Both the position numbers and the translations under genes were made by a program. A stretch of DNA of 49,352 bases from Candidatus Poribacteria bacterium (GTDB taxonomy: Bacteria > Poribacteria > WGA-4E > WGA-3G). Below are positions 1-49,352 of this stretch, piece by piece (the stretch's first letter is position 1; the number at the start of each line of letters is the position of its first letter). The notes beneath the pieces are model-generated. The model was given only the letters and a program-made list of their open reading frames with translations, made no database searches and was not told the DNA's origin. The DNA lies in NCBI GenBank assembly GCA_026702755.1, contig JAPPBX010000098.1, positions 1 through 49,352 on the forward strand, in the 5' to 3' direction.

Positions 1-663
1 TATGAGTAAAGGTATAAAGAGTTTCATTTTTAAATCTCCTTGTCGTTTTTAGAATGGAATTAGTGTTTTGGTGTGTCATGCGACACGAAAAATAGCCCGC
101 GACGAGACGCTCCGTGTGAGACGGAGGCGGCGCGGGCGCGAAGCATCGCGAACAACGATAACTGCTGATACCGTATTCTGAAGAATAATACTTTATATTT
201 GTAAAGTGGGGGGGGGGGGGCAGCCTAACTGCTTGTTAGTAGTCTCTACAGATGACGCGACGGGGCAACACGCACCTCTGTCTTGGGAGGGACTTGCTCC
301 AGCCGAGGCGGAAATCGCTTTGTCGATGTTTGCCTTGATGTGTCCGTTTGGTATGATCGTCATCTTTGTGAAATTTTGCGTGGCCCGTTGTGTCAGAAGT
401 TTGATACTTTCACATTTGTTAATGTATATGGTATCGCAAATTTCGGTATTAATCAAATTAAAAGTGCGATAAAGTCAATTATTATAAGGATTTATTCGAG
501 TGTTGTATTAGGTCATATTTTTTGAAATAAATAACAAAATAATAATGACTTTATCTAACACTTTGCGATGGACGCGACTTTTCCCAAGACATCTCGAATA
601 CATATTTCATAGCAACTCCGAATGTGTGTTGCTTTATTGAATTGTGGCGGAACTCCGATTCAC
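1..663. other. Gene-poor leader region
   Basis: No convincing coding region. The open frames here lack ribosome binding sites, overlap each other on both strands and resemble no family I know. The stretch holds a GC-rich hairpin (96-136: CCCGCG pairs with CGCGGG around an inner stem CTCCGT/ACGGAG), which looks like a REP-type intergenic palindrome, and a run of 13 G at 208-220. From about 450 to 660 the sequence is AT-rich and unstructured. Confidence 0.5.
96..136. repeat. GC-rich palindrome, REP-like
   Basis: The outer stem CCCGCG (96-101) pairs with CGCGGG (131-136). Between them TCCGT pairs with ACGGA around a short GTGAG loop. It stands alone in an intergenic region, so it is probably one of the interspersed palindromes of this genome rather than the terminator of a gene seen here. 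Confidence 0.4.
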
Positions 664-692
664 TTGCCAATTTCCCATATTCGTGCTATCCT
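664..692 (+). promoter_or_regulatory. Putative sigma-70 promoter of the Gfo/Idh-selenoprotein operon
   Basis: TTGCCA (664-669) and TATCCT (687-692) are separated by 17 nt. The expected start near 699 lies about 26 nt before the first gene, whose ribosome binding site AAGGAG follows. Confidence 0.45.
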
Positions 693-724
693 CTTAGGCA
701 ACCCTCAAAAAAGGAGCAATTCCA

Positions 725-1750
725 ATGTATCGTGTCGGTATCATCGGGTTAGGCAGTATCGCCTCCCGCTATTCAACACCAGATGACGCTGCCCCCTATT
801 GTCACACGGGCGGCATCCGTTTTTGTGAAACGACTGAATTGGTGGCAGTTGCGGACATGTCTACTGAACGCCAAGAAGAATTCCAGCAAATTTGGGGACC
901 CGCTTTTCCAGATAACTCCATAAACTATTACGAAACAGATACACAGATGCTTGAAAGCGAGGATTTAGACATCGTCGCTGTCTGTGTGCGCGGACCGCAT
1001 CATTTCACGGTGATGCAGAACGTTTTAAAGGCGGACATCAAAGCCATCTTCCTTGAAAAACCGGCAGGATGTTCCCTTGAAGAAGTTGACACCATGACAG
1101 CGGGTGCTGACGCGAAAGGCATCCCTATCGTTGTCGACTACACACGGCATTGGGGACCACACCTCATCCGCCTCCAATCGCTCATCAAAGACGGACTCAT
1201 CGGTGAGGTGCAAACCGTCATCGGCTACTGCGGCGGCGGTGTGCTCTCTTTCGCTATCCACACAACGGACATGATCTGTCAGTTCGCTGGCTATGATCCG
1301 GTTGCGGTGACTGGATTCGTTTCTGGCGGTGGGGATGTCCCAGAGCCTTACGAACCTGAACCCGCGATTGTCGGTTCAACGATTCAATTTGAAAGCGGTG
1401 CTATCGGTTTTCACGTTGGAAATCATGGTACGCGAGGTGGATTTTCCGTTGATGTTCTCGGCAGCGAAGGAAGCGTTCAGACAGGATTTTACAGTGGAGC
1501 GACTGTGCATAAAGGCGGTGAATTGATTGATAATGCGACCCTTGATCTCCCCGAAAATGCCAGTCCGTTCAAAGTCGCGTATAAACAGATTACGGACTAC
1601 CTCGATGGTGGCCCCTTCCCTGATTGTGCACGGGACGAGTATACGGCTGTCAACGAAATTGGATTTGCTACGATCGAGAGCAGCTTAACTGGACAAACAA
1701 TACAACTCCCGTGTCAGAACAGGAAACGACTCATCTTCGCGAACGGTTAA
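725..1750 (+). CDS. Gfo/Idh/MocA family oxidoreductase
   Basis: NAD(P)-dependent oxidoreductase of the Gfo/Idh/MocA family, expected to act in the cytoplasm on a sugar, inositol or related polyol; the substrate cannot be read from sequence. The N-terminal Rossmann fold has the dinucleotide motif GIIGLGSIA at residues 5-13, and the family signature E-K-P lies at residues 111-113 (Lys112 is the usual catalytic or substrate-contacting lysine). A C-terminal beta-sheet domain follows. At 341 residues it has normal family length. The ATG follows AAGGAG at good spacing and a promoter at 664-692. It is the first gene of an apparent operon, 12 nt before the UGA-containing selenoprotein B-like gene, with a second family member as third gene. 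Family assignment is secure; the reaction is not. Confidence 0.92.
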   Translation: MYRVGIIGLGSIASRYSTPDDAAPYCHTGGIRFCETTELVAVADMSTERQEEFQQIWGPAFPDNSINYYETDTQMLESEDLDIVAVCVRGPHHFTVMQNVLKADIKAIFLEKPAGCSLEEVDTMTAGADAKGIPIVVDYTRHWGPHLIRLQSLIKDGLIGEVQTVIGYCGGGVLSFAIHTTDMICQFAGYDPVAVTGFVSGGGDVPEPYEPEPAIVGSTIQFESGAIGFHVGNHGTRGGFSVDVLGSEGSVQTGFYSGATVHKGGELIDNATLDLPENASPFKVAYKQITDYLDGGPFPDCARDEYTAVNEIGFATIESSLTGQTIQLPCQNRKRLIFANG

Positions 1751-1762
1751 TACGGAGTGTGC

Positions 1763-2485
1763 ATGGCATCTGTATGGAAACTTGATCGTCTCTCTCGATT
1801 CTTTATGAAGTTTTACGGTGGTCGGCGGTATCAAACATCTCCTAACACACCGCTGCGCTTACCGTTGAATGAATGCAGCGTCGCTCTCATTACAACTGCT
1901 GGTTTTTTTCTTGATGGACAGAATCCTTTTGAGAAGGGAGATTGTTCGTATCGTGAGATTCCAAATTCCATTCCGACCCAAGCACTCATAAATGGACATA
2001 AAAGTGCGGCTTACGATGAACGCGGCATCGAAATTGATCCGAACCTTGCATTTCCACTTGATAGATTCAGAGAGTTGGAGACCGAAGGTCAAATCGGATC
2101 ACTCAACGATAGACACTTCAGTTTTATGGGATCAATTACAAAACCGCAACGCCTCATTACGCAAACCGCCCCTGAAGTTGCACAGATGCTTAAAGCGGAT
2201 GGTGTTAACGTTGCTTTCTTAACCCCTGTGTGACCGATGTGCAATCAGTCTGTAGGATTGATACAACGTGCTGTTGAAGAGGCGGGAATTTCCACAGTTT
2301 CGATTACGCTTGCTGAAGGTATGACTCAGAAGATAAAACCGCCGCGTGCGTTAGCCGTGCCATATCCATTTGGACATCCGCTCGGTGAACCGAACAACCC
2401 AGAGTTGCAACATGCGATTATCGCTGAAGCACTTGCGCTCTTAGCGGATGAGACACCACCCCCTATCCTTAAAAATAAAAAGTAG
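1763..2485 (+). CDS. GrdB/PrdB-family selenoprotein B-like protein (UGA = Sec157)
   Basis: Resembles the selenoprotein B family of glycine/sarcosine/betaine and D-proline reductases. The frame runs unbroken through a TGA at 2231-2233, giving 240 residues if the TGA is read as selenocysteine, close to PrdB length. The TGA is followed by P-M-C and then NQSVGLIQRAVEEAGI, so it lies in a U-x-x-C redox motif where this family has Sec or Cys, and a hairpin fitting a bacterial SECIS follows (2244-2262). The start is ATG 1763, 5 nt after GGAG; a GTG at 1757 would lack that site. Neighbours are two Gfo/Idh/MocA dehydrogenases in the same operon, and no PrdA or GrdA/C partner is present, so it is unlikely to be a classical Stickland reductase. 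Gene callers would split it at 2233. The alternative is a nonsense mutation, which would not explain the motif and hairpin. Confidence 0.8.
2231..2233 (+). other. In-frame UGA read as selenocysteine
   Basis: The codon sits between V156 and P158 of the selenoprotein B-like gene, in the order V-U-P-M-C-N-Q. Reading frame and family similarity continue on both sides. Other genes in the window end at TGA (for example 4425-4427 and 5567-5569), so UGA is not generally reassigned. Confidence 0.72.
2244..2262 (+). promoter_or_regulatory. Putative bacterial SECIS element
   Basis: A 7-bp stem pairs 2244-2250 (AUCAGUC) with 2256-2262 (GAUUGAU), including one G-U pair, and closes the loop UGUAG. Seventeen nucleotides separate the UGA from the loop, and a G is the second loop base. 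Both fit the known loose rules for bacterial SECIS elements, which lie inside the coding region and bind SelB. Confidence 0.6.
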
Positions 2486-2530
2486 CAGGCACACGTCATG
2501 TATTGTAACCAATCTTTAAGGAGAAAATAG

Positions 2531-3592
2531 ATGGATAAATTTAAAGTCGGTATTATCGGATGTGGTGGCATATTTCGTAGCCTCCACGCGCCATATTACC
2601 AAGAACCGACGCGCCGTGCGGACATCGTCGCCATCGCTGACATCAACGAAACATCTGCAAACGAACAAGCAGATCAATTCGGCGCAGATGTCTATACAGA
2701 CTACCGTGCACTCCTCGATAGACAGGATATAGATGCAGTCGATGTCTGTGTCCATCCGCGCCCGCATCTCGAAATCACGCGTGCTGCCGCCGCTGCAGGC
2801 AAACACATCTTGATGGAGAAACCGATGTGTTGTAGCGTCGCAGAAGGCGAGGAAATGATTGCTGCCGCTGAAGAGGCGGGGGTCCTCCTGATGGTTGCTT
2901 ACATGATGCGGTTCAGTCCGGGACATAAGAAGCTAAAATCGCTATTAGATGATGGCACGCTCGGCACACTACAGATGGCGTATTCCAATCAGGTCGGTTG
3001 GTTCTCACCGGAGCGGCATCCATGGCTCTTTGTGAAGGCAGAATCTGGCGGTATGTTGGTGGAGCAAGCGATTCACGAACTCGATATCTGGTTGTGGTTA
3101 TACGGTCCTGCCTCTACTGTCTACGGGTTCACAAGCCATGTTCCGCTCGGCGGTACATATCCACCTGCCGAGGACGCTGTGGAGAACAATGCCGTGCTGA
3201 CCGTGCATTTCAAGAGTGGCGGTGTCGGTATGATGATTAAGAGTTGGGCATCTGAGATTCGGAACAGCGGTAACGGTCTGGTCACCAGCAAAGGTTCCGC
3301 GACGTTGATTCACAATGGACTCCGTTGGAAAACCCACGATATGGCATCTGAGGAGGAATTCACTGCTCCTGTGCCAGATGATGGTACCTATCGCAATATG
3401 CCAGAAGAGCGGCGTGAACAGCGGTATTGGGGTGTCGCGGCGAAAGGGGCAAGTATCGACCATTGGCTGCAATGCATCGCTGGTGAAGCGGAGCCAACAA
3501 CCCACGGATGCATCGGGAGAGACGGTATAGAGCTGGCAGAGGCGACGTATCGTTCCTCGCAGATCGGCGCACCGATTTCGTTGCCACTGTAG
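2531..3592 (+). CDS. Gfo/Idh/MocA family oxidoreductase
   Basis: Second Gfo/Idh/MocA-type NAD(P)-dependent dehydrogenase of the operon, 353 residues. The Rossmann motif VGIIGCGGIF is at residues 6-15 and the signature E-K-P-M is near residues 97-100. The C-terminal half has the usual substrate domain (HELDIWLWLYG region). The ATG follows AAGGAG with 7-nt spacing and lies 45 nt after the selenoprotein stop, so co-transcription is likely. The two dehydrogenases of this operon are clearly different in sequence and are not a recent duplication. Cytoplasmic polyol or sugar oxidation is likely; the substrate is unknown. Confidence 0.92.
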   Translation: MDKFKVGIIGCGGIFRSLHAPYYQEPTRRADIVAIADINETSANEQADQFGADVYTDYRALLDRQDIDAVDVCVHPRPHLEITRAAAAAGKHILMEKPMCCSVAEGEEMIAAAEEAGVLLMVAYMMRFSPGHKKLKSLLDDGTLGTLQMAYSNQVGWFSPERHPWLFVKAESGGMLVEQAIHELDIWLWLYGPASTVYGFTSHVPLGGTYPPAEDAVENNAVLTVHFKSGGVGMMIKSWASEIRNSGNGLVTSKGSATLIHNGLRWKTHDMASEEEFTAPVPDDGTYRNMPEERREQRYWGVAAKGASIDHWLQCIAGEAEPTTHGCIGRDGIELAEATYRSSQIGAPISLPL

Positions 3593-3604
3593 GAATGAAA
3601 AATT

Positions 3605-3632
3605 TTGACTTTTTTCCAGAAATTAGTATAAT
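3605..3632 (+). promoter_or_regulatory. Sigma-70 promoter, near consensus
   Basis: TTGACT (3605-3610), a 16-nt spacer and a perfect TATAAT (3627-3632). It lies just after the first operon and about 120 nt before the gene starting at 3756, so it should drive the two-gene unit 3756-5569. Confidence 0.65.
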
Positions 3633-3755
3633 TTATTCAACTCGTATCCTGAATGTCCGTAGAGGCATTTTTCCTATGGATTTCGCCAGGAAGCAACTGA
3701 ACGCCTTGTGAATTGTCCTAAGTAAACAAACCCTTAAAATTACTCTTGAAGGGAT

Positions 3756-4427
3756 GTGGTTAAGGTTACAAGAGGAGAATTTTTAAAATACTACGATTCA
3801 GCAGTTTATTCGGCCAAGCTACGGGTTCCCAGATCGGGTCCCAACTTAGCTGTGATAAATACTGCGCGCATTAATGACGCTGTTTCTTATGGGCGGAACG
3901 TTTATGCTATTGCCCTGGATCTTTTAGTTGATAGGCGTGCCGCTAATATGGTGCAACATGAGGTGTTCTGTCGCACTATAGAGCAGACTTACAATTTTTC
4001 TGTCGCCGATGTGTGGCGTGGTAACTCGCGCTGGGAAGGTCTTCAAAACCTCACTATAGCTGCCGCAGTTGATATTCTGTGTTTACCTGAAGAAAATAAC
4101 CCACTCTCGCGCCCATTGATTGGCGGTGCACAATTACTGGGTGAGGTGAACAGTAAATGGTGGGGGATGTTGGCACTGACCTTCCGACTCAGAGGTTTGC
4201 TCGAATTTCAGGTAGGGTGCCTCACTGTTTTAAAAAAGCCTCTCCAAGAGATAGCGGAATGCCTTTCTAAGCCAGAGACTGAAATTCAATTGCTGTATCG
4301 AACAACCATCACGGAAATAAAGAACGCTATTGACCAGTGGGCGCAAACCGAGATTTCAGCAGCAAACGAACGTTTCACTGAAGTCGAGGAAATCAAAAGA
4401 CACTACGATTACGGGAGGACATTATGA
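3756..4427 (+). CDS. Conserved-context protein of unknown function
   Basis: A 223-residue protein I do not recognise. It has no signal peptide and no clear membrane segment. The C-terminal third (about residues 160-195, around LKKPLQEIAECLSKPETEIQ) looks helical and could form a helix-turn-helix, but this is only an impression. The start is the weakest part of the call: GTG 3756 has GAAGG only 3 nt upstream, and no better in-frame start is visible. The stop overlaps the next gene's ATG by 4 nt (ATGA), which indicates translational coupling with the Gfo/Idh-like protein and a shared role. Confidence 0.62.
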   Translation: MVKVTRGEFLKYYDSAVYSAKLRVPRSGPNLAVINTARINDAVSYGRNVYAIALDLLVDRRAANMVQHEVFCRTIEQTYNFSVADVWRGNSRWEGLQNLTIAAAVDILCLPEENNPLSRPLIGGAQLLGEVNSKWWGMLALTFRLRGLLEFQVGCLTVLKKPLQEIAECLSKPETEIQLLYRTTITEIKNAIDQWAQTEISAANERFTEVEEIKRHYDYGRTL

Positions 4428-5569
4428 GGATCGGTGTCGTTTACTCTGGGGAACAGATACAACCGTGGCTATTTCGTGCCTTGTATCCTGTTCAATTGCG
4501 TGTAAACTGCATCGCAAATTCCAGTGTCATTCCCGAAAACCGTGTTCGTGTTGAAGAGTTCGCATCATTCTTCGATTGTGATTTCTTTGAGAGCCCTGAA
4601 GAGATGTTCAATACAATGAAGCTGAAGTTAGATGGCGTTATCATTGTCTCAGACGAGATGGCAAGCGTGCCGCGTGCCCAACTCATTGAATCTGCACTTG
4701 CTGCGGGTATCAATGTCTTGGCTCCGCCCCCCCCTGGCTCTTTAGAAGAAGGACTCCACCTTGCTGCAGCATCAGAAAAATATAAACGGCTTGTTATGAC
4801 AGGAACAAGGTTCATATTTGGTCGGTGTATTCAGGAAATCTTACGTATTGTCAGCGATTCCGGATTCGGAATTATTCAGGACATGCGGTTCTTGCTCGGA
4901 ATCGGACGCGTGCCGTATTTAAACGACTTGTTGAAGTTCGGAGACTCACATTTCCAGATCGTTTTTGAGATAGTCCGCCGGCTCTTTGTAGAATATACGG
5001 TGCTGCCTGAAGAAGCGACCGTAATGGCTTCCAAAAATGGAGCACCGAACATCGCCTGCACTCTCAGATTTCCGCAGGGTGCACTTTGTACTTTCTGCCA
5101 GACCTCTAATCGTCAATGGGGAAACGACTCGTATCATAAAATTGAAATTACTGGCGGTGCCTCTTACATCTGGAGCGACCTGCGGACTTGGAAATGCTTC
5201 TCTACGGAGAATACTTTCAGGATGGGCGGCGGAGATGAAGAAATTTCGGCGAATATACAAGGCTCCTCCGGTCAACTTAACGAGTTCTGTTTAGCTATTG
5301 AAGGCAATCGTGAACCTTATGCGGGCACGCTCCGGAGTACTTTGCCCGCTCTATGGTTCCGAGAAAGATTACAAGACTGTATCGAACATGGACAGACGAG
5401 TCTAAAACTGAGTGAAATTCGTGCTAACTCAGATGCTGAGATTCAACGCCTGACATCTCAGCTCGATGTTGATCCACAGAATAGAGAATACCGACGTCAG
5501 AAGGCACTGCTCTTAGGTAAACGTGGTGATTTCTCCTTAGCACTTGCCGAGTACCACCAAATCCTGTGA
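4424..5569 (+). CDS. Degenerate Gfo/Idh/MocA-like protein with C-terminal TPR-like tail
   Basis: A 381-residue protein with the outline of the Gfo/Idh/MocA fold. The N-terminal strand MRIGVVYSGEQ replaces the usual G-x-G-x-x-G loop, and the position of the E-K-P signature holds a proline run (APPPPGS, about residues 101-107). Catalytic lysine and the nucleotide loop thus seem lost, so it may bind a ligand or partner rather than act as a dehydrogenase. The last ~40 residues (DPQNREYRRQKALLLGKRGD onward) resemble one tetratricopeptide repeat. It is translationally coupled to the upstream unknown gene. The fold assignment is moderate and function is unknown. Confidence 0.7.
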   Translation: MRIGVVYSGEQIQPWLFRALYPVQLRVNCIANSSVIPENRVRVEEFASFFDCDFFESPEEMFNTMKLKLDGVIIVSDEMASVPRAQLIESALAAGINVLAPPPPGSLEEGLHLAAASEKYKRLVMTGTRFIFGRCIQEILRIVSDSGFGIIQDMRFLLGIGRVPYLNDLLKFGDSHFQIVFEIVRRLFVEYTVLPEEATVMASKNGAPNIACTLRFPQGALCTFCQTSNRQWGNDSYHKIEITGGASYIWSDLRTWKCFSTENTFRMGGGDEEISANIQGSSGQLNEFCLAIEGNREPYAGTLRSTLPALWFRERLQDCIEHGQTSLKLSEIRANSDAEIQRLTSQLDVDPQNREYRRQKALLLGKRGDFSLALAEYHQIL

Positions 5570-5661
5570 ATTCTCCCAACTATCGAACAAGCGAGAGACT
5601 TCTGGAACCAATGAACCAATGTTTATAACGGTGATTTTCATCAAAACGCAAGGAAAACAAA

Positions 5662-6750
5662 ATGAGTGAGAAAACCGCGACTCAGATGCAGAACGTTACC
5701 AGGGATATTATCGGTGAATCAGCACAGATGCAAGAGGTCTTTCGATCCGTAAGTTTAGTCGCCCCTACAGAAGCAACTGTTCTCATTACGGGTGAAACAG
5801 GCGTTGGCAAAGAGATTATCGCGCAAGCCATTCATGACAATAGTCCCCGTAAAAATAATCCGTTCAAAGTAATCAACTGTGGAGCGTTTTCGCCAGAACT
5901 CATTCAAAGCGAACTCTTTGGACATGAAAAAGGGGCTTTTACCACTGCTATTCGGAAGCATCACGGTATATTTGAACAGGCAAACGGCGGCACCTTGTTC
6001 TTAGATGAAGTCAGCGAGATGTCGCCTGAAGTCCAAGTAAAATTTCTGCGTGTACTGGAGCAGCAAGAATTTTCACCGGTCGGTGCGGAAGACATCATTG
6101 AGGTGGATGTCCGAGTGGTCGCCGCAACAAACAGGAACCTTAAAACCGCAGTGAGTAGAAAAAGATTTAGGGAAGATCTCTATTATCGACTGAACCTTTT
6201 TCGTATTCAGATTCCACCGCTCCGTAACAGGCGTTCGGACATCGCGCCTTTGGCGCATGATTTTGTCTCCCAATTAAGCGAAGGTTACGATAAACTAATC
6301 ACCGGTATAGCCCCGGAGGCGGTTAAATATCTTCAAAATATTAATTGGTACGGTAATGTGCGAGAGCTCAGAAATGTCATAGAAACCGCACTTATCTTTG
6401 CAGAAAGCGAAGAATTAAAAAAAGAGGATGTCGAAACAGCGATAGAAAACCTAAATGAACCTGACGAACACTCAGATACTCAATCGGAAGCGTTTAGAGA
6501 TTCATTCTCTGGCGAAGTAGATCCTTCACAAGAAGCTAATGGGGACTCGCACATAACACCTGAAGATGTCAGGGGTAGATTATTGGAACTCGTCCAGACC
6601 GGAACAATCTCCGAGATAACCTCCTATATTAGCCTTATGCGGTATGAGGCAGAAATTCCGCATTACACCAAACGGGAAATTGCTGAACGACTCCAAATAT
6701 CTGTGCCGACCTTGGATAAATATTGTGCATTGGCTGAGGAAAACACATAA
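5662..6750 (+). CDS. Sigma-54-dependent transcriptional activator (AAA+), GAFTTA variant
   Basis: Bacterial enhancer-binding protein of 362 residues. After ~20 N-terminal residues the AAA+ domain starts directly, so there is no receiver, GAF or PAS sensor domain. Walker A is GETGVGK at 44-50, Walker B ends in D115-E116, and the sigma-54 contact loop at 91-96 reads GAFTTA rather than GAFTGA. Arginine-rich sensor and RELRN motifs (NWYGNVREL near 227-235) follow. A C-terminal segment (TKREIAERLQISVPTLDKY) is a helix-turn-helix different from the usual Fis type. RBS AAGGAA precedes the ATG. A consensus sigma-54 promoter lies 335 bp downstream (7085-7100), a plausible target. Function as an activator depends on whether the altered loop still works. 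Confidence 0.88.
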   Translation: MSEKTATQMQNVTRDIIGESAQMQEVFRSVSLVAPTEATVLITGETGVGKEIIAQAIHDNSPRKNNPFKVINCGAFSPELIQSELFGHEKGAFTTAIRKHHGIFEQANGGTLFLDEVSEMSPEVQVKFLRVLEQQEFSPVGAEDIIEVDVRVVAATNRNLKTAVSRKRFREDLYYRLNLFRIQIPPLRNRRSDIAPLAHDFVSQLSEGYDKLITGIAPEAVKYLQNINWYGNVRELRNVIETALIFAESEELKKEDVETAIENLNEPDEHSDTQSEAFRDSFSGEVDPSQEANGDSHITPEDVRGRLLELVQTGTISEITSYISLMRYEAEIPHYTKREIAERLQISVPTLDKYCALAEENT

Positions 6751-6897
6751 AAAAGTCGATACCCTTCCCCGAAAACTTACCATCCGTTTTTCCCTCACTT
6801 GTCAATTTTTTAGAACCCTCTGAATTCACATATTCGTCAATCAATACGGTGCCCTAAGAACCCAATTTTTTCTGAATAGGGACCAACTTTGGCAAAA

Positions 6898-6928
6898 CCA
6901 AAATTTTTTGTTTTCACAAAAAATTTGG
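6898..6928. repeat. AT-rich inverted repeat
   Basis: CCAAAATTTTTTGT (6898-6911) pairs with ACAAAAAATTTGG (6916-6928) with a single bulged A and a 4-nt loop. It sits about 150 bp after the activator gene and could end its transcript in either direction, although no U-tract follows on the plus strand. Confidence 0.4.
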
Positions 6929-7084
6929 CACGCATCACAAAGATTTTTGTGTCTTTACACGGCTTAGCGAAACGGGATCTCATTGGGTTTAGAATCAATA
7001 CAATGTTAGAAACCCTGATTTTACAAGGTTGTATCATATCTGAACCTGTAGAACCTACGACGACACTCAGAAAATTGCGAGAGT

Positions 7085-7100
7085 TGGCACAGTTTTTGCA
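7085..7100 (+). promoter_or_regulatory. Sigma-54 (RpoN) promoter
   Basis: TGGCACAGTTTTTGCA matches the -24/-12 consensus (TGGCAC-R-N4-TTGC-W) at every defined position: GG at 7086-7087 and GC at 7098-7099. Transcription would start near 7111 and run into the structured region 7309-7560. It lies downstream of the sigma-54 activator gene, which strengthens the call. Confidence 0.7.
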
Positions 7101-7245
7101 AATTATCCTTGCCAGTAGGATAAGGTAGGGAACCTCGCCAAACAAAATTCTGATCGCAGGAAAGGCGCGAAGAATATTGGCACCCCTTCAAAATTTGTTG
7201 GATGGCGACTTCGGTTCTCATAAAAATTGGGTTAAAATAAAAAAA

Positions 7246-7276
7246 TTGTTGTAATTTATTTTTTTTTTGCTATACT
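7246..7276 (+). promoter_or_regulatory. Possible sigma-70 promoter with extended -10
   Basis: TGC-TATACT (-10 at 7271-7276, with the TG extension) is preceded by TTGTTG at 7246-7251, a long 19-nt spacing. A start near 7283 would begin a transcript just before the first strong hairpin at 7309. Confidence 0.35.
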
Positions 7277-7308
7277 ACCTTTTGGCATCCGTAAAATCCA
7301 ATATGGGT

Positions 7309-7560
7309 GGTTCGGCGAGTATGCAAGACCCCCGAACCGCGGCACTGCCAAGGGTAAGTTGTCAGTGCGTGTTTAATATATCATATATCCCGCTTGGTGT
7401 CTCTGATATTTTAAGCAGCGTCGTAATTTTTACGTGTCTTTTTTTTGAAGACTCAGGCATAATTACGAATGGACGTAGGAGACGGATTGACGGGGTAGTC
7501 CCTCTACCTCCCGTCTCCGCCCATCTGGCAATTGGGTACGCGTCTGAGACTACAACGTCC
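7309..7560 (+). ncRNA. Candidate structured non-coding RNA
   Basis: Consecutive stable stems appear without a credible gene. GGTTCGG (7309-7315) pairs with CCGAACC (7332-7338). GCACTG (7342-7347) pairs with CAGTGC (7363-7368). An outer stem GGACGT (7471-7476)/ACGTCC (7555-7560) encloses a two-part hairpin in which GGAGACGG (7478-7485) pairs with CCGTCTCC (7511-7518) and GGGGTAG (7492-7498) with CTACCTC (7504-7510). It lies downstream of a sigma-54 promoter. It does not match my knowledge of tmRNA, RNase P, SRP, 6S or common riboswitches. The boundaries are guesses. Confidence 0.35.
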
Positions 7561-8008
7561 AAATACCCCAATTTTTCTGGTTCCCTGATGGTGAGCCCTA
7601 TACTTTGCAGTCGCGCGCTGCGTAGCGGAAATCATCTTTTTTGTATTTCAGGACGGCAGCGTGTGTCGAGAACAAGTGCCTCGCCTTAATGAAGATTATA
7701 GTAAAGCCCGAAAATATGTAGACAATTGGTCAGCGAACCAACCTCTCACGGGTTCGGTGCCTGCCAGAAAAATCGGAAGATTGATAATTTACTATTTAAT
7801 ATTGATTAGTTAGATATAGACTTTTTGTGTTTTTATTTACTGGAATAAAAAGAAAAATAGGCTTATTATAATCAAACGCGCTGTTTGTAAATTCATAGGA
7901 TATTCTTTGCAGTGTTTTATTTTTAAAAACAAAAGGAACACCCCATGGACTCAGATACCTCTCATATTTGGTGGCGAGGAGAGAATGTCACCGCGAAAGG
8001 AGTTTATG

Positions 8009-9751
8009 ATGAAAACACTAAGTGTGCGTCGGAAAATCATTGTGTCAATTCTAACAATGATAGTTTTGATATATGGTGCGCAAGGAAATCTTAGCTACGG
8101 TCAAGCCACTGCCTCAACCGTTCAGATCCTGCCGGCCTCAGTTGCATCTCCTGCTGTCGGAGAAAAGTTAATACTATCGCTGAACATCGTGGGCGGAACA
8201 TCGGTAGCAGGCTATGAGGCAGCCATAGAATTCGATACGAGTGCGCTGCGCCATGTGGAAAGTGAGATAGGTGATTATCTGCCAACAGGTGCGTTTTTTG
8301 TGCCACCAGTTGTTGCAGGCAATCTTGTAAAACTTGCTGCAACCTCCCTGGCGGGTGAAAGCAATGGGAGCGGGACGCTTGCGACGATCACCTTTGAGAT
8401 CCGGGCAGTAAAAGCCTCAACGTTGACATTATCCAATGTGCTTCTCTCCGATAGCGAAGGCGTGACTTCGCGTCCGCAGGTTGAAGGCACACAGATTACG
8501 AAAGCAGAAGAATCCACGCCTACTTCAGAGACATCCGACTATATCCAAGGGCCCTGGCTATGGATGATTGCTGAAGGTTCAAACATAGACACGGATTATC
8601 TCGAACTCTTAAGTGATGGAGAGATTAACGAAGCGATGGTCTCACGAGAAGGTATCACAGAAGGGGAAACATTGGGGCAGCTCCGATGGACAGGCGAGCG
8701 TATCCAGCCATCAACCCATTGTGGTTTTTTCCTCTGTGCCTCAAATAATGTCCAGCATGTCGTTAATGCCACTGGACTCAGCCCAGTTCAGAATCTCAGT
8801 CACCACACAGCTTACGCATTTATTAACATTGTCTCACCGCATGACCAAAACAGTGTTCGGATGGGAGTCGGCAGCGATGATGCCATTAAAGTTTGGCTGA
8901 ATGGAACGGTGGTTCATAGAAAAAGAACCAGCAGGAGAACAACGGGCATCCAAGACCGGTTCGACACAAATCTGAAAGCGGGTGACAATCTCCTGTTGGT
9001 CAAAGTCAGCGAGTACTCGGGTAACTGGGGATTATTCTTTAAAGTTTATCTTGACGGGGCGGATTTCACGACTTCCACGACCGTAAGAGGCCTGCGTACA
9101 AAAAACCTCGCAGCGGCAGATGTCAATGAGGATGGAAAGATAGACATTCATGATCTAATTCTCGTGATAAGGGCCCTCGAAGAAACCGCGCCTACCAATC
9201 CACGTGTTGATGTCAACGCAGATGGCAGCGTCAATAAGAGCGACTTGCTTATCATTGTTGAGAACCTTGACGACTCGGCTATTCCTGCAGCCCCTGCGGC
9301 GATGTTAGTAACCCTGGATCCAGCAACGCTTCGGGCGTGGATAGATGTTCTGCTTGCTGAGACGGACAACTCAATTGCTTACCAGAAAACGCTTGCCATT
9401 CTTCAAGGGCTTTTGGCCACTGTGCTCCCTCAAGAGACCAAACTGCTTGCTAACTACCCGAATCCGTTCAATCCTGAAACTTGGATACCCTATCACTTGT
9501 CGAAGGACGCGAATGTCACACTGCACATCTATGCCGTGAATGGACAATTAGTGCGGACGTTGGCATTGGGTTATCAAGCTGCAGGGATGTATCAGAGTCG
9601 TTCGCGTGCGGCGTATTGGGATGGTAGAAACGCCTTCGGTGAATCTGTGGCGAGTGGTGTGTATTTCTATACATTGTCCACGGAGTCCACACGCGACTCC
9701 GTTACAGCAGGCGATTTTTCTGCAACACGCAAAATGCTGATACGAAAATAG
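8009..9751 (+). CDS. Secreted cohesin/dockerin-like protein with C-terminal sorting domain
   Basis: An exported modular protein of about 580 residues. A signal peptide (MKTLSVRRKIIVSIL... to about residue 33) is followed by a cohesin-like domain (about 35-164, with the GYEAAIEFD and GTLATITFEI strands). Next comes a beta-rich domain with GSDDAIKVWLNG (about 173-351), probably ligand- or carbohydrate-binding. A dockerin-like pair of calcium loops (DVNEDGKIDIHDL, DVNADGSVNKSDL; about 367-420) and the sorting domain NYPNPFNPETWIPYHL...SATRKMLIRK (about 478-580) finish it. That C-terminus resembles FlgD-like/type IX secretion-sorting tails. The start is the second of two adjacent ATGs, 6 nt from AAAGGAG; an upstream TTG would only add a leader without a ribosome site. 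First of five related exported proteins. Confidence 0.88.
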   Translation: MKTLSVRRKIIVSILTMIVLIYGAQGNLSYGQATASTVQILPASVASPAVGEKLILSLNIVGGTSVAGYEAAIEFDTSALRHVESEIGDYLPTGAFFVPPVVAGNLVKLAATSLAGESNGSGTLATITFEIRAVKASTLTLSNVLLSDSEGVTSRPQVEGTQITKAEESTPTSETSDYIQGPWLWMIAEGSNIDTDYLELLSDGEINEAMVSREGITEGETLGQLRWTGERIQPSTHCGFFLCASNNVQHVVNATGLSPVQNLSHHTAYAFINIVSPHDQNSVRMGVGSDDAIKVWLNGTVVHRKRTSRRTTGIQDRFDTNLKAGDNLLLVKVSEYSGNWGLFFKVYLDGADFTTSTTVRGLRTKNLAAADVNEDGKIDIHDLILVIRALEETAPTNPRVDVNADGSVNKSDLLIIVENLDDSAIPAAPAAMLVTLDPATLRAWIDVLLAETDNSIAYQKTLAILQGLLATVLPQETKLLANYPNPFNPETWIPYHLSKDANVTLHIYAVNGQLVRTLALGYQAAGMYQSRSRAAYWDGRNAFGESVASGVYFYTLSTESTRDSVTAGDFSATRKMLIRK

Positions 9752-9895
9752 TAATGCGTCATTATTCTTCAACTAAGAGAGGCGTTGTGGCAGTGACACG
9801 TAAAGTGATCGCCACAAAGGATTAACTGACAACTGATAACTGAAAGGTTTTTCGCAGAAAAACCGAACTGATAACCATTGTAAAAGGAGTTTGTA
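9752..9895. repeat. Interspersed repeat with hairpin before the LRR protein gene
   Basis: Contains the tandem words ACTGACAACTGATAACTGA and a hairpin GGTTTTT-CGC-AGAAAAACC flanked by GATAACTG/CTGATAAC. A related but diverged CAGTTACGAGTTACGAG / AACTGGTAACT arrangement is in 30188-30309, so this seems to be a dispersed family placed just upstream of genes. Confidence 0.45.
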
Positions 9896-12790
9896 ATGAA
9901 AACGTTATTTGTAAATCGAAATGTAATCGTGTCAATTTTCGCGGTATTGATGTTGACATACGGCATCCAAGGCATTAGTTATGGTCAGGACGCACCGGAC
10001 ACCATTGTGGAATTCGCTGATGCGAATTTAGCGAGAGTAGTCCGAAAAGCATTAGGTCTTCCTACTGGAGATGGTGTTGATCTCCTCAAAATTCCAAAAG
10101 CGGAATTGGAAAAACTGACAGAGTTAAGGGCTAGTGGTAAAAAAATAACTGATCTCACTGGCTTAGAAAATGCGACACAACTGATGGAGTTACACATTAG
10201 AGTGAATAACATCAGTGACATAACCCCACTCGCACAACTCACACAATTGAAGAGGTTAGATCTCAGTTATAACCAAATCGGTGACATCACCCCGCTCGTA
10301 CGACTTGCGCAGTTGAAGACGTTAAATCTCAATCGTAATCACATCCGCGACATCACCCCCTTGGCACAACTCACACAACTAACAGGGTTAGAGCTTGATA
10401 GCACGCAAATCAGTGACATAACCCCGCTCACACAACTCACACAACTGAGGGGGTTATACCTCTTGTATAATCAAATCAGTGACATAACCCCGCTCGCACA
10501 ACTGACACAGTTGGAGACGTTATTTTTCATTAGAAATCAAGTCAGTGACATAACCCCGCTCACACAACTCACACAACTGAGGGGGTTATACCTCTCGTAT
10601 AATCAAATCAGTGATGTCACGCCTCTCGCGCAACTGACTAAACTGACAGAGTTGAACCTTCGGGATAATCTAATCACGGATGTCACGCCTCTCACAGGAT
10701 TGATATTTCTTGAAAGATTAGAGCTTCGGCGTAATCCAATTTGGTCTACGTACCCACTTAATGCGCTCTTGGACGCGAATCCAAATGTGGATTTAGATAT
10801 TGAAGTAACGGATGCAGTGCCATTCCCTATGACAGAAGCAACGTCGAAAGGTGGCAAAGAATTACGAGTGCTAATTCCAGAATTACAGCAGCAACCGATG
10901 TTTTGGGTAAATACTGACACCGGTAAAATAGAGTCGTCTGGACACTTTGATGTTGTTACGCAAGGAGTGACGGTTTTAACCGTGGATAGAGCGGGTAGCA
11001 AGCTCTACTGGGGCGAACGTAGTCAAAGTGGCGGTGTCATTAAACGCGCAAACTTTGACGGAACAAACGTTGAGGCACTCGTTACACTATCAAACGTTCC
11101 TCGCGGTATTGCTATTGACGCTATAGGGAACAAATTGTATTGGACGAACTCGGACTTGCAAATCCAGACCGCGACCCTCAACGGTGAAAACATCAGCACC
11201 ATCATCCAACTTGAGGAAGATATACTTGAAGAAACGAAAAAAAGTTGTAGTTCCGGCTTCACTTTCTTTTTATTTTTTATTCCCATTGGGCAGACGACAG
11301 GAGAATGCAGCACGGAAACAGTCCGCCTCAATCTGACTTCGCCAACAGACATCGCCGTGAACACAGTGGATGGCAGGCTGTACTGGACAGAATTTTCTGG
11401 TCGTATCCGGCGTGTAAACCTTGATGGCACCGGTCTTGGTACACTTCTACCCGAGATAGGAAGTCCTTATGGGATCGTCGTGGTGGATGACAAGATTTAT
11501 TGGGCAGAGGAAATAGGTGAGCATTCCGGTAAGGTCCAACGCGCGAACCTTAACGGCACAAACATTGAAACACTTGCCACGGTACAAGGGCTGCCTACTG
11601 GCATTTCTGTTGATACTGCAGCGGGTAAGGTGTATTGGGCAAACTCACTTGGCGGAATCCAGCGAACGGATATCAACGGTGGTGAAGTTGAAGTTGTTGT
11701 CTCAGGCATAGCTGCCCCGGGAGACTTCGTATTGGTTCCAAGCGTACGACCAACAACACCGACGACAGCCACCACAGATGCCACAGTTAACATCTCACCC
11801 GCTTCAGTGGCATCACCTGCTGTTGGGGAACAGATAACCTTCAACCTGAACATTGCAGGTGGCGAAGCAGTCGCAGGTTATCAGGCAACCGTGCAGTTTG
11901 ACACAACTGCGCTGCGTTATGTCTCAAGTGCCAATGGCGATTATCTGCCTGCCGGTGCGTTCTTTGTGGAGCCGAAAGTGGAGGGTAATCTCATAAAACT
12001 CAACGCTGCATCCCTCGCTGGAGAAAGCAGTGGGGATGGCACCCTCACCACACTCACATTTGAAGTGATTGCAGTGAAGGGATCTACTTTGACATTATCT
12101 GATGTGCTGCTAACTAATAGTGCTGGTGAGGGTTTTGTGCCAACGGTTGAAAATGCAGAGATAACTGAAGCAATTCAACTCACAGGAGACATCAACGGTG
12201 ATGGTATTATAAACATTCAAGATTTGGTACTGACTGCTTCAAATCTCGGAAAAACAGGACAGAATCCGGCAGATGTCAATGGGGACGGATCTGTCAATAT
12301 TCAGGATCTCGTCTTAGTCGCCGGGGCATTAGGGACAAGTGCCGCCGCACCTTCTCTGCATCCGCAATCTTTGGAAACGCTCACTGCTACAGAGGTCAAA
12401 CAGTGGCTATCCGCTGCACAGCACTTAGACCTCACGGATACAACGTCACGGCGCGGTATTCTGTTCCTACAACAACTCCTAATAACGCTGACACCTAAAG
12501 AGACGGCACTACTTGCTAACTACCCAAATCCGTTCAACCCTGAGACGTGGATACCCTACCACTTGGCAAAGGACGCGGATGTTACACTGCATATCTATGC
12601 CGTGAATGGGACATTGGTGCGGACGTTGATACTGGGATATCAAGCTGCGGGGATGTATCAAAGCCGTTCCCGTGCGGCGTATTGGGATGGTAGAAACGCC
12701 TTCGGTGAACCTGTAGCAAGTGGTGTCTATTTCTACACGCTTACCGCAGGTGATTTCACCGCTACTCGCAAAATGCTCATCATGAAGTAG
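9896..12790 (+). CDS. Secreted LRR / YWTD beta-propeller / cohesin / dockerin protein
   Basis: A 964-residue exported protein. A signal peptide ends near SYGQ (about residue 31). Internalin-like 22-residue leucine-rich repeats of the form DITPLAQLTQLxxLxLxxNQI run from about 75 to 290. A YWTD/LDL-receptor class B type propeller follows (about 350-610, repeats such as KLYWGERS, KLYWTNSD, RLYWTEFS, KIYWAEEI, KVYWANSL). Then come a cohesin-like domain (about 627-745), a dockerin-like pair (DINGDGIINIQDL and DVNGDGSVNIQDL, about 763-820) and the C-terminal sorting domain (about 871-964). The start follows AAAAGGAG. LRR and propeller modules suggest binding of proteins or glycans at the cell surface; the exact ligand is unknown. 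Confidence 0.9.
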   Translation: MKTLFVNRNVIVSIFAVLMLTYGIQGISYGQDAPDTIVEFADANLARVVRKALGLPTGDGVDLLKIPKAELEKLTELRASGKKITDLTGLENATQLMELHIRVNNISDITPLAQLTQLKRLDLSYNQIGDITPLVRLAQLKTLNLNRNHIRDITPLAQLTQLTGLELDSTQISDITPLTQLTQLRGLYLLYNQISDITPLAQLTQLETLFFIRNQVSDITPLTQLTQLRGLYLSYNQISDVTPLAQLTKLTELNLRDNLITDVTPLTGLIFLERLELRRNPIWSTYPLNALLDANPNVDLDIEVTDAVPFPMTEATSKGGKELRVLIPELQQQPMFWVNTDTGKIESSGHFDVVTQGVTVLTVDRAGSKLYWGERSQSGGVIKRANFDGTNVEALVTLSNVPRGIAIDAIGNKLYWTNSDLQIQTATLNGENISTIIQLEEDILEETKKSCSSGFTFFLFFIPIGQTTGECSTETVRLNLTSPTDIAVNTVDGRLYWTEFSGRIRRVNLDGTGLGTLLPEIGSPYGIVVVDDKIYWAEEIGEHSGKVQRANLNGTNIETLATVQGLPTGISVDTAAGKVYWANSLGGIQRTDINGGEVEVVVSGIAAPGDFVLVPSVRPTTPTTATTDATVNISPASVASPAVGEQITFNLNIAGGEAVAGYQATVQFDTTALRYVSSANGDYLPAGAFFVEPKVEGNLIKLNAASLAGESSGDGTLTTLTFEVIAVKGSTLTLSDVLLTNSAGEGFVPTVENAEITEAIQLTGDINGDGIINIQDLVLTASNLGKTGQNPADVNGDGSVNIQDLVLVAGALGTSAAAPSLHPQSLETLTATEVKQWLSAAQHLDLTDTTSRRGILFLQQLLITLTPKETALLANYPNPFNPETWIPYHLAKDADVTLHIYAVNGTLVRTLILGYQAAGMYQSRSRAAYWDGRNAFGEPVASGVYFYTLTAGDFTATRKMLIMK

Positions 12791-12817
12791 AAATGTATCA
12801 GCAGAAGGATAGAAGAA

Positions 12818-12857
12818 GGAAGTATGAGAAATTCGGTTCCTATCCTCTCATACTTCC
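12818..12857. repeat. Paralogous intergenic hairpin, copy 1
   Basis: GGAAGTATGAGA (12818-12829) pairs perfectly with TCTCATACTTCC (12846-12857). The surrounding ~140 bp, from the stop codon of the LRR gene to the next MKT start, resemble those at 13668-13802. Confidence 0.55.
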
Positions 12858-12928
12858 ACTCTTCCAATCTTCCATTCAACAACCTGATTGTACATCGCAA
12901 TTAAAAGATCAATGAGAAGGAGTTTATT

Positions 12929-13630
12929 ATGAAAACGCAAATTATGAGCCCCAACTTTCTAACAGTATTTGGTTTTACTTTACTCGTTTCTTTCCTTTTA
13001 CCGATAGTTCCCGCTTTAGCTAATGAATTTGAAGTCGGAACACAATTTGGGATATCTCAGTTCCGTCCCGATGTTGACGATGACTACTCCGTAAATATCA
13101 CCTATACACAAATTCCATCAACATTAGCGCATATAGGAGCTTCCCCTACTTCGCTTTACGCCACATGGTTTCCGCATAAGCAATTTGCTATCGGGCCGGA
13201 ATTCAGTTTTGGAAGAATGTCAGTTTCTGAGGCGTATCAAGGAGCGGAGGAGTATTGGGAAGAGGAAGAGACCGAGGAAAGCATAACAACATTCCATCTT
13301 GGAGGTCAAGCATCATATTTTCTGCTCAGCCACTCAGTATCTTCACCTTACGTCTTAGGGCGGGTTTCTCATACTATATTTAGCGGTGAGGATTCATTCT
13401 TCTTTGACGGAAACCTAAAGATCACAGGTATCGGAATAGGTGCGGGTTATCAGTGGCGTATAGGGTCGGCGTTTGTCTTACGGGCAAAAGGACAGTATCA
13501 ACGACTGTGGATGTCAATTGAAGATGAAGATGAAGGTGAAAACGCTAATGAGTTCTCATTCACCATCGGGATCGGCACCCGGTTCGGAAACAGTGAATTC
13601 AGCACCTCTGAAGTGCCAAGCACGCAATAG
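12929..13630 (+). CDS. Outer-membrane beta-barrel protein
   Basis: A 233-residue protein with a signal peptide (hydrophobic stretch to VPALA-NE, about residue 32) and alternating amphipathic strands typical of small porin-like or OmpA-like beta-barrels (GTQFGISQF, AIGPEFSFG, ITGIGIGAGYQW, SFTIGIGTRF). An acidic stretch (EEYWEEEETEES, about 108-119) would form an outer loop. It lacks the C-terminal sorting domain of its neighbours. However, a relic of that tail (NSDFTAIQKMLIEK) is encoded directly after its stop in another frame, which suggests replacement of a former neighbour. The ATG follows GAAGGAG. Its role is unknown; it may anchor or export the surrounding large proteins. Confidence 0.8.
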   Translation: MKTQIMSPNFLTVFGFTLLVSFLLPIVPALANEFEVGTQFGISQFRPDVDDDYSVNITYTQIPSTLAHIGASPTSLYATWFPHKQFAIGPEFSFGRMSVSEAYQGAEEYWEEEETEESITTFHLGGQASYFLLSHSVSSPYVLGRVSHTIFSGEDSFFFDGNLKITGIGIGAGYQWRIGSAFVLRAKGQYQRLWMSIEDEDEGENANEFSFTIGIGTRFGNSEFSTSEVPSTQ

Positions 13631-13670
13631 CGATTTCACCGCAATACAGAAGATGTTGATTGAAAAATAG
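13631..13670 (+). pseudogene. Relic of a sorting-domain C-terminus
   Basis: Immediately after the barrel gene's stop, a different frame encodes SDFTAIQKMLIEK and a stop. This matches the last residues of the large secreted proteins (GDFTATRKMLI-K). It has no start and no upstream remainder of the domain, so it is the 3' scar of a lost or displaced gene. Confidence 0.6.
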
Positions 13671-13687
13671 AAATATATCGACGGAAG

Positions 13688-13751
13688 AATGGAAGAAAAA
13701 AGAAGTATGGGGGAGGCGATGCCTATCCCCCTATACTTCCAACCTTCCATT
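13688..13751. repeat. Paralogous intergenic hairpin, copy 2
   Basis: GAAGTATGGGGG (13702-13713) pairs with the segment 13727-13739, with one G-U pair. An outer stem AATGGAAG (13688-13695) pairs with CTTCCATT (13744-13751). Compared with copy 1 (12818-12857) the inner stem has changed on both sides while pairing is kept, which supports a selected RNA or DNA structure. Confidence 0.55.
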
Positions 13752-13802
13752 TAACAATTCGATTGCCTATCACAATTGAAAAATCAATGAGAAGGAATTT
13801 TT

Positions 13803-16088
13803 ATGAAAACGTTAATCGTAAATGGAAAGTCCCTTGTGCTTATCTTAACTATTCTCTTGGTAACTTTTGGAACGCAGCGGAGTTACGCACAAACGATAAC
13901 TGCCTCAACTCCACACCCCTTAACAGAAGCAACACTGCATGGAAGTGTGATCACACTCACACTCAGCGGTGGAACTTACGAGCGGTCTGTTTGGAATATC
14001 AGAGATGCCGTGTCAGTGTCCGGCATTGTGGGTGTAACTGTTGAAAGGTTCGATGTAGAGCGCGTCAGTGACACCAAGGTGGCAGTTGAATTGACATTCA
14101 ATGGTGACTTTGACACCAATGCAACGCTTACATTCGCCCTCGGTGCAGACGCAATCGTAGGATATAACGGACCCGCGCTTACCACACGAGTTCTTGTCGC
14201 TGCGATGCGGGAATCGCTCGTCGCATCAACAGAATCTCCTTTGACAGAAGCGATTCTTCATGGAAGCGTGGTAACACTCACGCTCAGCGGTGCTACTTAC
14301 GAAGGGGCTTCTTGGAACATTGAGAGAGCATTGACAGTATCTGGTATTGAAGATGACACTGTTGAATTTGATATAGGGATCGTGGGGGACCCAACAGGAA
14401 TCGAGATTGAAGGGATCCCTATTGAAAACTTTGATTTGGAGGACCTCGGTGATTTGGCAGAATTTGACATTGGAAATGTCCCTGTTTTAACCTTTGACGT
14501 GGAACGCGTCAGCGATAGAGAGGTGACTGTTACATTACTATTCTCCGGTGATTTCGATACCGATACGACCCTCACCTTCACTCTCGGCGCGGATGCAATA
14601 TCGGGATACAACGGATCAGCATTCATTGCCGAAGTTCCTGTCACTGCGGTAGAGGAGTCATTAGTTGCATCAACGGAATTTCCCCTGACAGAGGCGACAT
14701 TGCCGGCGGAACTACCATCAAGCCCCACGCCCGCACTCAGTGAGGGGATTAGTGTCGTCACACTCACACTCAAGGGACGGCGGTTCACCGAGTATAGTTG
14801 GGAACTTGGAGAGGCTTTGAAGGTATCCGGCATTGATGGGGTCACATTTGAATCATGGGATGTGGCGCGCATCAGTGACACAGAGGTAGCCGTCCCCCTG
14901 ACTTTCAATGGTGACTTTGACACCGATGCAACTCTTACTTTAACTATTGGCGCAAGTGCAATAGCAGGCTATAATAAGGCGTTCACTGTCCAAGTTCCTG
15001 TCACTGCGGTAGCGCAATCGGATGCCACGGTGAGCGTTTCACCCTCTCCAGTCCTATCGCCGGCTATCGGAGAGCAGCTCACACTTTCCCTCAACATCGC
15101 TAATGGAAAAAACGTCGCAGGCTATCAAGCAATCGTGTTGTTTAATGGTTCCACCCTTGACTACGTGAAAAGTGCAAACGGAGACTATCTACCAGCAGAT
15201 GCTTTTTTCGGAGATCCGATTATTGTTCACGACTGGTTAGGAGACACATTTTTCGGGGACTACATGTGGTCTGGAAAGGTGATACTCGCCGCAACCACAT
15301 CCGGTGGTGCAGCGAACGGGGACGGCACACTTGCCACCCTCACGTTTGAAGTTCTTGACTATAAAGCATCCAGGGTGACCTTATCCCAAGTCTACCTTAT
15401 AGATTCGGATGGAAAGCGGTGGGAAACTGCCATTGAGAGTGGAGAAGTGATTGAACCACCTGCACCGGCAGAAGCAATCTTGGGAGATATCAACCGCGAC
15501 GGTGCCGTGAACATTCAAGATTTGGTGATTGTTAGTGCCCGCTTTGGTCAGACAGGACAGAATAGTGCTGATCTCAACGGTGATGGTCTTGTGGATATCG
15601 TTGACCTTGTGCTTGTAGCAAATGCTTTCGGTGCGGATGCGGCTGCACCATCGTTGAATCCACAGATATTGGCACAACTCACCGCTGCAGAGATCAAAGG
15701 GTGGTTGAATCAGACACAGCAGCTATCGCTCACTGATCCGGCATACCTACGCGGCATTACCGTGCTGGAACAACTCCTTATGGCACTAACTCCCAAAGAG
15801 ACTGCACTACTTGCTAACTACCCAAATCCATTCAATCCGGAAACGTGGATACCGTATCACTTGGCGAAGGATGCGGAGGTTACACTGCATATCTATGCCG
15901 TGAATGGACAATTAGTGCGGACGTTGACACTGGGATATCAAGCTGTGGGAATGTATCAGAGTCGTTCGCGTGCGGCGTATTGGGATGGCAGAAATGCATT
16001 GGGTGAACCTGTAGCGAGTGGTGTGTATTTCTACACCCTCACAGCAGACGATTTTACTGCCACGCGTAAGATGCTGATAAGGAAATAA
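13803..16088 (+). CDS. Secreted protein with three unknown repeats, cohesin, dockerin and sorting domain
   Basis: A 761-residue exported protein. The signal peptide ends near SYAQ (residue 30). Three copies of a ~105-residue module follow (about 31-135, 139-283, 283-405; frame words LTEATL.GSVVTLTLSG, FDVERVSDT, TLTFTLGADAI.GYNG). The middle copy is enlarged by an acidic insert rich in the motif IEFDIG. Then come a cohesin-like domain (about 407-549), a dockerin-like pair (DINRDGAVNIQDL, DLNGDGLVDIVDL; about 560-613) and the sorting domain (about 669-761). The same module occurs eight times in the protein at 20718-25280. The start follows GAAGGAA. The repeats look like beta-sandwiches of an adhesin stalk, but I cannot name the family. 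Confidence 0.88.
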   Translation: MKTLIVNGKSLVLILTILLVTFGTQRSYAQTITASTPHPLTEATLHGSVITLTLSGGTYERSVWNIRDAVSVSGIVGVTVERFDVERVSDTKVAVELTFNGDFDTNATLTFALGADAIVGYNGPALTTRVLVAAMRESLVASTESPLTEAILHGSVVTLTLSGATYEGASWNIERALTVSGIEDDTVEFDIGIVGDPTGIEIEGIPIENFDLEDLGDLAEFDIGNVPVLTFDVERVSDREVTVTLLFSGDFDTDTTLTFTLGADAISGYNGSAFIAEVPVTAVEESLVASTEFPLTEATLPAELPSSPTPALSEGISVVTLTLKGRRFTEYSWELGEALKVSGIDGVTFESWDVARISDTEVAVPLTFNGDFDTDATLTLTIGASAIAGYNKAFTVQVPVTAVAQSDATVSVSPSPVLSPAIGEQLTLSLNIANGKNVAGYQAIVLFNGSTLDYVKSANGDYLPADAFFGDPIIVHDWLGDTFFGDYMWSGKVILAATTSGGAANGDGTLATLTFEVLDYKASRVTLSQVYLIDSDGKRWETAIESGEVIEPPAPAEAILGDINRDGAVNIQDLVIVSARFGQTGQNSADLNGDGLVDIVDLVLVANAFGADAAAPSLNPQILAQLTAAEIKGWLNQTQQLSLTDPAYLRGITVLEQLLMALTPKETALLANYPNPFNPETWIPYHLAKDAEVTLHIYAVNGQLVRTLTLGYQAVGMYQSRSRAAYWDGRNALGEPVASGVYFYTLTADDFTATRKMLIRK

Positions 16089-16345
16089 TTCCGTGCCAGT
16101 AGAAATTCCGATGGGAGTTGGATTGGTAGGAATATTCCATAGTAGTCGTTATTTTTAATTGTTTAGGCTTGCGATGGCAAGTATAATATTGTGTTCAATG
16201 TGCATATTGATATGAACAAATACTACACTGTTTTTTTCGTGTGCTTCGTCAACTTAGAAGGTGGACAATCCACTCGCATGGCGTGAAGAAACAAATGTTC
16301 GCTCAAGGGAAGTGGGTAATCGAAAAGAACGAAAAGGAGTTTATC

Positions 16346-19300
16346 ATGAAAACGCTAACCGTGAACTGGAAAACCGTACTGTCAATCGTTACAGCGGTGT
16401 TGTTAATATACGGTATACAAGGTACAGGCAACGTGCAAGCACAAGACAACGCACCTGAATTGACACCGGTCAGTGACCGGACGCAGCAGGTTCAAGATAC
16501 GATTGTTGCCTTGGTGCCGGGTGTAGATTCCGCTAACGATGTAACCGCTGCACACCTATCTTTAATCACCAACCTTAACCTGAGTGATCAGAGCATTACC
16601 GCACTGAAAACTGGCGATTTTGATGGATTGTCGGCGTTGCGTTCGCTTTCTTTAGCGAAAAACACGCTGAGCAGTCTGCCAGCAGGTATCTTCTCAGGTT
16701 TGTCTGCCATGAGTAGTCTTGACTTAGGTAGCAACGAACTCAACAGTCTACCCAATTCGGTCTTTTCTGGACTCTCTGCCCTGAGCAGGCTCAACTTGTC
16801 CTATAACAGCTTGGATAGTTTATCGGCAAATACATTCTCTGAAATGACTGCGTTGACGGGGCTTGATTTAGGCAACAACCAACTCAGCAGCCTGCCAGTA
16901 GATATCTTTTCTGGGCTCTCTTCACTGAACTGGCTCAGTCTGTCTTCCAATCAACTCAGCAGTCTACCCAATGGTCTCTTTTTCGGACTCTCTTCGTTAA
17001 ATTCGCTCTATTTGGGCGACAACACCGTTGGTTTATCCATCACTGTATCTCTGGAGAAGGTTGGCGAAAACCAGTTCAAGGCAACAACAGCCACTGGTGC
17101 ACCTTTCAATATCGTGTTGCCGGTTACCGTTACAAATGGAAGTATTGATGGCGGTGCAACCACCATTACACTTGCCGCTGGCAGCGTAGAAAGCGAACTC
17201 CTCACCGTGATCCCCACCCCCGGTACATCAGATGCTGCCACCGTAGATATTGGCACGCTCCCTGAACTGCCGACAAGCCATTTCGGTTATAGTCTGAGCA
17301 AACCGAGCAGTGCTGATAACACCCTCAGTTTTGCGCTCGGTATTCCCAGACCTACCGGAGATCCGAACGTGAATCATGCCCCAATTTTTAGAGAGGGAAG
17401 TAGAACGACGCGATCTGTACCGGAGAATACACCCGCTGGCAGAAACATCGGCAGTCCTGTCACCGCTACGGACCTTGATGAAGATGTCTTGACCTATACC
17501 GTCAGTGGTGCAGATGCAGCCTCCTTTGGTATCATCAGTACAACTGGACAATTACAAACACGGGCACCCCTCGACTATGAAAAAAAGAATACTTACGCCA
17601 TGACCGTGACCGTCTCCGATGGCAGTGCCAGAGATACTATCAGTGTCACGATTGATGTCACGGACGTAGAGGAAAACAACGCACCCGTCTTTGTAGAGGG
17701 CACTGCTACGGAGCGCTCCATACCAGAGAATACACCCGCTGGCAGAAACATCGGTGCCCCCGTCTCTGCTACGGACCTTGATGAAGATGTCTTAACCTAC
17801 AGTCTCAGTGGTGCAGATGTGGCCTCCTTTGGCATCGTCAGCACCACCGGACAGTTGAGAACGCGCGCACCCCTCGACTATGAAAAAAAGAACACCTATT
17901 CAGTGGCAGTCCACGTCTCTGATGGAAATGGCGGAACAGACACAATCGGGGTCGCTATCAACGTCACAGATGTAGAGGAAAACAACGCACCCGTCTTTGT
18001 AGAAGGCACTGCTACGGAGCGATCCATAGCCGAGAATACACCCGCCGGCAGAAATATTGGCAGCCCCGTCACCGCCACGGACCTTGATGAGGAAGATGTC
18101 TTAACCTACAGTCTCAGTGGTGCAGATGCAGCCTCCTTTGGTATTGTCAGCACGACTGGACAGTTATGAACCCGCGCACCCCTCGACTATGAAAAAAAGA
18201 ACACCTATTCGGTGGCAGTTCTTGTCTCCGATGGTAAGGGTGGAACAGATTCCATTGGTGTAGCTATCAACGTCACTGACATAGACGAAACCGCCACAGC
18301 ACATGCGCCGGTCTTCACAGAGGGCAGTGCCACAGAACGCTCAATTCCTGAGAACACGCCTGCTGGCAGAAACATCGGCAGTCCCGTCACCGCTACGGAT
18401 GAGGATGAGGACATCTTGACCTATACCCTCAGTGGTGCAGATGCGGCATCTTTTGGCATCGTCAGCACCACCGGACAATTACGAACGCGCGCACCCCTCG
18501 ACTATGAACAAAAGAACATCTATTCAGTGGCTGTTATCGTCTCCGATGGCACGCTCACAGATACCATCGGTGTTGCTATCAATGTCACAGACGTAGCGGA
18601 GAACAGCGCACCGGTTTTCGCAAGTAGCAGCGCAACGCGATCCATACCCGAAAACACGCCCGCAGGGGTACATATCGGTGAGGCGGTCTCTGCCAAAGAT
18701 GCTGACACCGATGATACCTTAACCTATACCCTCAGTGGCACGGACGCAGCAGCTTTTGACCTTGACGGCACCACTGGACAACTGAAAACCAAAGCCGCGC
18801 TTGACTACGAAACGAAGAATTCCTATTCGGTGACCGTAAAGGCCGCTGACAAGACCCTCACAGACACCATCAGAGTTACAATCATCATCACTGACGTAGA
18901 TGAGAGCAGCGCGCCAGTTTTTGCGGGGAATCGCACGACGCGTCTTGTGAAAGAGAACACGCCTGCTGGTGTAAACATTGGTGCTCCCGTGTCCGCCACA
19001 GACGATGACGAAGATACCTTGACCTATAGGCTTGGTGGCACCGATGCGGTGTCCTTTAGCATCGTTAGCACCACGGGACAGTTGAAGACTCGCGCACCGC
19101 TCGACTTTGAAACGAGGAACGCCTACACGGTAACCGTTACCGTCTCCGATGGCGGGCGCACCGATACCATCACGGTCGCTATCACTATCATTGACGTAGA
19201 CGAAAGGCCTCCGACCACAGATGAATCTCCTCGACCCGCCCAGGTTGAGAGTGTCATCAGCATTAGTGAAATCATGTTTGGCTCAGAAAGACGCTTTACG

Positions 19301-20536
19301 CCGCCGCAATGGATAGAGCTGCACAATGCCGGTCCAGATATCATCAATCTCACAGGATGGAAACTGATAATTCAGAATGTAGACTCAACAGAATTGACCG
19401 GACCCACAACCTGGGATGAACCAGTGGTGAGTGCAACAATCACCTTTGAGGACGACTTCTGGGGGGATGCCCCAAGGATTTGGCCGGATGATGTTGTTCT
19501 GGTGGTATCAAACGAAGATAGTGAAAATTCAAAGAATCTCACTGAAGATCAGATTTATGACCTCCAATGGAGAACAGACCTACCCCTCGGTTTGTGGAGC
19601 ATAATTCTCAGCACGGAAGGTTTCCACATACAACTCATTGATAATGAAGGGAACTTGGTGGACGAGGCTGGGAACTTTAAAGATAATGTGCAGCAATGGC
19701 AATTACCTTATGGAAAAAACAGAGGTAGAACCAGAGACAGTCGCCGGACTTCAATACTCCGCCGCTACGCTAATAGTCTGCCACTTGATGGCACCCAAGC
19801 AGGCGGTTGGATTTCTGCTGTGGACGCGAATTTAACAGCGGAACAACAAACCTACTATGGGGATAAGAACGACATCAGCACCCCTGGTACTGGGATCGTC
19901 GTCAACGAAATTTCCACACAGTTTGTTGAATATGATGTTAATCAGGACGGAGTCGTGAACGTATCTGATCTGGTGATCGTTGCCGGATGCCTCGGACAAT
20001 CCGGGCCCAACGCCGCAGATGTTAACGGCGATGGCATTGTCAATATTCAAGACTTGATACTCGTGGCAGGGGCACTTAGTCAAACACTCGCAGCACCGTC
20101 GCTGCATCCAGCATCACTCGCAATGTTTACCACCACTGATATTCAAGAGTGGTTGGCACAAGCACATGGCTTAGACCTTACGGATCCGAGGTTGCAAAGC
20201 GGCATCCGCTTCTTAGAACAACTCCTATCTGTATTGGTCCCGAAAGAAACCGTATTGCTGCCGAACTACCCAAATCCGTTCAACCCTGAAACATGGATAC
20301 CGTATCGGCTGGCAGAAGATGCTTTCGTCACGGTGACGATCTATGATCAACGCGGAAGGGTCGTCCGTAGACTCAATATTGGGCCCCAAACTGCCGCAGT
20401 CTACGAGAGTCGGTCAAAAGCCATCTATTGGGACGGCAGAAATGAGGTTGGTGACAGAGTCGCGAGTGGAATTTATTTTTATACCCTCATCGCAGGCGAT
20501 TTTTCTGCCACGCGAAAGATGCTCATTCTCAAGTAA
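16346..20536 (+). CDS. Secreted LRR / cadherin / lamin-tail protein, interrupted by an in-frame TGA
   Basis: One continuous frame of 1,397 codons except for a single TGA at 18167-18169. Order: signal peptide; LRRs of ~24 residues (about 75-228, GIFSGLSALxxLxLxxNxLxSLP); six cadherin-type repeats (about 349-951, ENTPAGRNIGSPVTATD ... LDYE ... VSDG); a lamin-tail domain (about 968-1115, ISEIMFGSE... WIELHN); a dockerin-like pair (about 1196-1250); the sorting domain (about 1302-1396). The TGA falls in the third cadherin repeat at GQL-stop-TRAPLDYE, where sibling repeats have Arg (CGA or AGA), so a single C-to-T change explains it. Without readthrough, the product ends at 18169 and the export tail is lost; a second frame could restart near 18212. 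The true start is ATG 16346 after AAAAGGAG. Confidence 0.82.
18167..18169 (+). other. Premature TGA in cadherin repeat 3
   Basis: The fourth cadherin repeat has CGA in the same place (GQL-R-TRAPLDYE), so this TGA is best read as a nonsense change or a base-calling/strain variant. No SECIS-like hairpin with the right spacing is evident and there is no Cys partner, unlike the UGA at 2231. Confidence 0.7.
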
Positions 20537-20569
20537 CACAAGGAGTGTAGAACTTATGAAAACCGATTT

Positions 20570-20596
20570 GCTGGCGAGGTTTCAAACCTCGCCAGC
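20570..20596. terminator. Perfect palindrome after the cadherin protein gene
   Basis: GCTGGCGAGGTTT pairs with AAACCTCGCCAGC around a single C. It lies 34 nt after the stop at 20536 and may act as a terminator, although no U-tract follows. Its core GAGGTTT-AAACCTC recurs as GAGGTT-AACCTC at 40976-40991, so it is also a member of a dispersed palindrome family. Confidence 0.5.
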
Positions 20597-20717
20597 AGCA
20601 CCTAATAGCGGATTATGAAAAATCGTCATAGGGGTCAATTGATGCTCCGAGGCATCTTTTTCTAAAATTGACACCTATTATGTTGCAAGTCACACTGACA
20701 AAACGATTACAATTGCT

Positions 20718-23700
20718 ATGAAATCAGCGAAAGTCTTATTTACAATCTCTCTTTCAATATGCCTTCTGCTTGGACTGACCCCGCGCGCCATGAGCCGAAA
20801 CGCGATCCCAGGAAAACAGTCAGGGACATCCGAAGATCCGTCGACAGTCAACCCAACGAACCGAGACAAAGCACTGGAAGGGATGACCATCTTGTATGGA
20901 ACCAACGAAAACGCGAATACAAGGATCCCGCCGCCACCGATGCAGAAATTGTTCCAAGGAGACAACTATCTTAAAATCGAAAAATCCCAATTCATCGTAA
21001 CCTACGACGGTTTTACAGACGAAGCGAGGGAAGCGTTTCAATATGCAGTCGATATTTGGAATTCGCTCATCCGGACACCGGTGCCAATTCGGATTGAGGC
21101 ATCTTTTATAGATATGGGTGGATTTGAGGATGGAACTATTATTTTAGGCGGGGCGCGCCCGGCAGGCTGGAAGTCGCCCGCATCATTGGATTTGTGGTTC
21201 CCAGAGGCACTCGCGGATAAGAGAGCCGGTAGAGATCTTGCGAATAGCGAACCCGATATTATAACAAGATTCAATAGCCATGAAGACGCAAATTGGTACT
21301 TCGGCACAGATGGAAATACACCATCAGGGAAAACGGACTTCGTTAGTACCGTGCTGCATGAGATTGCCCACGGATTTGGTTTCTTCAGTTTTGCAAGGGT
21401 AGAAGAAGAATCAATTAGGACATTTTCCGCCTCTGTTGGGCGCGGTAAACTTAGGGGCAGCACCCCAAAATTACCTTATATTTACGATTTCTTTGTTGAA
21501 AATGGATCTGGGACAACCATTATGTCTTCCCCTGACCCGTCCTTTGATCTTGAAAATCAACTCACGAGTAACGACCTTTTCTGGAACGGAAAAAAAGGGA
21601 CTGAAGCAAACGGGGGTATCCTCCCCCAACTCCATGCACCCAGTTCATGGGAGCAAGGTTCAAGCTACACCCATTTGGATGAGATAACCTTTCCAGCCGG
21701 CACCCCGAACTCCTTAATGACCCCGCATTACCATAACCAAGAAGCGATTCATGACCCTGGTCCCATTACACTCGGCATGCTTGAAGACATGGGATGGACA
21801 ATCAACAAAGCACCCGGATTTATCGACGGCTTCAGCACCACACGCACAATGGTAAACGGAAGTATCAGGAATCCAGTACCAGCGGCAGATGCGGACGATG
21901 ACTCACTCACCTATCAGCTCAGTGGCACGGATGCAGCAGCTTTTGATATTGATAGCACAACCGGACAATTGAAAACCAAGGCAACGTACAACTACAACAA
22001 GGCATCTTATACAGTAACTGTCACTGTTTCCGATGGTGCTTTGATAGATGAAATCCGTGTCACCATCAACGTCATCAGCACAGAAACTGAAACACCCACT
22101 AATAGCAGACCAAGCTTCGTGGATGGCAGTCACACCAATCGCGCTGTGGCAGAGAATACCGCAAAAGGTGTAAACATCGGTAATCCGATCACAGCAACAG
22201 ATCCAGATAATGACACTCTCACTTACACCCTCAGCGGTCCCGACGCGGCAGCTTTTGACATTGATAACACTACCGGACAACTGAAAACCAATGCCGAACT
22301 CGACTATGAAAAAAAGAACGCCTACACCGTAACAGTTACTGTCTCTGATGGCAACCTCGCTATCACCATCACCGTCGTTATCATTATCATCAATCTGGAC
22401 GATCAGAAAAGTCCAACGCTAACGCTAACTTCGCAACCGCTAACGGAAACAACGCTCAACGGAAGCATTGTGACACTGACTTTGAGCAACCGAATCTATG
22501 AGAACTGGCTCAGCGACCCTGTAACAGTATCCGGTATTCCGGGTGTAACGGTTAGACCGTTTGATGTTATCCGTCTGAACGATACGCAATTGTCAGTCCA
22601 ACTGACATTCTATGGGACAGACCTCAATACGGATGCTCCACTCACCTTCACAGTAAAAGCGGATGCTATCGCGAACTACGATGGCCCCGCGCTCACGGCG
22701 ACCGTACAGGTTACTGCGAATGTAGAATCGATAGTCGCTTCAACAGAAGCACCTCTAACAGAAGCAGCACTGAATCGAAGTGTCGTTACATTGACCTTAA
22801 ACGGCGGTGTTTACGAATCTCAATATACTGTCGGAAACAGTGTGACGGTATCCGGTATTCCCGGTGTCACTGCTAACAGATTTAACGTGGAACGTCTCAG
22901 CGGAACGCAGGTAAATGTTGAACTCACATTTGATGGTACGGACTTTGACACCGATACCACGCTCACCTTCACTGTGGAAGCGAATGCCATCGTAGGATAC
23001 AACGGCACAGCACTCATCGCACAATTACCCGTCAGCGCAGTAGTCGAAGCTATCCCAATCATAACGGCTTATACACCACAACCGTTGACGGAGGCAACCC
23101 TCAATGAAAGCATCGTCACACTCACACTATCAAGCGGCGTGTATACACAATCCAGTTCCAACATCAGCCGCGCACTGCAAGTATCCGGGATTGCTGGTGT
23201 AACGTTTCTTCAATCCGATGTAGTGCGCGTCAGTGGGACGAAAGTAACCGTTAAACTGATATTCGACGATACCGACTTTGATACCGACGCAACCCTCATC
23301 TTCACAGTCGGGGCGGATGCTATCACCAAATACGAGGGGCCCGCACTCATCACGAAGATACCTGTCACCGTCGTGGTTGAAGAAAGCCCTACAATAACGG
23401 CTTTTGCGACACAACCCTTGGCGGAGGCAACCCTCAATGGAAGTATTATCCGCTTAACGCTCAACAACGGTACTTACGTCCGATCTAACGATATTGCTAC
23501 TGCTGTGACAGTATCCGGGATTGCTGGTGTAACGATCGGAATATTCGGGGTGGAACGTGTGAGCGACACAGACATTATATTTCTACTCGAATTCAATGGT
23601 AACCTTGAAACAAATGCCACACTCACCTTCACTGTCGCAGCGGAGGCCATTACTGAATACGACGGGCCTGCACTGATCGCACACATCATTGTTAACGGCG

Positions 23701-25280
23701 GACAGGAATCTGTCGTCGCATCAACTGAGGCACCCTTGACAGAAACAACGTTGAACGGAAGTGTGGTAACGCTCACACTCAACGGTGCGACTTACAAGCA
23801 CTCGACCTTTGACCTCAGGGATACTGTGGAGGTATCCGGTATTGAAGGTGTCACTTTTCACTGGTTTGATTTAGACCGCGTTAGTGATACAGCGTTGACC
23901 GTTGAGTTGACGTTCAAAGGCAATATTGACACTGATGCCATCCTCACCTTTACGGTGGGCGCGGACGCTATTGCCGATTACAACGGACCGCCATTGACCG
24001 CGCAAATAACTGTTACGGGCAGCAAGGAATCCATCGCCGCTATAACAAAAGAACCCTTGACGGAAGTGACACTCAATGGCAGCGTCGTCACACTCACACT
24101 CAACGGTAGAAAATACGCACGCTCCATATTCAGCATTAGAGACGCTGTGTCTGTCGCCGGCATTGAGGATGTGACGATTGGAGCGTTTGGGGTGGATAGG
24201 GTCAATGACACGGAGATCACCATTGAACTCGAATTCAGCGGTGATATCGATGCTGATGCGATACTCATCATAACAGTCGCGGCAGATGCCCTATTGAGAT
24301 ATAACGGTCCCGCACTCACGGCGCAAATACCTGTTACTGGTGGGCAAGAATCAATCATCGCTTCAACATCTGCCTCTTTGACAGAAGCAACCCTTGACGG
24401 AAGCGTCATCACACTCACACTCAGTGGGCGTGTTTATGAGCGTTCTCCCTTTGACATCAGACGTGCTGTGACGGTCTCCGGTATTAATGGCGTAACGATA
24501 CCTTGGCACCAACCAGAGAGAAAAAGCGACACTCACATCACTATGGAACTGGAATTCAATGGTGATATCGACGCTGATGCAATCCTTACTTTGACTGTAG
24601 GTGCAGGTGCTATCACAGGATATGACGGATTCGCTCTTACAGCACAACTACCTGTTACCGGAGGGCAGGAGTCAATAGTTGCCTCAACAGATACCCCCTT
24701 GACAGAAGCAACGCTTGATGACAGCGTCGTCACACTCAAACTTAGCGGTAGAAAATACGCGCGCTCTATCTTTGACATCAGAGGTGCCGTGACAGTAGCA
24801 GGTATCAATGGTGTAACAATACCTTGGCATCAACCACGGCGAAAGAGTGATACACAAATCACTGTGGAACTTGAATTTGATGGAAATATCAATGTTGATA
24901 GCACACTCATATTCACCGTCGGTGCAGGTGCCATCGCGGGATACAACGGTCCCGCACTCACTGCACAAATAACCGTTCCTGCTGATAGAGAGAACGCGCT
25001 TTTGGCAAACTTCCCGAATCCGTTCAACCCCGAGACGTGGATACCCTATCACTTGGCAAAACCCACAGAGGTCACCATCACAATCTACGCTGTTAATGGA
25101 CAAGTCGTTCGGGAGTTAGAGCTCGGGCATCAACCCGCAGGTATCTATCAAACCCATTCCCGTGCCGCCTATTGGGATGGCAGAAACGCCTTCGGTGAAC
25201 CTGTGGCGAGTGGTGTCTATTTCTACATACTTACCGCAGGCGATTTCACCGCAACGCGCAAGATGTTGATACGGAAGTAA
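20718..25280 (+). CDS. Secreted metalloprotease-like giant protein with cadherin and eight unknown repeats
   Basis: A 1,520-residue exported protein. A signal peptide covers about residues 1-26. A zinc metallopeptidase-like domain (about 100-375) has HEIAHGFGF with H214, E215 and H218, and a possible Met-turn SLMTP near 335; the metzincin third His is replaced by Ser, so the third ligand is uncertain. Two cadherin-type repeats follow (about 380-456, 463-560). Eight tandem copies of the ~105-residue module also found in the 13803 gene come next (about 565-1420), then the sorting domain (about 1427-1520, LLANFPNPFNPETWIPYHL). There is no dockerin. I see no good ribosome binding site before the ATG, unlike its siblings, so the start is less certain. 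Likely a surface or released protease/adhesin. Confidence 0.88.
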   Translation: MKSAKVLFTISLSICLLLGLTPRAMSRNAIPGKQSGTSEDPSTVNPTNRDKALEGMTILYGTNENANTRIPPPPMQKLFQGDNYLKIEKSQFIVTYDGFTDEAREAFQYAVDIWNSLIRTPVPIRIEASFIDMGGFEDGTIILGGARPAGWKSPASLDLWFPEALADKRAGRDLANSEPDIITRFNSHEDANWYFGTDGNTPSGKTDFVSTVLHEIAHGFGFFSFARVEEESIRTFSASVGRGKLRGSTPKLPYIYDFFVENGSGTTIMSSPDPSFDLENQLTSNDLFWNGKKGTEANGGILPQLHAPSSWEQGSSYTHLDEITFPAGTPNSLMTPHYHNQEAIHDPGPITLGMLEDMGWTINKAPGFIDGFSTTRTMVNGSIRNPVPAADADDDSLTYQLSGTDAAAFDIDSTTGQLKTKATYNYNKASYTVTVTVSDGALIDEIRVTINVISTETETPTNSRPSFVDGSHTNRAVAENTAKGVNIGNPITATDPDNDTLTYTLSGPDAAAFDIDNTTGQLKTNAELDYEKKNAYTVTVTVSDGNLAITITVVIIIINLDDQKSPTLTLTSQPLTETTLNGSIVTLTLSNRIYENWLSDPVTVSGIPGVTVRPFDVIRLNDTQLSVQLTFYGTDLNTDAPLTFTVKADAIANYDGPALTATVQVTANVESIVASTEAPLTEAALNRSVVTLTLNGGVYESQYTVGNSVTVSGIPGVTANRFNVERLSGTQVNVELTFDGTDFDTDTTLTFTVEANAIVGYNGTALIAQLPVSAVVEAIPIITAYTPQPLTEATLNESIVTLTLSSGVYTQSSSNISRALQVSGIAGVTFLQSDVVRVSGTKVTVKLIFDDTDFDTDATLIFTVGADAITKYEGPALITKIPVTVVVEESPTITAFATQPLAEATLNGSIIRLTLNNGTYVRSNDIATAVTVSGIAGVTIGIFGVERVSDTDIIFLLEFNGNLETNATLTFTVAAEAITEYDGPALIAHIIVNGGQESVVASTEAPLTETTLNGSVVTLTLNGATYKHSTFDLRDTVEVSGIEGVTFHWFDLDRVSDTALTVELTFKGNIDTDAILTFTVGADAIADYNGPPLTAQITVTGSKESIAAITKEPLTEVTLNGSVVTLTLNGRKYARSIFSIRDAVSVAGIEDVTIGAFGVDRVNDTEITIELEFSGDIDADAILIITVAADALLRYNGPALTAQIPVTGGQESIIASTSASLTEATLDGSVITLTLSGRVYERSPFDIRRAVTVSGINGVTIPWHQPERKSDTHITMELEFNGDIDADAILTLTVGAGAITGYDGFALTAQLPVTGGQESIVASTDTPLTEATLDDSVVTLKLSGRKYARSIFDIRGAVTVAGINGVTIPWHQPRRKSDTQITVELEFDGNINVDSTLIFTVGAGAIAGYNGPALTAQITVPADRENALLANFPNPFNPETWIPYHLAKPTEVTITIYAVNGQVVRELELGHQPAGIYQTHSRAAYWDGRNAFGEPVASGVYFYILTAGDFTATRKMLIRK

Positions 25281-25290
25281 ATTTTTCTTC

Positions 25291-25328
25291 ATCCGTAGGG
25301 TGAGGGACGGAAACCCTGCCCTACGGAT
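25291..25328. terminator. Palindrome between convergent genes
   Basis: ATCCGTAGGG (25291-25300) pairs with CCCTACGGAT (25319-25328). It sits between the stop of the plus-strand giant gene and the stop of the minus-strand dehydratase and can serve both directions. Its GTAGGG...CCCTAC form matches the dispersed GTAGGGG palindromes at 25689 and 41059. Confidence 0.5.
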
Positions 25329-25336
25329 ACACACAT

Positions 25337-28063
25337 CTACATCGAAATTCCTAATAATCCGCGCGTCAACTGGAAATCTGTGTTTCCTTTACCGTGCAAC
25401 TTCGGTATATACTGCCGCGATGCCACCTCTATAATCAAGGCTAATAGGTCGTCAACATCGGCAGACTCTGAATCCAAATCCGCGCCGTAGTTGTTTTGTG
25501 TCATGCCATCGGTAGAAATCTGAATCAGCGGCACCATCACATGTGATTGCAAGGGCGCACCAACGACGTGTGCGAGTGCCAAATCAACACCCGTCGCACC
25601 CAATCCTGTTAACGTCTCTGTCGGTTGATCAGTTGGTGTCTCCATGATGTGGAACCCTGCCTTTTCAACGCGCTGCCCATACGCCAACGTAGGGGCAGTC
25701 CTTGTGGCTGCCCTTATAAATGTCGCATTTGCTGGCACAATAACCGTTCCACCTGCAGCGACGACTCTATGTGTCAATTGCGTCAGAGATTGAGAGACCT
25801 TTGCGGTCACCTCACCTGTTGATGTCACCGCTATATAGAGGTGTTCCAGTCCCGCATCGACAACCGGAACGGACGGTTTATCCGCAAGCGTTTCGGAAAA
25901 CCAACCTTGCACCTTCTCAATAACGGCATCAATGCCACCATCCAATTGCACACTCGCCCAACCGTATCGCTCCGGCGATATACCGAGTTTCTGAATCTCG
26001 TGTCGGACGTGGTCGTTGTGCGTTTTTTCACAACCGTGCTCAAGGAGCAGACCGAGGGCAACCGTTGGGTGTGTGAGGTGTCCGATCATCGTGCGGGTAT
26101 AAATCTCCTCAGAACGTCCGCCAGAAACGCCACACCCTTCTGTATGGGGTAGGGCAACAAAACGGGATATCCCTTGCTTTTTTCCGATTTCCCGTTCGTT
26201 GCAGCGGTGCGCAATCATCTGTGCAATCTGTCCAGAGCAGAGACTTGTGGGTAAGATGAGTCCGACTTGATCCGTGCGGTATCCTGCTTCCGTTTGGAGC
26301 GCACGGAATTGCAGGGTAGTAGGCACACTCCGCTGGGTTTCCGTAACAGCGTCAATCGGGAGAGTAGTAGGCACACTCCGCTGTGCCGTAACATCAATTG
26401 AAAGCGGCTCACCGGACTTCAATTCAGATTCTGTCAATAAAGCGTCTAAATCCACGGGTTCCGTCTGTTTCCAATCGCGCCACAACGAGACTTGGGAGTG
26501 CCCGGCTTTCTCACCGACCGACCGTTCACCCGATGCGACATTGACCGTCAGATCCAACATAGATTCGCCGAGTTCTTCCATCGGTGTCCCGTCGAGATAT
26601 TCTCCTGCGTTCACGTCCATATCCTTGGTAAGCATCTCATAGCGTCCGGTCGTTGTGACAATCTTAATCGTCGGCACGAACGGGAAATTTGTGATAGATC
26701 CGTTGCCTGTCACGAAGAAAATCATATTAGAACCTGACGCTACCTGCCCAGCGATGCTCTCCAAATCGTTGCCGGGACTGTCCATGAAGTAGTAGCCCGA
26801 TTTCTCCATGAGTTGGCTATAGTCAATGACATAATCAAGGCAGACATCGGGATGCCGTTTCATCGCTGCACCGATTGATTTAATAGCGATGTTGTAAAGT
26901 CCACGGAAGTTGTTGCCACCCGACGGATTGCCTTCTGCGGAGTGTCCGTGCCACGAGACGCGTTCCTTGAAACGTTCGATTGTATCAAGAAACTTACGCG
27001 CCGTTGGCAAGTCGCGGGCGTTCTGCAGCACATAAGCCTCGGAGCCGATAAGCTCATCGGTTTCTGCGAGATTGGCACACCCACCATAACGGATAACCTC
27101 TTTCGCAACATAGGCGGCGAGCGGGTTCCCTGATACGCCAGAGAACGCATCTGAACCACCACACTGCAAGGCGATTTTGAGATTTTCCAGAGACTGCTCA
27201 GTTCGCAGGACACTGTTCACGCTATCTAACCACCCATCAATAATCTCTGCGCCACCGGCTAAATCCGCGTCGAAACTCTCCTGCAGCCGATAGAATTTAT
27301 GGACAACATCGTCCAAAGCATAGCCTTCGCGGAGCATGTACGCTTTAAGCATTTCGTTTGTAACCGATTCGGTGCCGTAGTCGACGAGTAGCATCGCGCC
27401 GATATTCGGATGGACGGTGAAACCGGCGAGTGTTCGGAGCAGCATATCAATGTTATTCGGGGTTCTGCTTTCGCCGCCCTCTGTGTGTGTCACAGCAACA
27501 ACACCGTCTATATTTGGAAATGTATCGGGGTTACAAACCCCTCCTACCGAACACATATCGGCAAGTCTTCTTGCGAAACCCGACGTGCGTGCAGTCGTCC
27601 CCATAACGACGATATAATTTCGCGTGCCAACACCACGGCTCCCGGGACGCTGATAACCGAAGAAATGACGCTCGTTCGCATGCCGCGCCACCTGCCTCCC
27701 TGCTTGAAATTCAGCTTCGTCAAGCACGTAAGGTGCCATCTTGTCGCTAAAATTGGGCGTTTCAGGTAATTCAAAGGGCAGGTTCCGAATCGACAAGGAA
27801 TCAATCATTTTTTGATTGCACACGTAATCGCCGGGTTCAATAGCACGTGTCGCAAAACCGAAAGGTAGACCCCACGATAGGAGTGGCTCGGTTTCCGAAA
27901 TTGATTGTATCGCAAACCGGTGTCCTTCTAAAATGGTATGTGACAACTGAAACTGAGACCCCTCATAACCGATGCGTGTACCACTCTCCAGCGTTTGGGT
28001 TGCAATAGCGACGTTATCACCTGGTGATGGCAACCGCGCGACAGTCGTGAAATCATAATCCAT
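25337..28063 (-). CDS. UxaA-family (altronate/galactarate-type) dehydratase, double-length
   Basis: A cytoplasmic sugar-acid dehydratase of the UxaA/GarD family, expected to remove water from a hexonate or hexarate. The N-terminal ~110 residues are a SAF domain. The main UxaA region follows (about 125-560; GYQRPGSRGVGTRNYIVV, and CGGSDAFSGVSGNP with the metal-binding type Cys). A second, partial UxaA-like region runs from about 590 to 750 (LILPTSLCSGQIAQMI, HTEGCGVSGG) and a further tail to 908. Normal members have about 490-520 residues, so this is a fusion or internal duplication. At the junction the frame contains two copies of a 20-bp dispersed repeat encoding QRSVPTTL. The ATG follows AAGGAG. 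Substrate unknown. Confidence 0.87.
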   Translation of the reverse strand: MDYDFTTVARLPSPGDNVAIATQTLESGTRIGYEGSQFQLSHTILEGHRFAIQSISETEPLLSWGLPFGFATRAIEPGDYVCNQKMIDSLSIRNLPFELPETPNFSDKMAPYVLDEAEFQAGRQVARHANERHFFGYQRPGSRGVGTRNYIVVMGTTARTSGFARRLADMCSVGGVCNPDTFPNIDGVVAVTHTEGGESRTPNNIDMLLRTLAGFTVHPNIGAMLLVDYGTESVTNEMLKAYMLREGYALDDVVHKFYRLQESFDADLAGGAEIIDGWLDSVNSVLRTEQSLENLKIALQCGGSDAFSGVSGNPLAAYVAKEVIRYGGCANLAETDELIGSEAYVLQNARDLPTARKFLDTIERFKERVSWHGHSAEGNPSGGNNFRGLYNIAIKSIGAAMKRHPDVCLDYVIDYSQLMEKSGYYFMDSPGNDLESIAGQVASGSNMIFFVTGNGSITNFPFVPTIKIVTTTGRYEMLTKDMDVNAGEYLDGTPMEELGESMLDLTVNVASGERSVGEKAGHSQVSLWRDWKQTEPVDLDALLTESELKSGEPLSIDVTAQRSVPTTLPIDAVTETQRSVPTTLQFRALQTEAGYRTDQVGLILPTSLCSGQIAQMIAHRCNEREIGKKQGISRFVALPHTEGCGVSGGRSEEIYTRTMIGHLTHPTVALGLLLEHGCEKTHNDHVRHEIQKLGISPERYGWASVQLDGGIDAVIEKVQGWFSETLADKPSVPVVDAGLEHLYIAVTSTGEVTAKVSQSLTQLTHRVVAAGGTVIVPANATFIRAATRTAPTLAYGQRVEKAGFHIMETPTDQPTETLTGLGATGVDLALAHVVGAPLQSHVMVPLIQISTDGMTQNNYGADLDSESADVDDLLALIIEVASRQYIPKLHGKGNTDFQLTRGLLGISM
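25689..25715. repeat. REP-like palindrome inside the dehydratase gene
   Basis: GTAGGGGCAG, a 9-nt spacer and CTGCCC form a hairpin (25693-25698 with 25708-25713). It resembles the intergenic GTAGGGGCACCC palindrome at 41059-41080, yet here it is translated in frame on the minus strand. Confidence 0.5.
26316..26383. repeat. Two copies of a 20-bp repeat in the dehydratase gene
   Basis: GTAGTAGGCACACTCCGCTG occurs at 26316-26335 and again at 26364-26383, 48 bp apart. On the coding strand both give the peptide QRSVPTTL in frame. They lie in the linker between the two UxaA-like regions, so insertion there did little harm. Confidence 0.7.
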
Positions 28064-28153
28064 TAAGCGTGCTCCTTTGGCAATATCGGCATTTGTTGGT
28101 GAAGTTAGAAACTACACTATAGCTGTCAATTTAGGAGTTCCATGGTGCCGTAG

Positions 28154-28253
28154 GTTGGGTTGAACGGAACTGAAAAGACAGATGCGGGTGTTCCAAATAC
28201 CATTGAAATCCACCATATCGTTGTATACACTCCAGAACGCAGTGAAACCCAAC
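28154..28253. repeat. Inverted GTTGGGTT/AACCCAAC arms
   Basis: GTTGGGTTGAAC (28154-28165) and AACCCAAC (28246-28253) lie about 80 bp apart between two minus-strand genes. They look like the two halves of a palindromic repeat pulled apart by an insertion. The ~200 bp between the genes otherwise shows nothing. Confidence 0.35.
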
Positions 28254-28259
28254 TTTATA

Positions 28260-28829
28260 CTAACGACGGTAGGTACTCACTTCAATTGCGTCCTGTTTCA
28301 CCCACGGTAGATCAATGTCAAACCAATGCGTTTCAGATTCATAGTGATCGCGGACGTGCTCCAGATAATCCGCCATTGAATCAGCACCGATACCAACGTT
28401 GTCTGCCACAACGGTTGCGGGATTCGTTAAACGCGATTCAATTGCTTGAAAACAGGGAAAATAGTTGTTAAAATTGTTATCAAGGAGCAGAAAATCGACA
28501 GGTTCTTGGATGCTTTTGAGTACCTCCTGCGCATCGCCAAGGCGAGAATCGACGAGGTCTGCCATTCCAGCGCGTTCAAAATTCGTACGTGCTTGTGCTG
28601 CACGGTCAGCATCTATCTCAACCGTTACCAAGCGTCCAGTGCCAGCGGCTTTCAAGACGCGTAGCATCCACAACCCAGAATAACCGATAGCAGTTCCGCA
28701 TTCAACAATAAGGGACGGCTTCGCCTCCTCAACGCAGGCGGCAAGAAATTTCGCCTTTTCTTCGCCCAGCATCGGGATTCTCTCTTCTTTACATTGTGCT
28801 TCGACCTCTTGTAAAACCTGATCAAACAT
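28260..28829 (-). CDS. SAM-dependent O-methyltransferase (class I)
   Basis: A 189-residue cytoplasmic methyltransferase of the O-methyltransferase_3 (catechol/caffeoyl-CoA) type. The SAM-binding motif is IVECGTAIGYSGLWML, followed by the acidic loop TVEIDADRA and the DFLLLDNN motif that corresponds to the metal/catalytic region. The chosen start (MFDQVLQEV) has GGAGG 5 nt upstream. A longer form begins at 28874 with 15 more residues but no ribosome site. The substrate is unknown. It stands 196 bp upstream of the minus-strand dehydratase and divergent from the sigma factor gene. Confidence 0.85.
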   Translation of the reverse strand: MFDQVLQEVEAQCKEERIPMLGEEKAKFLAACVEEAKPSLIVECGTAIGYSGLWMLRVLKAAGTGRLVTVEIDADRAAQARTNFERAGMADLVDSRLGDAQEVLKSIQEPVDFLLLDNNFNNYFPCFQAIESRLTNPATVVADNVGIGADSMADYLEHVRDHYESETHWFDIDLPWVKQDAIEVSTYRR

Positions 28830-28990
28830 ATAATCCTCCATAGGAACGCGACGGCTCCGCTCTGAATTTGACATCCGTTAGCAGATATGGTAAATTTTTG
28901 TCGTAGTAAAATAATCATACACGAAAACCCGCTTTGAGGTCAAGAAACACACTTGATTTTCGGTCTTCATTCCAACAAATCTAAAAAAAT

Positions 28991-29021
28991 TTGCAACCAA
29001 ATCCGCGGTTCGGTGTATATT
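28991..29021 (+). promoter_or_regulatory. Possible promoter of the ECF sigma operon
   Basis: TTGCAACC (28991-28998) and TATATT (29016-29021) precede the sigma factor gene by about 30 nt. The CAACC part is like some ECF -35 boxes, so autoregulation is possible but unproven. Confidence 0.35.
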
Positions 29022-29048
29022 ACAGATAAGCACCTCCGGAGGAACCTG

Positions 29049-29648
29049 ATGCTTGACTTAGATGATGAATTGATGGAACGCTATCAGAAAGGCGATGAGA
29101 GTGCGTTTACACTTCTCGTGCGCCGACATCAGCAACCGCTCGTCAATTTCATTGCTCGGTTCATTAACGATAGAGATAGTGCCGAGGACTTGGCGCAAGA
29201 GACGTTCATTCGCATCTTTAAGGCGGCGCACCGCTACAAACCGGGACGCGCGCATTTTAAGACGTGGATGTATCACATCGCCAAGAACCTATGCAAAAAT
29301 GAACTCCGAAACCGGGAACGACGCGACAAGTACAGGGTTGATAATGTGATAGACAGCGGGAGCGACAATAAGGGAGATTCAGAAGAAATTGATCTGATCG
29401 CGAACACTCCCGCGAATCAGGCTTTTCAACCGGAAGTAGCACTCGAACGTAAAGAATTACGCAATGCCATTCAAAAAGCAATCGCAGAATTACCAGAACA
29501 GTATAGACTCCCCCTCGTCCTACGCGATCTACAAGGGCTGAGTTACGAGGAAATTAGTGAGGTCCTGGAACTCCGGAGTGGGACCACCAAATCTCGCATC
29601 AATCGTGCCCGACTCATGCTTAAAGATAAGTTAAAACCGTTTATTTGA
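29049..29648 (+). CDS. ECF-type RNA polymerase sigma factor
   Basis: A 199-residue extracytoplasmic-function sigma-70 family protein. Region 2 covers about residues 8-75 (MERYQKGDESAFTLLVRRH, DRDSAEDLAQETFIRIFKA, WMYHIAKN) and region 4 about 135-190 (LPEQYRLPLVLRDLQGLSYEEISEVL, TTKSRINRAR). The ATG at 29049 follows GGAGG; a longer frame beginning at 28953 has no ribosome site. It is followed 26 nt later by its probable anti-sigma factor and then by an HtrA-like protein, a layout seen in RpoE/MucD-type envelope stress systems. Confidence 0.92.
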   Translation: MLDLDDELMERYQKGDESAFTLLVRRHQQPLVNFIARFINDRDSAEDLAQETFIRIFKAAHRYKPGRAHFKTWMYHIAKNLCKNELRNRERRDKYRVDNVIDSGSDNKGDSEEIDLIANTPANQAFQPEVALERKELRNAIQKAIAELPEQYRLPLVLRDLQGLSYEEISEVLELRSGTTKSRINRARLMLKDKLKPFI

Positions 29649-29674
29649 TTATTTCATATTCTTAGGAGCAATTT

Positions 29675-30187
29675 ATGAACTGCCTACAAGCCGAGGAATA
29701 CTTCTCTGCTCACTTTGAAGACACACTTGATTATCAGACATTACAGGATTTTGAAGGGCATCTCGCAGGATGTGAAGCGTGTCAGCAGGAATATTCCCGA
29801 TTTCAGGAATCTGTTAAGGCGACACAGCAATTGCCACAGATCGAACCCTCGCCCTACTTTATGCCGACGTTAATGCAACGACTCGCTGAAGAGCAGCACT
29901 CGGTTGATGGCGTTAAGGGAATCGGAACAGGTTGGAAACGGCTGCTGGATGTATTCCGCCGTCCGATATGGGCAGTTAGCGGGATTGTGGCGTTGATCCT
30001 CACCATAGGTGGTACCTATCTCCACCAAGAGGGTTTCCTATTCAATCAAGACCCCGTTTCAACGGTGGAAATGTCGGTAGAGACACAAGATAATCGTGTT
30101 ACTCCAACACCGAGGCAACCGATGCAGCAGCATTACGTCCTAAAGCAGGTGAGTTATACCAACACGTCTACACGAGGTGGGCTCTAA
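29675..30187 (+). CDS. Membrane anti-sigma factor with zinc-finger domain
   Basis: A 170-residue protein. The N-terminal zf-HC2-type domain has C3, H29, C33 and C36 (H-x3-C-x2-C), the usual zinc site of ZAS anti-sigma factors. One membrane segment lies at about 98-115 (WAVSGIVALILTIGGTYL), and the rest would be periplasmic. It should hold the ECF sigma factor at the membrane. The ATG follows AGGAG. Regulated release might involve a protease; the HtrA-like protein next door lacks the catalytic His. Confidence 0.85.
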   Translation: MNCLQAEEYFSAHFEDTLDYQTLQDFEGHLAGCEACQQEYSRFQESVKATQQLPQIEPSPYFMPTLMQRLAEEQHSVDGVKGIGTGWKRLLDVFRRPIWAVSGIVALILTIGGTYLHQEGFLFNQDPVSTVEMSVETQDNRVTPTPRQPMQQHYVLKQVSYTNTSTRGGL

Positions 30188-30309
30188 TTCGGCAATTAGT
30201 TTTCAGTTACGAGTTACGAGTTTTCAGTAACAAGAGATTTTCGTGGCAGCCACAAGATCCCTCTTAACTGGTAACTAACAACTGGTAACTATAAAAAGGA
30301 AAATGAAAC
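30188..30309. repeat. Interspersed repeat before the HtrA-like gene
   Basis: Contains CAGTTACGAGTTACGAGTTTTCAG and AACTGGTAACTAACAACTGGTAACT, resembling the repeat block at 9752-9895. The blocks end just before a ribosome binding site in both places. Confidence 0.4.
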
Positions 30310-31443
30310 ATGTACGCAACAAAATCAAAACACCAGCGACTGATAATTGGACTGATCAGTTTACTTTTTTATGCAGGCCCCGCAAGCTTCGCAGGCGAAA
30401 ACATCCTACAACTGCTTGAAAAGGATTTTCAGAAGGTTGTCACTGATACCCGTCCTGCTGTTGTGAAAGTCGTCGCAACACAGGCAAAGCCTTTTAGCCG
30501 ACAAAACATCGGGTCCGGTATCGTTATTGATACCGATGGACACATCGTGACAACTACGTTTGAGATGGAGACCCCGAGTAAAATTGAGGTTATCTTCAAG
30601 AATAAAATAGTGTCTCCAGCAAAACTGATCGGCATTGATACACTCACCGATATTGCAGTTCTTAAAGTCGCCCATCTATTGCTTAGTCCCACGTCTTCGC
30701 AGGATGCTGCTAAGGCGGTAGCAGCTGGCGAATGGATCGAACTCACGCGACCTCAATCTCTTAAATTCAAATGGGGTGATTCTTCAAAAATTGATACCGG
30801 TTCTTGGGTCGTAACAATAGGAAGTTCCTACGGAAATAGCCCAATTGTTTCCTTCGGAATTGTCGGCGGTTGGGACACATTGCCAGACCAACTGTGCGGA
30901 GATTTAATTAAAATCAACGCAGCAGTTACACCCGGCAACAGCGGCGGAGCAGTCGTAAACACATCAGGAGAGGTTGTCGGAATGATTTTTGCGGTCCTCA
31001 CGGATCCAACGAACGCCAATTCACCAGCAGACATGCTGTTCGAGAAACAGGACAACATAGATCTCAGACAATTTCTCGTTCAACCGCCTGTATTAGGAAT
31101 TCGTAACCAAGAAATCACCTTTGCTATGCCGATAGAGACAGTGAACGCTGTTGCCAAAGAAATTATAGAACATGGAAAGGTAGCACGCGGCTGGCTTGGC
31201 ATTGAGGTTGATGTCGGTGAACGTGGAATCTTTGTTACAGGCGTGATTGAAAACAGCCCCGCGCACAAATGTGGACTTTTACAGGATGATCTTATCCTCG
31301 AATTTAACAAAGTTCCTGTACACTCTTACGCCGAGTTGTTAAGATGTGTTGTGAGTAAGCGACCCAATACGAAGGTTCAGCTTAAAATCGGTAGGAATGG
31401 AACTGAACAATACTCTACGGTCATCTTAGGTGAAAAACCTTAA
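30310..31443 (+). CDS. HtrA/DegP-like trypsin-fold protein with PDZ, catalytic His missing
   Basis: A 377-residue exported protein. The signal peptide ends near FAGE (about residue 29). A trypsin-like domain (about 35-290) keeps the catalytic Asp (D114 in DTLTDIAVLKV) and Ser (S211 in GNSGGAVV). The His expected after GHIVT is replaced: the segment reads GHIVTTTFEM, with F84 where HtrA proteins have His. A PDZ domain follows (about 295-370, GWLGIEV... NSPAHKCGLLQDDLIL). It is therefore likely a non-cleaving chaperone, sensor or scaffold. It lies downstream of the sigma/anti-sigma pair, suggesting envelope stress control. Its 3' end overlaps the convergent phospholipase D-like gene by 4 nt. 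Confidence 0.87.
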   Translation: MYATKSKHQRLIIGLISLLFYAGPASFAGENILQLLEKDFQKVVTDTRPAVVKVVATQAKPFSRQNIGSGIVIDTDGHIVTTTFEMETPSKIEVIFKNKIVSPAKLIGIDTLTDIAVLKVAHLLLSPTSSQDAAKAVAAGEWIELTRPQSLKFKWGDSSKIDTGSWVVTIGSSYGNSPIVSFGIVGGWDTLPDQLCGDLIKINAAVTPGNSGGAVVNTSGEVVGMIFAVLTDPTNANSPADMLFEKQDNIDLRQFLVQPPVLGIRNQEITFAMPIETVNAVAKEIIEHGKVARGWLGIEVDVGERGIFVTGVIENSPAHKCGLLQDDLILEFNKVPVHSYAELLRCVVSKRPNTKVQLKIGRNGTEQYSTVILGEKP

Positions 31444-32522
31444 CGCGCGACCCGCTCAAACTCAGCGAGGTATGCTCGCGCGATATCAGGGTTTCCTTTG
31501 ATAATCAATAAATTTTCGCTGTTATGTTCTTCGGCGTTTTTTGAGAAATTGTAGGAACCCGTAACCACAATCTCCGCATCAATAACAATCACCTTGTGGT
31601 GCATGGCTCCCGGATTTCCATCCTGAACCACCCGCAAACCCGCCGCTTTCATCTGTTTATATCGGGAATATTCGTTATTAACCCGCCGCTCTTCAAACAC
31701 CCCTCGAACCGCAACACCAGATTCAAAACGGGCCTGCATCGCACTACTGAGTGCATCCTGCGTGAACGAAAACGCCATAAAATGAATTGATTTTTTGGCA
31801 GATCCAATTTCCTTGAGAAGCAGCGAGATAATGTCGTTCTCCGGTGAGAAATAGGTGGAAATCTGCGTTCCATCGCTCAGTACTACTTCGGGATACACAA
31901 CACGCGCACCAGAAGATTTCTCAGCCCGCATCTGAAGAAACAACTCTCGAAACTCCTGCGTGAAGTTATACGCCAGTGATACAGAATCGATGAATATAAC
32001 GTTATTGTTGTTTCTGTACGCGCCGTTATAGGTTGTGTTATAGGAACCTGTCCAGACATATCGTTCATCAATCACAATAAACTTGTGATGCATAGAACCC
32101 TCTCGTCCATCGTCGTCAACCACCGGTATGTCTACATCCTGTAAACGTCTAACCGCTGTTTCTTCTACATAATCGGTTTCTGTGACGACACGAACAAGGA
32201 CACCACGACGATGTGCTTCGATTAAAGCATCGGCTATTGGTGCGGAATTCAAGTGGTAGAGCGCGGCATCAATCCGAGACGCAGCATCCCCAAGTCTGGC
32301 AACAAGCTGTTTCTCAAGGGAGTAGCGGTTTTCACCGGCACCAACTTCGCTGAAGTAGACTTCCCACGCGCCTCCAACCGTCGCTGTGGAAGTGCTGCTG
32401 TAATATCGGATGCCGAAACCAGCCACAACAGCGCAACATAAAATGAGAAGGAAGGGTATAAATTTAGTACTTCTATTCTTGGACGCTGTGTTAGCCTCAC
32501 GCGCATCCGAATCATTTTGCAT
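31440..32522 (-). CDS. Phospholipase D-like protein with two HKD motifs, membrane anchored
   Basis: A 360-residue member of the phospholipase D superfamily. An N-terminal membrane segment follows a basic region (about residues 22-40, IPFLLILCCAVVAGFGI), so the enzyme faces the periplasm. Two PLDc motifs are complete: HHKFIVID...GSYN and HHKVIVID...GSYN, each with His and Lys of HxKxxxxD. Members hydrolyse phosphodiester bonds in lipids or nucleic acids; which applies here is not readable. The start chosen (MQNDSD) has GAAGGAA 7 nt upstream; ten further residues upstream are possible. It is the third gene of a minus-strand group after the SUMF1-sialidase and PhyH genes. Confidence 0.87.
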   Translation of the reverse strand: MQNDSDAREANTASKNRSTKFIPFLLILCCAVVAGFGIRYYSSTSTATVGGAWEVYFSEVGAGENRYSLEKQLVARLGDAASRIDAALYHLNSAPIADALIEAHRRGVLVRVVTETDYVEETAVRRLQDVDIPVVDDDGREGSMHHKFIVIDERYVWTGSYNTTYNGAYRNNNNVIFIDSVSLAYNFTQEFRELFLQMRAEKSSGARVVYPEVVLSDGTQISTYFSPENDIISLLLKEIGSAKKSIHFMAFSFTQDALSSAMQARFESGVAVRGVFEERRVNNEYSRYKQMKAAGLRVVQDGNPGAMHHKVIVIDAEIVVTGSYNFSKNAEEHNSENLLIIKGNPDIARAYLAEFERVAR

Positions 32523-32579
32523 ATATGCGTTCCTTCGTAAGAGTTGAGTCAAAGCACCCCTAAGAACCTACTATTACAA

Positions 32580-33470
32580 TTAAACCCCCCATCGCTCTCG
32601 TGACTCTTCCAAGGATTCAATCTTTGCACCCTTCTGTTTCCATGCGTAATGCCCTTTCGGTTTTTCGCCAACCCAACGTTCATCGATCGGTTCCGCAGCA
32701 AGCTGATAACGGGTATCTGCTGTTATCCGAATCTTATTGGAGGTATTGACGAGCGAAGCATGCATCAGGAACATACTGAAAATAATAACATCGCCTGTCG
32801 AAAACGTTGTCGTTGCCCAATGTCCGCCAAATTTCTCAATGACTTCAAGGGGTTTATCGCTAAAATGCCCTTCAATTAGATCTCGGTCTACATCTGACTG
32901 CCCGTAGGTAGCACGCACCCTTTCAAACTGGTTGGAGCCGAGACAAAAGACGATAGGTCCCATATCCAGCGATACATCACCAAAGGGGGTCCAACAGGAA
33001 TAGAGGTCCTGTGTACCTCTGCCCATAAAGACGATATCGTAATGGATTGGGGAACCTGAACCGGGTCCTGCCGTGCGAAGCCATTTGAAATCGAACGTCG
33101 CTGCCTCGCCACCGAGGAACCGCTTGAAAAAGTCCATTATGGGTTCGCCTTCAACAACTGCTTTGAATGCTGGCATCTGCGTCAACGTCTTATTGCCCAT
33201 CGAACCGGTTGAGGTAGGCTCCGGGTATTCCGGATTGAAGATGCCATCCATCAACGCCGTATCCGGTGCGAGCATCCCTTTTGTTTCGAGTTTCTCCAGA
33301 ATCTGTCGACGTGCCGTAAGGACCGAGTCCTTGTCATGTAGTCCGCGAATCAACAGGTACCCATCCGTTGCTATGCGCTCTTTCAATGCTTTCGGATTGT
33401 CAAGGATGCCGTTACTCTCGCGCAAATCGGTGCTGACTTCTACTTCTTGATGCAAAAAAGGAAGTTTCAT
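32580..33470 (-). CDS. Phytanoyl-CoA dioxygenase (PhyH) family protein
   Basis: A 296-residue Fe(II)/2-oxoglutarate-dependent oxygenase of the PhyH family. The iron ligands are visible as H143-x-D145 (PIHYDIVF) and the distal H237 (FLMHASLVN), with an Arg in RITADTRYQ placed to bind 2-oxoglutarate. It hydroxylates an unknown small molecule. The ATG follows AAGGAA. It lies 42 nt after the SUMF1-sialidase gene on the same strand and is probably co-transcribed with it. Family expansion of PhyH is known from sponge-associated Poribacteria. Confidence 0.9.
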   Translation of the reverse strand: MKLPFLHQEVEVSTDLRESNGILDNPKALKERIATDGYLLIRGLHDKDSVLTARRQILEKLETKGMLAPDTALMDGIFNPEYPEPTSTGSMGNKTLTQMPAFKAVVEGEPIMDFFKRFLGGEAATFDFKWLRTAGPGSGSPIHYDIVFMGRGTQDLYSCWTPFGDVSLDMGPIVFCLGSNQFERVRATYGQSDVDRDLIEGHFSDKPLEVIEKFGGHWATTTFSTGDVIIFSMFLMHASLVNTSNKIRITADTRYQLAAEPIDERWVGEKPKGHYAWKQKGAKIESLEESRERWGV

Positions 33471-33512
33471 TTTTTTAATATTCCTTGCGGTTCGTTTAGG
33501 AAAACTGTGGTA

Positions 33513-35546
33513 TCAGAATGAAACATTTGATGGAGGTAACTCTTTTAACCACGCAAGATTAAATCGATAATGCTGACGGCTGCTAATCAGATGAATTATA
33601 CCGTTTTGCCCTTGACAAACAGCAAGGTAACCCCCCGGTTCAGCACTGTTTAACCCCATCGTAAAGGGTCGGCCATCCATCGTTTCGATCTCTCGGTCTG
33701 CGCCATCGTCTGTGATCAGGCGAATGTGTTCCCACGTCTCGCCATCGTCATAAGATAACGCGCCGAAGAGCCCGTTAACGAGACGTTCATTCCCAGAAGC
33801 ATCGACGATCGGCATAGGTGTCGGTTCCCTCCGATCCGCTGTGAAGGAGGCGAGGAAAATCGGTCCCTCTTGAAGCTGTAGTAAAACACACCGCTGTCCA
33901 CCGGAAACCACAGGGAACGGACTCGCGCTGTAATGCCACGTCTTACCGCCATCTTCGGAAAGACTTTTCGGCATCCGTTCATCAATCGTATCGCCTCTGC
34001 CATAAGCCATCAACCTGCCATCCGAGAGCTCAACCACAGCCGCGTGAATACCAGCAATCCACCCACCACTTTTTCCTGCAGCAAATTCAGGGATAGGTTG
34101 CCCTGCCCCCGGATCGTACCACGTTTCTCCATCGTCATCGCTAAGCCATATTGCAGTGCCGCCGTCTCCGCCGCTCACAGCATCGCAAGCAAGCAGTATG
34201 GAATCGTCCTGCCTTCGGAAGACCGAGGCAATCGGCATGTGTCGGAGACGATGCTCCGGTGAAATGAAGCGAGGTTTCGACCAAGTTGCGCCGTTATCGT
34301 CGGAATAGCGCATTACCAACGCTAAGGGTCCCCATGTCGCGGCTGCCGAAAGTCCATTGAAATGATAAATTCGTCCATTTTCATTTCGCCAGAGGGATGT
34401 CGCGTGATTATTCCGATCAGGCGGACCCCAGAAAGGCTCGGCAGGATCCCATTCTGTCCCACCAAAACGCAATCGACTCGCGGCGACTGTCAATTCACGT
34501 CCCCGTTCTGTCACGCACGAATACCACGCTGCGAACATATCACCATTCGGGCATTCTGTTATCGCCGGGACGTGATTATGCGCTGAAAAAAGCGGTCCAT
34601 TTGAACCCTCTGGAATTTTAACGAACGTCAGCGGTTCTGCGAAATAAGGTGTCTCCGGTGCGGGTGAACTTGCAGGTTCCTGTTTGACCTCACGTCCCCA
34701 CAACGCCACCTTCGGTGCAGGTGTCGGTGATGTCGGGGGCACTTCACCACAGACAACACGAAACCCGATGTACCAGTGTTTATCTTCAGGCACCGCCCCC
34801 ATCCGATTCGCAGAACGCAGATAACAGAGCAGTGTCGAATGGCTACCACCGCGTGTGACACGATACAGCCCTGCTTCCCTGCCTATCGGATCGACCTGTG
34901 GGTTCGGTTGGTACGGTCCATACCAATCTCGGCACCACTCCTCTACATTCCCGTGCATATCGCAGACACCCCACGCGTTCGGTGTTGTGCGTCCGACATG
35001 CAAAGGTACAATTTCTTCTGTGCCGCGACCCCGTCCACCATCCGGGTACCAACTCTCTCCAACATTTTTATGAAATTCGGGCGGCAATGTATCCCCTGTG
35101 TGAAAATGGGTTGTCGTTCCTGCTCGGCACACATATTCCCATTCTGCCTCGGTCGGCAAGCGATAAGGGAGTCCCTCCTTTTCGGAAAGCCATTCACAGA
35201 AGCGCGTCGCATCGTGCCAATCCACAAAGATAACCGCCTCGTCATCTTCTCGAGAAAAACCGACGTTCCGAAGACTCTGCATCTCACGATGGGTCGCATC
35301 AAATGCCTCATACTGCACATTGGTAACCTGAAAAACGCCGATGTAGAACGGCGTGGTAAGCGTTACCTGATGTACCGGTTTTTCATCAGAATCGCCATCT
35401 CGGAGGTGTGTTCTTTTACTCCCTATTAATTCATCCGACAGTGCCGCGTTTTCTGAACCCATCATAAACGTGCCGGGTTCAATTCTAACGAACTGCATCC
35501 CTATCGAATTTGTATATGTCTGTTCTTCAATCGCCAATTTTCCCAT
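33513..35546 (-). CDS. SUMF1/FGE-like domain fused to a sialidase-type (BNR) beta-propeller
   Basis: A 677-residue protein. The N-terminal half (about 10-275) is a formylglycine-generating-enzyme/SUMF1-type domain (GMQFVRIEPGTFMMGSE, LPTEAEWEYVCRAG, DMHGNVEEWCRDWYG, RGGSHSTLLCYLRSANRMG). The C-terminal half (about 310-675) is a sialidase-like propeller with Asp-box style DDNGATWSKP, DDDGETWYDP and DDGETWEHI. True FGE needs two cysteines in the RGGS region and only one is present, so sulfatase maturation is unlikely; carbohydrate binding or hydrolysis is more likely. The ATG follows AAGGAAGG; a longer frame to 35666 lacks a start signal. A strong divergent promoter lies upstream. Confidence 0.87.
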   Translation of the reverse strand: MGKLAIEEQTYTNSIGMQFVRIEPGTFMMGSENAALSDELIGSKRTHLRDGDSDEKPVHQVTLTTPFYIGVFQVTNVQYEAFDATHREMQSLRNVGFSREDDEAVIFVDWHDATRFCEWLSEKEGLPYRLPTEAEWEYVCRAGTTTHFHTGDTLPPEFHKNVGESWYPDGGRGRGTEEIVPLHVGRTTPNAWGVCDMHGNVEEWCRDWYGPYQPNPQVDPIGREAGLYRVTRGGSHSTLLCYLRSANRMGAVPEDKHWYIGFRVVCGEVPPTSPTPAPKVALWGREVKQEPASSPAPETPYFAEPLTFVKIPEGSNGPLFSAHNHVPAITECPNGDMFAAWYSCVTERGRELTVAASRLRFGGTEWDPAEPFWGPPDRNNHATSLWRNENGRIYHFNGLSAAATWGPLALVMRYSDDNGATWSKPRFISPEHRLRHMPIASVFRRQDDSILLACDAVSGGDGGTAIWLSDDDGETWYDPGAGQPIPEFAAGKSGGWIAGIHAAVVELSDGRLMAYGRGDTIDERMPKSLSEDGGKTWHYSASPFPVVSGGQRCVLLQLQEGPIFLASFTADRREPTPMPIVDASGNERLVNGLFGALSYDDGETWEHIRLITDDGADREIETMDGRPFTMGLNSAEPGGYLAVCQGQNGIIHLISSRQHYRFNLAWLKELPPSNVSF

Positions 35547-35637
35547 AGCCTTCCTTTTCTGTGATTTTGTAAGCAATGCCCAAGTTGCAAATATAGGAGT
35601 TTGGAAGCTGCGCGCTATATTCATGTGCGCCGACGTT

Positions 35638-35666
35638 ATTATAACAACGAATACGCTTTCGGTCAA
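35638..35666 (-). promoter_or_regulatory. Minus-strand sigma-70 promoter
   Basis: TTGACC, 17 nt and TATAAT on the minus strand (-35 at 35661-35666, -10 at 35638-35643). It reads into the SUMF1-sialidase/PhyH/phospholipase group with a leader of about 85 nt. Confidence 0.65.
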
Positions 35667-35691
35667 GTTTCCATGCCTTAAATGAAAATCC

Positions 35692-35720
35692 TTGACTTTT
35701 TTTCCCCCTCTTGTTATCTT
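35692..35720 (+). promoter_or_regulatory. Plus-strand sigma-70 promoter, divergent
   Basis: TTGACT (35692-35697), 17 nt and TATCTT (35715-35720). It lies 25 bp from the minus-strand promoter, back to back, and should drive the LamG/cyclophilin genes. Confidence 0.5.
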
Positions 35721-35810
35721 AAATTATTGTATTAACCGTTTAGGAATTTCCGATTTTTATTGACATCGGAAAAAGTGTCGCTTATAATTCTACTTTTAGG
35801 AGGTAGTGTC

Positions 35811-36560
35811 TTGAAACAGTGTGTTATTTTCGGGTTGCTCTTTCTTATTTTAATAAACGTTTCAGCGATTTGTAAAGCACAAGAATTAGTATTGCACCTA
35901 CCCTTTGATACTTTAGAAGGAAAAGTCGCAAAAGATATATCCGAATTCGGCAACGATGCGACCTTCAAAGGTTCACCGAAACTCATTGAAGGTGTTTTTG
36001 GGCAAGCACTGGAATTCGACGGAAAAACCTCTGGACAAATTCCCGACCATGCGAGTCTTGACATTGTCGACGGAATCACCATTGAATTCTGGGCAATTGT
36101 GAAAGGCGGAGAAGCAATTCAGAGTGGCGTAGAAAAAGGAACGGCTTGGGTTTCTGGGCTGTATAACCTTGCTGCACTCTACAATGGTGGAACTATTCTT
36201 CAATTCTTCGACCTGCCAGATGCCTGTAACGATGATAATATTGGTCCCAGCATTCAGGATGGAGAATGGCATTTTCTTGCTGGAACATGGGACGGTAAAA
36301 CGATCCTGCTCTATATCGATGGCGAATTGGAAGCAGAAATGGCGTGTAAGGGTGAATTAAAACCAAACAACGATCCGCTTTTTATTGGCGCACGCGGCGG
36401 AACCGGTCGTTTTCTTACGGGTGCCTTAGATGAAATTAAAATGTATAACTACGCCTTAACCAAGGAAGAGTTGCTCAGAGATATGGAAGAGCCTGTTGTA
36501 CTGCATGTCGATGCACAGGACAAATTAACGACCGTCTGGGCACGCCTCAAAACGAACTAA
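35811..36560 (+). CDS. Secreted LamG/concanavalin-fold protein
   Basis: A 249-residue exported protein. The signal peptide is short (MKQCVIFGLLFLILINVSAICKAQ if TTG is the start). One LamG-like jelly-roll domain covers most of the rest (LVLHLPFDTLEG, ALEFDGKTSG, TIEFWAIV, WHFLAGTWDGKTILLYIDGEL, GALDEIKMYNYAL). Such domains bind glycans. The TTG at 35811 has AGGAGG 7 nt upstream, which decides the start; an upstream TTG at 35760 lacks a site. It is followed 22 nt later by a cyclophilin lipoprotein gene. Confidence 0.83.
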   Translation: MKQCVIFGLLFLILINVSAICKAQELVLHLPFDTLEGKVAKDISEFGNDATFKGSPKLIEGVFGQALEFDGKTSGQIPDHASLDIVDGITIEFWAIVKGGEAIQSGVEKGTAWVSGLYNLAALYNGGTILQFFDLPDACNDDNIGPSIQDGEWHFLAGTWDGKTILLYIDGELEAEMACKGELKPNNDPLFIGARGGTGRFLTGALDEIKMYNYALTKEELLRDMEEPVVLHVDAQDKLTTVWARLKTN

Positions 36561-36582
36561 CTGGCACCTCAAAGGAGGTTTG

Positions 36583-37191
36583 ATGAAAGCGACACGTTAT
36601 CTTTTGGCGCAGCTGACCAGCCAAAACTTACTACACAAAAGTCCAATATTTCTTCTTTTATTCCTAACCTTAATCGGCTGCGCGCTTCCTTTTGGGAACC
36701 AACTAACGCCTGAAGAGCAGGCCGCGGTCGTCACAACCGACAAAGGCACCTTCGTGCTTGAGTTCTACCCCGATGCTGCCCCCGTGGCAGTGGACAATTT
36801 CATTAAGTTGATTAACCAAAAGTTTTACGACAGCTTAACATTTCATCGGAAAGTTGATGCACCCGGCTTGAATATCATTCAAAGTGGGTGTCCAAAAGGC
36901 GATGGATCAGGAGGTCCCGGTTGGACGATTATTGACGAATACACCAATCCGAATCAACGTCCACATGTCAGAGGCACTGTGGCGATGGCACGGGTGCCAG
37001 ACACGCCGAACTCATCCGGGAGCCAATTTTACATTTGCTTCAAACCCCAACCCCATCTTGACGGCAACTACACTACCTTCGGCGGTGTAATTCAAGGTAT
37101 GGATGTCGTCGATCGCTTAGAGATAGGCGATGTCATGACAAAAATCCGATTGGAGGCGAAGTCAAAATATGTTAAGGCAACAGCAGAGTAA
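36583..37191 (+). CDS. Cyclophilin-type peptidyl-prolyl isomerase, lipoprotein
   Basis: A 202-residue predicted lipoprotein. The N-terminal signal ends in a lipobox LIGC (about residues 35-38). The rest is a cyclophilin domain (FVLEFYPDAAPVAVDNFIKL, FYDSLTFHRKV, GTVAMARVPDTPNSSGSQFYICF, LDGNYTTFGGVIQGMDVVD). The catalytic Arg of FHR and the QF of SQFYI are present, so isomerase activity is likely. It would fold proteins in the periplasm. ATG 36583 follows AAAGGAGG. Its 3' end overlaps the next, diverged cyclophilin gene by 23 nt. Confidence 0.9.
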   Translation: MKATRYLLAQLTSQNLLHKSPIFLLLFLTLIGCALPFGNQLTPEEQAAVVTTDKGTFVLEFYPDAAPVAVDNFIKLINQKFYDSLTFHRKVDAPGLNIIQSGCPKGDGSGGPGWTIIDEYTNPNQRPHVRGTVAMARVPDTPNSSGSQFYICFKPQPHLDGNYTTFGGVIQGMDVVDRLEIGDVMTKIRLEAKSKYVKATAE

Positions 37192-37771
37192 GCAACACCA
37201 GCAGTTCGCATCTGCAGCACTCTTGGTTTTAGCGACTTTATTCGCGACCTTCGTGCTGAGTTGCGCACAAGAAGAGCAGCAAGCACCTGCACCGCGCGCA
37301 CGCCGCGCTGGCACAGGCACCGCAACAACCGCAGCGAAACCACAGATTGATCCAGCAGCAGTGGTCGCCGTCATTGAAACGGCAAAAGGCACCATCGAAT
37401 TTGAATTCCTTGCCACTGAAGCACCAGAAACGTCTAAGAACTTCATCAAAAACGCGCAAGTGATGTATTACAAAGGTGAAAAGTTTAATCGCGCAGAAGA
37501 ACTCCTTATCCAAGCAGGTTCAAAACTTGCTGCTGGAGATACACTCCCCATTGAGAACGGTTCACAAGAGATGTCGCGAGGTGTCGTAGCTATGGCGAAA
37601 GAAGAAGGGGCGAGTGTTTCATACGCCTCTGAATTCTTTATCTGCCGAGGTGACGCGATCCTTGACAGTAATTACACCATTTTTGGAAACGTTATCAGCG
37701 GGATGGACGTAGTTGACAGTATTACAGTTGACGACGTGATCACCAACATCACCATTCGGGATAAGCAATAG
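37169..37771 (+). CDS. Diverged cyclophilin-like lipoprotein
   Basis: A 200-residue predicted lipoprotein with lipobox VLSC (about residue 32), an Ala/Arg/Pro-rich linker and a cyclophilin-like domain (VIETAKGTIEFEFLATEAPETSKNF, GVVAMAKEEG, SEFFICRGDAILDSNYTIFGNVISGMDVVD). The catalytic FHR has become FNR (KFNRAEE, so Arg is kept but His is Asn), and the QF-type motif has become SEFFI. Overlap with the upstream cyclophilin and similar layout suggest an old duplication followed by loss or change of activity. GGAGG is 12 nt upstream of the ATG. Confidence 0.85.
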   Translation: MLRQQQSKQHQQFASAALLVLATLFATFVLSCAQEEQQAPAPRARRAGTGTATTAAKPQIDPAAVVAVIETAKGTIEFEFLATEAPETSKNFIKNAQVMYYKGEKFNRAEELLIQAGSKLAAGDTLPIENGSQEMSRGVVAMAKEEGASVSYASEFFICRGDAILDSNYTIFGNVISGMDVVDSITVDDVITNITIRDKQ

Positions 37772-37838
37772 CAGCAACGATGTAACGGTTGGTACAATGC
37801 CAATCGTTACATCTCACCCTATTATTTTGGAGGCATAT

Positions 37839-38210
37839 ATGGCATTAACAGTTATCCGTACGGCTCGTCCAAGCCCTATTTGGCAAGAGAGTTACGTGCG
37901 TGTGGAAAAAGGACAGAGACTTATTATCGACGCGGAAGGCGCGTGGTCACCAGATTTGCAAAATCGGACGGGATGGTGCGGTGCTGACGGTGTCCCGAAG
38001 ACACCAGGCTCCGATGGTTACTTACTTCCCGGCACAAATATCGGCGCACTCATCGCCAAAATCGGAGATGTCGTTTTTGCTGTCGGCTCCCGTTATGACA
38101 ATCCCGCTCCCGCCGACGGTGTTATTTTTCTCGCAATGAACGAAAATCCAAACAATAATAACCAAGCAGGGAGTTTACTCGCACAAATCATTATCTTTGA
38201 TAACGAATAG
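37839..38210 (+). CDS. LecA (PA-IL)-like galactose-binding lectin
   Basis: A 123-residue protein resembling the PA-IL family of calcium-dependent galactophilic lectins: VEKGQRLIIDAEGAWSP, GALIAKIGDVVFAVGS, and near the C-terminus FLAMNENPNNNNQAGSL, where PA-IL has its calcium/galactose loop with paired Asn before GS. There is no signal peptide, as in LecA. The start is the ATG at 37839 after GGAGG; a longer frame to 37797 lacks a site. It follows the cyclophilin pair by 67 nt. Sugar binding is inferred. Confidence 0.75.
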   Translation: MALTVIRTARPSPIWQESYVRVEKGQRLIIDAEGAWSPDLQNRTGWCGADGVPKTPGSDGYLLPGTNIGALIAKIGDVVFAVGSRYDNPAPADGVIFLAMNENPNNNNQAGSLLAQIIIFDNE

Positions 38211-38273
38211 CGAACTTTTTCTACAAACATCCGCTGCCTATATCAAGAAAATTAGACTCAGGAGTAATATTAT

Positions 38274-38648
38274 ATGGAAGAGACTACGGTTCAGGAAGAA
38301 GCACAGCAACTTCCACCTGTCGATTTTATTAGTTACCTTGCCAACCTTGTAGAAACGGGACGGCTCTACTTAGAGGGAATCCCGAACCCCGAAACGAACG
38401 AGGTCGTTACAAACTTCCCACTCGTGAAACATATTATTGATACGATTGAGATGCTTGAGGAAAAGACGAAAGGCAACCTCACCGCACCGGAAGCCAACTT
38501 TTTGGCGAATACCCTCTATGAACTCAGAATGGGCTATGTCCGTGCCATCAGTAGACAGGAAGCAGCTACAGAAGAAGAAACAGCAACTGGCGAAACTGAA
38601 GAAACCGAAGAAGAGGCTTCCACTGATAACACCGAAAACGCCTCTTAA
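38274..38648 (+). CDS. DUF1844 family protein
   Basis: A 124-residue cytoplasmic protein. The core (about residues 14-95, PPVDFISYLANL...IPNPETNEVVTNFPLVKHIIDTIEMLEEKTKGNLT...LYELRMGYV) matches the small DUF1844 family of unknown role. The last ~28 residues are almost all Glu, Thr, Ala and Ser and look disordered. An AGGAG lies before the ATG. Confidence 0.85.
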   Translation: MEETTVQEEAQQLPPVDFISYLANLVETGRLYLEGIPNPETNEVVTNFPLVKHIIDTIEMLEEKTKGNLTAPEANFLANTLYELRMGYVRAISRQEAATEEETATGETEETEEEASTDNTENAS

Positions 38649-38769
38649 CCGATGACCTTTCAAGGGTTGAGACAGGCGATCCCGCGTTACAGTTTTAACA
38701 CTGCCGATTTTCACGAATTATTTACCATAAATGGGGTTAACCACGTTAAACTTTCGAGGAGAATCGTTT

Positions 38770-39825
38770 ATGGAATTCTATCACGGCACAACATTAAGCA
38801 GTGCAAGAGGGATCGTTGAAAATGGGTTTCGCCCACGTGGTGGAGCTGTCTGGTTCACAACAAATTGGAACTATGCTAAGAACCGCGCGGATCAAAAGGC
38901 ACGACGGCGGCGGGGTCGACCGGTCGTACTCAAAACCGAACTGGAGGTCGAAAAACTCCGTGCACACCTCGGTAATGGCAGAATCCAAATACGGGGTGGC
39001 ATTATAGCGATTCACCAACAGATGCAGGTCCAACTCTTAGAGGCGAATTCTTTTGAATTCCTTGCGTGTCCAGTTGCACTGGCACAATGGGTTAACGACC
39101 AATTGGGGCTTTACTCCCACAACGGCGTGAGTCGAAACCATTGGGGTATTGCGCGGTTGGCACATTGGATGAACAACCGAATGCGAGCGGGCACTGGAAA
39201 CCAAATCAGTCGGCAAGAGTTTTTTATCAAAGGCAGACAATGGTTACCGGCATTCTTTGACAAGATTCCGTTTAGTCCTGAGGTGCTACCTATTCAGCAT
39301 CTTCACAATGACACTATCGAGGTCCGCGTTCTTTATCCAGAGACGAAGGAGGAACCGCTTGAACCAGCGAAAGTTGATACCCTCCACACCAAAGCAGTCG
39401 CCGACATTTTTGATGAGAATCCAAAGCGACGGGTGCGCGGTCTTCAATCTCTCGAAAAAATCGGGACTGAAGATCTATTTGAGTGGTGTGTATTGCATCT
39501 TGAAGATGAATCAGTGGATGTGGTATGTAACGCTTTGCGAATCATGTGCCGATGCGATGACGGGTATGTCGCCCCTATTCTACCGCACGCTGAATCTAAA
39601 AATAGACGAATTCGTGCCGGTGCACTCGCAGCACTCGCAAAACACGATTTTGATGATGCCGAACGTTGGTTTGAACGTGGACTCAAAGACCCAGCAGCGT
39701 GTGTACGCATGGAAGTCGCAAAACTTTTGTCCACATTGGATAGGATTGAGCATCGTACCCTCTTTGACATTGCCCGGCACGATCCGAATCCTGCTGTCAA
39801 GCGCAGTGCCAGAAAGCGGCATTAG
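38770..39825 (+). CDS. ADP-ribosyltransferase-like N-terminus with C-terminal HEAT repeats
   Basis: A 351-residue protein. The first ~75 residues (FYHGTTLSSARGIVENGFRP, AVWFTTNWNYAKNRA, VVLKTEL) have the H-G-T...I...G...F-T...A pattern of ART-fold domains (DUF3990/KptA-like), so NAD binding is possible but uncertain. From about 215 on, four or so HEAT-like helical pairs follow (AVADIFDENPKRRVRGLQSL, LEDESVDVVCNALRIM, NRRIRAGALAAL, DPAACVRMEVAKLL, DPNPAVKRSARKR). ATG 38770 follows GAGGAGA. The combination suggests a protein-modifying or protein-binding role. Confidence 0.72.
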   Translation: MEFYHGTTLSSARGIVENGFRPRGGAVWFTTNWNYAKNRADQKARRRRGRPVVLKTELEVEKLRAHLGNGRIQIRGGIIAIHQQMQVQLLEANSFEFLACPVALAQWVNDQLGLYSHNGVSRNHWGIARLAHWMNNRMRAGTGNQISRQEFFIKGRQWLPAFFDKIPFSPEVLPIQHLHNDTIEVRVLYPETKEEPLEPAKVDTLHTKAVADIFDENPKRRVRGLQSLEKIGTEDLFEWCVLHLEDESVDVVCNALRIMCRCDDGYVAPILPHAESKNRRIRAGALAALAKHDFDDAERWFERGLKDPAACVRMEVAKLLSTLDRIEHRTLFDIARHDPNPAVKRSARKRH

Positions 39826-39896
39826 ACGCAAAAAAACCAGAGGAATTTCCAATAGACATGCTCCAGAAGTACCAAGCGCGTCTATGAGATAGGAGA

Positions 39897-40916
39897 ATGA
39901 ATTATCAACGCAAGATCCTAATTGCCCCTATACTGCTCGTGAGCTTGATCGTAACGGGAACCGTTGGTTACCTATTCCTCGAAAGGGATAATCCGGAGGG
40001 AGAGTGGGAACTTCTCGATGCGGTCTACATGACTGTTATCACCCTAACAACTGTCGGTTATGGCAACATGGGAATGAGTGATGCTGGACGAGTCTTTACC
40101 CTGTTTCTGCTCATCGGTGGGTTTGGGGTGTTTACCTATTGTGTTACAATCGCTACCGCATTTCTAATCGAAGGACAACTACAAAGTTTTTTCCGACAAC
40201 AAAAAATGATTCGAACTGTTGATAAATTATTTAACCATTATATTATCTGTGGGCTTGGTGATACTGGCGTGCATGTACTTGACGAAATGCTGAAGGCAGA
40301 AGTAGATTTCGTCGGTATTGAAGTCGAGGAAGAACGACTCATCCACCTCTCTGATACACGAAATTTTCTATACCTTCAAGGTGATGCAACCGATGATGAA
40401 TTACTCATGCGGGCAGGCATTGAGCGCGCCCAAGGACTTGTTACATGTCTTAGCCGCGATCAAGACAATCTTTTTGTGGTGATCTCTGCAAGAAAATTGA
40501 ATCCACGTTTAAAGATAGCATCTAAAGCCGTTGAAGACAATTCCCCCGGAAAACTCATCACCGCCGGGGCAGATGAAGTCGTCCTACCCGATCACATTGG
40601 TGGGCTCCGCCTTGCATCCGGCATACTTCAACCACAACTCGTCGGATTTTTGGAAAGTATGACCCAAAATCGACAGGGGGCACAATTTACTGAATCCATC
40701 ATCCAAAAAGATTCTCCTTTAGATGGGATTTCTCTTAAAGCCGCGAGTATTCAAGAGCAAACTGGGCTGGTTGTCGTCGCAATTCAGGATAGCGACGGCG
40801 CATTTCTCTATAATCCGCCCGGAGATAAGAAAATGGTAGCCGGTGATGCCTTGTTAGTCATAGCCAGCCAGAAACAACTACACACATTACATAAACTTAC
40901 TGGCGATTTAGGTTAG
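39897..40916 (+). CDS. Potassium channel protein with RCK (TrkA-N/TrkA-C) domains
   Basis: A 339-residue inner-membrane protein. Two membrane helices (about 7-27 and 66-92) flank the pore loop with the K+ selectivity filter TVGYGN (about 52-57). A TrkA-N/RCK Rossmann domain follows (about 113-230, HYIICGLGDTGVHVLDEM, with acidic E after the second strand indicating NAD binding), and a TrkA-C domain ends the protein (about 250-335). It would conduct K+ under ligand control. AGGAG lies only 1 nt before the ATG, unusually close, but no other start fits. Confidence 0.9.
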   Translation: MNYQRKILIAPILLVSLIVTGTVGYLFLERDNPEGEWELLDAVYMTVITLTTVGYGNMGMSDAGRVFTLFLLIGGFGVFTYCVTIATAFLIEGQLQSFFRQQKMIRTVDKLFNHYIICGLGDTGVHVLDEMLKAEVDFVGIEVEEERLIHLSDTRNFLYLQGDATDDELLMRAGIERAQGLVTCLSRDQDNLFVVISARKLNPRLKIASKAVEDNSPGKLITAGADEVVLPDHIGGLRLASGILQPQLVGFLESMTQNRQGAQFTESIIQKDSPLDGISLKAASIQEQTGLVVVAIQDSDGAFLYNPPGDKKMVAGDALLVIASQKQLHTLHKLTGDLG

Positions 40917-40926
40917 TGGAAAAGCG

Positions 40927-40956
40927 TTGACCTCTTAGCCTTCTCAGTGATATAAT
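40927..40956 (+). promoter_or_regulatory. Sigma-70 promoter upstream of comM
   Basis: TTGACC (40927-40932), 18 nt and a perfect TATAAT (40951-40956). It lies just after the potassium channel gene and about 200 bp before comM, with two palindromes in the leader. Confidence 0.55.
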
Positions 40957-40975
40957 AGTGTTAAGATTTACTGGA

Positions 40976-41080
40976 TGAGGTTTGAACCTCACCTACATAA
41001 AGAGCACACTTATAAAAAACATTTTATAGTGAAATCTATAAATAAAGAGACATCTTGTAGGGGCACCCCTTGTGGGTGCC
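40976..41080. repeat. Two dispersed palindromes in the comM leader
   Basis: TGAGGTT-TG-AACCTCA (40976-40991) shares its core with the palindrome at 20570. GGCACCC (41062-41068) and GGGTGCC (41074-41080), preceded by GTAGG, match the family also seen at 25291 and 25689. They would fold in the leader RNA of comM. Confidence 0.5.
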
Positions 41081-41157
41081 TGCAACACACCGTTTACAAT
41101 GTCTAATTAATTCTAAACTTTACTATAAATTAACACCAGTTGGAAGGAAATAGATGT

Positions 41158-42696
41158 ATGCTCGCAACGGTACTAAGCAGTGCGATGTTGGGAATTGATG
41201 CCTATATAGTGAAAGTCGAGGTAGATGTCGCCGGTGGAATGCCGTACTTCAGCACAGTTGGCTTGCCGGACAGTGCTATCAAAGAGAGTCGGGACCGGGT
41301 TACTGCAGCCATTAAAAACTCCGGTTTCTACTTCCCTCCAACCCGAATCACAGCGAACTTAGCACCTGCTGACATCCGAAAAGCGGGCTCAGCGTTTGAT
41401 CTTCCCATCGCAATCGGCGTTATGGCGGCTACAAATCAAGTAAGCCTGGAAAGTCTTGAGAATACCATGATTCTGGGCGAACTCGCACTCGACGGAAGCA
41501 TCCGCGGTATACCGGGTGGACTCCCTATAGCCATCACTGCAAAAGAGAACAACATTCAAAATCTCATTTTACCTGCTGAAAACGCGAGAGAGGCGGCGAT
41601 TGTTGAAGATGTGAACATCTATCCGGTTGCGAGTTTGTCAGAGGCTGCAGCGTTCCTCAATTCGGAGAAGGAAATAGTACCAGAACCACACACGCTCAAT
41701 ACTGACGAGGACACCGAAGCCTCAGAACCGCTCCTTGATCTACTCGATGTGAAAGGGCAAGAACACGTTAAGCGCGCGATTGAAGTTGCCGCTGCAGGTG
41801 GGCATAATCTTATCATGATCGGACCACCCGGTTCGGGAAAGACCATGATTGCGAAGCGGATCCCATCAATTCTACCGAGACTGTCTATAGACGAATCCTT
41901 AGAAACGACGAAAATCCAAAGCACCATCGGCATTCTCCCAAGTGACACTCCTTTGGTTGTAACGCGTCCATATCGCTCACCACATCATACAATCTCAGAC
42001 GCAGGCTTAATCGGTGGTGGAAAGATGCCGCGCCCCGGTGAGGTGAGTCTTGCACACAATGGCGTGCTCTTTTTAGACGAACTCCCCGAATTCCGACGAA
42101 ACGTTCTTGAAGTCATGCGACAACCGCTTGAGGACCGGCAAGTAACCATCTCCCGGGCATCAGCATCGCTTACTTACCCTGCAAACTTTATGCTCGTTGC
42201 TGCCATGAATCCTTGCCCTTGCGGATTTTTCAGTGACCCAAGTCGGGACTGTAAGTGCTCACCCAACCAGATTCAGAACTATGTTTCCCGTATCTCTGGT
42301 CCACTATTGGACAGAATCGACATCCAGGTGGAAGTCCCAGCGGTGAAACATGCGGAACTCGCCGCCGAGACAACCGGTGAAACCTCGGCACACGTCCAAG
42401 AACGCGTTGAAGCAGCACGTCAAGTCCAACACCAACGCTTCGCTGGAACAACAATACACGCCAATGCAAACATGGAATCGAAGCAGATACGAGAATACTG
42501 CAAAGTTGACGACCAAGCGCAAGATCTGCTTCGGGTTGCGATTAATCAATTAGGGCTGAGCGCGCGTGCCTACGACCGGATTTTGAAGGTGGCGCGCACC
42601 ATTGCAGACTTGGATCGAAACCCGAATATAGAGGCGATGCATGTCTCTGAAGCCATACAATACCGGAGTTTAGATCGCAGTTTCTGGAAAGAGTAA
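41158..42696 (+). CDS. ComM/YifB family AAA+ ATPase (Mg chelatase-like)
   Basis: A 512-residue cytoplasmic ATPase. The N-terminal ChlI-type domain (about 20-140, [36 protein letters not shown]) is followed by the AAA+ module with Walker A GPPGSGKT (about 222-229) and Walker B FLDELPEF (about 308-315), then the C-terminal Mg_chelatase_C region ([19 protein letters not shown]). ComM acts as a branch-migration helicase during natural transformation. The start is ATG 41158 after GGAAGGAAA. In the pre-insertion sequence it would have been followed after 54 nt by the sulfatase gene, now separated from it by the transposon. Confidence 0.93.
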
Positions 42697-42719
42697 TTTT
42701 TTATTCAGATTTTCATGAA

Positions 42720-42727
42720 AAGAACAT
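42720..42727. repeat. Target-site duplication, left copy
   Basis: AAGAACAT directly abuts the left terminal inverted repeat; the same 8 bp abut the right one at 46563-46570. Eight base pairs is the duplication size expected of IS1595-family transposition. Confidence 0.85.
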
Positions 42728-42750
42728 CGCAATAAGTCGTTTTGGGATTG
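42728..42750 (+). repeat. Left terminal inverted repeat
   Basis: 23 bp, perfect inverted match to 46540-46562. A second, imperfect copy of its core (ATTAGTCGTTTTGGACTTG) lies at 42776-42794, which may be an extra transposase binding site at this end only. Confidence 0.85.
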
Positions 42751-42831
42751 GTTAAATCTGGTATAACTTAACGGAATTAGTCGTTTTGGACTTGCAGAAA
42801 GTTCTAAATAGTTTACACGATACTTTTGGAT

Positions 42832-42860
42832 TTGACAAGACAAAAATTATCTGATACAAT
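42832..42860 (+). promoter_or_regulatory. Sigma-70 promoter of the first passenger gene
   Basis: TTGACA (42832-42837), 17 nt and TACAAT (42855-42860), close to ideal. It lies 90 bp before the ATG at 42950. Confidence 0.65.
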
Positions 42861-42949
42861 GTTAACTAAATCAAATCCACTAAAAACGAATTAGTTGTCT
42901 TAACTTGAAATTCAAAATTGAATTCCCATATTAGCAAAGGAGTATAAAA

Positions 42950-43117
42950 ATGCAAGATAGTCCGATCATAGCAGCAGAGAAAGCAAGGATTAAAAGGGAA
43001 GTAGAAAAAGAGATGGTACAAGAGCAGATATTGGTGGTTTTAACTACTATATCTGAACAGTTAGCAGAAATTTTAGAACACTTAAAATCTTCCGAATCAA
43101 CTTCTAATACGAAGTGA
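42950..43117 (+). CDS. Small coiled-coil-like protein, passenger gene
   Basis: A 55-residue protein starting MQDSPIIAAEKARIK and ending SSESTSNTK. It is charged and helical, with Leu/Ile spacing (VVLTTISEQLAEILEHLK) suggestive of a short coiled coil. I know no family. It is preceded by AAAGGAG at good spacing and a strong promoter, so it is probably real despite its size. It is the first gene inside the left end of the transposon. Confidence 0.65.
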   Translation: MQDSPIIAAEKARIKREVEKEMVQEQILVVLTTISEQLAEILEHLKSSESTSNTK

Positions 43118-43148
43118 TACTCTAACACCTCTTTATGCTCTATTATTA

Positions 43149-43183
43149 AGAAAAAACGGCAACACCTGTTCCGGTATTGCCGT
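43149..43183 (-). terminator. Rho-independent terminator of the lipoprotein/barrel pair
   Basis: On the minus strand the stem ACGGCAA/TTGCCGT (43177-43183 with 43156-43162), extended by ACC/GGT, is followed by a T-run (complement of the A-tract 43148-43156). It lies 20 bp after the stop of the minus-strand lipoprotein gene. Confidence 0.75.
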
Positions 43184-43203
43184 CTGATTTATGGTCTGTC
43201 GGG

Positions 43204-43578
43204 TCAAATTTCCTCTGCCCATATTATCCATCCGTCTACATCAAATTCTATATCTTCAATATACAATGTGAAGGTATAGGTTCGTCCTGAACGATACCGA
43301 TTTAGGCTTTTGGGGCTTTCGTAGTCTGTGATAAAGAAAGTTACGTCCCAATAGCCTGTTTCAAGTGAAATACCGCCTCCGTAATCTAAATCAGCACGAT
43401 CAAATAGAACAGTTGCTTTAATTCTAATCTTCTCATTTTCATAGAGGTCTCCACCATTTATCGCGTCATTCACAACTTCTGACATACTGACTTCTTCTAT
43501 AGGCGAGAATGGGTTATCTGCACCACACCCAACCAAGAGTATGATGCATAAAGTCAGATAAAACTGAAAGTATTTCAT
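43204..43578 (-). CDS. Small lipoprotein, passenger gene
   Basis: A 124-residue predicted lipoprotein with lipobox LVGC (Cys at about residue 18) and a beta-rich remainder (KIRIKATVLFDRADLDYGGGISLETGYWDVTFFIT, TYTFTLYIEDIEF) that could be an OB-like barrel. There is no family I can name. It begins 9 nt after the beta-barrel gene on the same strand and ends at a terminator, so the two form an operon in the transposon. AAAGAGGAA lies before the ATG. Confidence 0.75.
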   Translation of the reverse strand: MKYFQFYLTLCIILLVGCGADNPFSPIEEVSMSEVVNDAINGGDLYENEKIRIKATVLFDRADLDYGGGISLETGYWDVTFFITDYESPKSLNRYRSGRTYTFTLYIEDIEFDVDGWIIWAEEI

Positions 43579-43587
43579 AATTCCTCT

Positions 43588-44112
43588 TTACTGGTAAGAT
43601 TTTAGCGAGCCAAATCCAAATGAGACACCAAATTGTGCAGATATTGAGTCTCTCGACGGGAAATAGTCGGTTTGAGCAAAGAAAGCAAGTGCGTAATCCG
43701 CATGATAAGCATAACCTATATGTGTTATCGCAGATATACCTGTTCCAAAACCACCAGAGTATGCCGGACCAATTCCCCATTGGAGAAGTGCCTCTTTTGA
43801 AAGATAATATCCTGAAGTGATAAAACCTGATAATGCTATATCTTCGGATTTGAAATCATAATTTAGTGTGCCAAGTATGCCAAGACTATTAAAGTGTGCC
43901 AATCGCCCACCACTACGACTGTGTTCTAAATATGTGTGATAGAAGCCGTTAATACCAACGAATAATCTATCTGTGCTGTCGTCTATATCATAAATCCCAC
44001 CATGGAAACCAACAAAATCAAATTCATTCCATAAATGTGATACACCTTCATTTGCATGTGTATCACTAACCACCTGATATGTTAAGTATAGAACTAATAA
44101 AATCTTTCGCAT
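43588..44112 (-). CDS. Predicted outer-membrane beta-barrel protein, passenger gene
   Basis: A 174-residue protein with a signal peptide (MRKILLVLYLTYQVVSDTHA) and alternating amphipathic strands rich in Gly/Tyr/Phe (FVGFHGGIYDI, LFVGINGFYHTYL, SLGILGTLNYDF, ISAQFGVSFGFGSL), consistent with a small eight-stranded barrel. No family recognised. The ATG follows GGAGAGAGG. It is first in a two-gene operon with the lipoprotein. Envelope proteins are unusual cargo for this type of element; they could alter surface properties or phage sensitivity. Confidence 0.75.
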   Translation of the reverse strand: MRKILLVLYLTYQVVSDTHANEGVSHLWNEFDFVGFHGGIYDIDDSTDRLFVGINGFYHTYLEHSRSGGRLAHFNSLGILGTLNYDFKSEDIALSGFITSGYYLSKEALLQWGIGPAYSGGFGTGISAITHIGYAYHADYALAFFAQTDYFPSRDSISAQFGVSFGFGSLKSYQ

Positions 44113-44169
44113 TATCCTCTCTCCTCTGGTAATCCTTAATTAAGTCAAATATGCTACACCACTAAACCC

Positions 44170-44279
44170 GGATACCCGATTCTTAAAAAGAGAGAGGGTA
44201 TCCCCGGCGACCAAACCGCAATATCCAATTTACATTAGATATGGGATACCCATAGTCCTATAGATATTGCAGTTTGGTC
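44170..44279. repeat. Nested inverted repeats upstream of the barrel gene
   Basis: GACCAAACCGCAATATC (44209-44225) pairs with GATATTGCAGTTTGGTC (44263-44279) with one mismatch. Nearby GGATACCC (44170-44177) pairs with GGGTATCC (44196-44203). They lie in the divergent region between the barrel gene and the 44561 gene, so they may be regulatory or a remnant of a smaller element. Confidence 0.5.
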
Positions 44280-44408
44280 ATGAGACAGATTTTACAGGAA
44301 GATTAGAAAAAAGGAAAGAAAAAACTTGACAATGCGATTCTGCTATTCTGATTAATTCCAAACAAAAATATTTTTAACTTGAAAAAAAGAGAAATATTAA
44401 ACCCTTCT

Positions 44409-44472
44409 TTATATTTTACGTCCAAATTGTATAAGATACAGATTTGTTACACAATTTGGACGTAAAATATAA
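44409..44472. repeat. Perfect 22-bp inverted repeat
   Basis: TTATATTTTACGTCCAAATT... (44409-44430) is the exact reverse complement of 44451-44472, spaced by 20 bp. It ends 2 bp before the -35 box of the promoter at 44475. This could be an operator, a terminator-like barrier, or the paired ends of a small element. Confidence 0.7.
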
Positions 44473-44474
44473 AA

Positions 44475-44503
44475 TTGACAAAAAAATACATTTTTGGTAT
44501 CGT
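44475..44503 (+). promoter_or_regulatory. Sigma-70 promoter next to the 22-bp palindrome
   Basis: Consensus TTGACA (44475-44480), 17 nt and TATCGT (44498-44503). It drives the gene at 44561. Confidence 0.55.
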
Positions 44504-44560
44504 TTGGTACAGTGAGCGTTTAAACGTTCCATTTTGAATAATAGAAAGGAGTGTTAAATC

Positions 44561-44848
44561 GTGAATGAAAATTTGGATTTCTCCGAAAAGCAGAAGGAAT
44601 TTTTAAGAGGTTTGCTCACAGAAACTTTTTCACCTCTTGAAAGGAGTGTGAATACAGCACTCTATCGTTATGAACTTGTATCCGAGCATGTATTAAATCT
44701 TGAGCGTGTTATCAATGAGGCAATTAAAAGTATTGAGGATAACCTTCCAGCAACAAAGGAGGGCAAGAAACAGAAGTTGGTTTCAAATAAGACTCGTGCA
44801 GTAGCACGAGAGAGTCGTGAGAGATTACAGATTTCTGTTCAAGCATAG
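44561..44848 (+). CDS. Helical protein of unknown function, passenger gene
   Basis: A 95-residue protein, mostly helical and charged (LDFSEKQKEFLRGLLTETFSPLERSVNTALYRYELVSEHVLNLERVINEAIKSIEDNLPATKEGKKQKL). No family recognised. It has a GTG start 7 nt after AAAGGAG, its own promoter with a 22-bp palindrome upstream, and a strong terminator after it (44867-44907). Such isolated, self-contained layout suggests a regulated protein, possibly one that acts on the palindrome, but that is a guess. Confidence 0.68.
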   Translation: MNENLDFSEKQKEFLRGLLTETFSPLERSVNTALYRYELVSEHVLNLERVINEAIKSIEDNLPATKEGKKQKLVSNKTRAVARESRERLQISVQA

Positions 44849-44866
44849 GTGCTTTATTGATCTAAT

Positions 44867-44910
44867 GAAAGCCATTGACTGTTTCAGTCAGTGGCTTTCG
44901 TCTTTTTTAG
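44867..44910 (+). terminator. Rho-independent terminator after the 44561 gene
   Basis: GAAAGCCATTGACT (44867-44880) pairs with AGTCAGTGGCTTTC (44886-44899), with one mismatch, and is followed by the T-run in GTCTTTTTTAG (44900-44910). The run overlaps the 3' end of the minus-strand transposase gene. Confidence 0.8.
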
Positions 44911-45806
44911 ACTTTCATACTTCCATTGACAAACTTCGTCCAAATACAATCAAGGTTTCGGGAGTTATAGACATAACAACGTTCAGCGACATAAAGTGGG
45001 GTATACTCAACACTGTACCAATGGTGAGATCCATGATACGCCTTTTTCAGTAAATTCCAAAATCCCTCTATTGTATTCGTATGCTTATCACCATCAACGT
45101 ATTGCTCTTGGTGATTTATGATATGGTGCTTAAGTTGGCTGCCAAGTGTTTTATAGCCACGGTATTCGTCTGTCATAAGTTCCGATTCCTTGACGTTCAC
45201 AACTCTGCGTATGAATTCAAGGATAGCACGTCCTGTTAATCCTTTCGCAACTTCAGCAACGACTTGACCGCCTCGCTCTACCGCACCAATCACAGCGGTT
45301 TTATCCGTTCCACGCCCCCGCTTGGCTGGCACTCTATCCTCTGTCTTGTTCTCTTTGCGAGGTTTACCACCTATGTAGGTTTCGTCTGCTTCTATGATAC
45401 CTTGTAGCAGTATAGAACTGGTCTTATTCGCCATTTCTGCTCGTATGCGTGTCTGAAGATACCACGAAGCCTTCTGCTTCAGGTCTAAATCACGTGAGAG
45501 TTGATAACTGGACAGGCTTTTCTTCGCATTGACGATAAGCGATATGGCAAGAAACCACTTCTGAAGCGGTATCTTTGTGCCGTGAAATACTGTGCCACAG
45601 GTTACTTTGAATGAAGCACTACAATCATGGCAATTCCAGCGTCCTACACGCCCTTCACCTTCTTCTTTCTTACGAACCACGTCTTTACTCTCACAATGGG
45701 GACAAACAGCCGTTCCACGCCAACGTATCCGTTCCAAATGCTCTATGCACGCCTCTTGGTCAGGGAAGCGTGCCATGACTTCTATGAGATTCATAAAAAA
45801 AGACAC
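44907..45806 (-). CDS. IS1595-family (ISXO2-like) transposase
   Basis: A 299-residue DDE transposase. The N-terminal zinc ribbon has C35, C38, C59 and C62. The catalytic domain has D141 (EADETYIGGK), D213 (MTDEYRGY) and E247 (HTNTIEGFW). It would cut and join the 23-bp ends at 42728 and 46562, making the 8-bp duplication seen there. The start is uncertain: GTG 45806, next to GGAGAG, or ATG 45794 (MNLIEVMARF, the usual family start). It has its own promoter 130 bp upstream with a hairpin in the leader. The frame is complete, so the element may be active. Confidence 0.92.
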   Translation of the reverse strand: MSFFMNLIEVMARFPDQEACIEHLERIRWRGTAVCPHCESKDVVRKKEEGEGRVGRWNCHDCSASFKVTCGTVFHGTKIPLQKWFLAISLIVNAKKSLSSYQLSRDLDLKQKASWYLQTRIRAEMANKTSSILLQGIIEADETYIGGKPRKENKTEDRVPAKRGRGTDKTAVIGAVERGGQVVAEVAKGLTGRAILEFIRRVVNVKESELMTDEYRGYKTLGSQLKHHIINHQEQYVDGDKHTNTIEGFWNLLKKAYHGSHHWYSVEYTPLYVAERCYVYNSRNLDCIWTKFVNGSMKV

Positions 45807-45900
45807 CTCTCCATAAAAAAGAGTTGCCTTCTTCTTATATCTTTTGATATAATATAGTTAACACTACTACAGAAAAAAGCAACTCATTTTTCTGTGTGAT

Positions 45901-45924
45901 ATAGGGAGGTTGCACCCTCCCTAT
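45901..45924. promoter_or_regulatory. Leader hairpin of the transposase transcript
   Basis: ATAGGGAGG (45901-45909) pairs with CCTCCCTAT (45916-45924). It lies immediately after the minus-strand promoter, about 100 nt before the transposase start, where it could hold back transcription or protect the leader. Confidence 0.5.
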
Positions 45925-45936
45925 TAACTTACCTAT

Positions 45937-45966
45937 ATTATACCATTTTTTAGTCAATTAAGTCAA
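45937..45966 (-). promoter_or_regulatory. Transposase promoter
   Basis: On the minus strand TTGACT (45966-45961), 18 nt and a perfect TATAAT (45942-45937). It reads into the leader hairpin and the transposase gene. Confidence 0.6.
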
Positions 45967-46055
45967 GCAAAAAAGTGCAAAAAACATAGTAAATACAAGG
46001 GGTTATGGCACTTTTTTGGAAATAAATATCAAGATAGATAAGGGGTGATAAAGCA

Positions 46056-46442
46056 ATGGAAAAACCACGAAAAATAAAAGAACTGGGTATAAATACTAAG
46101 GATTTGGAATCTATCAAAATCAGTTCGGAAACAAAGAAGTTATGGAAAAACACACAAGAAGCGGGAATCCGTTTTGAAATAGAAGATAGAAATAGTATGC
46201 ACCTCAAAACAGATTTTGATAATATGCACATTTCTAACACAACATACGCTGAAGTCCAAAAAACAAAAATCTACTTTGAATCTTGTATAAAAAAGTCTAA
46301 AAATGAGTTGATTAAACTTGTCCTTTTCCGAACACGGCTTGAAGAACTACTGCATATTTTAGAATCGTCTGAAATTGACGAAACTAATTCTGACCTTATT
46401 GACCAATGTATAAAAACTATCTCAGAAAAATATCAAGATTAA
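46056..46442 (+). CDS. Protein of unknown function, passenger gene
   Basis: A 128-residue hydrophilic, helical protein (KELGINTKDLESIKISSETKKLWKNT, NELIKLVLFRTRLEELLHILESS). No family, no signal peptide and no membrane segment. The ATG follows AAGGGGTGA with moderate spacing. It is the last gene before the right end of the transposon, 98 nt from the terminal repeat. Base composition is AT-rich like the rest of the element. Confidence 0.66.
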   Translation: MEKPRKIKELGINTKDLESIKISSETKKLWKNTQEAGIRFEIEDRNSMHLKTDFDNMHISNTTYAEVQKTKIYFESCIKKSKNELIKLVLFRTRLEELLHILESSEIDETNSDLIDQCIKTISEKYQD

Positions 46443-46539
46443 ATTAACAACCCCAAAAATAAACCAATTTTCAACATTCTAAAACAAGAAAAACCCCACT
46501 GAATACATGGGTTTAAAGCGGATTTCCAAAATTATTTTT

Positions 46540-46562
46540 CAATCCCAAAACGACTTATTGCG
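46540..46562 (-). repeat. Right terminal inverted repeat
   Basis: Exact inverted copy of 42728-42750. It is followed directly by the right target copy AAGAACAT (46563-46570). A gene caller extending the sulfatase frame upstream would translate across it, so the first 29 residues of that longer frame are not real. Confidence 0.85.
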
Positions 46563-46570
46563 AAGAACAT
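46563..46570. repeat. Target-site duplication, right copy
   Basis: AAGAACAT, identical to 42720-42727. Confidence 0.85.
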
Positions 46571-46593
46571 TATACAACGAAAAAAGCGGAAAA

Positions 46594-47946
46594 ATGCAAC
46601 CTAATTTCATTATCTTTCTAACGGACGACCAAGGATACGGCGACCTGTCCTGCATGGGGGCAACCGACTTCAAAACGCCACATCTCGACAGAATGGCAGC
46701 TGAGGGTGCCCGCTTCACAGATTGGTACTCGAATTCACCCGTCTGCTCCCCATCGCGCGCATCCCTATTGACAGGACGATATCCATGTCACGCTGGAGTC
46801 CGCTCCATTTTAGCAGGACACCGAACGGCTACAGGACTACCGCCATCTGTTCCTTCACTCGCAACCGCACTCAAGGAACGCGGCTACTACACAGCAATGT
46901 CCGGGAAATGGCATTTAGGACTCGCCGAGGGCTCACGTCCGGAACACCACGGGTTCGACGATTGGTTCGGCTTCATGGCAGGGTGCATTGACTTCTTCTC
47001 ACATATCTTCTACTGGGCTTTAGGACAGCATGGCATCGACCAAACACACGACCTCTGGGAAAACGGTGAAGAGATATACCGAAACGGTGAATATTTTACG
47101 GAGCTCATCACTGAATACGCCATCCGATATATCCGAAAGTCGGTTGAACTCGGCAAACCTTTTTTCCTCTACGTCCCTTACAACGCACCGCACTATCCGA
47201 TGCACGCACCGCAAAAATACGTGGACCGGTTCCCGGATTTGCCGTGGGACAGACAAATTATGGCGGCGATGCTCAGTGCAGTTGACGATAGTGTCGGCGA
47301 AATTTTCGCCGAATTAGAACGACTCGGACTCGCAGAAAACACCTTCTCCTATTTCCAGAGTGACAACGGTCCCTCACGCGAAACTCGAAATTGGTTAGAC
47401 GGCACGCAAGACCCTTACTACGGCGGCACCGCCGGTAAACTGAAAGGACATAAATTCAGTCTCTACGAAGGTGGTATCCGTTCACCCGGAATTATGAATT
47501 GGCCCCAGCGAATCCCTGCGGGTCAGGTAATCGATGAAGTCGGCGCAGCAATGGATGTATTCCCGACTTTCCTCGCCGCAGCAGGCGGAGATCCTTCCGA
47601 GTACGAACTTGACGGACTCGATGTTCTACCGATGGTGACAAATGGTGAATCTACACCGCACAGCAAAATCTATTGGGAGATGGGCAAGCAAACTGCCGTG
47701 CGTCGTGGCAATTGGAAATTGGTGCTCAACGGTCAATTGGTAGAAGGGGCACCTCCCGAAGACGATGTGCATCTGGCGGATCTCGAAACCGATATGGGTG
47801 AAACGAGAAATCTGAAAGACGATCACCCGGAACTTACCACCGAACTCACAGAATCAGCACAGGCATGGCGCGAAGGCATTGAAACGCATTGGGAAACCAA
47901 ATGGGTCAATCCGAACGGGACAACCGGTTACGTCAAGGAGTCATAG
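46594..47946 (+). CDS. Type I sulfatase (arylsulfatase family)
   Basis: A 450-residue hydrolase of sulfate esters. The active-site signature C51-S-P-S-R (with the following A-S-L-L-T-G-R) is complete; Cys51 must be turned into formylglycine by an FGE. Metal-binding D11 and D12 (FLTDDQGYGDLS), KWHLG (about 108-112) and the DNG motif (SDNGPS) are present. No signal peptide is seen, so it may act on imported substrate. Start ATG 46594, because the longer frame to 46507 runs over the transposon end. The methyltransferase follows after 1 nt. In sponge- or algae-associated bacteria such enzymes strip sulfated glycans. Confidence 0.92.
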   Translation: MQPNFIIFLTDDQGYGDLSCMGATDFKTPHLDRMAAEGARFTDWYSNSPVCSPSRASLLTGRYPCHAGVRSILAGHRTATGLPPSVPSLATALKERGYYTAMSGKWHLGLAEGSRPEHHGFDDWFGFMAGCIDFFSHIFYWALGQHGIDQTHDLWENGEEIYRNGEYFTELITEYAIRYIRKSVELGKPFFLYVPYNAPHYPMHAPQKYVDRFPDLPWDRQIMAAMLSAVDDSVGEIFAELERLGLAENTFSYFQSDNGPSRETRNWLDGTQDPYYGGTAGKLKGHKFSLYEGGIRSPGIMNWPQRIPAGQVIDEVGAAMDVFPTFLAAAGGDPSEYELDGLDVLPMVTNGESTPHSKIYWEMGKQTAVRRGNWKLVLNGQLVEGAPPEDDVHLADLETDMGETRNLKDDHPELTTELTESAQAWREGIETHWETKWVNPNGTTGYVKES

Positions 47947-47947
47947 A

Positions 47948-48691
47948 GTGCTAACTGACAGCCAAGATGCCTACGGGCACCTCCTTTCTGATTATCATAA
48001 TGGTCGAGAAAACGTCGAAATTGTGGAGAGAGAAGATAGATTTATCGATACAAGTCGTCTGGGACCTCTTAACTATTTCGCTGAATATGCGGATTGGGCT
48101 GAGCATCAAAAACTCGCTATAGCGGATGCCACCGGACGCGTTTTAGATATTGGCTGTGGTGTAGGACGGCACTGCCTCTATTTACAAGAACAGGGGCATG
48201 ATGTTTTAGGAACGGACATCTCACCATTAGCCATTCAGACCTGTAAAAGTCGTGGACTCAAAAATGCTCTTATCAGCCCAATCACGCAGTTAAGTTCCAA
48301 GATGGGGACATTTGACACAATTCTCATGATGGGACATAATTTCGGACTCGTTGGAAACTATAAAAGAGCAAAGTGGTTATTGAAACGTTTCGCGGCTATG
48401 ACAACAGATACCGCGAAAATTATCGCCGAAACAATGGATCCATATCAAACGACGGAACCGGTTCATTTAGCCTATCATCAATTTAACCGGGATCGGGGAC
48501 GCATGAGTGGACAACTGCGCCTGCGAATCCGTTACCGGCAATATACCACGCCGTGGTTTGATTATCTGTTTGTTTCAAAAGCCGAGATAGAGGACATCCT
48601 TGATGACACAAAGTGGCAGGTTGAACGCTATATAGACGCAGCCAATACACCGACTTATGTTGCAATTCTATCCAAACGTATGCATTCTTGA
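47948..48691 (+). CDS. SAM-dependent methyltransferase (class I)
   Basis: A 247-residue protein with a class I SAM-binding fold: GRVLDIGCGVGRHCLYLQEQGHDVLGTDIS (motif I and the acidic end of strand 2) and FDTILMMGHNFGLVGN (motif post-II). Substrate unknown. GTG 47948 lies 7 nt after AAGGAG and 1 nt after the sulfatase stop, so the two genes are co-translated. A longer frame to 47879 would overlap the sulfatase and lacks a site. Confidence 0.87.
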   Translation: MLTDSQDAYGHLLSDYHNGRENVEIVEREDRFIDTSRLGPLNYFAEYADWAEHQKLAIADATGRVLDIGCGVGRHCLYLQEQGHDVLGTDISPLAIQTCKSRGLKNALISPITQLSSKMGTFDTILMMGHNFGLVGNYKRAKWLLKRFAAMTTDTAKIIAETMDPYQTTEPVHLAYHQFNRDRGRMSGQLRLRIRYRQYTTPWFDYLFVSKAEIEDILDDTKWQVERYIDAANTPTYVAILSKRMHS

Positions 48692-48852
48692 TTTTAATTA
48701 TCTTAGTCGGCGTGCTGTTGGTAAAGGCGTTGCTTAGTGTGTTTTTGCTTGGGGTGTTTCTGCGTATTTCTGCGGATTTCCGCAAGGAACCTTGCCCGTT
48801 ATTAAACCTCTGTTAGTGAAATCGGGATCCTCGCTGAAAAACGAGATATGCC

Positions 48853-49352
48853 ATGATACTTTTTAAATTTGCCTTTATTACGGACACACACCTGTATTTA
48901 AACGCGCCAAGAAACTTCGCAGGTGGACTTCAACAACAAAAAAACAGTCTCGCACTCTATGAAAAGTTGGTTGAACAACTCAACACCTTTGAACCCGACT
49001 TTGTGGTTCATGGTGGAGATATCGTGTGTGGTGGTAAGAGTTTCGACATGTCTGCTGAAGAATATGAAGCCACGCTTGACGGTGCGAAACAACTCGGACA
49101 ACGCATGAATGCCCCCTGCTATTACATCCCGGGTAATCACGATTTACATCCGGAGACAGGTTCCAAAGATGCCTTCTTGGCACGTTTCAGCACCAACGGC
49201 ATGGGCTCCATCAGTTTTGTGCATGAAAACATCCGATTTATTCTCCTCGATTCACAGGAGGTACCGGAAGACCTCACACATGGGTATATCAGCACCAACC
49301 AGTTGGCATGGGCGGAGCGCGAATTAAAAAGAGCACGAGATTACGAGCAAGA
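48853..49352 (+). CDS. Metallophosphoesterase, partial (cut by window end)
   Basis: The first 166 residues of a calcineurin-like metallophosphoesterase. Motif I D-x-H (ITDTHLY, D11/H13), motif II GGD (HGGDIV, D56) and motif III GNHD (IPGNHDLH, N98/H99 region) are in place, binding two metal ions. The frame is open to the last base, so later motifs and length are unknown. No clear ribosome site precedes the ATG. The substrate could be a phosphodiester such as a nucleotide or lipid head group. Confidence 0.85.
   Translation, partial: MILFKFAFITDTHLYLNAPRNFAGGLQQQKNSLALYEKLVEQLNTFEPDFVVHGGDIVCGGKSFDMSAEEYEATLDGAKQLGQRMNAPCYYIPGNHDLHPETGSKDAFLARFSTNGMGSISFVHENIRFILLDSQEVPEDLTHGYISTNQLAWAERELKRARDYEQ

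Follow-up and report, generated by a model that had tools for sequence, protein, structure and literature searches.

The locus and its gene neighbourhood

We analysed a window of 49,352 nucleotides from a Candidatus Poribacteria genome (5.84 Mb, 96% complete), meaning by "window" the whole of this stretch of DNA. Near its start, a PrdB-like gene with an in-frame UGA lies between two genes for Gfo/Idh/MocA-type oxidoreductases (Table 1). As the first-pass annotation of this DNA had proposed, a single frame runs through TGA 2231-2233, and it stays open as far as the terminal TAG. A standard ORF call splits the gene at the UGA, so that it is easily missed. Translation most likely starts at ATG 1763 and not at GTG 1757, the start given in the first-pass annotation, as judged from the GGAG that precedes the ATG by 5 nt and from the MAS/MAP N-terminus conserved in relatives.

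Table 1. Features of the PrdB-like locus (positions in the window)
Feature	Position	Strand	Remarks
Upstream Gfo/Idh/MocA-type oxidoreductase gene, operon partner in poribacterial family f1	725..1750	+	341 aa, PF01408 E=9e-15
Probable ribosome-binding site GGAG for ATG 1763	1754..1757	+	direct reading
PrdB-like gene, predicted selenoprotein	1763..2485	+	240 residues, Sec157, stop TAG 2483-2485
UGA codon, almost certainly read as selenocysteine	2231..2233	+	UPMC = UxxC; TGA conserved among relatives
Predicted bacterial SECIS hairpin	2244..2262	+	stem 2244-2250/2256-2262 (7 bp), loop UGUAG 2251-2255, 17 nt past UGA
Downstream Gfo/Idh/MocA-type oxidoreductase gene, operon partner in poribacterial family f1	2531..3592	+	353 aa, PF01408 E=6e-33

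The operon with sugar-type dehydrogenases that was noticed at first is conserved in one poribacterial family only (f1). In 27 loci, 6-13 bp separate the end of the upstream Gfo/Idh/MocA gene from the selenoprotein gene; in 32, the downstream Gfo/Idh/MocA gene is a same-strand neighbour of the selenoprotein gene. This conserved gfo-selenoprotein-gfo order with its tight upstream spacing would suit a protein that depends for its function on the flanking oxidoreductases, as one subunit of a shared complex or pathway, the selenocysteine step then belonging to sugar or polyol metabolism. However, no Gfo/Idh neighbour was seen in poribacterial family f3 (L158) or in the Acidobacteria loci examined, where the selenoprotein gene stands alone and neighbours recur among close relatives only. 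The downstream gap also varies from an overlap to 2 kb, and some loci have another gene directly upstream. The dehydrogenase link is thus lineage-specific rather than a general functional one, and we consider an obligate partnership unlikely.

Several other features of these loci and of the window are worth recording. In loci L040, L051, L057 and L058, the selenoprotein gene is directly preceded by a DNA-methylase-like gene (~1000 residues, identified by its NPPY motif), which in L058 separates it from the Gfo/Idh gene. Positions 3756-4427 of the window encode a 223-residue protein without a Pfam match that is conserved in 9 loci, where it is accompanied by a divergent Gfo/Idh-like protein (4424-5569 in the window) and usually by a sigma-54 activator (5662-6750). 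Successive large proteins (9896-12790, 13803-16088 and 18212-20536) have dockerin and FlgD-like C-terminal domains, combined with cohesin, leucine-rich repeats or cadherin. A formylglycine-generating-enzyme (FGE-sulfatase) domain and BNR repeats are fused in one protein, and a sulfatase is encoded ~11 kb away (33513-35666 and 46507-47946). An intergenic run of 13 G residues is found at 208-220, near the window start.

Relation to PrdB and GrdB

We then investigated the family placement of the protein. The best family model is that of PrdB, TIGR04483 (E=2e-47, aligned residues 31-231 of 242), and the length is PrdB-like. Both would agree with a true PrdB, that is, the selenocysteine subunit of a D-proline reductase, with its PrdA encoded elsewhere in the genome or too divergent to be recognized. 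The score, however, is 161.5 bits against an equivalog cut-off of 300. The active-site motif is UPMCNQS in the Poribacteria-Acidobacteria clade and not the UGTCHRS of clostridial PrdB, and no prd genes adjoin the locus. A tree of 60 sequences contains a 38-member clade of poribacterial and acidobacterial proteins (support 100/96), separate from the clostridial PrdB sequences, which form a clade of their own (99/99).

D-proline and glycine reductases require a pyruvoyl partner derived from PrdA or GrdE. The PF09338 profile covers both of these; an unrelated pyruvoyl partner would escape the search. It matched none of the 84 Poribacteria and neither of the 2 Acidobacteria genomes examined, in agreement with the first-pass remark that a PrdA partner is missing. 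The same profile detected clostridial PrdA/Grd controls, PrdA at E about 1e-24, in a separate search; the search of the 84 genomes had no positive among its own controls. We therefore reject an identity as D-proline reductase, which we regard as very improbable given the cut-off, the motif, the clade and the absence of PF09338.

The protein does belong to the GrdB superfamily, scoring 39.4 bits with PF07355 (gathering threshold 22; profile positions 222-345 of 347). With TIGR01918, the model for glycine/betaine/sarcosine reductase protein B, it reaches 49.8 bits against a cut-off of 65.45, and its 240-242 residues compare with about 430 in TIGR01918 proteins. The initial assignment as a GrdB/PrdB-type protein thus stands at the level of the superfamily and falls at that of the PrdB subfamily. 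The missed PrdB cut-off, the UPMCNQ motif and the absence of PF09338 together suggest that the protein is neither a D-proline nor a glycine reductase, and we are confident, from these comparisons, that it is very probably no pyruvoyl-type reductase of this kind. As a PrdB relative in a phylum where PF09338 is absent, it must work without the known pyruvoyl partner.

Conservation of the UGA codon and the selenocysteine machinery

A PrdB-like homologue is found in 68 of 84 poribacterial genomes. Each of the 66 poribacterial matches across the site (at least 43% identity) contains the TGA; in the other two genomes, the match starts past the site (G017) or is very weak (G006). In the phylum Acidobacteria, 102 of 396 genomes have a match; site-spanning matches of at least 43% identity all have the TGA, while more distant matches are mixed. 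The TGA occupies the identical column in all relatives whose sequences were read out, and the column is Sec throughout the UPMC clade (38/38 members in the tree). In the protein of the window, the UGA is flanked by FLTPV-U-PMCNQ, giving U157-P-M-C160 and confirming the U-x-x-C motif that had been noticed after the TGA. One homologue from Acidobacteria, one from Paraclostridium and two from Alphaproteobacteria have Cys in place of Sec, and the UGA is therefore of the kind expected in selenoproteins, conserved in frame and aligned with Cys elsewhere. Apart from one distant group of paralogues with Ser, the aligned homologues have Sec or Cys in this column, as the first-pass annotation had expected of a selenoprotein of this type.

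Some homologues differ in and around the site. The Ser paralogues (L133, L134 and L136, Acidobacteria) read SRLCHQ, with the downstream Cys retained and no SECIS stem. A poribacterial homologue (L121, G011) has a further in-frame TGA, which precedes the Sec site. In a separate, supported PrdB-like clade of Acidobacteria (L137, L138 and L139), the TGA is found in U-P-x-V-C-H-R, that is, in a UxxxC and not a UxxC motif.

Comparison of the window with 13 relatives gave dN/dS values of 0.05-0.27 before the TGA and 0.09-0.18 after it. Purifying selection is thus equal on either side of the UGA. TGA also terminates the same gene in several relatives; UGA is read both ways inside one gene, and context must decide between the two.

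The genes for selenocysteine insertion, which a selenoprotein in this lineage had been said to imply, are all found in the genome: SelA (598 bits), SelB (351 bits), SelD (356 bits) and, ~120 bp downstream of selB, a tRNA-Sec with anticodon UCA (78 bits). tRNA-Sec is present in 71 of 84 Poribacteria and occurs together with the PrdB-like gene in 62 genomes (Fisher p = 0.002, a statistic that ignores phylogeny). Six genomes have the gene and no tRNA-Sec match; four of these have SelB, and the other two are just 81-83% complete. The SelD gene (L118, G000:C96:159939-160862) itself contains one in-frame TGA, indicating that selenophosphate synthetase is probably a selenoprotein as well.

The SECIS hairpin

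In a bacterial SECIS, a hairpin immediately follows the UGA, and its short apical loop, which lies roughly 16-37 nt downstream, contains a G. The hairpin proposed in the first-pass annotation was found at the distance given there, and its loop, UGUAG, begins 17 nt after the UGA, within this range. A single sequence proves little, because a SECIS-like hairpin follows 1.9% of all TGAs in the window. The folding energy of the single hairpin sequence is average (z = -0.16) and hence uninformative, and comparative tests were used instead.

The full 7-bp stem is present in 55 of 56 distinct poribacterial and acidobacterial sequences. Only 41 +/- 2 full stems are expected when codons are exchanged among sequences sharing the residue in the same column (same-residue shuffle), and 2.0 +/- 1.4 with codons from the rest of the gene. 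Among 36 representative sequences, 99.6% of cells are paired, against 91.4% after shuffling (0/500 as high) and 13-50% in slid positions. Changes on both sides occur in three of the seven stem pairs in the same set, with a covariation score of 0.362 against 0.195 +/- 0.020 shuffled and at most 0.049 slid; kinship among the sequences inflates such counts, for which the same-residue shuffle is a partial control. One stem pair is U-A in some sequences and A-U in others, a switch that goes along with the replacement of Ser by Thr or Ile in the protein. In homologue L129, CSRAVGAA replaces CNQSVGLI, yet all seven pairs are intact. By comparison, the Cys and Ser homologues have only 3-5 of the 7 pairs. 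This pattern over two phyla is hard to explain otherwise, and on the strength of the stem covariation and the codon-shuffle tests we take the hairpin at 2244-2262 to be a real bacterial SECIS, as had been suggested. Searches with Rfam RF00031 on the genome and with all Rfam families on the window gave no match; since RF00031 found nothing in the control genomes either, its silence says nothing about a bacterial SECIS.

From these results we infer that the PrdB-like gene almost certainly encodes a genuine selenoprotein, with selenocysteine inserted at UGA 2231-2233. That the TGA is a true stop (through a pseudogene, a sequencing error or simple read-through), leaving a protein of 156 residues and a defunct ORF after it, would agree with the standard ORF call, which stops there, and with the normal use of UGA as a stop in the lineage, but it is rejected as having a negligible probability, since the TGA is preserved across dozens of separate assemblies, the downstream part is under purifying selection, the SECIS stem shows covariation and the Sec machinery in the genome is complete.

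Predicted structure and proposed mechanism

An AlphaFold model of the protein is confident (pLDDT 86, pTM 0.87), and the predicted fold is an alpha/beta Rossmann-like domain. In this model, residue 157 lies directly ahead of a helix (158-173), and Cys160 follows one turn on. Sequence searches of solved structures gave no real relative and no structure of a PrdB/GrdB homologue; the profile matches, one over 27 residues with a designed homodimer and a weak one of outer-membrane type, were dismissed. Foldseek and VIA-align gave no match with E below 0.001. The top fold matches are LacI-type sugar-binding domains (Z 9.5 and 8.4, ~135 residues, 6-12% identity), a resemblance that we reject as functional evidence because the Rossmann-like arrangement is a common one.

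The most economical reading of the UxxC motif and the homology is a redox role. SelB would bind the hairpin 17 nt past the UGA and deliver Sec-tRNA, and UGA 2231-2233 would be decoded as selenocysteine. The selenolate of Sec157 could then attack a small substrate at an electrophilic bond, or else a bond of disulfide or peroxide type, and resolution of the intermediate by Cys160 would give a selenenylsulfide. The Sec/Cys centre might be re-reduced by a system linked to thioredoxin or NAD(P)H. In family f1, the two Gfo/Idh/MocA oxidoreductases of the operon may share substrate or electrons with the selenoprotein. We lean towards a single-subunit UxxC (Sec/Cys) oxidoreductase, with some reserve. 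As a whole, the reading that we prefer, with a probability of roughly 80%, is that of a genuine selenoprotein, a stand-alone relative of PrdB and GrdB with a Sec/Cys redox centre and without the known pyruvoyl partner.

Significance and comparison with known systems

The PrdB-like selenoprotein is common to most sponge-dwelling Poribacteria and many Acidobacteria. Selenoproteins in Acidobacteria were reported in 2006 (PMC1794560), and our literature search found no report of a poribacterial selenoprotein and no statement that this branch lacks PrdA. SelA and SelB have been reported in most sponge-symbiont bins and in few of their relatives (PMC5649159), and the gene described here provides a concrete product for them. 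Since these bacteria keep the protein and its SECIS in the apparent absence of PrdA, the label "D-proline reductase" is probably a misannotation in the Poribacteria/Acidobacteria branch.

It is already known that UxxC "PrdB" selenoproteins are abundant in seawater, and few selenoprotein families are met more often in seawater metagenomes than the UxxC "proline reductase" (PMC2398784, PMC9402790). A Sargasso Sea survey counted 42 such selenoproteins and 1 Cys form (PMC1088965), the GOS survey 235 Sec and 110 Cys forms (PMC2398784), and in a later marine survey "PrdB" made up 6.4% of selenoprotein genes (PMC9402790). Tentatively, and at less than even odds, the UPMC clade might represent a selenoenzyme family of its own, a single-subunit Sec oxidoreductase that catalyses an undescribed reaction in uncultured bacteria, and might be, in place of proline reductase, the identity of these abundant oceanic proteins. 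The Sargasso Sea and GOS sequences (PMC1088965, PMC2398784) are metagenome fragments without host or partner; compared by label and motif, they share with the poribacterial protein the family label, the type of UxxC motif, the marine origin and the excess of Sec over Cys members.

Proteins of Alphaproteobacteria (Haematobacter, Roseomonas) annotated as "glycine/sarcosine/betaine reductase selenoprotein B family" likewise stand alone, with CPxC at the same position and no reductase partners adjoining. They differ in having Cys for Sec, no SECIS stem and about 33% identity. GrdB, GrdF and GrdH, the selenoprotein B of glycine, sarcosine and betaine reductase, are homologous in their C-terminal part and have Sec in a UxxC motif, but their N-terminal half and the GrdE partner family (PF09338) are absent in the poribacterial case, and the TIGR01918 cut-off is missed. 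PrdB of clostridia, the 26-kDa selenoprotein subunit of D-proline reductase, differs in its motif (UGTCHRS against UPMCNQ), has no 7-bp stem at the homologous place of its gene, belongs to a separate clade and is part of an enzyme with PrdA (PF09338), of which the Poribacteria genome has none. It is nevertheless of the same superfamily over nearly the entire length, with 37-40% identity, a similar size, the same Sec position and the same UxxC motif.

Follow-up and report, generated by a model that had tools for sequence, protein, structure and literature searches.

Transposable elements of the IS1595 family that carry passenger genes form a known class, the transporter IS (tIS), which includes ISNha5, tISCpe8 and MTnSag1. 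Their passengers comprise a regulator in ISNha5 and lincomycin resistance in tISCpe8, which is mobilizable and related to MTnSag1 (Siguier 2009, as cited in PMC11891212 and PMC3129680; PMC5704250). A different arrangement has been described for Tn7560, a pseudo-compound transposon of ISApl4 in which two full IS copies accompany resistance genes (PMC12561309).

Here, we analysed an element of 3,835 bp (positions 42728-46562) in a 49,352-nt stretch of DNA from a Candidatus Poribacteria bacterium, referred to as the window. The element shares an IS1595-type transposase, inverted ends and passengers dispensable for transposition with ISNha5, tISCpe8 and MTnSag1, but differs from them in carrying genes for a barrel, a lipoprotein and helical proteins, in the placement of cargo to either side of the transposase and in a duplicated leader. 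As in Tn7560, an IS1595-family IS mobilises neighbouring genes; however, instead of two full IS copies, the window contains one transposase and the ends of a unit transposon. The simple IS1595 elements of Poribacteria (L045, L076, L096 and L097; 1.14-1.22 kb) resemble the element in transposase family, ends, 8-bp duplications and leader, but lack cargo. Methyltransferase-bearing IS1595 elements from Chloroflexi, Alphaproteobacteria, Acidobacteriota, Dadabacteria, Latescibacterota and Arenicellales (L128-L150) have the same transposase family, end pattern, 8-bp duplication and placement of cargo beside the transposase, while their cargo is a single methyltransferase gene.

Boundaries of the element and its insertion site

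The features of the element are listed in Table 1. The terminal inverted repeats are complementary at 23 of 23 positions, and a 24th pair (T/A) in the computed arm is a chance match stemming from the duplication. By our own estimate, a perfect 23-bp inverted pair bordered by an 8-bp duplication lies far beyond random expectation. The duplication has the length typical of the IS1595 family, as found in the window and in 21 further exact cases among related Poribacterial elements. Furthermore, the GC content drops sharply inside the element, to 31-40% in the cargo, with 45-48% in the transposase gene, compared with 44-53% outside. A preliminary description, made from the letters of the window, had proposed a complete 3.8-kb IS1595-type transposon with perfect 23-bp ends, an 8-bp direct repeat, an intact DDE transposase and AT-rich cargo, and had noted that this family makes 8-bp duplications and may carry passengers; all of these points were borne out.

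Table 1. Coordinates of the element and its parts in the window
Feature	Position	Strand	Evidence or remark
Left copy of 8-bp target duplication, AAGAACAT	42720..42727	.	single copy at G001 empty site
Left terminal inverted repeat, CGCAATAAGTCGTTTTGGGATTG	42728..42750	+	end type shared by many related elements
Second, internal left-type end, CGGAATTAGTCGTTTTGGACTTG	42772..42794	+	83% match; L096 has the identical 23-mer as its left end
Possible passenger gene, 55 aa, helical	42950..43117	+	ORF, ribosome-binding site, promoter match
Passenger lipoprotein, 124 aa, lipobox LVGC	43204..43578	-	homologue in G036 element
Passenger 174-aa predicted outer-membrane beta-barrel, 8 strands	43588..44112	-	AlphaFold2 pLDDT 74
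27-bp palindrome, 12-bp spacer	44408..44473	.	upstream of 95-aa gene
Passenger 95-aa helical protein	44561..44848	+	broken/truncated homologues beside IS1595 ends in G020, G023
IS1595-family DDE transposase, 299 aa, zinc ribbon, open frame	44907..45806	-	Pfam and NCBIfam
Transposase leader, inner copy (hairpin, promoter), without terminal repeat	45814..46020	-	tail HMM 113.8 bits, element position 3087-3293
Passenger 128-aa helical protein	46056..46442	+	homologues in IS1595 elements of G007, G036
Second, partial copy of the distal part of the leader, joined to right end	46463..46539	.	29.1 bits
Right terminal inverted repeat	46540..46562	-	complement of left end
Right copy of target duplication, AAGAACAT	46563..46570	.

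The element is inserted between a yifB/comM-type gene, which ends at 42696, and a sulfatase gene, which starts at 46591. The preliminary description was right that two neighbours had been separated, but the original distance between them is 51 nt rather than 54 nt. It had also suggested looking for a relative in which comM is directly followed by the sulfatase gene, and the joined flanks were searched against 38 genomes of the host genus. In the closest relative (G001), they align along their full 857 bp with 95% identity around a single target copy, AAGGACAT, and the same two genes are adjacent, while most of the other relatives searched retain both genes as neighbours. This empty site shows that the element was inserted in the past. 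Since G001 has the empty site and no match at all to the window transposase, the insertion is recent on the scale of these species.

Chance is excluded by the perfect 23-bp ends and the 8-bp duplication, together with the finding that the joined flanks reproduce the intact locus of a relative. We put the probability that this is a transporter IS of the IS1595 family, inserted by transposition, at about 0.9. The element is best explained as a unit transposon whose own DDE transposase moves it by recognising the two 23-bp ends. In line with the tIS class, four supported non-transposase genes without a transposition domain lie between the ends, and one transposase with simple ends is present where a composite transposon would have two IS copies around the cargo. 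A search of the cargo for Pfam and NCBIfam domains revealed no relaxase or mobilisation domain; a mobilisation gene or an origin of transfer would characterise an integrative mobilizable element of the MTnSag1/tISCpe8 type. No RNA families were found inside the element.

The second left-type end at 42772 indicates that more than one IS1595 end was involved. It matches the ends of another IS1595 subfamily (a 1.14-kb IS), tandem left ends also occur in L068 and L092, and a search within the element for a repeat of its flanking 8 bp found none. One could imagine that two unrelated insertions left their ends around an older genomic island instead of forming one transposon, but the two outer ends have the same sequence, the duplicated 8 bp match exactly and precisely this segment was added to the empty site, which refutes this highly improbable reading.

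A single copy of the element is present in its own genome, that of a sponge-symbiont bacterium. The further copies that the preliminary description had proposed to look for were not found at full length; the remaining DNA matches come from fragments of degenerate IS1595 relatives on contigs C73 and C18, and matches to the end pattern elsewhere in the genome were no commoner than those to a reversed-pattern control. As a side observation, the right end of the element provides an in-frame ATG that would extend the N-terminus of the sulfatase by 28 residues (46507-46590), and transcripts of the 128-aa gene that read through the end could include the sulfatase gene as well.

The transposase

The transposase exceeds the curated cut-offs of the IS1595 models, with E=5.5e-36 for the Pfam domain DDE_Tnp_IS1595 (124 bits against a cut-off of 27) and 1.7e-54 for the NCBIfam IS1595 model (185 against 75). 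Its N-terminus contains Zn_ribbon_IS1595 (PF12760; E=8.9e-10, 38.8 bits against 25.4), a zinc ribbon that is typical of all IS1595 groups except IS1016 (PMC8101967). Candidate catalytic D and E residues, assigned by motif, lie in ADETY at 140, TDEYRGYK at 212 and NTIEGFW at 244. Close relatives in named records belong to Candidatus Poribacteria, and a sequence search for solved structures gave no significant match. Uneven DNA similarity had hinted at a mosaic transposase between the window and G007; this was rejected, as the whole subfamily is equally low in C-terminal identity.

Passenger genes

Of the five passenger genes originally proposed, four are supported by homologues. The 55-aa ORF has no homologue among the loci compared and is a possible gene, the evidence being a ribosome-binding site and a promoter that matches well (11/12 at 42832-42860). 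The lipoprotein and barrel pair of the preliminary description was borne out.

The lipoprotein has one close homologue, which is 82% identical and located in the G036 element (dN/dS about 0.19), and a C-terminal fragment of it was found in G003. Its distant relatives are tandem two-domain chromosomal lipoproteins in most genomes of the host genus, suggesting that the cargo lipoprotein may descend from a host gene. One such two-domain gene lies at L177:2437-3246(-) (G000:C90). The AlphaFold2 model of the lipoprotein was unusable (pLDDT 37), and sequence searches with this protein and the 128-aa protein found no significant solved structures.

The folds nearest to the barrel model are OmpA, OmpX, Ail and NspA, with modest TM-scores of 0.4-0.5 that compare folds only. 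Among 85 genomes from the phylum, 4 have the barrel, and each time it belongs to an IS1595 element or adjoins one: besides the window, it lies within elements bounded by target duplications in G036 and G003, and in G020 it lies next to IS1595 sequence. None was found in plasmids or viral contigs. In G036 and G003, it adjoins a lipoprotein of 318-329 aa with an HEFxH motif; the gene for this metallopeptidase-like protein is absent from the window, and no remnant of it was detected there. A role as a PagL-like enzyme was considered for the barrel and is unsupported, as the His-x-Ser motif carried by PagL is missing from the conserved columns.

Both arms of the palindrome upstream of the 95-aa gene are changed in sequence in the G020 remnant and remain complementary to each other, suggesting that it may serve as a functional operator or hairpin. 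The 95-aa gene is followed by a terminator hairpin (44865-44901). In G023, a homologue of this gene (L100:5306-5585) adjoins a right-type end with zero mismatches to the consensus in a locus where no transposase was found, which is either a remnant or a transposase-less cassette. The homologues of the 128-aa protein are 73% (G007) and 64% (G036) identical, with dN/dS of 0.2-0.26. Where the context could be judged, homologues of the 128-aa and 95-aa proteins occur solely next to IS1595 sequence; one further match, in G035, covers 31 residues.

As judged by sequence comparison, the cargo is transposon-associated, since close homologues of the barrel, the lipoprotein and the 128-aa protein were confined to the IS1595 elements of relatives or their immediate surroundings. 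The preliminary description had named a relative with the same genes and no matching ends as the case that would speak against a transposon; the barrel and the 128-aa gene were found in or beside IS1595 elements instead. Its statement that such cargo is not described holds for these particular genes, which have no Pfam, NCBIfam or PADLOC matches, but not for passenger-bearing IS1595 elements in general, which are a known class. To our knowledge, this type of cargo, a duplicated leader and exchange across subfamilies have not been described, and we found no earlier account of conserved IS1595 cargo that comprises outer-membrane and lipoprotein genes.

Related elements

Transposases of this family were found in 68 of the 194 genomes surveyed, including most of the host genus. 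When the surroundings of long copies were searched for ends with at least 14/20 complementarity and an exact 8-bp duplication, 22 Poribacterial loci of 1.1-6.5 kb qualified, including the window; a control with reversed right flanks gave 2 hits over 43 loci, compared with 25 real ones. Simple IS of 1,139-1,218 bp account for four of the 22, and the other 18 carry cargo (1.7-6.5 kb). Among the products of this cargo are DNA methyltransferases, HicA, endonuclease VII and a fused type I-like enzyme, along with sulfatase-modifying-enzyme-like, trypsin-like, beta-propeller and laminin-G-like proteins. The distribution of methyltransferase cargo on the Poribacterial tree needs at least five changes. 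In other phyla, nine loci of 2.4-2.9 kb (L128, L133, L135, L136, L138, L143, L145, L149 and L150) have one methyltransferase gene beside the transposase. Two of these were inspected for added domains, revealing an Mrr-like domain in L149 and an HNH nuclease in L143; these elements are possibly mobile single-gene restriction-modification units.

The company of such sister elements raises the question of whether the cargo of the window is likewise a stability or competition device, toxin-antitoxin-like or acting in phage exclusion. The sister elements bear methyltransferases with nuclease genes, the fused type I-like enzyme and HicA, and the small cargo genes of the window are arranged in short units. 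However, PADLOC, Pfam and NCBIfam have zero matches to the window cargo, and export of the barrel and lipoprotein sets them apart from typical toxin-antitoxin pairs. We consider such a device improbable, at around one chance in four.

Selection on the cargo and exchange between elements

The cargo genes have dN/dS values of 0.19-0.50, and the transposase has a value of 0.10; judged by these ratios, the cargo genes are under purifying selection. This bears on the view that the cargo consists of passive hitchhikers, that is, chromosomal genes that were trapped accidentally between two IS ends, moved a few times and now drift, benefiting neither element nor host. In its favour, cargo is often broken in relatives, as in the lipoprotein fragment of G003, the broken 95-aa gene of G020 and the split methyltransferase of L078, and the lipoprotein has its distant chromosomal relatives. 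Against this, the low dN/dS of the cargo was obtained over dS of 0.4-1.0, the gene order is conserved, the genes have their own terminators and their association with elements is repeated. Passive carriage seems rather unlikely to us.

Our best guess is that the cargo has an envelope function. The exported barrel and lipoprotein might alter the surface of the carrier cell, for example by blocking or protecting the target of a phage or competitor, and so give the element a selective advantage, a proposal in which we place low confidence.

Between the window and the G036 element, dS amounts to about 0.4-0.5 for the barrel and the lipoprotein, rises to 0.8 for the 128-aa gene and reaches 1.2 for the transposase, and this unequal synonymous divergence implies that parts of the element have different histories. 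The 128-aa gene is found in two transposase subfamilies, and placement of its carriers in one clade was rejected (p=3e-6), whereas monophyly of the barrel carriers was not formally rejected (p=0.069); both p-values are optimistic, because the groups were named with knowledge of the data. Judging from these comparisons, cargo genes are shared between elements in ways that the transposase tree does not follow.

Duplicated leader and proposed capture of cargo

The leader that precedes the transposase continues straight into the right end in simple IS. In the window, by contrast, an inner leader without an end lies next to the transposase, and beyond it come the 128-aa gene, a partial leader copy and the right end. 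The outer copy scored 29.1 bits even with the terminal 30 bp removed, compared with 3.9 bits for the best of 2,600 shuffles, and a second copy is also present in the G007 element (40.7 bits) and the G020 remnant (32.2 bits). Other elements with cargo on the right have the inner copy without an end, and the outer copy is weak or absent in several of them. The position of the 128-aa gene between two leader copies, of which only the outer one bears an end, suggests that it was captured by recruitment of a second IS end.

Such a capture would start from a simple IS of about 1.1-1.2 kb, whose transposase would skip the IS's own end and use another IS1595-type end past a neighbouring gene. The skipped inner end would later decay or be lost, leaving the duplicated leader, which could then offer a stretch of homology through which elements exchange cargo. 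A possible intermediate is L098 (G045; element positions 1-3838), in which a single outer duplication encloses an entire IS, cargo of the beta-propeller type and a fragment of 237 bp that has ends. The second left-type end at 42772 may have been left by a comparable step on the opposite side of the window element.

Significance

How simple IS turn into passenger-bearing transposons is a long-standing question. Within one clade, a natural series now extends from simple IS of 1.1 kb to elements of 6.5 kb that are flanked by exact target duplications, and it includes an empty site, leader duplications resembling capture scars and cargo moving between transposase subfamilies. It also shows that conserved IS1595 cargo can consist of outer-membrane and lipoprotein genes. 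Tentatively, and with somewhat less than even confidence, we propose that the IS1595 elements of Poribacteria constitute a modular cargo system, in which the IS ends and leader would act as exchangeable borders and exported proteins, restriction enzymes, toxin genes and others would be swapped across subfamilies, with cargo-carrying relatives in several other phyla.
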